Positions 1-33,098 of a stretch of DNA of 33,098 nucleotides are shown one piece after another. Origin of the DNA: Actinomycetota bacterium. GTDB taxonomy: Bacteria; Actinomycetota; Thermoleophilia; Solirubrobacterales; 70-9. The stretch covers positions 1 through 33,098 of the forward strand of contig JAFDWG010000329.1 of the NCBI GenBank assembly GCA_018268605.1, given 5' to 3'. The notes under the pieces are model-generated. The model was not told the DNA's origin. It did no database searches and was given only the letters and a program-made list of their open reading frames with translations. The translations under genes and the position numbers were made by a program. How positions within the stretch are numbered: position 1 is the first letter of the stretch; each line of letters starts with the position of its first letter.

Positions 1-165
1 GTCGCCCGAGGGCTCACCAACGCCCAGATCGCGGAGGAGCTCTACCTCGCCGAGAGCACGATCAAGAGTCACCTCTCCTCGGCGTTCTCGAAGTTCGGCG
101 TCCGCTCCCGCAAGGAGGCCGCCGCCCTCTTCCTCGAAACCGAGCACCCAGGAGTGATCAATTGA
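1..165 (+). CDS. LuxR/NarL-type response regulator, C-terminal end (partial)
   Basis: Reading from base 1 in frame 1 gives 54 residues ending in TGA at 163-165. They contain a LuxR-type helix-turn-helix: GLTNAQIAEELYLAESTIKS, then HLSSAFSKFGVRSRKEA. This is the DNA-binding end of the NarL/FixJ family, with the recognition helix around STIKSHL. The receiver or other sensory part lies before the window, so the input signal is unknown. The stop overlaps the TTG start of the next gene by 4 bp (TTGA). Co-transcription and translational coupling with the polysaccharide operon are therefore likely, and the regulator may control it (inference). The partial status is certain; the family call is strong. 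Confidence 0.88.
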   Translation, partial: VARGLTNAQIAEELYLAESTIKSHLSSAFSKFGVRSRKEAAALFLETEHPGVIN

Positions 166-1328
166 ACAGTCAGACCCTGACCCCCCTCTCGGCCACGGCG
201 ACCAGCGCCGACCGCGTCCCCTTCATCCGCCTCGACGCCGCCTTCCCCGAGCTGTTCGTGGAGATCATGGAAGTGGTCGAGCGGGTCGGCCGCGACGCTG
301 CCTTCACGCTCGGCCCCGAGGTGGCCGAGTTCGAGGAGCAGTTCGCCGCCGAGTGCGGCACGGAGTACGCGATCGGGGTCTCCTCCGGCACCGCCGCCCT
401 GGCGCTGGTGCTGCGGGCGATGGGCATCGGCCCGGGCGACGAGGTGATCGTCCCCACCTACACCTTCATCGCCACCGCCGAGGCGGTCAGCACCGTCGGC
501 GCGACGCCGGTCCTGGTCGACGTCGATCCCGACACCGCCTGCGTCACCGCCGCGATCGTCGAGGCCGCCCTCACCGAGCGCACCCGCGCGGTGATTCCGG
601 TCCACCTGTTCGGCCGCACGGTCGACATGGACCCGATCCTCGACCTCTGTCGCCCGCGCGGGATCAAGGTCGTCGAGGATGCCTGCCAGGCCCATTCCGC
701 CCGGTACCGCGGCAGGCCGGTCGGCTCGATCGGCGACGCCGGCTGCTTCAGCTTCTACCCGACCAAGAACCTCGGTGGCTGGGGAGACGGCGGGGCTCTC
801 GTCACGAACGACGCCGAGCTCGAGCGCGACGTGCGGCTCCTCCGCACGCATGGCGAGAGCCCCCGCCATAACCACCAGCTGACCGCCGGGACCGACCGCC
901 TCGACGCCCTCCAGGCGGCGATCCTGAGCGTCAAGCTGCGTCACCTCGGGGACTGGAACCAGGCGCGCCGCGACGCCGCCGCGCGCCTGCGCGAGGGCCT
1001 GGCCGGGTCCACCGTGGTCCTCCCCGCGGAGCCCGCCGAGGGCGAGGATCACGTCTACCACCTCTTCGTCGTCCGCTCGGCGGACCGCGACGCGCTACGC
1101 GACCACCTCGACGCCGAAGGCGTCTCCAGCGCCATCCACTACCCGACTCCAGTCCACCTGCAACCGTGCTACGCGGGCCTCGGGCTCGGCCCCGGCTCGC
1201 TGCCGGTCGCCGAGCGGCTCGCCTCGGAAAACTGCTCATTGCCGGTCTTCCCGGCGATCGAGGACTGGCACATCGCCGAGACCGTCGCCGCGGTGAAGAG
1301 CTTTGGCAACGGCAGCGACGACCGATAG
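162..1328 (+). CDS. DegT/DnrJ/EryC1/StrS-family PLP sugar aminotransferase
   Basis: A 388-residue protein, the usual length for this family, which transfers an amino group to nucleotide-linked keto-sugars in the cytoplasm. Visible landmarks are GTAALALVLRAMGIGPGDEV near residue 70, PTYTFIATAEAV, the EDACQAHSARYRG segment near residue 172, and SFYPTKNLGGWGDGG, whose Lys202 is the expected PLP Schiff-base lysine. The TTG start is supported by AGGAG at 150-154, seven bases upstream, and by the 4-bp overlap with the regulator stop. It opens the polysaccharide gene run and probably supplies an amino sugar for the repeat unit (inference). The exact sugar substrate cannot be read from the sequence. 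Confidence 0.93.
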   Translation: MNSQTLTPLSATATSADRVPFIRLDAAFPELFVEIMEVVERVGRDAAFTLGPEVAEFEEQFAAECGTEYAIGVSSGTAALALVLRAMGIGPGDEVIVPTYTFIATAEAVSTVGATPVLVDVDPDTACVTAAIVEAALTERTRAVIPVHLFGRTVDMDPILDLCRPRGIKVVEDACQAHSARYRGRPVGSIGDAGCFSFYPTKNLGGWGDGGALVTNDAELERDVRLLRTHGESPRHNHQLTAGTDRLDALQAAILSVKLRHLGDWNQARRDAAARLREGLAGSTVVLPAEPAEGEDHVYHLFVVRSADRDALRDHLDAEGVSSAIHYPTPVHLQPCYAGLGLGPGSLPVAERLASENCSLPVFPAIEDWHIAETVAAVKSFGNGSDDR

Positions 1329-2550
1329 CTCCCTGGGAGAGTCGATCCGCGGGGGCGCCACGGGGAGGCGCCCCCTGCGGATCGGCATGGTCCACTACTC
1401 GGACTTTGAGGTCGACTCGAGGATCCAGCGGCAGGCCCGCGCGCTCGCCGAACGCGGCGACACGGTCGAATGCGTCTGTCTCTCCGACGATGCCACCTTC
1501 CCGATCGGGGGCGGCGAGATCGCGCTGCATCGCGCGGCCCGCGGCAAGCCCCGCGGCGGCGCCCGCGCCTACATCGACGGCAACCTGCGCTTCGCGCTCG
1601 GCGCCGCCCGCAAGCTGACCGCGCTCGACCGGCGCGAGCCCTTCGACCTGATCGAGATCCACAATATGCCCGACGCGCTCGTCTTCGCCGCCCTGCGGCC
1701 GAAGCTGCGCGGAACTCCGATCGTCCTCAACTTCCACGACACCTTCCCGGAGCTGTTCGCCACCCTCTTCGACCGCCCGCCGGACCACCCGCTGGTGCGC
1801 CTGGTGCGGGTCGAGGAGCGGGCGAGCGCGAGGTTCGTCGACTGCCACGTCTTCGTCACCGAGGAGGCGCGGGACCTGCTGCGCCGCCGCGGGATACATA
1901 CGCCGCGCTCCCAGATCGTGATGAACACCCCTGACGAACGGCTCTTCGGCGCACGCCGCGAGGTGCGGACGCCACCGGGCGACAGGCCGCTGCGGGTGAT
2001 GTACCACGGCGGGCTCGCGGAGCGCTTCGGCGCCGAGACACTCGTCCGCGCGGTGGCGACGCTGCGCGCCGACGGGCAGCCGGTCGAGCTCGACATCTAC
2101 GGCTCCGACGCCGAGGCGGCCGCGCAGCTGGCCGCCATCGCTGCGCCGCTGGCGCCCGACGGCATCCGCATCGCCCCACAGCCGACCCCCGTCGAGCAGA
2201 TCCCGGCCCGCCTCGAGGCCGCCCACATCGGCGTCGTCCCCACCCTGCGCGACGACTTCACCGAGTTGCTCCTGCCGGTGAAGCTGCTCGAGTACGTGCA
2301 CATGGGCATGCCCGCGATCGCCTCGGCGCTGCCGACGATCGAGCGCTACTTCGGCGACGACGTCCTCTACGCCGAGCCGGGCGACCCGGACTCGATCGCC
2401 GCCGCGATCGAAGCGGTCCGCGCCGATCCGGCCGCCGCCGCCGGGCGCGCGACCCGCGCCTCCGCCCGCCTGGAGCAGATCGGGTGGTCGCGCCAGCGTC
2501 GCGGATACCTCGAGATGGTCGACGAGCTGGTCGCCGCCAGGCGGAGCTGA
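1303..2550 (+). CDS. GT4-type glycosyltransferase
   Basis: A protein of up to 415 residues with a GT-B architecture. The N-terminal Rossmann half starts at RIGMVHYSDFEVDSRIQRQA. The C-terminal half contains RVMYHGGLAERFGAETLVRA and the donor-site stretch LLLPVKLLEYVHMGMPAIAS, typical of family GT4. It probably adds a sugar to a lipid-linked oligosaccharide at the inner face of the membrane. The TTG at 1303 overlaps the aminotransferase by 26 bp and has only a poor ribosome site. The first ATG (1387) would cut away the first beta strand, so the upstream start is preferred. The stop is 11 bp before the next gene. Donor and acceptor are unknown. Confidence 0.88.
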   Translation: MATAATTDSSLGESIRGGATGRRPLRIGMVHYSDFEVDSRIQRQARALAERGDTVECVCLSDDATFPIGGGEIALHRAARGKPRGGARAYIDGNLRFALGAARKLTALDRREPFDLIEIHNMPDALVFAALRPKLRGTPIVLNFHDTFPELFATLFDRPPDHPLVRLVRVEERASARFVDCHVFVTEEARDLLRRRGIHTPRSQIVMNTPDERLFGARREVRTPPGDRPLRVMYHGGLAERFGAETLVRAVATLRADGQPVELDIYGSDAEAAAQLAAIAAPLAPDGIRIAPQPTPVEQIPARLEAAHIGVVPTLRDDFTELLLPVKLLEYVHMGMPAIASALPTIERYFGDDVLYAEPGDPDSIAAAIEAVRADPAAAAGRATRASARLEQIGWSRQRRGYLEMVDELVAARRS

Positions 2551-2561
2551 GGCGCGCACCG

Positions 2562-3464
2562 ATGGAGCGACTGCTCGTGATCACCCCCTGCCGCGACGAG
2601 GCCGCGCACCTCGAGCGGACGATCGCCTCGGTCGCCGGACAGACCCGACTGCCGGACCTCTGGCTGATCGTCGACGACGGGTCGACCGACGTGACGCCGG
2701 AGATCCTCAACCGCTGGCTGGAGCGCCTGCCCTTCCTCGAGGTGCTGCGGACCCGGCGCTGGGACACGCCGGAGAGCGACGGGCTGGCCGTCGCCGCCGA
2801 GGCGGTCGCCTTCAACCGGGCCCTCGACTCGGTCGCGCTCGCCGAGTTCAGCCACGTCGGCAAGCTCGACGCCGACATCGAACTTCCCCCGGAATACTTC
2901 CAACGCCTCCTCGATCGCTCCGCCGTCGAGGTCGACCTCGGCATCGTCGGCGGCACCCTGCTCGAGGACCACGGCCGCGGCTGGAAACCGACCGGCGGGC
3001 CCGAACATCATGTCCGCGGCGCGCTGAAGCTCTACCGTCGCGACTGCCTGGAAGCGCTCGGCGGCGGCATCGAGGAGCGCCTCGGCTGGGACACGATCGA
3101 CGAGGTCGAAGCGCGGATGCTCGGCTATCGCACCCGCACCCTGCCCGAGCCGGTCGCCCGCCACCTACGGCCGGTCGCCAGCCGCGGCGGCATCCTGCGC
3201 GGCCGCGCCCGCCTCGGCCGCGCCGCCTTCATCCTCCGCTACAGCCCTTGGTGGGTGGTGGCCAAATCGGCCCAGGTGACGCTGAAGCGGCCATGGATCC
3301 TCGCCGGGGCCGCCTACTTCTGGGGCTACCTGCGCGCCGCCGTGGGCGAACGCCACAACCGCGTCGAGGATCCGGAGTTCGCGCGCTTCGTCGCCGCCGA
3401 GCTGCGCGGCCGGGCGCGCGGGCGCGGGATCGCGAAAGTTTCCTCAGGCGTCCGGCGTTCATAG
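2562..3464 (+). CDS. GT2-type glycosyltransferase (GT-A fold)
   Basis: Starting at ATG 2562 the protein has 300 residues and begins directly with the first strand of the fold, MERLLVITPCRDEAAHLERT. The frame is open further upstream to 2484, but that extension is Arg-rich and overlaps the previous gene. The nucleotide-binding motif VDDGSTD lies near residues 37-43, and the DxD metal motif is in KLDADIELP near residue 108. No clear transmembrane pair is seen. It lies 11 bp after the GT4 gene and 5 bp before the chain-length-like gene. Inferred role: a further sugar transfer in repeat-unit assembly, with unknown specificity. Confidence 0.9.
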   Translation: MERLLVITPCRDEAAHLERTIASVAGQTRLPDLWLIVDDGSTDVTPEILNRWLERLPFLEVLRTRRWDTPESDGLAVAAEAVAFNRALDSVALAEFSHVGKLDADIELPPEYFQRLLDRSAVEVDLGIVGGTLLEDHGRGWKPTGGPEHHVRGALKLYRRDCLEALGGGIEERLGWDTIDEVEARMLGYRTRTLPEPVARHLRPVASRGGILRGRARLGRAAFILRYSPWWVVAKSAQVTLKRPWILAGAAYFWGYLRAAVGERHNRVEDPEFARFVAAELRGRARGRGIAKVSSGVRRS

Positions 3465-3469
3465 GCAAC

Positions 3470-4432
3470 ATGGCATTCCTAGAGACGATCCGCCGCCTTT
3501 GGAAGCACAAGATCCTTGTCTTCGGGGTCCTCGTGCTGGCCATCGTGGCAGCCATCCTGAGCGCCTACCAGGTCAGCTCGGGTGGGCTGAAGAGCCGCTC
3601 GCTGAGCGTCTCGGCGGCGTCGAGCCAGATCCTCGTCGACTCGGTCCCCTCCGCCCTCTCCCAGGGCGTCGAAACGAGCACCTTCGAAGCCCTCGCGACG
3701 CGGGCGAAAATCTACGGCCAGTACCTGGCGAGCCTCTCGGCCCGGGTCGAAATCGCCGAACGCGCCGGCGTCCCGGTCGCCTCGCTCTCCACCAGCGGCC
3801 CGTTCTCCACCGCCACCGGGCAGGTGAACTACTCCGCCGAGTCCTCCGGCGAACGCGCCACCGAACTGCTGCAGGAAGGCGCGGGCAACCGCCTCGTCTT
3901 CTCCGCCCAGGAAGGCGTGCCGATCATCACCGTGGACGCCCAGGCGGGCAACACCGAGACCGCGATCGCCCTCGCCTCCGCCTCCTACGGCACCCTCCAC
4001 AAATACATCAAAGGCCTCGACGTGGAAGGCAAACCGCTCCGCCACGGCGTCACCGTACGCCAGCTCGGCGCCCCCGAGGGCGGCACCTTGGGCGGCTCCA
4101 ACGACAAAATGCTGATGGCGCTGGCCTTCCTGCTCACCTTCGGGCTCGGCTGCGGCCTGATCCTCGTCGTCCCCGGGGTGATCGCCCGCTGGCGGAGCCT
4201 CGGTGAGGCCGACAAGGAGCAGGCGCAGGCGGTCGAAGGCGCCGCGATCCGCCCCGTCGACGAGCCGCTGCAGGCCACCGACGAGCTGATCCTGCCGCCC
4301 TATCCCGTGGTCAGCAAGCGGCGCAGTCGCTCCCGCAAGGCGGTGCGCGAGGCCGAGCATCGTGATCCCGAGCGCCACGACTCCGACGAGACCAAGCCGC
4401 CCGTGACCGGGCAGCCCGCCACCACGGGCTGA
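3470..4432 (+). CDS. Wzz/chain-length-determinant-like membrane protein
   Basis: From ATG 3470 the product is 320 residues. A short cytoplasmic N-terminus (MAFLETIRRLWKHK) leads into TM1, ILVFGVLVLAIVAAILSAY (about 14-32). A roughly 190-residue extracytoplasmic part follows. TM2 is near MLMALAFLLTFGLGCGLILV (about 215-240), then a charged cytoplasmic tail of about 70 residues. This two-TM layout with a large loop is that of polysaccharide co-polymerases (Wzz/KdpS-like), which set chain length. No Walker motifs are seen, so no kinase is fused. The stop overlaps the next start as TGATG (shared base 4432). The frame is open back to 3248 but that extension is low-complexity shadow of the GT2 gene. 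Confidence 0.75.
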   Translation: MAFLETIRRLWKHKILVFGVLVLAIVAAILSAYQVSSGGLKSRSLSVSAASSQILVDSVPSALSQGVETSTFEALATRAKIYGQYLASLSARVEIAERAGVPVASLSTSGPFSTATGQVNYSAESSGERATELLQEGAGNRLVFSAQEGVPIITVDAQAGNTETAIALASASYGTLHKYIKGLDVEGKPLRHGVTVRQLGAPEGGTLGGSNDKMLMALAFLLTFGLGCGLILVVPGVIARWRSLGEADKEQAQAVEGAAIRPVDEPLQATDELILPPYPVVSKRRSRSRKAVREAEHRDPERHDSDETKPPVTGQPATTG

Positions 4433-5823
4433 TGGAGGCCGCCACCGGGGTCCGGCCGTACGTCGGGCGACCCGCCGCGGCCCCCTCCTACGTCGAGAAA
4501 GCCGCTGCCGCCCGCGCCGCGGACTGGCCGCGGACCACCCGCCTGCTGCCGTGGCTCCTCTTCGGCTTCCTGGCGATGATCTGGGTGATCCCGTTCGACA
4601 GCGTCCTGCTGCCGGCCGGCCTGCCCGTCAACCTCACCCTCGACCGTGCCTTCCTCATGGTGCTGACTATCGCCTGGGTCCTCGGCGACACGGAACCGGC
4701 ACGTGAGCACCGGTTCAGCCGCATCCACTGGGCGTTCGGCATCTTCGCCGCGATCGCGATCACCAGCGTCCTCGCCAACTCCGAAGCACTGGTCCGGGTC
4801 GGCGACATCGAACTGGCGATCAAGCAGATGGCGCTGCTCTGCTCCTACGTCATCTTCTTCGCCCTCGCCGCCTCGATCATCCGCGCCGCCGAGGTCTCGA
4901 AGATGATCACCGGGCTGATCGGCTTCGCCTGCGTCACCGCCCTCGCCGTGATCGTCGAGTACCGCTTCGGCATCAACGTCTTCCACGAATACATCGGCCC
5001 CCTCTTCCCGGGCTACGTACGTCCGCCGGGGATCGGCGAAGTCGATTCGATCGGCCGCAAACAGATCTTCGGGCCGACGGTGCAGCCGCTCGCCACCTCG
5101 GTGATGCTGGCGATGGCGCTGCCCTTCGCGCTCGCGTGGCTGCTGAAAGCGACCGAGCGCCGCCAGCGGATCTTCTACTCGATCGCCGTCGTGATCCTGA
5201 TCGGCGGCATCCTCGCGACGCAGAAGAAAACCAGCGCGATCGGCCCGCTGGTCGTGATCGCGGTCTTCGTCGCCTACCGCCCGCGCGCGATGGCGCGCCT
5301 CCTTCCGCTCGCGCTCGTCCTCCTCGTCGTCACCCACTTCACCGCCCCCGGGGCCCTCGGCGGCGTGATCGATCAGCTCGCTCCCCATAAGGCCACCCAG
5401 GTGAACTCCACCCAGGATCGGGTCGGGGACTACGAAGCGATCGAGCCCGATGTCGCCTCCCGCCCCCTGATCGGCCGCGGCTACGGCAGCTACGACCAGG
5501 TCAAGCACCGCATCCTCGACAACCAGTACCTCACACTGGCGATCGGCGTGGGCTTTCTCGGCATCGTCGCCTACCTCTCGATCTTCGTCCTCTCACTGAC
5601 CGCGGCCCACCCGGTCGCCCGTTCCGGCGATCCCGACCGCGCCCCGCCCGCCCTCGCCGTGGTCGCCGGCCTCGCCGTCGCCCTCGTCGGCGGCGCGATC
5701 CTCGACTTCCTCTCCTTCCCCCAGCTCTCCTATCTCCTCTGCATGATGGCCGCGATCGCCTTCATCTTCGATCGGGAGCGGCGGGGGAAGGGGAAGGGGA
5801 AGGGGAAGGGGGCGGGGGCCTGA
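4432..5823 (+). CDS. Wzy/O-antigen-ligase-like polysaccharide polymerase
   Basis: A 463-residue membrane protein with about ten to twelve hydrophobic segments, beginning at LLPWLLFGFLAMIWVIPF. A large hydrophilic stretch in the C-terminal half (IDQLAPHKATQVNSTQDRVG then a GRGYGSYDQ segment) matches the periplasmic loop of Wzy_C/WaaL-type proteins. The likely role is joining lipid-linked repeat units or ligating glycan at the outer face of the membrane. It is coupled to the co-polymerase gene, the classic Wzz-Wzy pairing. The extreme C-terminus is a low-complexity Gly-Lys tail (four GK units, then GAGA) encoded by a hexanucleotide repeat. Polymerase and ligase cannot be told apart by sequence alone. 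Confidence 0.82.
   Translation: MEAATGVRPYVGRPAAAPSYVEKAAAARAADWPRTTRLLPWLLFGFLAMIWVIPFDSVLLPAGLPVNLTLDRAFLMVLTIAWVLGDTEPAREHRFSRIHWAFGIFAAIAITSVLANSEALVRVGDIELAIKQMALLCSYVIFFALAASIIRAAEVSKMITGLIGFACVTALAVIVEYRFGINVFHEYIGPLFPGYVRPPGIGEVDSIGRKQIFGPTVQPLATSVMLAMALPFALAWLLKATERRQRIFYSIAVVILIGGILATQKKTSAIGPLVVIAVFVAYRPRAMARLLPLALVLLVVTHFTAPGALGGVIDQLAPHKATQVNSTQDRVGDYEAIEPDVASRPLIGRGYGSYDQVKHRILDNQYLTLAIGVGFLGIVAYLSIFVLSLTAAHPVARSGDPDRAPPALAVVAGLAVALVGGAILDFLSFPQLSYLLCMMAAIAFIFDRERRGKGKGKGKGAGA
5785..5820 (+). repeat. GGGAAG hexanucleotide microsatellite at gene end
   Basis: Four in-frame GGGAAG units (5785-5808), followed by two more G-runs, encode the Gly-Lys tail of the polymerase. Six G-runs of at least four on the coding strand make this a plausible G-quadruplex former. 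Being a multiple of three, copy-number change would lengthen or shorten the tail without a frameshift. Confidence 0.85.
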
Positions 5824-5884
5824 CGGTCGCGGTCGGCGGAGCGCTGTGCCGGCGGGGGCGGCCGTCCGAGGGGCGGTGCCCTGG

Positions 5885-5941
5885 CCGTCTCATGGAGGTC
5901 CTGACAGCCTGTGACCTCCATGAGACGCCCAGGACGTGAGG
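5885..5941 (+). repeat. 57-bp intergenic repeat, copy 1 (perfect 15-bp hairpin)
   Basis: Arms CGTCTCATGGAGGTC (5886-5900) and GACCTCCATGAGACG (5913-5927) are perfectly complementary around a 12-nt loop, followed by the conserved tail CCCAGGACGTGAGGG. A second copy at 20395-20452 keeps nearly the whole unit in the same orientation. It begins about 60 bp after the polymerase stop. A transcription-end role or a REP-like mobile repeat are both possible. Confidence 0.8.
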
Positions 5942-6114
5942 GGTTCGTGAAGCAACGGACACAGGGACGTTGCGAAGTCGGACTTACGTGAATGTCCCGT
6001 GACCGGTGAGGTCCCGAGGCCTCGTCGCGGTGGCTGTGGAGGTTTAGCGGCACATAGGGCAACTTCCTCTCCACAGCAAGGTCCTGACCGTCCGGTCCGT
6101 GACGAAGACGCCGG

Positions 6115-6274
6115 GAACTCCACGCTCCCTTGCGCCTTTGGTCTCCTTCCGTGGCCTTCGGTGACGGTTCCGCCCTACCCCGCAGGGCGCGGTCGTCCTT
6201 TGGCCCGGTAGACGGGCCAAAGGACGACCGCGCTCGGGTCAGTGTTGGGGAAGGCGCACGGAAGCGTGGAGTTC
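6115..6274. repeat. Nested long inverted repeat (outer 20/22 bp, inner 21 bp perfect)
   Basis: The inner arms 6187-6207 and 6213-6233 match perfectly over 21 bp around the loop GTAGA. The outer arms 6115-6136 and 6253-6274 match at 20 of 22 positions; the left starts GAACTCCACGCT and the right ends AGCGTGGAGTTC. The right outer arm overlaps the block GAAGGCGCACGGAAG (6250-6264). That 15-mer recurs exactly at 29801-29815, and with one change at 29502-29516. CTTCCGTG at 6146-6153 is a competing partner for CACGGAAG (6257-6264). The element sits between convergent genes. No coding potential is seen. Confidence 0.85.
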
Positions 6275-6365
6275 GTGACGTCTCCCGCACGTCTCCCGGG
6301 ACGGTGTCACAGCTTCTCCTCACCTCTCAGCCGCAAGCCCTTGCGTCCCTTTCCCCGTCCCCCGC

Positions 6366-7550
6366 CTAACGCCGCAGCGCGAACTCCAGCGCTTCGGCCC
6401 TCCGGCTCGGCCACGCATTGCGCTCGATGAACCGCCGCCGCTCCGGCTCGGCCATCGGCCCCGCCTCGAGTGCCGCCGCCACCGCGGGGCGGAAATCGCC
6501 GGCAGGAGGCACGCGGAAGACCGGGCCGGCGATGCCGGACATCGGCTCGAGGTCGGTGACCGCGACCGGCCGGCCGGCGGCAAGGTACTCGTAGAGCTTC
6601 AGCGGGCTCATCGCGACGGTGAGGTCGGTGCGGTGGTGCGGGATCAGACAGGCATCCGCGCCCGCGACCACGGCAGGGACCTCGGAGTGCCGGACCGCGC
6701 CATGATGGTGGACGTTGGGCTCGGCCAGGAGGGGCGCCAGGTGGGCGCCGTCTTCGAGCGGCCCGATGATCACCACCGAGCCCTCCGGCCAGGCACGGGC
6801 GACCCCGAGCGAAGCCTCGACGTCAAGTCGAGAGTCAAGGGTCCCCACATACAGGAGGCGCGGACCCGGCAGGGCCGTGAGCCAGCCGGGGACCTCCGGG
6901 CGCGCGCCCCATAGCTCCGGGTCGACCGCGTTCGGCAGCAACAACGAAGGGCCCTGCGGATCGACCTTGTCGACGATCGCATTGCTGACCGCGATCAGAC
7001 GCCGGCGGCGCCTTGAGATCTCCGCGAACGCCTCCAGATAGCCCTCCCGCCACCGTCGGTAGCTCGGATGGGCGGAGAAGTCGTCGATCGCCACGTACGT
7101 GACCGGCCCCGCCCACTCGAACTCGCAGAAGCCCGCGACGAAGGCCTGCGAGGTGACGATCGCGGGGCGCTCCATGTCGAACTCCTCCGCCGCCCGTCGC
7201 AGCCGCTGCTCCCAAGTTCCGTAGTGGCGCCGCAGAGCGGCGACACGGGTCGGATCGTCGCGACGCAGGCGCAGCGGCTGGCGCAGGCGACAGCGCTCGG
7301 TTTCCGGGAACGGCACCGGGCGCCGGATCCGGTCCTTGATCGCCACGACCGGGGCGCTGCGCGGCCGGTTGGAGACGAGCAGGCGCTCGACCGCCGGATC
7401 GTCCATCAGCCCCAGCAGGATCTGGTCCTGGGAGAAGTTCATCCCCCGCCGTTGCGCCGCGTCCCAGGTGATGTCGTCGAAGGTGAAGATGACGTGCCGG
7501 GAGGGCGCCGGGGGCGCGGGGCGGATCGCTTCGAGGGGTTGCGGGCGCAT
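6366..7550 (-). CDS. GT4-like glycosyltransferase (GT-B fold)
   Basis: A 394-residue protein read right to left. The N-terminal half opens with HVIFTFDDITWDAAQRRGMN. The C-terminal half has RLLYVGTLDSRLDVEASLGV, VVIIGPLEDG and the donor-site segment MSPLKLYEYLAAGRPVAVTD, which closely follows the GT4 pattern (LKxYEYLAxGxPVV). It is the only - strand gene in the left block. It converges on the polymerase gene and diverges from the flippase gene across a 75-bp gap, so it is probably transcribed separately. ATG 7550 is used although no good ribosome site precedes it. Probable role: sugar addition to the same exported glycan. Confidence 0.88.
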   Translation of the reverse strand: MRPQPLEAIRPAPPAPSRHVIFTFDDITWDAAQRRGMNFSQDQILLGLMDDPAVERLLVSNRPRSAPVVAIKDRIRRPVPFPETERCRLRQPLRLRRDDPTRVAALRRHYGTWEQRLRRAAEEFDMERPAIVTSQAFVAGFCEFEWAGPVTYVAIDDFSAHPSYRRWREGYLEAFAEISRRRRRLIAVSNAIVDKVDPQGPSLLLPNAVDPELWGARPEVPGWLTALPGPRLLYVGTLDSRLDVEASLGVARAWPEGSVVIIGPLEDGAHLAPLLAEPNVHHHGAVRHSEVPAVVAGADACLIPHHRTDLTVAMSPLKLYEYLAAGRPVAVTDLEPMSGIAGPVFRVPPAGDFRPAVAAALEAGPMAEPERRRFIERNAWPSRRAEALEFALRR

Positions 7551-7625
7551 CTAGGAGAAAAACGCGCGAATCGGACGTCCGCTTGCGCCGCAAGTCGGCT
7601 CGGGCGCGGCGCGTTGGTACCTCAG

Positions 7626-9161
7626 ATGGATCGTGGCCCCGATACCCAGGGCGAGCTCTCCAGCTCGCAGTTGAAGGACGCCGCCGTCAGCGGGATCCGC
7701 TGGACGACGGCGGCGCGCGTCGGCAGCGAAGTCGTCACCTTCTGCTCCGCCGTGGTGATGGCGCGCCTGGTCCCGCCGAGCGGCTTCGGCCAGGCCCTCG
7801 TGCCGACGATCCTCCTCACGCTCGCCGTGATCCTCACCTTCGAGGGATACGGGAGCGCCCTGGTCCAGCGCAAGACGATCGAGCGCGAGCACGTCGAGGC
7901 GGCGCTGCTGGCGAGCCTGCTCACCGGCCTCGTCCTGACCCTCGTCGCCGCGGCGATCGGCGCCACGATCGCCGGCCAGTTCATCGGCGCCACGTCGGCC
8001 GAACTGATGATCGTGATGTCCCCCGTCTTCATCTTCGCCGGCCTCGGCGCCGTCTCCCGCGGGCTGCTCTGGCGCAAGCTCGACTTCCGCCTCGTCAGCC
8101 TGATCGAAGTCGCCGCCCTGACCGTCACCGCGGCGGTCGGCATCAGCCTCGCGGTCGCCGGGCTCGATGCCGAGGCGATCGTCCTGGCGGCGCTCGCCGG
8201 CGCCGCCGCCACCTCGCTGCTCCTCGTCGCTGCCGCCCCGCCGCCACTGCCCCGTTGGCACCACAGGGAGCTCCGCGAAGTCCTCCGCTTCGGCCTCCCC
8301 GCCTCCGGTGCCGGCCTCACCTACGTGGCGATCACCAACTCCACCCTGGCGATCGTCGCGGTCCGCCTCTCCGCCACCCAGGCCGGCCTCTTCTGGCGGT
8401 CCTTCCAGCTCGGCGTGATCTACCAGGAAAAGATCAGCGGGATCATGTTGAGGCTGGCCTTCCCGGTCTACTCGCGGACCACGGACCTGGTCGAACTGCT
8501 CCGCTTCCACGAGCGGGCGACCCGGATCCACGCCGCCGTCCTCCTGCCGCTGCTCTCGATCCTGATCGTCACCGCGCCGGAGCTCGTGCCCTGGGTCTTC
8601 GGCCCGCAATGGGCCCCGGCCGTCGCCCCGGTCCAGATCCTCGCGGTCGCGGGGATGATCGCCGCCGTCCTCACCGGCTATCCGCAGATCATGCTCGCCG
8701 CCGGCAGGCCGCGGCCGCTCCTGATCTTCAACATCGGCCTCCTCTCCCTCTACATCGTCGTCTCCTGGCTGGCGGCTCCCTACGGGATCACGACCCTGGC
8801 CTTCGCCGTCGTCGGCATCCACATCGTCCTGCTCGTCGCCGTCTACGCGGGGCTCTTCCGCGGCGTCCTCGGCATCCCGGTCCGGCGGCTGATCACCGAC
8901 GTCTTCCCCGCCGTCGTCGGCAGCGCCGTCCTGCTGGCTGTCGCGCTCCCGGTCGCCGACCTGCTCCGCAGTGGCGGCGCACCCACCTTCTTCATCGTCG
9001 CCGGCACCGCGCTCAGCGGCGGCCTCGTCTACGTGGCGACGCTCTCCACCTTCTTCCACCCGATCTGGGAGGACCTCCTGGCCTTGATCCGCCGGGTCCT
9101 CCCCTTGCCATCCCCCCGCCGGCTCGCCCTGCCTGAGGAGCAGATGACCCATGACGCCTAA
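7626..9161 (+). CDS. Wzx/PST-family polysaccharide flippase
   Basis: From ATG 7626 the product is 511 residues. The hydrophilic start MDRGPDTQGELSSSQLKDAA leads into GIRWTTAARVGSEVVTFCSA, the typical opening of PST/Wzx lipopolysaccharide-biosynthesis transporters. About 12-14 hydrophobic helices follow, ending in a short polar tail. The likely role is flipping undecaprenyl-linked repeat units across the membrane for the polymerase. The frame is open upstream to 7068, but that extension is antisense to the glycosyltransferase and Arg/Asp-rich, so it is not used. The stop lies within the start of the giant secreted protein gene (11-bp overlap). Confidence 0.9.
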   Translation: MDRGPDTQGELSSSQLKDAAVSGIRWTTAARVGSEVVTFCSAVVMARLVPPSGFGQALVPTILLTLAVILTFEGYGSALVQRKTIEREHVEAALLASLLTGLVLTLVAAAIGATIAGQFIGATSAELMIVMSPVFIFAGLGAVSRGLLWRKLDFRLVSLIEVAALTVTAAVGISLAVAGLDAEAIVLAALAGAAATSLLLVAAAPPPLPRWHHRELREVLRFGLPASGAGLTYVAITNSTLAIVAVRLSATQAGLFWRSFQLGVIYQEKISGIMLRLAFPVYSRTTDLVELLRFHERATRIHAAVLLPLLSILIVTAPELVPWVFGPQWAPAVAPVQILAVAGMIAAVLTGYPQIMLAAGRPRPLLIFNIGLLSLYIVVSWLAAPYGITTLAFAVVGIHIVLLVAVYAGLFRGVLGIPVRRLITDVFPAVVGSAVLLAVALPVADLLRSGGAPTFFIVAGTALSGGLVYVATLSTFFHPIWEDLLALIRRVLPLPSPRRLALPEEQMTHDA

Positions 9162-12100
9162 CCCTAACCCTCTACTCAAGCCTTTGACTTGGCCGAAGAC
9201 CACCCGTTTTTCCGCCTCTGGAGCCGATTCTCGGTGCCACACTGGAACGGTGCACGAACTGCGCAGTGCCCCCCGCCATACGCTGCCCCATACGCTGCCC
9301 TTCGGCCACGCCCTCGCGGTAGCGGCAGCCGGCGTCCTCGCCGCCTTCCTCCTCCTGGCGTCCTTCGGAACCGCCCGCTCGCAGGCCGCCGTCAGCTGCC
9401 CGAGCGCGATCCCGGTCGTCAACGAGAACCAATGCAAGACCGGCAGCGAAGGGTACGAAACGGTCGACGACAGCCCCAATCTGGGCGGCTTTCCGACCCA
9501 GACCAGCGTCAACCTCGGCGAAAGCGTCACGCTGAAGATCGGCTACAAAGGCACCGTCTCGCCGACCCGCACCGCCGCCATCTCGGTCTACCGGATGGGC
9601 TACTACGGCGGCGAAGGCGGTCGACTGGTCAACTCGGCGTCGAACGTCGCGATCAACAACGACTTCACCTGCGAAGCGATGAACGAAACGACGGGTGAAG
9701 TCTCCTGCGCGAACTGGAAAGCGACCTACACGATCCCCGGCACCGCCTTTCCGGCCTCGGGCGTCTACATGGCCAAGGTGAAAGCGAGCACCGGGGACGA
9801 AACGCAGATCATCTTCACCGTCCGCAACGACGCGAGCCACTCGCGCGTCCTCTTCGTCCTGCCGATGGCCACCTACGAGGCCTACAACACCTTCGGCGGC
9901 ACCTGGAACGGCGAAGAAGGCGGCAAGTCCCTTTACTTCGGGACCCGCGGCTACGGCACCGGGCCGCTGACCGGCTCGAGCCGTGCCGCCAAAGTCTCCT
10001 TCGACCGGCCCCTGGCCCAGGCGGGGGTCGAGCAGAACTGGTTCTACGGGCCCGACCAAGAACTCCTCTACTGGATGGAGAAGCAGGGCTACGACATCTC
10101 CTACACCGACGACATCTCGATCCAGCAGAACCCCGGGCAGCTGCTGAACCACGACACCGTCGTCATCTCCGGCCACTCCGAGTACTGGTCGCTGAACGAG
10201 TACAACGCGTTCATGGCGGCGCGCGAAGCGGGCGTCAACATCGCCTCCTTCTCCTCCAACACCGCCTACTGGAAGGTCCGCTACGAGAACAACGGGCGCA
10301 CCCTCGTCTGTTACAAGACGGTCGAAGGCTCAGGCTCGGCGGGCAGCGGCCAGGTCAGCCAGAACGACTGGGGGCCGGACGGGATCAAAGGGACCGCCGA
10401 CGACGCCGCGGGCCCCGACGGGATCGCCGGCACCGCCGACGACAACCCGCTGACCGCGACCACGACCTGGCGCGACAATGGCGCCCCCGCGGGGGACCCC
10501 TCGGCGCCCCCGGGCGGCCGCGTCGGCCCCAACATGCCCGAGAACCAGCTCTTCGGGATCATGTACGTCGGCGACAACGACTCGGAAAACTTCCCGCTGA
10601 CGATCCCTGCCGCCAACGGCGCCGGCGAATTCGCCGGCAGTCCGATCTGGCGCAACACCGGCATCTCCAAGAACAGCGCGACGACGATCAACGAGCCCCT
10701 GGTGGGCTGGGAGTGGGACGCCGTCCCGACCCAGGCCCAGTACCTGAAATTCGAGCCCGAAGGGGTCGAACGGGTCTTCTCGACCAACGTCCAGACCGTC
10801 AACGACAACTCCTGGATCCAGGACGAGGGCAGGCTGCGGAACACCGCGCCGCCCCCCGGTCAGCCGGGCACGGTCGGCGCCGTCCGCTACAAGGCCAAAT
10901 CGGGCGCCGAGGTGTTTGCCAGCGGCACCATGTACTGGGCGCGCGGCCTGGTCGGCTACGCCGATCCGCGGATCCAGCAGGCGACCTACAACATCCTCTC
11001 GGAAATGGGGGAAGCGCCGAACACCCCCGAAGAAGGGATCACGCTCGACCCCGGTGGCTCCAACCACGCCCCCTCGGCGAGCTTCACGATGTCCCAGAAC
11101 CCGGCGAAAACCGCGACCCCGATCACCTTCGACGCCTCGGCCTCCAAAGACTCCGACGGCTCGATCGTGAAGTACGAATGGGACCTCAACGGCGACGGCA
11201 CCTTCGAGACCACGACGACGACGCCGAAAGTCACGAACAGCTACGCCGCCGAGGGCACCTACAACGTCCGCCTGCGGGTCACCGACAACGGCGGCGCCAC
11301 CGACCTCTCGGTGCAGACGCTGACGATCATCAACAACCAGCCGCCGACGGCGAGCTTCACGATCACGCCGGAAAGCGGGATCAAGAACGAAGCGATCGCC
11401 TTCAACGCCGCGGGCTCGAGCGATCCCGACGGCACGGTCGCCAAATACGAATGGGACTTCGACGGCAACGGCACCTACGAGTCGAGCTCGGGGTCCAGCC
11501 CGACCACCACCCACACCTACACCATCCCCGGCAACTACACGGTCGGGCTGCGGGTCACCGACAACGGCGGCAAGACTGCGACGACGACGCGGCCCGTCAC
11601 GATCGGCTCCGGCGAACCGAGCCACTACGCGACCTCCGTCCTCGCCACCCCTGGGCTGTCCCACTACTGGCGGATGGGTGAGATGAACGGCCCGACCTTC
11701 TCCGACTCCAAAGGCTCCAGCGCGGCCACGGCGACCGGCGGAGTGACCTTCGGCGAACCCGGCGCGATCGCCGAAGACACCGATCACTCGGCCAAGTTCG
11801 ACGGCTCGACCGGGGCCGCACAGGCGCCGGTCAACCTCGCCGCCACCCACACGCTGACGGTCGAGTTCTGGCTGAAGTGGAACGCCTTCGAAAACGACGA
11901 CAAACTGGCGATGGAGTTCACCAACAACTTCAACGAAAACGTCGGCGGCTTCCTGGTCGACCCGAACGCGCCCCAGCTCGCGGGTACCTTCGGCGTCGCG
12001 ATCGGCTCCGGCAACTCGCGCAACAACGTCTTCTTCGAACGCCCGAGCGCCGGCGCCTGGCACTACTACGCCTTCGTGATCAACACCGCCGCGCCCGCCG

Positions 12101-15100
12101 CTGAACAGATCGTCCCCTACGTCGACGGCAAAGCGGTCAGCTTCCAGAAGCTCGACAGCGGCACCGGGGCGGGCAACTTCGCCAACTCGATCCTCAACTT
12201 CATGTCGCGGGCGGCCGGCTCCAACTTCGGCGCGGGCAACCTGGACGAGGTCGCGCTCTACGAACGCGCCCTCTCGGCGGCGACGATCGCCAAACACTTC
12301 AAAGGCGAAATGGTCGAAGGCACCGAAGGGTCCGTAGGCTCCGAAGGGGGCACTGGCGGTGGCGGTGGCGGTGAAGAAGGACCGCCGCTGGGCGGCACCG
12401 GCGCCAGCTACACCGACGCGGTCCTCGCCACCCCCGGCATCGCCGACTACTGGCCGCTGAGCGAGGCCGCCGGGCCAACGATCGCCGACACCGTGGGCGG
12501 CAGCCCGCTGAACGCGACCGGGGAACCGACCTTCGGCGCCACCGGCGGGGTGCCCGGCGAAACCACCAGCTCGGTCAAATTCGACGGCGTCAACGACACC
12601 GCCACCGGTCCGCTCCAGCTCGGCGGCCAGACCGCGATCACCGTCTCGTTCTGGATGAAGTGGAACGCCTGGGCGAACAACGACGAACTGGCGATGGAGT
12701 ACACGCCCAACTTCAACGACAACCCGGGCGGGTTCCTGGTCGATCCGAACTCGAGCTTCGGCAAGTTCGCCGTCTCGATCGGGATCGGCTCCTCGCGTAA
12801 CGTCGCCCTCTTCGAACGGCCGACCGCGGGCGTCTGGCACCACTACGCCTTCGTGCTGAACAGCGCCGCCCCGGCGGCGGAACAGATCGTCCCCTACGTG
12901 GACGGGTTCCCGGTCGTCTACACCAAGGCGGTGAACGGCGAAGGCGGCCCCGCGTTCGCCAACTCGACCCTCGCGCTGATGTCGCGCGGCGGCAAAGAAC
13001 TCTTCGGCGCGGGCAACCTGCAGGACGTCGCGATCTTCACCAAAGCGCTCAGCGCCGCGACGATCTCCCAGCAGCACGCCTCGAACGGCCCGAACGGCCG
13101 CCCGCAGGCGACCTTCACGGCGCCGACGACGGCCAAGGTCGGGGAAAAACTGACCTTCGACGCCTCCGGCTCGAAAGACCCGAACGGGACGATCGTCAAA
13201 TACGAATGGGACCTCGACGGCAACGGCTCCTACGAGACCGACACCGGCACCACCCCGAGCGTCAGCACCACCTACACCGGCGCGGGCAAAGTCAACGTCG
13301 GGCTGCGGGTGACCGACAACTCCGGCAACACCGGCTCGGCGACCCGCACCGTCACGGTCGAAGAAACGACGACCGGCGGTGGCGGCGAATCCGGCCCGGC
13401 CGACTACAGCGGCAGTGTGCTCGGTACCCCCGGCCTGGTCGACTACTGGCCCCTGAGCGAGACCTCCGGCTCCGTCTTCGCCGACAAAGCGGGCACCAGC
13501 CCGGCGACGATGCTCGGCGCACCGACCCTCGGCGTCCCGGGCGGAGCGCCCGGTGACACCGGCACCGCCGCCAGCTTCAACGGCTCCAGCAACGCCGCCA
13601 GTGCGCCGCTGCAGCTGGGCGGGCAGACCGCGGTCACGGTCGAGTTCTGGATGAAGTGGGACGAATGGAAGAACGAAGACCAGCTGGCCTTCGAGTACAC
13701 GCCGAACTTCAACGACAACAACGGCGGCTTCCTGGTCGACCCGAACTCCAGCTACGGCCAGTTCGCGGTCGCGCTCGGCCGCGGGTCCTCGCGCAACGTG
13801 GCCCTGTTCGCCCGGCCGAGCGCCGGGGTCTGGCACCACTACGCCTTCGTCCTCGACACCGCGGCGGCGGCGAACGAACAGATCGTCCCCTACGTGGACG
13901 GCAAACCGGTCGCCTACACGAAGGCCGCCGAAGGCACCGGTGCCGGGCCGTTCGCCAACTCGACGCTCTACTTCATGTCGCGCGGCGGGACCGGGCTCTG
14001 GGGCGCCGGCGACCTTCAGGACGTCGCCGTCTACGACCGGCCACTGAGCGCCACCCAGGTCGCGAACCACTTCGCGGGTGTGAAAGGCAACCAGCCGCCG
14101 ACCGCGAGCTTCACCGCCCCGGCGAGCGTCAAAGTCGGCGAAGCGGTGACCCTGGACGCCTCCGCATCCAAAGATTCCGACGGTACGGTCGAACAGTACG
14201 AATGGGACCTCGACGGCGACGGCACCTTCGAGACCAGCACCGGCGCGAACCCGAAAGTGACCCGTTCGTTCAGTACCGCCGGCCAGGTCCAGTTGAGCCT
14301 GCGCGTCACCGACAACTCGGGGGCGACCGCCGTCACCTCGCACACGATCACCGTGCAGCCCGCGGAAGGGGGCGGCGAAGAAGGGGGCGGCGGTAACGGC
14401 AGCGGCACGGCCTACCGCGCCGCGGTCGCGGCCACTCCCGGCCTGCAGCACTTCTGGTCGCTGGGTGAGAAAACCGGCTCGACGCTGGCCGACCCGGTCG
14501 GCGGCGCGGTGGCGACGACGGTCGGCGAACCGGCCCTCGGCCAGCCCGGCGCGATCGCCGGGGACACCGACACGTCGGTCGGCTTCGACGGGATCAACGA
14601 CGCCGCGACGGCGCCGCTGAGCCTCTCCGGCGACTCCGCGATCACGCTGGAGTTCTGGATGAAGTGGAACGAATGGAGCAACAACGACGCGCTCGCGTTC
14701 GAGTTCACGCCGAACTTCAACGACAACAACGGCGGCTTCCTGGTCGACCCGAACTCGAGCTTCGGGGCCTTCGCCGTCGGCATCGGGCGGGGCGAATCGC
14801 GCAACGTCGCGACCTTCGCGCGGCCGACCGCGGGCGTCTGGCACCACTATGCCTTCGTGCTGAACACGGCCGCTCCCGCCGCCGAACAGATCGTGCCGTA
14901 CGTAGACGGCAAACCGGTCGAATACGCCAAGGTCGCAAACGGCACCGGCGCCGGCAACTTCGCCGACGCGACGCTCAACTTCATGTCGCGCGCCGGGACC
15001 AGCCTGAACGGGGCCGGAACCCTCGACGACGTGGCGATCTACGGCACGCCGCTCTCGGCGGCGACGATCTCCGGCCACTACGAAGCGGCCACGCCGAACA

Positions 15101-17427
15101 AACCGCCGACGGCGTCCTTCACCGCCTCGCCGAACCCGGTGAACACCAACGCGACGGTCGCCTTCAACGCGTCGGCGTCGAAAGACCTCGACGGGACCAT
15201 CACCAAATACGAATGGGATCTGGACGGCAACGGGACCTACGAGACGACCACGACCACGGCGAGCGCCACGGCCACCTACGCGACCGCGGGCGAACGGACG
15301 GTCCGCCTGCGCGTCACCGACGACCGCGGCGCCACCGGGACCGCGACCTCGACCGTGACCGTGAAGAACCAGCCGCCGACGGCCTCCTTCACCGCCACCC
15401 CGACCACGACGCCGACCGGGGGCACGATCGCCCTCGACGCCTCGGCCTCGGGCGATCCCGACGGCGCGATCGCCAAATACGAATGGGATCTGGACGGCAA
15501 CGGGACCTACGAGACCAGCACCGGCACCACGCCGACGGTGAGCACCAGCTTCGCCACGGCGGGGAGCTACGCGATCGGCCTCCGGGTGACCGACAACGCC
15601 GGCGCGACGGCGACGACGACCCGCACGGTGACGATCCAGAACCGTGCGCCGGTCGCCACCTTCACCGCGACGCCGAACCCGGCCACCGCGGGCCAGGTGG
15701 TCAGCTTCAACGGGTCCGGCTCCAACGATCCCGACGGGACGATCACCAGATACGAATGGGATCTGGACGGCAACGGCACGTTCGAGACCAGCACCGGGAC
15801 CACGCCGACGGCGAGCACCACCTACGCCACCTCCGGCGAACGCAACGTCGGCCTGCGCGTCACCGACAACGCCGGCGCCACGTCGACCTTCACCAAAACG
15901 GTGACGATCGCCAACCAGCCGCCGACCGCGTCGTTCACGGCGACCCCGACCTCAGCCCCGACCGGGACCAGCGTCGCCTTCAACGCCTCGGCGTCGAAAG
16001 ACTCCGACGGGACGATCGCCAAATACGAATGGGATCTCGACGGCAACGGGACCTACGAGACCACCACCACGACCCCGACCACGAGCACCACCTACACCAC
16101 CCCGGGTGCGCGGACGGTGGGCCTGCGGGTCGTCGACAACTCGGGCGGGACCGCGACCACGACGGTGGCCGTGACGGCGACCAACCGGGCCCCGACCGCC
16201 TCCTTCACCGCCACCCCGAACCCGGTGCCGACCGGGACCAGCGTCACCTACAACGCGGCCGCCTCGAGCGATCCCGACGGGACGATCGCCAAATACGAAT
16301 GGGATCTGGACGGCAACGGGACCTACGAGCTGAACACCGGCTCGACGCCCAGCGCGATCTCCAACTACGCCACCGCGGGAACGCGGAACGTCGGCCTGCG
16401 GGTGACCGACAACTCGGGCGCGACCGCGACCAGCACGGTCAGCGTGACCGTCCAGAACCGCCCGCCGGTCGCCTCCTTCACCGCCACCCCGAACCCGGTC
16501 ACGGCCGGCACCTCGGTCGCCTTCAGCGCCGCCGGGTCGAGCGATCCTGATGGGACGATCACCAAATACGAATGGGATCTGGACGGCAACGGGACCTACG
16601 AGACGAACACCGGGACGACCAACAAAACCAGCCGCACCTACACCACCGCGGCGACGACCAACGTCGGCCTGCGCGTGACCGACAACTCGGGCGCGACCAG
16701 CACCACGACGGTGCCGGTGGTGGTCCGCGGCCCCTACCAGGCGGCGGTCCTCGGCACGCCCGGTCTGGTCGACTACTGGCGCCTCGGTGAGACCTCGGGA
16801 ACCACCCTCGCCGATTCGGTCGGGAGCGCCAACGCGACCGCCTTCAACGGCGTCGCCCTGAACGTCTCCCATCCGCTGACCTCAGACACCAACACCGCCG
16901 CCACCTTCGACGGCTCCAACGACTACGCGAGCGCCGCGGTCAACCTCTCCGGTACCTCCAAGGTGACGATCGAATTCTGGCTGCGCTGGAACGAACTCCT
17001 CTACAACAGCAACAACGACCAGGTCCTGGAGCTGACCAACAACCTCAACAACAACAACGGCGGCTTCCTGATCAATCCGGCCTCGAGCACCTCCGGCGGC
17101 CGCTTCGAAGTGGCGATCGGGCGCGGCACCTCGCGCAACAACATCTACTTCACCCGGCCGAGCACGCTGACCTGGCACCACTACGCGATCGTGATCGAAA
17201 CGACGGCCGCGGCGGCAAACCAGATCGTCGCCTACGTCGACGGGAAAGTGGTCTCGGTGGCCAAGGGCTCGAGCGGCACCGGCGCCGGCAACTTCGCCAA
17301 CTCGACGCTCTACTTCATGTCGCGCGGCGGGACCACCCAGTTCGCGCCGGGCAGCCTCGACGAGCTCGCGATCTACAACACCGCCCTCTCGGCCACCCAG
17401 ATCGCGGCGCATTACGCCGCCCGCTAA
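9151..17427 (+). CDS. Giant secreted protein: DMF-amidase-beta-like domain, 10 PKD and 5 LamG-like domains
   Basis: 2758 residues from ATG 9151 (GAGGAG at 9135-9140). GTG 9250 gives 2725 residues and a better signal peptide: a basic stretch, the hydrophobic ALAVAAAGVLAAFLLLASF, and likely cleavage after ARSQA. Residues about 82-626 resemble the N,N-dimethylformamidase beta-subunit family, with YRMGYYGGEGG, SYTDDISIQQ and SGHSEYWS. Glu344 and Tyr242/245/268 are only candidate ligands for the Fe site known in that family. Domain order after this is PKD1-2, LamG1, Gly/Glu linker, LamG2, PKD3, LamG3, PKD4, Gly/Glu linker, LamG4, PKD5-10, LamG5. PKDs carry the KYEWDLDGNGTYE and GLRVTDNSG signatures; LamGs carry HHYAFVLNTAAPAAEQIVPY and a DGK motif. 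No LPXTG or C-terminal TM is seen. Probably a surface or matrix protein binding glycan; any amidase activity is unproven. Confidence 0.92.
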   Translation: MTPNPNPLLKPLTWPKTTRFSASGADSRCHTGTVHELRSAPRHTLPHTLPFGHALAVAAAGVLAAFLLLASFGTARSQAAVSCPSAIPVVNENQCKTGSEGYETVDDSPNLGGFPTQTSVNLGESVTLKIGYKGTVSPTRTAAISVYRMGYYGGEGGRLVNSASNVAINNDFTCEAMNETTGEVSCANWKATYTIPGTAFPASGVYMAKVKASTGDETQIIFTVRNDASHSRVLFVLPMATYEAYNTFGGTWNGEEGGKSLYFGTRGYGTGPLTGSSRAAKVSFDRPLAQAGVEQNWFYGPDQELLYWMEKQGYDISYTDDISIQQNPGQLLNHDTVVISGHSEYWSLNEYNAFMAAREAGVNIASFSSNTAYWKVRYENNGRTLVCYKTVEGSGSAGSGQVSQNDWGPDGIKGTADDAAGPDGIAGTADDNPLTATTTWRDNGAPAGDPSAPPGGRVGPNMPENQLFGIMYVGDNDSENFPLTIPAANGAGEFAGSPIWRNTGISKNSATTINEPLVGWEWDAVPTQAQYLKFEPEGVERVFSTNVQTVNDNSWIQDEGRLRNTAPPPGQPGTVGAVRYKAKSGAEVFASGTMYWARGLVGYADPRIQQATYNILSEMGEAPNTPEEGITLDPGGSNHAPSASFTMSQNPAKTATPITFDASASKDSDGSIVKYEWDLNGDGTFETTTTTPKVTNSYAAEGTYNVRLRVTDNGGATDLSVQTLTIINNQPPTASFTITPESGIKNEAIAFNAAGSSDPDGTVAKYEWDFDGNGTYESSSGSSPTTTHTYTIPGNYTVGLRVTDNGGKTATTTRPVTIGSGEPSHYATSVLATPGLSHYWRMGEMNGPTFSDSKGSSAATATGGVTFGEPGAIAEDTDHSAKFDGSTGAAQAPVNLAATHTLTVEFWLKWNAFENDDKLAMEFTNNFNENVGGFLVDPNAPQLAGTFGVAIGSGNSRNNVFFERPSAGAWHYYAFVINTAAPAAEQIVPYVDGKAVSFQKLDSGTGAGNFANSILNFMSRAAGSNFGAGNLDEVALYERALSAATIAKHFKGEMVEGTEGSVGSEGGTGGGGGGEEGPPLGGTGASYTDAVLATPGIADYWPLSEAAGPTIADTVGGSPLNATGEPTFGATGGVPGETTSSVKFDGVNDTATGPLQLGGQTAITVSFWMKWNAWANNDELAMEYTPNFNDNPGGFLVDPNSSFGKFAVSIGIGSSRNVALFERPTAGVWHHYAFVLNSAAPAAEQIVPYVDGFPVVYTKAVNGEGGPAFANSTLALMSRGGKELFGAGNLQDVAIFTKALSAATISQQHASNGPNGRPQATFTAPTTAKVGEKLTFDASGSKDPNGTIVKYEWDLDGNGSYETDTGTTPSVSTTYTGAGKVNVGLRVTDNSGNTGSATRTVTVEETTTGGGGESGPADYSGSVLGTPGLVDYWPLSETSGSVFADKAGTSPATMLGAPTLGVPGGAPGDTGTAASFNGSSNAASAPLQLGGQTAVTVEFWMKWDEWKNEDQLAFEYTPNFNDNNGGFLVDPNSSYGQFAVALGRGSSRNVALFARPSAGVWHHYAFVLDTAAAANEQIVPYVDGKPVAYTKAAEGTGAGPFANSTLYFMSRGGTGLWGAGDLQDVAVYDRPLSATQVANHFAGVKGNQPPTASFTAPASVKVGEAVTLDASASKDSDGTVEQYEWDLDGDGTFETSTGANPKVTRSFSTAGQVQLSLRVTDNSGATAVTSHTITVQPAEGGGEEGGGGNGSGTAYRAAVAATPGLQHFWSLGEKTGSTLADPVGGAVATTVGEPALGQPGAIAGDTDTSVGFDGINDAATAPLSLSGDSAITLEFWMKWNEWSNNDALAFEFTPNFNDNNGGFLVDPNSSFGAFAVGIGRGESRNVATFARPTAGVWHHYAFVLNTAAPAAEQIVPYVDGKPVEYAKVANGTGAGNFADATLNFMSRAGTSLNGAGTLDDVAIYGTPLSAATISGHYEAATPNKPPTASFTASPNPVNTNATVAFNASASKDLDGTITKYEWDLDGNGTYETTTTTASATATYATAGERTVRLRVTDDRGATGTATSTVTVKNQPPTASFTATPTTTPTGGTIALDASASGDPDGAIAKYEWDLDGNGTYETSTGTTPTVSTSFATAGSYAIGLRVTDNAGATATTTRTVTIQNRAPVATFTATPNPATAGQVVSFNGSGSNDPDGTITRYEWDLDGNGTFETSTGTTPTASTTYATSGERNVGLRVTDNAGATSTFTKTVTIANQPPTASFTATPTSAPTGTSVAFNASASKDSDGTIAKYEWDLDGNGTYETTTTTPTTSTTYTTPGARTVGLRVVDNSGGTATTTVAVTATNRAPTASFTATPNPVPTGTSVTYNAAASSDPDGTIAKYEWDLDGNGTYELNTGSTPSAISNYATAGTRNVGLRVTDNSGATATSTVSVTVQNRPPVASFTATPNPVTAGTSVAFSAAGSSDPDGTITKYEWDLDGNGTYETNTGTTNKTSRTYTTAATTNVGLRVTDNSGATSTTTVPVVVRGPYQAAVLGTPGLVDYWRLGETSGTTLADSVGSANATAFNGVALNVSHPLTSDTNTAATFDGSNDYASAAVNLSGTSKVTIEFWLRWNELLYNSNNDQVLELTNNLNNNNGGFLINPASSTSGGRFEVAIGRGTSRNNIYFTRPSTLTWHHYAIVIETTAAAANQIVAYVDGKVVSVAKGSSGTGAGNFANSTLYFMSRGGTTQFAPGSLDELAIYNTALSATQIAAHYAAR
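15100..16731 (+). repeat. Six consecutive PKD-encoding repeats (about 270 bp each)
   Basis: Six PKD modules in a row start near 15100, 15370, 15643, 15916, 16186 and 16459. They share nearly identical DNA around AATACGAATGGGATCTGGAC, far closer than PKD protein conservation alone needs. This points to recent duplication or continuing recombination inside the gene. The four earlier PKDs, separated by LamG domains, are more diverged at the DNA level. Confidence 0.85.
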
Positions 17428-17464
17428 CTCAAGAGGGCCCAACTGCCGCCGAATTACCCGCAAT

Positions 17465-17493
17465 TTGCGGTTGCTGATACCAATTTTTAGGTT
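17465..17493 (+). promoter_or_regulatory. Possible sigma-70-type promoter with overlapping palindrome
   Basis: TTGCGG (17465-17470) is followed after 17 bp by TAGGTT (17488-17493), which fits an actinobacterial TTGnnn / TAnnnT pattern. It lies in the only distinctly AT-rich patch of the region. The -35 is half of the palindrome CCGCAATTTGCGG (17458-17470), a possible operator. Transcription would start near 17500, giving a leader of about 150 nt before the first beta-helix gene. This is a pattern match only. Confidence 0.35.
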
Positions 17494-17545
17494 TCGCGTG
17501 TGCTACCTGGGTACGGTGGCCGCCACATAGAAATATTCGTCCAAG

Positions 17546-17613
17546 GATTTGCGTAGGACAAACGTCCACCCCCACGCAAAGACCCCTCGGCCGATCCGGG
17601 AGGCGGGCCGAGG
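17546..17613 (+). ncRNA. Structured 5' leader, possible cis-regulatory RNA
   Basis: Three stems can be drawn: TTTGCGT with ACGCAAA as an outer pair, GGAC-AAAC-GTCC inside it, then CTCGGCC with GGCCGAG (arms at 17585-17592 and 17606-17613). The leader ends about 20 bp before the ribosome site of the beta-helix gene. The segments GGACAAAC and ACGCAAAG loosely recall conserved parts of the c-di-GMP-I (GEMM) riboswitch. However, the GNRA-capped P2 helix is not apparent, so a riboswitch assignment is not made. Confidence 0.35.
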
Positions 17614-17646
17614 ACAGATGCGATGAGCAATCGCGGGAGGAGAACG

Positions 17647-19104
17647 ATGATCAGCAGCGCCAAAAGACGGCGCACGCGCCTGCGTGCGATCGCCATCGCC
17701 CTGGTGAGCCTCGTGGCTCTCCTGGTGGCGAGCTCGTTCGCCTTCGCGAAGGGCGGGGTCGACCCGGGGGTCGTCAGTAGCGCCGGCCAGCGCAGCGGGA
17801 TCGACGATCTGATCCGCGCCCGCGCCGAGGGCAAGCCGCACAAGAAAGCGCACCACCGTCGCAAGCACCATCGCCACCGGAAGCACCATCGCTCACCGTC
17901 GTCGTCAGGCAACTCCTCGGGCGGCGGCAAGCGCACGCCCTCGAAGTCGCAGCCCGGCACGAACCCGCCTCCGGCCCCGCCGCCCGCGACCACGTCACCG
18001 GCGACCGAAACGCCGTTGCCGGCCCCACCGGCCCCGACCCCGCCTCCGGCCGCCTGCACCACCTTCGCGAGCAGCGTCGCCAGCGCCCAGAGCATGGTCG
18101 TCTCCGCCGCGCCCGGTGCCGTCATCTGCCTTGCCGACGGCACCTACGGCAGCGTCAAACTCAGCGGCTCGAAGGCGAGCCCCGGGGTGACGTTGCGGGC
18201 GACCGACCCGGGCGCCACCACGATCGACGGCGCCACGATCGACGGTACCGGCCTCACGCTCGCCTACTTCAACGTCACCGACGAAGTCGAGGTCGAAGAG
18301 GGCTCGAAGCTGATCACGATCCAGGACAACAAGATCACCGGCGGCTACTTCGGCGTCGACGCCTGCAACTCCGACTCGACCACCTGCGACGACGTGAAGA
18401 TCGTCGGCAATAAGTTCCAGGGCCCCTACGGCGAGGACGGGATCAGGGCGAACCGCTACCACGACGGCAACGGCGACGGCCTCGGCCTGCTGGTCGAAGG
18501 CAACGAGTTCACCGGGATCCGGGAGAACGGGAACCACTCCGACTGCCTGCAGGCGGTCTGGACCGGCGACAACCTCGTGTTCCGCAAGAACTACCTGCAC
18601 GACAACCGCTGCCAGGGGTTCTTCGTCAAGGATCAGAACTCGCTCTGCGGGTCCGGCAGCTCCGGGGTGTGCGGGCCGGTCCAGGGCATCCGGGTAGAAG
18701 ACAACCTCTTCCTTCGAGACCAGGAACCCTGCGCGTCGAGCGCCCCCGGATGCGGGCAGCCGACGATCGTGCACATCTTCGGCCCCTACACGAACGCGGT
18801 GATCTCCCACAACACCGTCTGGGGCGACGGGTTGACCTCGCAGCTTGCCCTGCGCGAAGGAGTCGCGGCGGGCACGCGGGTGGAAGAAAACGCGATCTAC
18901 CGCTTCTGGACCGACACCGACGCCTCCCAGGCGACCTTCCAGAACAACACCTATTGCAAGCTGGAAGGGGCCTGGCCGTCCGCACGGCCGGGCAGCAGCG
19001 TCGAATGCGCCCCCGCCTTCGCCAACGCGGGGGCCGACGACTACCGCCTCGCCAGCGGGCGCGGGGTCGACTGGGCACCGTCGGAAGTGCATTTCGGTCC
19101 CTGA
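17647..19104 (+). CDS. Secreted right-handed beta-helix protein, paralog 1 (with cationic linker)
   Basis: From ATG 17647 (GGGAGGAG at 17635-17642) the product is 485 residues. An in-frame ATG at 17623 has no comparable ribosome site. The signal peptide is MISSAKRRRTRLRAIAIALV followed by a hydrophobic run ending SFAFA. Residues about 55-145 form a linker, first His/Lys/Arg-rich (KKAHHRRKHHRHRKHH), then Pro/Thr/Ala-rich. The remaining 340 residues are a parallel beta-helix of the pectate-lyase-like/NosD type, with YFGVDACNSD, GPYGEDGIRANRYHDGNGDG, HSDCLQAVWTGDN and HDNRCQGFFVKDQ plus several paired Cys. Likely a secreted glycan-binding protein or a polysaccharide lyase or epimerase; catalytic residues cannot be assigned. 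First of three tandem paralogs. Confidence 0.88.
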   Translation: MISSAKRRRTRLRAIAIALVSLVALLVASSFAFAKGGVDPGVVSSAGQRSGIDDLIRARAEGKPHKKAHHRRKHHRHRKHHRSPSSSGNSSGGGKRTPSKSQPGTNPPPAPPPATTSPATETPLPAPPAPTPPPAACTTFASSVASAQSMVVSAAPGAVICLADGTYGSVKLSGSKASPGVTLRATDPGATTIDGATIDGTGLTLAYFNVTDEVEVEEGSKLITIQDNKITGGYFGVDACNSDSTTCDDVKIVGNKFQGPYGEDGIRANRYHDGNGDGLGLLVEGNEFTGIRENGNHSDCLQAVWTGDNLVFRKNYLHDNRCQGFFVKDQNSLCGSGSSGVCGPVQGIRVEDNLFLRDQEPCASSAPGCGQPTIVHIFGPYTNAVISHNTVWGDGLTSQLALREGVAAGTRVEENAIYRFWTDTDASQATFQNNTYCKLEGAWPSARPGSSVECAPAFANAGADDYRLASGRGVDWAPSEVHFGP

Positions 19105-19122
19105 GGGAGTCGCGCTAGAAAG

Positions 19123-19137
19123 CGGGCGCCGCGCCCG
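19123..19137 (+). other. Small GC hairpin between beta-helix genes 1 and 2
   Basis: CGGGCG and CGCCCG pair over 6 bp with a 3-nt loop, inside the 43-bp gap before ATG 19148. There is no T-tract. It may damp read-through or shield the second gene's start; evidence is weak. Confidence 0.35.
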
Positions 19138-19147
19138 TTGATCGGGT

Positions 19148-20359
19148 ATGCGGCGCCTGCCAGGACCACGGATGGGATACGCCTTCGCGGCCGTCGTCGT
19201 CGCCTTGCTGGCCGCGGCCGCCGTCGTCCTCGCCTCCTCGGGCTCGAGCCCCGAGCCGGCGCCGGAACCGGCAGCGGCGCCCGTGCCTGCGGATGCCAGG
19301 CCCGAGTGCGACGCCCTCGCCACCAGCACCGAGGACATCAACTCCGCGCTCTCCCACGCGTCCCCCGGGGAGGTCGTCTGCGTCGCCGACGGGACCTACC
19401 CCGAACTCGACCTGAGTGGCGAGTTCCCCGGTGGCGGAGTCGAAGTGCGGGCCGAGAATCCAGGCGCGGCGACGATCGAAGGCGCGACGATCTCCGGCCA
19501 GGGCATCACCTTCGCCCGCTTCTTCGTCGACGGCGAAATCGTGATCGAACCGGAATCCAAGGAAATCACGATCGCCCATGACCGGATCACCGGCGGTTAC
19601 CTGGGGATCGACGCCTGCAACTCCGACACCGCCACCTGCGACGACGTGAAGATCATCGGCAATAAGTTCCAGGGCCCCTACGGCGAGGACGGGATCAGGG
19701 CGAACCGCTACCACGACGGCAACGGCGACGGCCTCGGCCTGCTGGTCGAAGGCAACGAGTTCACCGGCATCCGCGAGGACGGCAACCACTCCGACTGCCT
19801 GCAGGCGGTCTGGACGGGCGACAACCTGGTCTTCCGCAAGAACTACCTCCACGACAACCGCTGCCAGGGCTTCTTCGTCAAGGACCAGGACGACCTCTGC
19901 GGCCAGGGAGTCGAAGGCGTCTGCGGCCCGATCCACGGCATCCGCGTCGAAGACAACCTCCTGGTCCGCAACCACGAACCCTGCGAGCCGGGCACCGAAG
20001 GCGGCTGCGGCCAGCCGATCTACATGCACATCTTCGGCCCCTACACCGACGCCGTCATCTCCCACAACACGATCTGGGGCGACCACCTCGACTCCCAACT
20101 CGCCCTGCGCGAAGGCGTCGCCCCCGGCACCAAGGTCGAAGACAACGCGATCTACCGCTTCTGGACCGACACCGACGCCTCCAAGTCCGAATTCCGCGAC
20201 AACACCCTCTGCCGCCTGGAAGGCGAATGGCCCGAATCCCGCCCCGGGATGCAGGTCGACTGCAAACCCCCGTTCCAGGACCCCTCGGTCGACGATTACC
20301 GCCTGCCGGACGGGCGCGGGGTCGATTGGGCACCGAGCGAAGAGCATTACGGGCCGTAG
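19148..20359 (+). CDS. Secreted right-handed beta-helix protein, paralog 2
   Basis: 403 residues. The N-terminus MRRLPGPRMGYAFAAVVVAL runs into an Ala/Val-rich hydrophobic segment and SSGSSPEPAPEPAAAPVPA, so it is a signal peptide or membrane anchor followed by a short Pro/Ala linker. The beta-helix part matches paralog 1 almost residue for residue: YLGIDACNSDTATCDDVKII, EDGIRANRYHDGNGDGLGLL, HSDCLQAVWTGDNLVF, HDNRCQGFFVKDQ. It ends with a shared DYRLPDGRGVDWAPSEEHYGP motif. It lacks the cationic linker. The gap to the preceding gene is 43 bp, so they are likely co-transcribed. A 112-bp tract (19656-19767) is identical to paralog 1, suggesting gene conversion or recent duplication. Function as for paralog 1. 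Confidence 0.88.
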   Translation: MRRLPGPRMGYAFAAVVVALLAAAAVVLASSGSSPEPAPEPAAAPVPADARPECDALATSTEDINSALSHASPGEVVCVADGTYPELDLSGEFPGGGVEVRAENPGAATIEGATISGQGITFARFFVDGEIVIEPESKEITIAHDRITGGYLGIDACNSDTATCDDVKIIGNKFQGPYGEDGIRANRYHDGNGDGLGLLVEGNEFTGIREDGNHSDCLQAVWTGDNLVFRKNYLHDNRCQGFFVKDQDDLCGQGVEGVCGPIHGIRVEDNLLVRNHEPCEPGTEGGCGQPIYMHIFGPYTDAVISHNTIWGDHLDSQLALREGVAPGTKVEDNAIYRFWTDTDASKSEFRDNTLCRLEGEWPESRPGMQVDCKPPFQDPSVDDYRLPDGRGVDWAPSEEHYGP

Positions 20360-20394
20360 CTCGGGCGGGGACGGCACTCCTAGCTGCGTCCCGG

Positions 20395-20452
20395 GCGTCT
20401 CATCGCGGTCCTGGCAGGCTGTGACCTCCATGAGACACCCAGGACGTAAGGG
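20395..20452 (+). repeat. 57-bp intergenic repeat, copy 2
   Basis: Matches 5885-5941 over its length, with the shared core CTGTGACCTCCATGAGAC (20418-20435) and tail CCCAGGACGT. The left arm has two changes (GTCTCATCGCGGTC), so this hairpin is imperfect where copy 1 is perfect. It lies 36 bp after the stop of beta-helix paralog 2, in the same orientation relative to the upstream gene as copy 1. Confidence 0.75.
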
Positions 20453-20476
20453 TTCCGGGTGGAAGAGCGGGGGATT

Positions 20477-20553
20477 CGAACGGTCAGAAATCTGCCGTGT
20501 TCCTTATCCGCCTATACGACGGGTTTCGAACAGCGCAGATTCCTGACCGTTCG
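20477..20553. repeat. Inverted repeat, 18 of 19 bp, 39-nt loop
   Basis: CGAACGGTCAGAAATCTGC (20477-20495) pairs with GCAGATTCCTGACCGTTCG (20535-20553) with one mismatch. The right arm contains CCTGACCGT, also present near 6082 in the other hairpin-rich region. No coding role is seen. Confidence 0.75.
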
Positions 20554-20596
20554 GGGCCCGGCGTACGACCCGGGCCCAGCCCTACCCCCACATCCC

Positions 20597-20647
20597 CGGC
20601 CGTCTCGGCCACGGCCACGCCGGCCAGGGCCGTGGCCGAGACGGCCG
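20597..20647. repeat. Perfect 20-bp inverted repeat, 11-nt loop
   Basis: CGGCCGTCTCGGCCACGGCC (20597-20616) and its exact complement (20628-20647) flank an 11-nt loop. It occupies the same place relative to the upstream block GCCCTACCCC as the 21-bp hairpin at 6187-6233, yet its stem sequence is different. It could act as a terminator for paralog 2. Confidence 0.82.
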
Positions 20648-20754
20648 CGTTTGCCGCGACGCCTTGCGTCCCTTTCCTCGGGCGCCGGCTCCGCTCGCCC
20701 AGATCCATCCGAAATTCCTCCACGGGCCAACCCCGCGTGGATCTAGAGTGGCGC

Positions 20755-21921
20755 ATGGCCCTTTCCCGCTCTCCGGGCGGCCTTGCCGTGGCCTTGGCCT
20801 TTGCCTGCGTCGGCGCGCTCGCGATCGTCGGCGCGGCGCCGGCGGTGGCGAAGCCGGCGCCCACCCGTTGCGACGCCACTGTCGGCAGCCTCGATGCCGC
20901 CCGCTCGCGGGTCCAGTCCTCGGCGCCGGGGAAGGTCGTCTGCCTGAAGGCCGGGACCTACGGCAAGCTCTCGCTCCGTGGGGCCGGCAAGGGCGCCCCG
21001 GTCATCCTGCGTCCCGCCACAGCGGGTAAGGCGACGATCGACGGGGCGGAACTGTCGGGCTCCGGGGTGACGCTCGAAAGCTTCCAGATCTCCGACGAAG
21101 TCGAGATCGAGGAGGGGGCTTCGCGGATCTCGATCGTCCACGACCACATCTACGGCGGCTACTTCGGGATCGACGCCTGCAACTCCGATACGGCGCCGTG
21201 CAGTGACGTCGCGATCGTCGGCAACAAGCTCACCGGGCCCTACGGCGAGGACGCGATCCGCGCCAACCGCTACCACGACGCCAACGGCGACGGGGTCGGC
21301 CTTCTGATCGAAGGCAACGAGATCACCGGGGTCGACGAGAACGGCAACCACTCCGACTGCCTACAGACGGTGTGGACCGGCGACCACCTGGTCTTCCGCA
21401 AGAACTACCTGCATGACAACCACTGCCAGGGCTTCTTCGTCAAGGACCAGAACGACCTCTGTGGCGGCGGCAATTCCGGTGTCTGTGGCCCGGTCGAAGG
21501 GATCCGGCTCGAAGACAACCTTTTTCTCCGTAACGACGCCCCCTGCGCCAACACCGACTGCGGCCCTTCGTTGACCGTCCACATCTTCGGCCCGACCAAG
21601 GGGATCCGGATCAAGCAGAACACGATCTGGACCCCAAGGGACGACCTGCCGATGGCGCTGCGCGAAGGGCCGTTCGGCGCGGTCACGATCGAACGCAACG
21701 TGATCTACCGCGGCTGGACCGACTGGCGCGGCGGCTTCCCGAATTGGACCGAGCGCGAAGACGTCGTCTGCAAGTGGGAAGGCTACCCGCGCCTCAGCCC
21801 CAGCTCCAAGCGCACCTGCAACCCCGGGTTCCGCAACCCGAAGACCGACGACTACCGACTGAAGAAGGGCGTGGCGGGGATCGACTGGAGCCCGGCCGAA
21901 GTCAGGTACGGGCCACGCTGA
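20755..21921 (+). CDS. Secreted right-handed beta-helix protein, paralog 3
   Basis: From ATG 20755 the product is 388 residues and starts with a standard signal peptide (MALSRSPGGLAVALAFACVG, cleavage likely after AVA or AKPA). The open frame extends to 20497, but that stretch runs through hairpins and is disregarded. The helix part keeps YFGIDACNSDTAPCSDVAIV, GPYGEDAIRANRYHDANGDG, HSDCLQTVWTGDHLVF and HDNHCQGFFVKDQ. It is more diverged than paralogs 1 and 2 and lacks a linker. It ends DYRLKKGVAGIDWSPAEVRY. Its last 20 bp overlap tail-to-tail with the adenylation gene. Function is as uncertain as for its paralogs. Confidence 0.88.
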   Translation: MALSRSPGGLAVALAFACVGALAIVGAAPAVAKPAPTRCDATVGSLDAARSRVQSSAPGKVVCLKAGTYGKLSLRGAGKGAPVILRPATAGKATIDGAELSGSGVTLESFQISDEVEIEEGASRISIVHDHIYGGYFGIDACNSDTAPCSDVAIVGNKLTGPYGEDAIRANRYHDANGDGVGLLIEGNEITGVDENGNHSDCLQTVWTGDHLVFRKNYLHDNHCQGFFVKDQNDLCGGGNSGVCGPVEGIRLEDNLFLRNDAPCANTDCGPSLTVHIFGPTKGIRIKQNTIWTPRDDLPMALREGPFGAVTIERNVIYRGWTDWRGGFPNWTEREDVVCKWEGYPRLSPSSKRTCNPGFRNPKTDDYRLKKGVAGIDWSPAEVRYGPR

Positions 21922-23479
21922 GCGGGTCGCCGGCCTCCAGCGAGGCCAGCATCGCGAGGCGGTCGAACTTGCCGTTCGCGTTCAGCGGCAGCTCCTCGAG
22001 CAGCTCGAAGCGGCGCGGCACCATGTAATCGGGCAGGCGTTCCGACAGCGCTTCGCGGAGCGCCGCCACGTCGGCCCCGGGGTCGGCGATGAAGACCGCG
22101 ATGCCGCCCGCGCCCGAGTCGGTCAGCGGCCAGCCCACCGCGATCGCCGCGTCCACCCCGCTCGCCTCGCGCAGCACCGCCTCGATCTCGCCCAGCTCGA
22201 CCCGGTGCCCCATGACCTTGATCTGGTGGTCCATCCGCCCCAGATAGAGGATCGGCTCCCCGGCGGCGAGCGGCCGCCTGACCCGGTCCCCGGTGCGGTA
22301 ATGGACGGCCTCGGCGCCAGGCGGGTGGACGAAGGCGGCGGCGGTCTTCTCGGCGTCGAGCCAGTACCCCGGCGTCACCTGCGGGCCGCTCAGGAGCAGC
22401 TCCCCTTCCTCGCCCGGTGCGACCTCGCGCAGGTCGGGGCCGGCGACCACCGTCCGCGTGCTGCCGAAGGCCTCACCGATCGCGACGACGCCGTTCAGCT
22501 CCGCCGCGCCGCTCTCGTCGGCCGGGTCGAAGGGCTGAACGGTGCAGGCGATCGACGCCTCGGTCGGACCGTAGAGGTTCTCCACGGTCGAGTTCGCCGC
22601 CGCCGCGGCCCAGGCTCGGGCCAGCTCGACCGGCAGCGGCTCGCCGCAGAAGAGGCTCGCGCGGAGGGTCGGGAAGGCGCCCGGCTTCAGCATCCGCAGC
22701 TTGCGCATCATCGCCCCCAGTGAGGGGACCGAGAACCAGACGGAGAGCTCCGAGTCGCGGATGAAGCGGGCCGGGGACATCAGCTGGGCCCCCGAGGGGC
22801 AACAGAGACAGCCCCCCGCGTCCCAGGTGACGAACTGGTCGAAGACCGAGAGGTCGAAGGTGAGGTCGAAGGTCTGCGAGAAGCGGTCGGCGGGGCCGAA
22901 GCCGTAGCGCTCGCGGATCGCGGCGAGGAACGAGGTGACGTTGGCGTGGGTGACCCCTACCCCCTTCGGCCGGCCGGTGCTGCCGGAGGTGAAGAGCAGG
23001 TAGGCGATCGCCTCGGGGCCCGCGGCGGGCGGGACCGGATCGGCGCGGCCGGCGCGGGCGGCGATCGTCGCCTCCGCGTCGATCACGATCGGCGGCGCCT
23101 CCAGGCCCCTGAGCAGCTCGCCGACGATCGCGGCACGCTCGCGGTCGACGATCAGCACCGGGGCGCCGGAGCGGCGCAGCATCTCTGCCAGGCGGTCGGG
23201 CGGAAACCCCGGGTTCAGCGGCACGTAGCCGTGTCCGGCCCAGAGCGCGCCCAGCACCCCGGCGTAGGCGGCGGAGCTGCGGGCCGCGTAGACGGCGGTC
23301 AGCGGCGGCGCCCCGTGAGGCTCGCGATCGAGGATCGCGGCGGCTAGGACCTGCGCGCGCTCGGCGAGGTCGCCATAGAGAAGGCGCTCGCCCGTGACCT
23401 CGAGCGCGGGGCGCTCCGGGTGGGCCGCCGCGGCGCGGAGGAACCCGTCAAGCAGCGTGGCGGACTTCCCTGTGGTCAC
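21902..23479 (-). CDS. Stand-alone amino-acid adenylation enzyme (DltA/NRPS A-domain-like)
   Basis: 525 residues from GTG 23479. ANL-superfamily motifs are in order: A3 FTSGSTGRPKG (163-173); A4 FDLSVFD (208-214), whose Asp209 fits the aspartate that holds the substrate alpha-amino group; A5 YGPTE (303-307); A7 YRTGD (394-398); A8 GRMDHQIKVMGHRVE (414-428); and A10 PLNANGK with catalytic Lys504. No carrier or condensation domain is fused. The expected reaction is ATP-dependent aminoacyl-AMP formation and loading of a separate phosphopantetheine carrier. A lone carrier is encoded at 26971-27264, in the operon that diverges from this gene across 73 bp. DltA-like D-alanine activation is one option; the substrate is not readable by eye. 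Confidence 0.92.
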   Translation of the reverse strand: MTTGKSATLLDGFLRAAAAHPERPALEVTGERLLYGDLAERAQVLAAAILDREPHGAPPLTAVYAARSSAAYAGVLGALWAGHGYVPLNPGFPPDRLAEMLRRSGAPVLIVDRERAAIVGELLRGLEAPPIVIDAEATIAARAGRADPVPPAAGPEAIAYLLFTSGSTGRPKGVGVTHANVTSFLAAIRERYGFGPADRFSQTFDLTFDLSVFDQFVTWDAGGCLCCPSGAQLMSPARFIRDSELSVWFSVPSLGAMMRKLRMLKPGAFPTLRASLFCGEPLPVELARAWAAAAANSTVENLYGPTEASIACTVQPFDPADESGAAELNGVVAIGEAFGSTRTVVAGPDLREVAPGEEGELLLSGPQVTPGYWLDAEKTAAAFVHPPGAEAVHYRTGDRVRRPLAAGEPILYLGRMDHQIKVMGHRVELGEIEAVLREASGVDAAIAVGWPLTDSGAGGIAVFIADPGADVAALREALSERLPDYMVPRRFELLEELPLNANGKFDRLAMLASLEAGDPLSVART

Positions 23480-23552
23480 AGCCTAGAAACGCTTTGGGTA
23501 CGGCTCTACTTGCGTCGCGGAAAGTCTGGCCGCGCCGGCGCGTTATTCGGCT
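23480..23552. promoter_or_regulatory. 73-bp divergent promoter region
   Basis: This gap separates the divergent adenylation gene and flippase operon, so it must hold promoters for both if they are not read through from outside. TTATTC (23542-23547) lies just before ATG 23553, and TAGGCT on the - strand lies just before GTG 23479. Neither gene has a visible ribosome site. Both might be leaderless, but I cannot assign -35 boxes with confidence. Confidence 0.4.
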
Positions 23553-25115
23553 ATGAGCGCTTCCACGGCCAGTGCCGATTCCCTGACGGTTGATCACAAG
23601 GACGGGCTGCGCGAAAAGCATGCCCACGCGGGCGTGGCGATGGCGATCGCGACCCTGGCGATGGCCGGATCATCCGGGATCCAGGCGCTCCTCTACCTCT
23701 CCTCCTTCGGCGTCGGGGGCAAGACCGACGGCTTCTTCGTCGCCTTCGCCCTCTACTCGAGCTTCGGCGTCTTCAGTCAGAGCATCCGCGTCACCTCGGC
23801 GCCGCTCCTGGTCGGCGCCCGGCCGCGGATGACCACCCGGGAGTTCGCCGCCGGCCTGGTCCTGATCGCGATCCCGGTGGCGATCGTGACGATCCCGCTG
23901 GCCTCCCAGCTCGGCGAGCTGATCGCCCCCGGCCTCACCGACGCGGGCCGCAACGTCACCGTCGAAGCGCTGCCGGTGCTCGGCGTCGCGATGATCCTCC
24001 AGCTCTGGGCCGCGGGCGGGGCCACGGTGCTGGCGATCCGCGACCGCTTCGACCGCATCGCCCTGGCCTACATCTCCGGCGCGCTCGCCGGCCTGGTCGT
24101 CTACCTCGCCGTCTCCGGGTCGGCCGGGGAGCTCTCGCTCGGCTGGTCGATGATGGCGATGGCGATCGTCACCGCCGCGATCATGCTCGACGGCGTCCGC
24201 TCCGGCCGCGAGGACCGAGCCCCGGCGCCCGCCCTGGCGCGCTCGGTCCGCGCCCTCGCCCGTCCGGTCGGCCTGATCCTCGGCAGCACGCTCATCTATC
24301 TCGCCTTCAACGCGCTCTTCGTCGTCTCCCTCGCCTTCGCCGGCAAGTATGACCCGGGCGACGCGACCGTCCTCTCCTACGCCTACCTCTTCGCCTCCTA
24401 CCTGGTCGCCGCCACCGGCTTCGCGCTGGGGATGTCGCGGATCGCCGACATGCGGCGCGGCGCCCTGGTCGACTGGCGCGAGGTGATCGCCGACACCGTG
24501 CCGGCGGGCTTCCGCTACTCGATGATGCTGGCGGCGCCGGCGATGGCGGTGCTGATCTCCGGCGGCGCCCAACTGATCGGCGAGGTCCTGCCGAAGAGCT
24601 TCGACGCCGCCAAGGTCGACCAGCTCCAGGTCTTCTCCGCCCTCCTCTGCCTCTGGGTCGTCGCCGCCCTGCTGGTCAACCTGCTGCTGCCCGCGATGTT
24701 CGCGCTAGGCCGCTCGCGGTTCGTCAACTGGATGGCGCCGGTCGTCTTCATCGCCCACATCGCCGTCACGGCGCTCGGCGGCGTCCTCTTCGGCGCCGAC
24801 GGGGTGGTCGGCGCCGCCTTCATCGTCCCCGCCGCCTTCGCCGTCCTCCTGCTGATGCGGGGCGCCGGTCGTGGGGCGGGGCCGATCGCCAGGGACCTCG
24901 CCCGCGACGGCCTGCGCTTCTCCCTGCTCGCCGCCTTCTCCTTCGGGCTCGGCTACCTGGTCGGCGCCGAGCTCGCCGACGGCATCGTCTCCTCACTGGT
25001 CACGCTGGTCATCGGCTGCGGCCTCTATCTGGCGACCGCGACCCGCTTCGCCCCCGAACAGACGCGCCTGCTGCTCGGCGCGATCAAGCCCGCCTCGAAG
25101 CCCGCATCGGCATGA
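23553..25115 (+). CDS. MurJ/MviN- or Wzx-like lipid-linked glycan flippase
   Basis: 520 residues: a hydrophilic N-terminus of about 25 residues, then roughly 14 hydrophobic helices starting at VAMAIATLAMAGSSGIQALL. The segment YLSSFGVGGKTDGFFVAFAL resembles the TM1-2 region of MurJ-like MOP exporters, where a partner-protein or substrate Asp follows the first helix. Later come GFALGMSRIADMRRGALVDW and a Leu/Val-rich end. The likely role is export of a polyprenyl-linked glycan or decorated unit. It is a second flippase for this locus, quite different from the one at 7626-9161, which suggests a separate glycan. The stop overlaps the next start by ATGA (25112-25115). Confidence 0.83.
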   Translation: MSASTASADSLTVDHKDGLREKHAHAGVAMAIATLAMAGSSGIQALLYLSSFGVGGKTDGFFVAFALYSSFGVFSQSIRVTSAPLLVGARPRMTTREFAAGLVLIAIPVAIVTIPLASQLGELIAPGLTDAGRNVTVEALPVLGVAMILQLWAAGGATVLAIRDRFDRIALAYISGALAGLVVYLAVSGSAGELSLGWSMMAMAIVTAAIMLDGVRSGREDRAPAPALARSVRALARPVGLILGSTLIYLAFNALFVVSLAFAGKYDPGDATVLSYAYLFASYLVAATGFALGMSRIADMRRGALVDWREVIADTVPAGFRYSMMLAAPAMAVLISGGAQLIGEVLPKSFDAAKVDQLQVFSALLCLWVVAALLVNLLLPAMFALGRSRFVNWMAPVVFIAHIAVTALGGVLFGADGVVGAAFIVPAAFAVLLLMRGAGRGAGPIARDLARDGLRFSLLAAFSFGLGYLVGAELADGIVSSLVTLVIGCGLYLATATRFAPEQTRLLLGAIKPASKPASA

Positions 25116-26974
25116 GCGCCACGCCGCGTACCGCAACCGAGCGGTCGCCGTGGGCCGGGCGCGCCCATGAACTCGGCAGGCGCGTCGCCGCCGCCACGGA
25201 CGCCCAGGCCGCGGCGGTCGTCGGCGTCTTCTTCGTCATCCTCGCGGCCCTCAGCCGGCAGGCCTGGGGCTCACCCTCGGTCGACGCCGGCCACGAGCTC
25301 ACCGTCGCCTCGATGATCGCCGAAGGACATCAGCCCTACGCCGACATCCGCTACTTCTACGGCCCACTCGGGGTCTACGCGCTGGGCGGCACCTTCGCGA
25401 TCTTCGGCGCCTCCTTCACGACCGCGTTCGCCTTCGGCCTGGTCCAGGCGGCGGCCATCTGCGCCGCCTTCTACCTGTTGGCGCGCCGGCTGCTCGATGT
25501 CGTCACCGCCTGCGTCGCGACCCTGATCGTCGCCGCGATCGGCTTCTCCGGCACCGCCTTCAACTTCGTCCTCCCCCACACCAACTCCGCCACCTTCGGG
25601 CTCCTCAGCACGCTCCTGATGCTGCTGGCGCTGTCCCATAAGCGCCTGGTGCTCGCGAGCCTCGCCGCCGGCCTCGTCTGCCTCACCCGGCCCGAGTTCG
25701 CCGCCATCGCCATCCTCACCCTCGGCGCCTACCTGCTCGGCACCTGGCGCCAGGAAGGTTGGGGACCGACCCTGCGCGCCCTCCCTCGCCTGGCCCTCCC
25801 GGGGCTCCTCCTCGCCGGGACCGTCTACGCCGTGCTGGCCGCCGAAGCGGGCGCCTCGCGGCTCTTCACCGAAAACCTCTGGCCGGTGAAGATGCTGAGC
25901 TCCGCCGGCTTCGCCTCCCAGGAAGCGTGGGCGCCGAAAACCTTCGAAGGCCTCGTCGCCACCCTCGCCCGCGCGGGCACCTACCTCCTCCTCTTCGGCA
26001 GCGTCGTCGCCACCGCGGTCCTCGTCGCCCGCGAGCACACGACCGGTGAGCGGATCAAGGCCCTCTGGCCGCTGCCCTTCGCGATCGTGCTGATCGGCTT
26101 CGTCGACCTCGCCTGGCGCGCGCTCGGCATCTGGGAGCCGGCGCGCGAAGCGGTGCAGGAAGAGCTCTCCCACCTGATCATCGGGATGAGCTGGCTGCCG
26201 GCGCTCGGATTCATCGCCTGCGTCCTGCTCGCGGTTCGCTTCCTCAAGGGCAAGAGCGCGCCGATCACCGGCAACTGGGCCTTCGACCTGGCGTTGGTCG
26301 CCTGCGCCGCCGCGCTCGGCGCCCGCGCCTACGACGCCTTCACCGCCGAGGGCTCCTACGCCCCGTACTACGCGCCGCCGCTGGTGCTGCTGCTGGCCGT
26401 GCTCCACGACCGGGTGGCCAAGCGCTGGCCGCAGGCGCGCGCCGCCGCCGCGCTGGCGCTGCTGGCGGTCGCGGTCGGGCTCGCCGCCTACGCCGAGGGC
26501 GCTCTCTACCCGCACGAAAGCACGGTCGTCCACACCGAACGCGGCTCCTTCAAGACCACCGCCGCCTCCGCCCCCGTCCTGCAGTCGACGCTCGACTGGA
26601 TCGACACCCACACCGAACCCGGCGAAGCGGTCCTCGCCGTCCCCGCCGACGCCGGCATCGACTTCATGAGCGACCGGGAGGTGGCCCTCTACAACCCGAT
26701 GTTCCTGCCCGGCCTGCTCTACGACCGCGCCGAAGAACGCGAAGCGATCGCCCAGCTGAAGGCCGAGGGCGTCCGCTACGCGGTCGTCGACAAGCGGAAC
26801 TTCGACCGCTATCCGCAGGAAAAATTCGGGATCGAATACAACCGGCCGTTCGCCGCCTGGATCGAGCGCGATCCGCCGGTGGCCGAATTCGGCGACGGAG
26901 CGCGGGTCGGCGGCGAGAACCCGGCGACCAGCTTCACGATCTACGACATCTCCGGCGAAAGCGGGGGCGGATGA
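25112..26974 (+). CDS. GT-C-like membrane glycosyltransferase (ArnT/PMT type)
   Basis: 620 residues. After a first TM (AAAVVGVFFVILAALSRQAW), the first outer loop carries GSPSVDAGHELTVASMIAEG then YADIRYFYGPLG. Acidic residues (Asp and Glu) sit where GT-C enzymes have their catalytic loop motif. About ten to twelve TM helices follow, and a C-terminal soluble part of about 150 residues starts near HESTVVHTERGSFKTT. Such enzymes transfer sugars from polyprenyl-phosphate donors on the outside of the membrane. Four-base overlaps couple it to the flippase and to the carrier protein. Family-level confidence is good; acceptor and sugar are unknown. Confidence 0.78.
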   Translation: MSATPRTATERSPWAGRAHELGRRVAAATDAQAAAVVGVFFVILAALSRQAWGSPSVDAGHELTVASMIAEGHQPYADIRYFYGPLGVYALGGTFAIFGASFTTAFAFGLVQAAAICAAFYLLARRLLDVVTACVATLIVAAIGFSGTAFNFVLPHTNSATFGLLSTLLMLLALSHKRLVLASLAAGLVCLTRPEFAAIAILTLGAYLLGTWRQEGWGPTLRALPRLALPGLLLAGTVYAVLAAEAGASRLFTENLWPVKMLSSAGFASQEAWAPKTFEGLVATLARAGTYLLLFGSVVATAVLVAREHTTGERIKALWPLPFAIVLIGFVDLAWRALGIWEPAREAVQEELSHLIIGMSWLPALGFIACVLLAVRFLKGKSAPITGNWAFDLALVACAAALGARAYDAFTAEGSYAPYYAPPLVLLLAVLHDRVAKRWPQARAAAALALLAVAVGLAAYAEGALYPHESTVVHTERGSFKTTAASAPVLQSTLDWIDTHTEPGEAVLAVPADAGIDFMSDREVALYNPMFLPGLLYDRAEEREAIAQLKAEGVRYAVVDKRNFDRYPQEKFGIEYNRPFAAWIERDPPVAEFGDGARVGGENPATSFTIYDISGESGGG

Positions 26975-27264
26975 GCGACGGGACCACCACGGGGGTCGAC
27001 GTGGCGACGGTTCGCGCGCGCATCCTCGAGGCCTGCGGCCCCGCCCTGTCCGTCTGCGGCGTCGACCTCGCGGCGCATCCCGCCGATCTCGACCTGCGCG
27101 CCTGCGGGGCGATCGACTCGCTCGGCTTCATCGAGCTGGTGAGCGACCTGGAGGAAGCCTTCGGGGTCGAGCTGGAGCTCGAAGACATGGATCCGGAGCG
27201 ACTGACAATGCTCGAGTCACTGGCCGCGGCCGTCGCCGCGCAGGCCTCCGGGGGGTCGCGGTGA
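26971..27264 (+). CDS. Stand-alone acyl/peptidyl carrier protein
   Basis: 97 residues. The phosphopantetheine site is in GAIDSLGFIELVSDLEEAFG, with Ser50 as the attachment residue in the usual D-S-L context. The acidic helix II and VELELEDMDPERLTMLESLA follow the four-helix carrier fold. It starts with ATGA overlap on the GT-C gene and ends with GTGA overlap on the acyltransferase gene. With the divergent adenylation enzyme it makes a DltA-DltC-like pair. Alternatively it could carry a fatty or small acyl group for the neighbouring acyltransferase. Fatty-acid-synthesis ACP is unlikely because no fab genes are nearby. Confidence 0.9.
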   Translation: MSDGTTTGVDVATVRARILEACGPALSVCGVDLAAHPADLDLRACGAIDSLGFIELVSDLEEAFGVELELEDMDPERLTMLESLAAAVAAQASGGSR

Positions 27265-27761
27265 GGTACGAGTCGACCTGGCCCGGCGCCAAACGCCGGA
27301 TCCTCGCGCTGGCTGCGCTCTACGGGCCCGGTGCCGAGACGACCCGGGTGCGGATGCACCGTGCCCGCGGGGTGAAGATCGGCGAGGGCTGCTTCATCGG
27401 CACCGACGTGATCCTCGAGACCGCCTTCCCACACCTGATCGAGATCGGCGACGGCGTCGACATCGGCATGCGGACCACGGTGATCGCCCACCAGCAGGGC
27501 GAGATCGCCGACGAGGGAGTGCCGTCGGTGGTGATCGGCGACGACGTCTTCATCGGCCCCTGCTCGGTCCTTCTCCCCCACGTGACGATCGGCGACGGCG
27601 CGGTGGTCACCGCCGGCAGCGTCATCACCACCTCCGTGCCTTCCCTGACCATGGTCCGCGGTAACCCCGCACAGGTGGTCGCCACCTGTGAGCGCCCGCT
27701 CGGCCGCCAGGTTGCGCTGCGGGAGTTCTACCGCGGCCTGAAGCCGGTCGGACGAGGATGA
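27261..27761 (+). CDS. Left-handed beta-helix (hexapeptide-repeat) acyltransferase
   Basis: 166 residues. Hexapeptide repeats run from about residue 38 to 140: VKIGEGCFIGTDVILE, IEIGDGVDIGMRTTVIAHQQ, VVIGDDVFIGPCSVLLPHVT, IGDGAVVTAGSVITTSVPS, then the closing VRGNPAQVV typical of sugar O-acetyltransferases. His77 in VIAHQ is the likely catalytic base. Family members form trimers and use acetyl-CoA or acyl-ACP. Sitting between a lone carrier protein and a deacetylase-like gene, it may accept an acyl or aminoacyl group from that carrier and pass it to a sugar (inference). GTG start; both ends overlap neighbours by 4 bp. Confidence 0.9.
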   Translation: MRYESTWPGAKRRILALAALYGPGAETTRVRMHRARGVKIGEGCFIGTDVILETAFPHLIEIGDGVDIGMRTTVIAHQQGEIADEGVPSVVIGDDVFIGPCSVLLPHVTIGDGAVVTAGSVITTSVPSLTMVRGNPAQVVATCERPLGRQVALREFYRGLKPVGRG

Positions 27762-29380
27762 CCGGGGCCGACCCCAGGCTCCTCGTCGGCGTTTTCGCCG
27801 ATGAGACGGCGACCCGCCGGACCCGCCTCCTTGCGGCGCTCGAGCTCGCCTTCCCGGTGCGCTTCGAGGCGCGTCGGCCGGGGGAGCTCGGCGGCCTCGA
27901 CGCGGTACTCGACCGCGGCAACGGCGTCGCCGCGCGCGAAGCCGCGGCGACGGGCACGCCGGCGCTCCTGATGCTCGGCGAGGAGCCCGCCGAGGCCGCC
28001 GCCGAACCGGCGTCCTTCGACCTCGCGGGCTCGCCGCTCCTCGACCCGCGCCTGCGCGGCGCCTCGCTGCCCGACCGTCGCCTGCTGAGCGGTCTGCACA
28101 CCGAGGGCGCGGGGGACCGCCCCGGCCCCGACGCGACCGTCCTGGCTCGCTGGGGAGAGCACCCGGTCTGGTGGGCGGAGGGCCACCTGCGCGTATCGCT
28201 CCTGGCACCGCGGGAGCTGGGCGAGTGCGAGGCCCTGCGCGACCGCCTCTGCGAGGATCGCTCGCTCGCCCTGCTGCCCCTGGTCGAGTTCCTGCGCGGC
28301 GTCACCGCCGAGGCCGCCTGGGCGCCGCCGCCCCCGGCCGCCTCGTTCATCATCGACGACCCCAATCTGCATTGGCCGACCTACGGCTACATCCAGCTGC
28401 CGTCGCTCGCCCGTCACGCTCGCGCGCACGGCTACCACGCCGTCCTCGCCACCGTCCCGCTCGACACGCGTTGGGCCCATACCGCGGCGCTCGTCGCGAT
28501 CGCGGACGCAGCCGGAGCGATCTCCCTCGCCGTCCACGGCAACGACCACGACGGTGGTGAGCTCGGCCGCGTCGACACGACGATGGCGGCGACCGCCCTC
28601 GCCGCCCAGGCCCTCCGCCGCGTCGCCCGTTTCGAACGCCGCACCGGCCGCACGATCGAGCGGGTGATGGTGCCGCCCCACGAGGCCTGCTCGGCTGCCA
28701 CCGTGGCGGCGCTACTGCGCTGCGGCTACGAGGCGATCTCGATGACCATCCCCTTCCCCTGGCTCGGCGTCGCCCGCGGCGACTGGCTCGCCCGTCCGCC
28801 CCATGCCGACGCACTGGTCGGCTGGCGGTCGATCGACCGCGGCACGGGTCTGCCGACGATCCTCCGCCACCCCTTGATCGGCCGCTCCGCGACCGATATA
28901 CGCCTCCGCGCCTACCTCGATCAGCCGCTGGTCCTCTATGGCCATCACGACGATCTCGCTTCCGGCCTCGACCTTCTCGCCGACGCCCAGGCCGAGGTAG
29001 CCGCGATCGTCCCCGGGACGCGGTGGAAGTCCCTCGCCGCGATCGCCCGGCGCGCCTACGAGACCCGCCGCGAGGGCGCGAACCTCGCGATCCGCCCGCT
29101 CGGCAACCAGCTCCGCGTGGAGGTCCCCGCCGACGTCGAGACCCTCCGCTTCGAACCCCCCGCCGGCCCCTTCTCCCCCCGCCTGATCGTCGACGGGGTC
29201 AAGTACGAGTACGGCGAGCCGATCCCGGTCGTCGACGGCGCCGAGGTGGTGAGGGTCGACAGCGGCCCGACCCCGATCGAGCCCGCCGAGGTCCCCAGCC
29301 CCCGGCGCCGCCCCCTCGCGGTGGCACGGCGCCTCGCCGGCGAGTCCCGCGACCGCTTGGCGCCGTTGCTCGCTCGCTGA
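27758..29380 (+). CDS. Large NodB-like polysaccharide deacetylase-fold protein
   Basis: 540 residues, much longer than a bare CE4 domain (about 200). Residues 1-190 form an N-terminal domain I do not recognise (GVFADETATRRTRLLAALEL). The central part has FIIDDPNLHWPTYGY with Asp200-Asp201 and, 60 residues on, HGNDH (260-264). These fit the D...HxxxH metal triad of NodB-like deacetylases, although the classical TFDDG wording is lost. YGHHDDLASGLDLL near residue 395 may supply the late histidine. A C-terminal beta-rich domain (LRFEPPAGPFSPRLIVDGVK) and a basic Arg tail end the protein. No signal peptide is seen, so a cytoplasmic site is likely. Last gene of the coupled operon. A glycosidase or esterase on the same barrel is possible. 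Confidence 0.72.
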   Translation: MTGADPRLLVGVFADETATRRTRLLAALELAFPVRFEARRPGELGGLDAVLDRGNGVAAREAAATGTPALLMLGEEPAEAAAEPASFDLAGSPLLDPRLRGASLPDRRLLSGLHTEGAGDRPGPDATVLARWGEHPVWWAEGHLRVSLLAPRELGECEALRDRLCEDRSLALLPLVEFLRGVTAEAAWAPPPPAASFIIDDPNLHWPTYGYIQLPSLARHARAHGYHAVLATVPLDTRWAHTAALVAIADAAGAISLAVHGNDHDGGELGRVDTTMAATALAAQALRRVARFERRTGRTIERVMVPPHEACSAATVAALLRCGYEAISMTIPFPWLGVARGDWLARPPHADALVGWRSIDRGTGLPTILRHPLIGRSATDIRLRAYLDQPLVLYGHHDDLASGLDLLADAQAEVAAIVPGTRWKSLAAIARRAYETRREGANLAIRPLGNQLRVEVPADVETLRFEPPAGPFSPRLIVDGVKYEYGEPIPVVDGAEVVRVDSGPTPIEPAEVPSPRRRPLAVARRLAGESRDRLAPLLAR

Positions 29381-29384
29381 TTGG

Positions 29385-29555
29385 CCCTTCCGTGACCCAT
29401 CCTCCGCGTTCGTGCGTCTTTCCCATCACCGAAAACGACGCTCGCTGAGTTGAGTCCCCTATGGCCGGGTTAACTCAGCGAGCGACGATCCGGCCGATGC
29501 AGAAGGCGCACGGGAGGGGCAAGACGCGCGATCCTTCTCCAAGGTTCCGTGCGCC
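29385..29555 (+). repeat. Structured intergenic repeat, copy A
   Basis: Central stem CGCTCGCTGAGTT (29439-29451) pairs with AACTCAGCGAGCG (29472-29484). The 5' flank CCCTTCCGTG (29385-29394) can pair with CACGGGAGGG (29509-29518) with one G-U. The 3' flank TTCCGTGCGCC (29545-29555) can pair with GGCGCACGGGA (29505-29515), also with one G-U. These two outer pairings exclude each other. Shared flanking text with copy B includes TCCTCCGCGTTCGTG and ATCACCGAAA. Confidence 0.82.
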
Positions 29556-29685
29556 CTCCTCACCGCCAGATACCTCGGCTGCAGGGTTTTGGTGCCATGG
29601 CGACCACAATGCTTCAGCGGGCATGGAATTGACGGGGCCGACGTGCCTCCCCGCCCGGATCTCCCGGCACCCTTGTCCCTCGCCG

Positions 29686-29860
29686 CCCTTCCGTGACCCT
29701 TCCTCCGCGTTCGTGGTGTTCCACATCACCGAAATGCCGCTCGTGCACTTGAGTGCGCCGTAGGCGGCTCAAGTGCACGAGCGACGATCTGCCTGAGGCA
29801 GAAGGCGCACGGAAGGGTCAGGACGTGCGGGTCCCGTGTCCTCCCCCGGGCTTCCGTGCG
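29686..29860 (+). repeat. Structured intergenic repeat, copy B
   Basis: Central stem CGCTCGTGCACTTGAG (29738-29753) pairs perfectly with CTCAAGTGCACGAGCG (29768-29783), with an inner CGCC-GTA-GGCG. CCCTTCCGTG (29686-29695) pairs with CACGGAAGGG (29808-29817). CTTCCGTGCG (29851-29860) pairs with CGCACGGAAG (29806-29815). Flanks match copy A, but the middle five base pairs of the stem differ on both sides so that pairing is kept. GAAGGCGCACGGAAG (29801-29815) is exactly shared with the element at 6115-6274. Confidence 0.85.
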
Positions 29861-29918
29861 GGTTCCGTGACGCCGATCTCCTCGCCCGGTCACCTGACCA
29901 CACCCTGGTGTTGTCAAC

Positions 29919-30920
29919 TCAGCGAGCCTTGCCGATCAGCGGTTCTTCCAGCCGCACCGGGCTCGAGGCATCGCGGACCAGGAGTTGCTCTTCGCCGCTG
30001 CCGTCGGCCGGGACCGTGTAGACGTTCGTGCCGTCGGAGTAGGCCAGAGTGGTGTCGTTCAGCCACTCGGCCTGGTCGTCGACCGAGCGGGTCTCGGCGA
30101 CGGCGTGGTCCTTCAGGGTCGCGACGTCGAGGACGCGCAGGTGCCACCGGTCGCTGTGGCCGACGCGGGACTTGTAGGCGATCTGCTTGCCGTCGGGTGA
30201 GAGGGACGGGCACTCGACGCCGTCTCGGAGGACCTTCAGCTCCTGCCCGGAGATCGTTCCTTCGACCAGGTAGTGATGTTCGCCGGTGCCGAGGGTGGCG
30301 TAGAAGCGGTTCGAGTCGGTCGGGTCGAACGTGATCCCCCAGAAGTTGAAGTCGACCGCGTCGAAGGGCTTTCCTTCCTTGGTCACCGAGGACTGCTCGA
30401 GCTGCTTGATGACCCTGCCGGTCGCCATGTCGACGACGTAGGTGCGGGTGGAGAAGGCGGTGCTCGATTCGAGGTAGGAGTCGCCGGTGACGAAGACGGT
30501 CATCGCGCCGTACTTGCCGTCCTCCGAGACGCGGGCGCGCGAGGGCAGGCCTTGGAGGGGGATCGTGTGCTTGGCTTCCATCGACTCGTTGAAGACGATC
30601 GCGGTGTAGTCGACGCCCGAGGGCGCGACACCCATGCAGATGCCGCCGCCGGCGGCGTAGTAGACGCGCTCGCAGCTGAGGTCGCCGCCGCGATGGACCT
30701 TGCCGTCGTCGACTTCGAAGACGCCGCCGTTCAGCGTCGGCTGCTTCGGGTCGACGGCCCGCACCAGCAGGTCGGCCTGATCGAGGACGTCGGTGGCGAC
30801 CGGCTGTTGATCGGTTTGGGTGCCGCTCGGCCCGGTCGCCGCGACCGCGACGTAGATGCCCCCGCCGACCGCGCAGAGGACGACCAGGGCGATCAGGATC
30901 TTGGCGTTTCGGCTACCCAT
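29919..30920 (-). CDS. Membrane-anchored TolB/WD40-like beta-propeller protein
   Basis: 333 residues. MGSRNAKILIALVVLCAVGG runs into a hydrophobic segment ending near residue 28, so it has an N-terminal anchor or signal peptide and an extracytoplasmic body. The body has propeller-type blades: RARVSEDGKYGAMTVFVTGD, FWGITFDPTDSNRFYATLGT, CPSLSPDGKQIAYKSRVGHS, AEWLNDTTLAYSDGTNVYTV. The SPDGKQIAY and W-x-ND-x-LAYS pattern is that of TolB/PD40-like repeats. Its ATG overlaps the MFS stop by 8 bp (ATGGGTAG), so it is the last gene of a - strand operon. Its ligand is unknown; a sensor or scaffold for a surface process is possible. Confidence 0.83.
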   Translation of the reverse strand: MGSRNAKILIALVVLCAVGGGIYVAVAATGPSGTQTDQQPVATDVLDQADLLVRAVDPKQPTLNGGVFEVDDGKVHRGGDLSCERVYYAAGGGICMGVAPSGVDYTAIVFNESMEAKHTIPLQGLPSRARVSEDGKYGAMTVFVTGDSYLESSTAFSTRTYVVDMATGRVIKQLEQSSVTKEGKPFDAVDFNFWGITFDPTDSNRFYATLGTGEHHYLVEGTISGQELKVLRDGVECPSLSPDGKQIAYKSRVGHSDRWHLRVLDVATLKDHAVAETRSVDDQAEWLNDTTLAYSDGTNVYTVPADGSGEEQLLVRDASSPVRLEEPLIGKAR

Positions 30921-32172
30921 GCAGCGCGGAGCGCTGCGACCGTACCAAGAGCGGTGCCGCGATCAGGAGGGCGAGGGCGAGTCCGGCGGCGAAGACGATC
31001 ACGGCCTGTTGAAGACCGAGCGTCACCCAGAGCGCCCCGAAGGCCAGCGAGGAGACCAGGTTGCCGATGCTGACCACGGTGATCAGGATGCCGATCCCGC
31101 TTGCCTGCAGATCGTCCGGCAGGGCCGCCCCGGCGACCGCGGTCAGCACCCCTTCGCTGCAGGCGAAAAAGGCACCGAGGGCTACCAGGCAGAGGATCAG
31201 CTCCACATAGCCGAGGTGGTTCGACACCAACGCCGCGTAGTCGAAGAAGAGCATCGCGAAGCCACCGATCAGGACCGGCACCCGGCCGATCCGGTCGGCG
31301 AGCCGCCCGATCGGGATCGCCAGCGCCATGAAGGCGACCGCGGTGATGACGTAGAGGAGCGGGAAGACCGCCGGGTCGAAATCGATCTTCCGCTGCAGGC
31401 CGACGTAGATGAGCGCGTCGGACACGCTGGTCAGCGAGAGGATCAGCGCCGCCAGCAGGAGGAGGACGAACTTGCGATCGCGCAGGAGGCCGGCGGCGCG
31501 GCCGAAGCGGGGCGGCGTCCCCTCGCGCGGCGCCCGCCAAGGCTTGCCCTGCACGGTGAGGACGAGAACCGCGAGGCCGAGGAAGGCGAAGAGCGTCGAG
31601 ACGAAGAAGACGGCGTCGAACCGCGCCGGCGCGACGAGCAGGATGCCGAAGGCGACCAGCGGCCCGAGGAAGGCGCCGACGCTGTCGAGCGCCCGGTGCA
31701 CCCCGAACGACGTGGCGAGGTTGTCACGCGTCGAGGAGAGCGAGATCAGCGCGTCGCGCGGCGCCGTGCGGATGCCCTTCCCGATCCGGTCGAAGGCGAC
31801 GATCGCGCCGATCCCGCCGATCGAGTTCCCCGCGGCGACCAGCGCCACCTTCCCCAACGCCGAGAACCCGTACCCCGCCTCGGCCACCTGCTTGTGGCGA
31901 CGGAAGCGATCCGACATGAAGCCCGATGCGACCTGGACGACCGCGGCGGCGCCGCGGTAGGTGCCGTCGATCGCCCCCAACGCCAGCGGGCTGGCGCCGA
32001 GTGAGAAGACAAGGTAGATCGGCAGGATCGTCGCCACCATCTCCGAGGAGATGTCGGTGAGCATGCTGGTCATCCCCAGCATCACCACGTTGCGAGAGAC
32101 CCGCAGCGCTTCGGGACGGCGGAACCAGAGGCGCGGCTTCAGCAGCGCCTTGGAGGCTTCAACCTGGTACAT
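30913..32172 (-). CDS. MFS-family transporter
   Basis: From ATG 32172 the product is 419 residues. GTG 32199 would add nine residues and lengthen the overlap with the upstream gene. About twelve TM helices are seen, with the MFS signature loop region GAIDGTYRGAAAVVQVASGF followed by MSDRFRRHKQVAEAG between TM2 and TM3. A second related loop, IGRLADRIGRVPVLIGGFAM, is in the C-terminal half. GIRTAPRDALISLSSTRDNL is characteristic of a subgroup of MFS permeases with unknown substrate. It overlaps the amine-oxidase-like gene by 14 bp and the propeller gene by 8 bp. Drug, sugar or metabolite efflux are all possible. Confidence 0.9.
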   Translation of the reverse strand: MYQVEASKALLKPRLWFRRPEALRVSRNVVMLGMTSMLTDISSEMVATILPIYLVFSLGASPLALGAIDGTYRGAAAVVQVASGFMSDRFRRHKQVAEAGYGFSALGKVALVAAGNSIGGIGAIVAFDRIGKGIRTAPRDALISLSSTRDNLATSFGVHRALDSVGAFLGPLVAFGILLVAPARFDAVFFVSTLFAFLGLAVLVLTVQGKPWRAPREGTPPRFGRAAGLLRDRKFVLLLLAALILSLTSVSDALIYVGLQRKIDFDPAVFPLLYVITAVAFMALAIPIGRLADRIGRVPVLIGGFAMLFFDYAALVSNHLGYVELILCLVALGAFFACSEGVLTAVAGAALPDDLQASGIGILITVVSIGNLVSSLAFGALWVTLGLQQAVIVFAAGLALALLIAAPLLVRSQRSALHG

Positions 32173-33098
32173 GGCCCGGCACCGGCGGGGCGGCGGCACC
32201 GAGCTCGAGGTGCTCCACCACTTCGGCGGCGACGCCTTCGGCGAAGCCCATCACCGAGTCGCCGTTCAAGAGGTACGGATAGATCTGGGCGTTGGAGGCG
32301 AGGGCCAGGCCCTCCACCCCGGGCCAGATCGGCGCCATCTCGAGCGGCCGGCCGTCGCCGCGCAGCTGGTGGACCGGCTCGACCAGGCGCGCCCGCTGGA
32401 CGGTCCAGTCGACCACCTCGTCGCGGTTGAAGCCGGGTGAGAGCCGCGCCAGGTAATCGGTGAAGCGGGTGTAGATCGACTCGTCGTCCTCTGACTGCTC
32501 CGGCGCGTCAGGCGCGCAGTACTTGGGCATGTAGACGAGGGTGTGGCCGTCGGTGTGGTCGGTGCCCACCACCTGCGTCGTCTCCACCGTCGAGGTCAGC
32601 GGCGTGTCCTCGACGATGTTGACCGCGTAGTAGGGCAGCAGCGAGCGCCTGGTCTTGACGATCACGCAGACGCAGCCGAGCCAACGCTCCGGGTAGGGCG
32701 CAAGCAGGCCCTGATGGCGCTCCGGCAGCAGGAACCGCAGGGCGGGCGGCTGCAGGGTCGGGATCGTCAGGTCGAAGTACATCGATTCGCCGTCGAGCTC
32801 CACGCCCGTGACCGCGCCGTCGGCATCGGTGACGAGCCCGGTGACCGGCGCGTCGGTGACGATCTCCACGCCGAGGCGCCGCGCCCGGTGGGCGATCGCG
32901 TCGACCAGTCGCTGGTGCCCGCCGACGATGTGACCCATCGCCTCGCCGCCGCCCTTACCGGAGGCCTTCTTGTCGCGCGCTCCGGACATCCGCCGCGTGC
33001 GGGCCCAGAGGTAGGTCGCGGGCAGCCCCGAGGGGTCGCCGTCGAAGCGGGTCGCCAGCAGCGGCTTCCAGATCCGGTCGACCACCTGATCGCCGCAC
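32159..33098 (-). CDS. FAD-dependent amine-oxidase/protoporphyrinogen-oxidase-like protein, C-terminal part (partial)
   Basis: The frame is open from the right window edge to TGA at 32159-32161, about 312 residues. GTG at 33085 is probably internal, since the frame continues unbroken to the edge (CGDQVVDRIW). GGEAMGHIVGGHQRLVDAIA then LGVEIVTDAPVTGLVTDADG fits the substrate-domain region of the FAD amine oxidase/desaturase group. GLALASNAQIYPYLLNGDSV followed by GFAEGVAAEVVEHL matches its C-terminal FAD-contact helix. The N-terminal GxGxxG part lies outside. It leads the operon with the MFS gene. Substrate unknown; relatives act on porphyrinogens, carotenoids, amines or nucleotide-sugars. Confidence 0.85.
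   Translation of the reverse strand, partial: CGDQVVDRIWKPLLATRFDGDPSGLPATYLWARTRRMSGARDKKASGKGGGEAMGHIVGGHQRLVDAIAHRARRLGVEIVTDAPVTGLVTDADGAVTGVELDGESMYFDLTIPTLQPPALRFLLPERHQGLLAPYPERWLGCVCVIVKTRRSLLPYYAVNIVEDTPLTSTVETTQVVGTDHTDGHTLVYMPKYCAPDAPEQSEDDESIYTRFTDYLARLSPGFNRDEVVDWTVQRARLVEPVHQLRGDGRPLEMAPIWPGVEGLALASNAQIYPYLLNGDSVMGFAEGVAAEVVEHLELGAAAPPVPGHVPG

What the first reader, a model, noticed from the sequence alone, without database searches (positions are those of the whole stretch)
21902..29380. Dlt-like aminoacyl/acyl decoration module wired into a glycan export operon
Seen: a lone adenylation enzyme with the amino-acid-type Asp209 and Lys504 diverges over 73 bp from an operon whose five genes are all joined by 4-bp overlaps: flippase, GT-C-like transferase, lone carrier protein, hexapeptide acyltransferase, NodB-like deacetylase. 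Known: in dlt systems DltA loads D-Ala on DltC, and the MBOAT protein DltB passes it outward. No MBOAT gene is present here. Inference: an amino acid (or other acyl group) is activated, held on the carrier and moved to a sugar by the hexapeptide enzyme. Deacetylation may free the amine or hydroxyl, and the product is then flipped. That would be a cytoplasmic counterpart of D-alanylation.
Basis: partly seen in the sequence, partly recalled or inferred. Interest (0 to 1): 0.78.

Follow-up and report, generated by a model that had tools for sequence, protein, structure and literature searches.

The report
Carrier-protein amino-acid module in glycan locus
A soil-type bacterium (order Solirubrobacterales, inferred) carries a conserved three-gene set that probably activates a small amino acid (best guess glycine), parks it on a small carrier protein and moves it onto a surface sugar inside the cell, a variation on the known D-alanine and glycine envelope-decoration systems.

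Summary
A stand-alone amino-acid adenylation enzyme (A; TIGR01733 above cut-off) diverges over 73 bp from five genes joined by 4-bp overlaps: MurJ-like flippase, possible GT-C, carrier protein (ACP), hexapeptide acyltransferase (LbH) and a CE4/NodB-like protein. The flippase, GT-C and NodB labels are weak (below cut-offs). The core A-ACP-LbH is a conserved cassette: seven Thermoleophilia loci hold the three together, mostly with overlapping genes. In 399 Thermoleophilia genomes this LbH subfamily occurs in five, all among the six with this A. The sixth lacks LbH and has two DltB-like MBOAT genes beside A-ACP; Pseudomonadota relatives of A also pair with MBOAT-type proteins. So LbH probably fills the transferase slot. 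Four LbH-bearing genomes have no MBOAT at all. The A pocket (DLFFLCLIAK, identical in six of the seven loci) resembles V. cholerae AlmE (glycine) and DltA, with AlmE's gating Leu and Cys kept; glycine is the best guess. The deacetylase-like gene is an optional neighbour. A cytoplasmic D-alanylation-like system is not unprecedented (AlmEFG), but use of a hexapeptide transferase for aminoacyl decoration of an exported glycan would be a new variant. No biochemistry was tested.

The parts
21902..23479 (-). Stand-alone aminoacyl adenylation enzyme (A), 525 aa; pocket DLFFLCLIAK (Asp209, Leu210, Phe213, Phe249, Leu276, Cys278, Leu302, Ile310, Ala311, Lys504)
   Evidence: TIGR01733 336.5 bits, cut-off 317.4; pocket mapping; conserved next to carrier/LbH in relatives
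23480..23552 (.). 73-bp divergent intergenic region between A and the operon
   Evidence: ORF coordinates; no sigma-70 consensus found
23553..25115 (+). MurJ/MOP-like integral membrane protein, possible flippase; not conserved beside the module elsewhere
   Evidence: TIGR01695 E 1.4e-12, far below cut-off; no homologue in L001, L021-L025
25112..26974 (+). Membrane protein, possible GT-C glycosyltransferase; not conserved beside the module elsewhere
   Evidence: PMT_2 23.9 bits, cut-off 26.1; no homologue in L001, L021-L025
26971..27264 (+). Stand-alone carrier protein (ACP), 97 aa, phosphopantetheine site Asp49-Ser50-Leu-Gly
   Evidence: PF00550 33.1 bits, cut-off 20.8; Ser50 invariant in seven; weak DltC similarity; PPTase PF01648 present in the genome
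27261..27761 (+). Left-handed beta-helix (hexapeptide) acyltransferase, 166 aa, His77 invariant; proposed aminoacyl transferase
   Evidence: PF00132 53.6 bits; subfamily 271-307 bits in triad loci against 61 bits for the next LbH in the same six genomes; co-distribution with A
27758..29380 (+). CE4/NodB-like (deacetylase-type) protein, 540 aa, optional neighbour; Asp200/Asp201, His260, His264 conserved
   Evidence: PF01522 E 0.18 only; alignment of seven; model pLDDT 77.9 with weak CE4 fold matches

Best explanation
A is an AlmE/DltA-type ligase that adenylates a small alpha-amino acid (most likely glycine, then alanine) and loads it as a thioester on the phosphopantetheine arm of the small carrier protein. 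The LbH protein then takes the aminoacyl group from the carrier in the cytoplasm and attaches it, as ester or amide, to a sugar precursor or lipid-linked unit of the surface polysaccharide made by this locus, which is afterwards flipped out. LbH thus fills the slot that the MBOAT DltB fills in D-alanylation and AlmG fills in lipid A glycylation. The CE4-like protein is an optional editing enzyme of the same glycan pathway (for example freeing an amine or hydroxyl on the acceptor). Shown by sequence and comparison: gene set, motifs, pocket, linkage, partner swap. Inferred: amino acid identity, loading, LbH as transferase, the acceptor, and the cytoplasmic site.
For: A-carrier-LbH are contiguous in L001, L021, L022, L023, L025 and L048, mostly with overlapping genes; in the window A is divergent. 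Of 399 Thermoleophilia genomes, six have this A at E<=1e-110 and five have this LbH at E<=1e-45, all among those six (Fisher p 7e-11, relatedness ignored). The exception L024 has A-carrier without LbH but two DltB-like MBOAT genes, each followed by an SGNH-type protein, on the same stretch. Pseudomonadota relatives of A sit beside an MBOAT (L072, pocket DLMFLCLIAK) or a divergent MBOAT-like protein (L064, L066-L069; hhalign prob 79, E 1.6e-5). No MBOAT at all in LbH-bearing G093, G156 (94-96% complete), G267 and G000. Pocket DLFFLCLIAK in six loci; AlmE DLHLFCLIA and DltA DLMTLCTVA from the PDB alignments. A review names AlmE Leu248 and Cys316 (here Leu210, Cys278) as the residues favouring glycine, and says that smaller residues in DltA, among them Thr for Leu, give room for D-Ala (here Phe249 by my alignment) (PMC11253843). 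In each of the six genomes, this A is the adenylating enzyme closest to DltA.
Against: LbH keeps the GNPA loop and is by sequence nearest acetyl-CoA enzymes (YvoF-like NF058585 86 bits, maltose/galactoside acetyltransferases), so it could be an ordinary O-acetyltransferase. Its own predicted model is too poor to inspect (pLDDT 61). L025 has the same LbH with two A genes of quite different pockets, so LbH is not tied to one amino acid. No acceptor is identified. Code-based substrate prediction is uncertain.
Confidence: 0.58

Rival explanations
1. LbH is an ordinary acetyl-CoA O- or N-acetyltransferase of the glycan, and the aminoacyl-carrier made by A serves another, unrecognised transferase in the locus.
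For: Nearest characterised LbH enzymes use acetyl-CoA and the C-terminal GNPA loop is kept.
Against: This LbH subfamily was found only beside A-carrier in 399 genomes and is missing where MBOAT is present beside A-carrier. No other transferase candidate is shared by all seven loci.
Confidence: 0.2
2. The carrier-bound group is a hydroxy acid or another acyl group, so this is an acyl decoration like the tetronate of the V. cholerae O1 antigen rather than aminoacylation.
For: A tetronate gene set including WbeL is used for N-acylation of perosamine (PMC3441752; that the set holds an activating enzyme, a carrier and an LbH-like transferase is from memory), and ACP plus AMP-dependent synthetase occur in Aeromonas flagellin glycan islands (PMC7874193).
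Against: Asp209, the alpha-amine contact, is invariant in all eight; TIGR01733 is passed; pocket matches AlmE/DltA/IdnL7.
Confidence: 0.12
3. A and carrier belong to a small natural-product pathway (VinM/IdnL7-like, activating Gly, L-Ala or L-Ser) that happens to lie in glycan loci.
For: IdnL7 (6AKD) and VinM (8K4R by recall) are among the best matches to the pocket region; [quoted passage not shown]
Against: No polyketide or peptide synthase nearby; loci hold Wzx, Wzz, Wzy and glycosyltransferases; linked LbH or MBOAT points to a polymer acceptor.
Confidence: 0.07

Closest known systems
AlmEFG lipid A glycylation (Vibrio cholerae)
   Same: Stand-alone glycine-type A enzyme plus small carrier, transfer without MBOAT; pocket 6 of 9 compared positions identical to AlmE (4OXI), including the gating Leu and Cys.
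   Different: AlmG is an LPLAT-type transferase acting on lipid A; here an LbH protein in a polysaccharide locus, in an actinobacterial class; no LPLAT gene in the operon.
Dlt system (DltA, DltC, DltB, DltD) for teichoic acid D-alanylation
   Same: A plus carrier architecture; pocket 5 of 9 positions shared with DltA 3FCC; a sister locus (L024) does carry DltB-like MBOAT and SGNH proteins.
   Different: Window and six sister loci have LbH instead of MBOAT; A scores 239 bits against a DltA cut-off of 560; pocket has Phe249 where DltA has Thr.
Tetronate N-acylation genes of the V. cholerae O1 antigen (wbe/rfb region)
   Same: WbeL, predicted to act in tetronate synthesis, is needed for normal acyl decoration of an O antigen sugar (PMC3441752); that WbeL is an activating enzyme and that the region holds a carrier and an LbH-like acyltransferase is recalled from memory, not checked here.
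   Different: Acyl group is a hydroxy acid, not an amino acid; perosamine acceptor.
IdnL7 / VinM small-amino-acid adenylation enzymes of macrolactam pathways
   Same: Stand-alone A enzymes acting with a stand-alone carrier; IdnL7 shares 6 of 9 pocket positions.
   Different: They build a protected starter unit for a polyketide synthase; no such synthase here.
YvoF-like and maltose/galactoside-type hexapeptide O-acetyltransferases
   Same: Fold family, active-site His region and GNPA loop of the LbH protein.
   Different: Those use acetyl-CoA; this subfamily is tied to an aminoacyl ligase and carrier.

Membership tests
Dlt D-alanylation system | DltA ligase equivalog (TIGR01734) | tested here: not met
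   239.2 bits vs cut-off 559.85; none over cut-off in the six genomes
Dlt D-alanylation system | Dedicated carrier (DltC) | tested here: inconclusive
   Stand-alone PF00550 carrier present, DltC models only 19.5-23.4 bits vs cut-offs 52-68
Dlt D-alanylation system | MBOAT transferase DltB | tested here: not met
   No PF03062 in the own genome, 85% complete
Dlt D-alanylation system | D-alanine as substrate | not testable with these tools
   Pocket has Phe249 where DltA has Thr; biochemistry needed
AlmEFG-type glycylation | Glycine-type A pocket (Leu248, Cys316 of AlmE) | tested here: met
   Leu210 and Cys278 aligned to them, same code in six loci
AlmEFG-type glycylation | LPLAT-type transferase AlmG | tested here: not met
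   No such Pfam family in any gene of the operon; rest of genome not searched
Amino acid adenylation domain, stand-alone | TIGR01733 above cut-off, Asp235 and Lys517 equivalents | tested here: met
   336.5 vs 317.4 bits; Asp209 and Lys504 invariant
Hexapeptide acyltransferase (LbH) | Hexapeptide repeats | tested here: met
   PF00132 53.6 vs 27 bits
Hexapeptide acyltransferase using aminoacyl-carrier | Transfer from aminoacyl-S-carrier | not testable with these tools
   Only genomic linkage and partner swap
CE4 / NodB polysaccharide deacetylase | PF01522 above cut-off | tested here: not met
   12.2 bits vs 23.1, E 0.18
CE4 / NodB polysaccharide deacetylase | Asp-His-His metal motif and fold | tested here: inconclusive
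   Motifs conserved in seven; CE4 structures among weak fold matches, best CE4 E about 1e-3

The most novel reading that the evidence does not exclude
A hexapeptide (LbH) enzyme acts as a true aminoacyl-carrier:sugar transferase, giving bacteria a soluble, cytoplasmic route to aminoacylated exported glycans, with the A-carrier pair able to plug into either an LbH (inside) or an MBOAT (outside) transferase during evolution.
Probability: 0.45. Interest if true: 0.66.

Novelty: new variant of a known kind. Interest (0 to 1): 0.52.

Why it matters
Amino acids on envelope polymers set surface charge and resistance to cationic peptides, and known routes use MBOAT (Dlt) or LPLAT (Alm) transferases. 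A carrier-dependent route with a small soluble hexapeptide enzyme would add a third transferase type, in a class whose surface glycans are little studied (my general knowledge), and would give a compact tool for attaching amino acids to sugars. The natural swap between LbH and MBOAT beside related A enzymes makes the question directly testable.

Tried and rejected
Searching the deacetylase-like protein in 61 relatives found only the own copy, so A and LbH were used as probes instead. The deacetylase as a core part was rejected: homologues L002-L005 lie in glycan loci without A or carrier within reach, and two of those genomes (G767, G768) have no related A at all. MurJ-like and GT-C genes as core parts were rejected. 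A shared gene upstream of the module in L001/L021 and L003/L004 was tested and rejected. The LbH structure model was too poor to use. The deacetylase-like protein had no match in PDB sequences. L023's and L022's own CE4-like proteins are a different family, only faintly similar to the window one. Paper searches found no description of an A-carrier-hexapeptide aminoacylation system; the library lacks most subscription journals.

Full report
Observation. A lies at 21902-23479 on the minus strand; after 73 bp come five plus-strand genes, each overlapping the next by 4 bp. A is an amino-acid adenylation enzyme by TIGR01733 (336.5 bits, cut-off 317.4) and not a DltA equivalog (239 bits, cut-off 560). 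The carrier is PF00550 and the next gene a hexapeptide protein. The flippase label rests on a remote MurJ similarity, GT-C on a sub-threshold PMT_2 match, and NodB on E 0.18 plus conserved Asp-His-His residues and weak CE4 fold matches of a moderate model.

Is it more than chance? A scan for relatives of the last gene brought L001, a Solirubrobacteraceae contig in which A (60% identical), carrier, LbH (67%) and the deacetylase-like gene (44%) are one operon with 4-bp overlaps. Searching A in 399 Thermoleophilia genomes gave six genomes; their neighbourhoods show A-carrier-LbH in L021, L022, L023 and L025 and A-carrier without LbH in L024. A further full triad, L048, lies in the Solirubrobacter pratensis genome. 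With the window this makes seven loci. The LbH profile at E<=1e-45 hits five of the 399 genomes, all among the six with A. In those six genomes the triad LbH scores 271-307 bits and the best other LbH only 61, so it is a dedicated subfamily. NRPS adenylation domains in one NRPS-rich genome reach at most 291 bits with the A profile, triad-type enzymes 859-919. A test in 396 genomes across the window's own phylum found only the window's genome and one of the same order at E<=1e-150.

The transferase slot. MBOAT genes are absent from four of the six genomes, including G093 and G156 (94-96% complete); G375 has one, about 0.93 Mb from its triad; G037, the genome without LbH, has two within the same contig stretch as its A-carrier pair. 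They are DltB-like (TIGR04091 148 bits for the one tested, below cut-off), are each followed by a protein with an SGNH-like GNSRT motif, and PF03062 is confirmed. In Pseudomonadota, 17 of 349 genomes hold a more distant A (357-580 bits). Of eleven neighbourhoods read, none had this LbH; L072 has an MBOAT and a putative SGNH protein beside an A with pocket DLMFLCLIAK, and L064, L066-L069 have, between A and carrier, a multi-pass protein with faint MBOAT similarity (hhalign probability 79, E 1.6e-5). So the A enzymes of this clade are commonly paired with an acyltransferase of MBOAT type, and LbH stands in its place in the seven loci. This is inference from comparison, not activity.

Which amino acid? 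Residues were mapped onto the ten GrsA code positions (positions recalled; anchors read from the PDB alignments). The window reads DLFFLCLIAK, identical in L001, L021, L022, L023 and L048. From the same alignments AlmE reads DLHLFCLIA, IdnL7 DCFFLALIT and DltA DLMTLCTVA. A review states that AlmE takes glycine, with Leu248 and Cys316 keeping out larger or D-amino acids, and that DltA gains room for D-Ala by smaller neighbours, Leu to Thr among them (PMC11253843). The window keeps that Leu (210) and Cys (278) and has Phe (249) at what I take to be the Leu/Thr position. Glycine is therefore the first guess. L024 (DNFFLALVDK) and the two A genes of L025 (DVAYVATIVK, DAYDIGHVEK) suggest that the module can carry other amino acids.

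Proposed working. A plus ATP gives aminoacyl-AMP, then aminoacyl-S-carrier (the carrier has the DSLG serine, and a phosphopantetheinyl transferase gene is present in all six genomes). LbH passes the group to a sugar in the cytoplasm before export. The acceptor is unknown; a DegT-type sugar aminotransferase at 162-1328 could supply an amino sugar, giving an amide like the N-acyl perosamine of V. cholerae O1 (PMC3441752), but the LbH is closer to O-acetyltransferases, which would favour an ester. The deacetylase-like protein follows LbH in the window, L001 and L021 only; L022 and L023 have another CE4-like protein nearby; homologues in L002-L005 work in glycan loci without A within 10 kb.

Comparison with the known. 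DltA-DltC-DltB is the obvious model, but the system fails its DltA and DltB tests. AlmE-AlmF-AlmG is nearer: glycine-type A, carrier, no MBOAT (PMC12930378; PMC3783018). It differs in transferase family and target. I rate it a new variant of a known kind. No described A-carrier-hexapeptide aminoacylation system was found in the papers held, which is weak negative evidence.

Limits. Genomes are mostly draft; the Fisher value ignores relatedness; cut-offs for A and LbH were chosen by me, though the score gaps are wide. L022 is a short contig and its glycan context is thin. Taxon of the window is inferred from its relatives.

Noticed in passing
window 9151-17427: A 2758-aa protein with a DMFA2_C domain, about ten PKD domains and five Laminin_G_3 domains, directly after the Wzx gene; looks like a giant surface or secreted protein.
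   Followed up: no
window 17623-19104, 19148-20359, 20497-21921: Three tandem right-handed beta-helix paralogues between the giant protein and A; similar beta-helix genes occur near several related loci.
   Followed up: partly
L025 8564-11766: Two tandem A genes with very different pockets (DVAYVATIVK and DAYDIGHVEK) feed one carrier and one LbH, hinting at a dipeptide or at alternative amino acids.
   Followed up: partly
L023 11268-18315: Downstream of a triad: a formyltransferase, a phosphatase-like gene, a second adenylating enzyme, an asparagine synthase-like gene, a second carrier and a second LbH of the triad subfamily.
   Followed up: partly
L064, L066, L067, L068, L069: A conserved carrier - divergent MBOAT-like membrane protein - A operon in Pseudomonadota with no Pfam or NCBIfam family for the membrane protein in the members tested; pocket DAYEVGSICK in the two read. 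Possibly an undescribed Dlt-like system.
   Followed up: partly
L072 6016-10269: A (pocket DLMFLCLIAK), a putative SGNH protein and a DltB-like MBOAT in a row in Pseudomonadota: a likely Dlt-like locus outside Gram-positives.
   Followed up: partly
L003 5509-7422; L021 11749-13611; L001 18-1088: Asparagine synthase-like genes recur in these glycan loci; their role is unclear.
   Followed up: no
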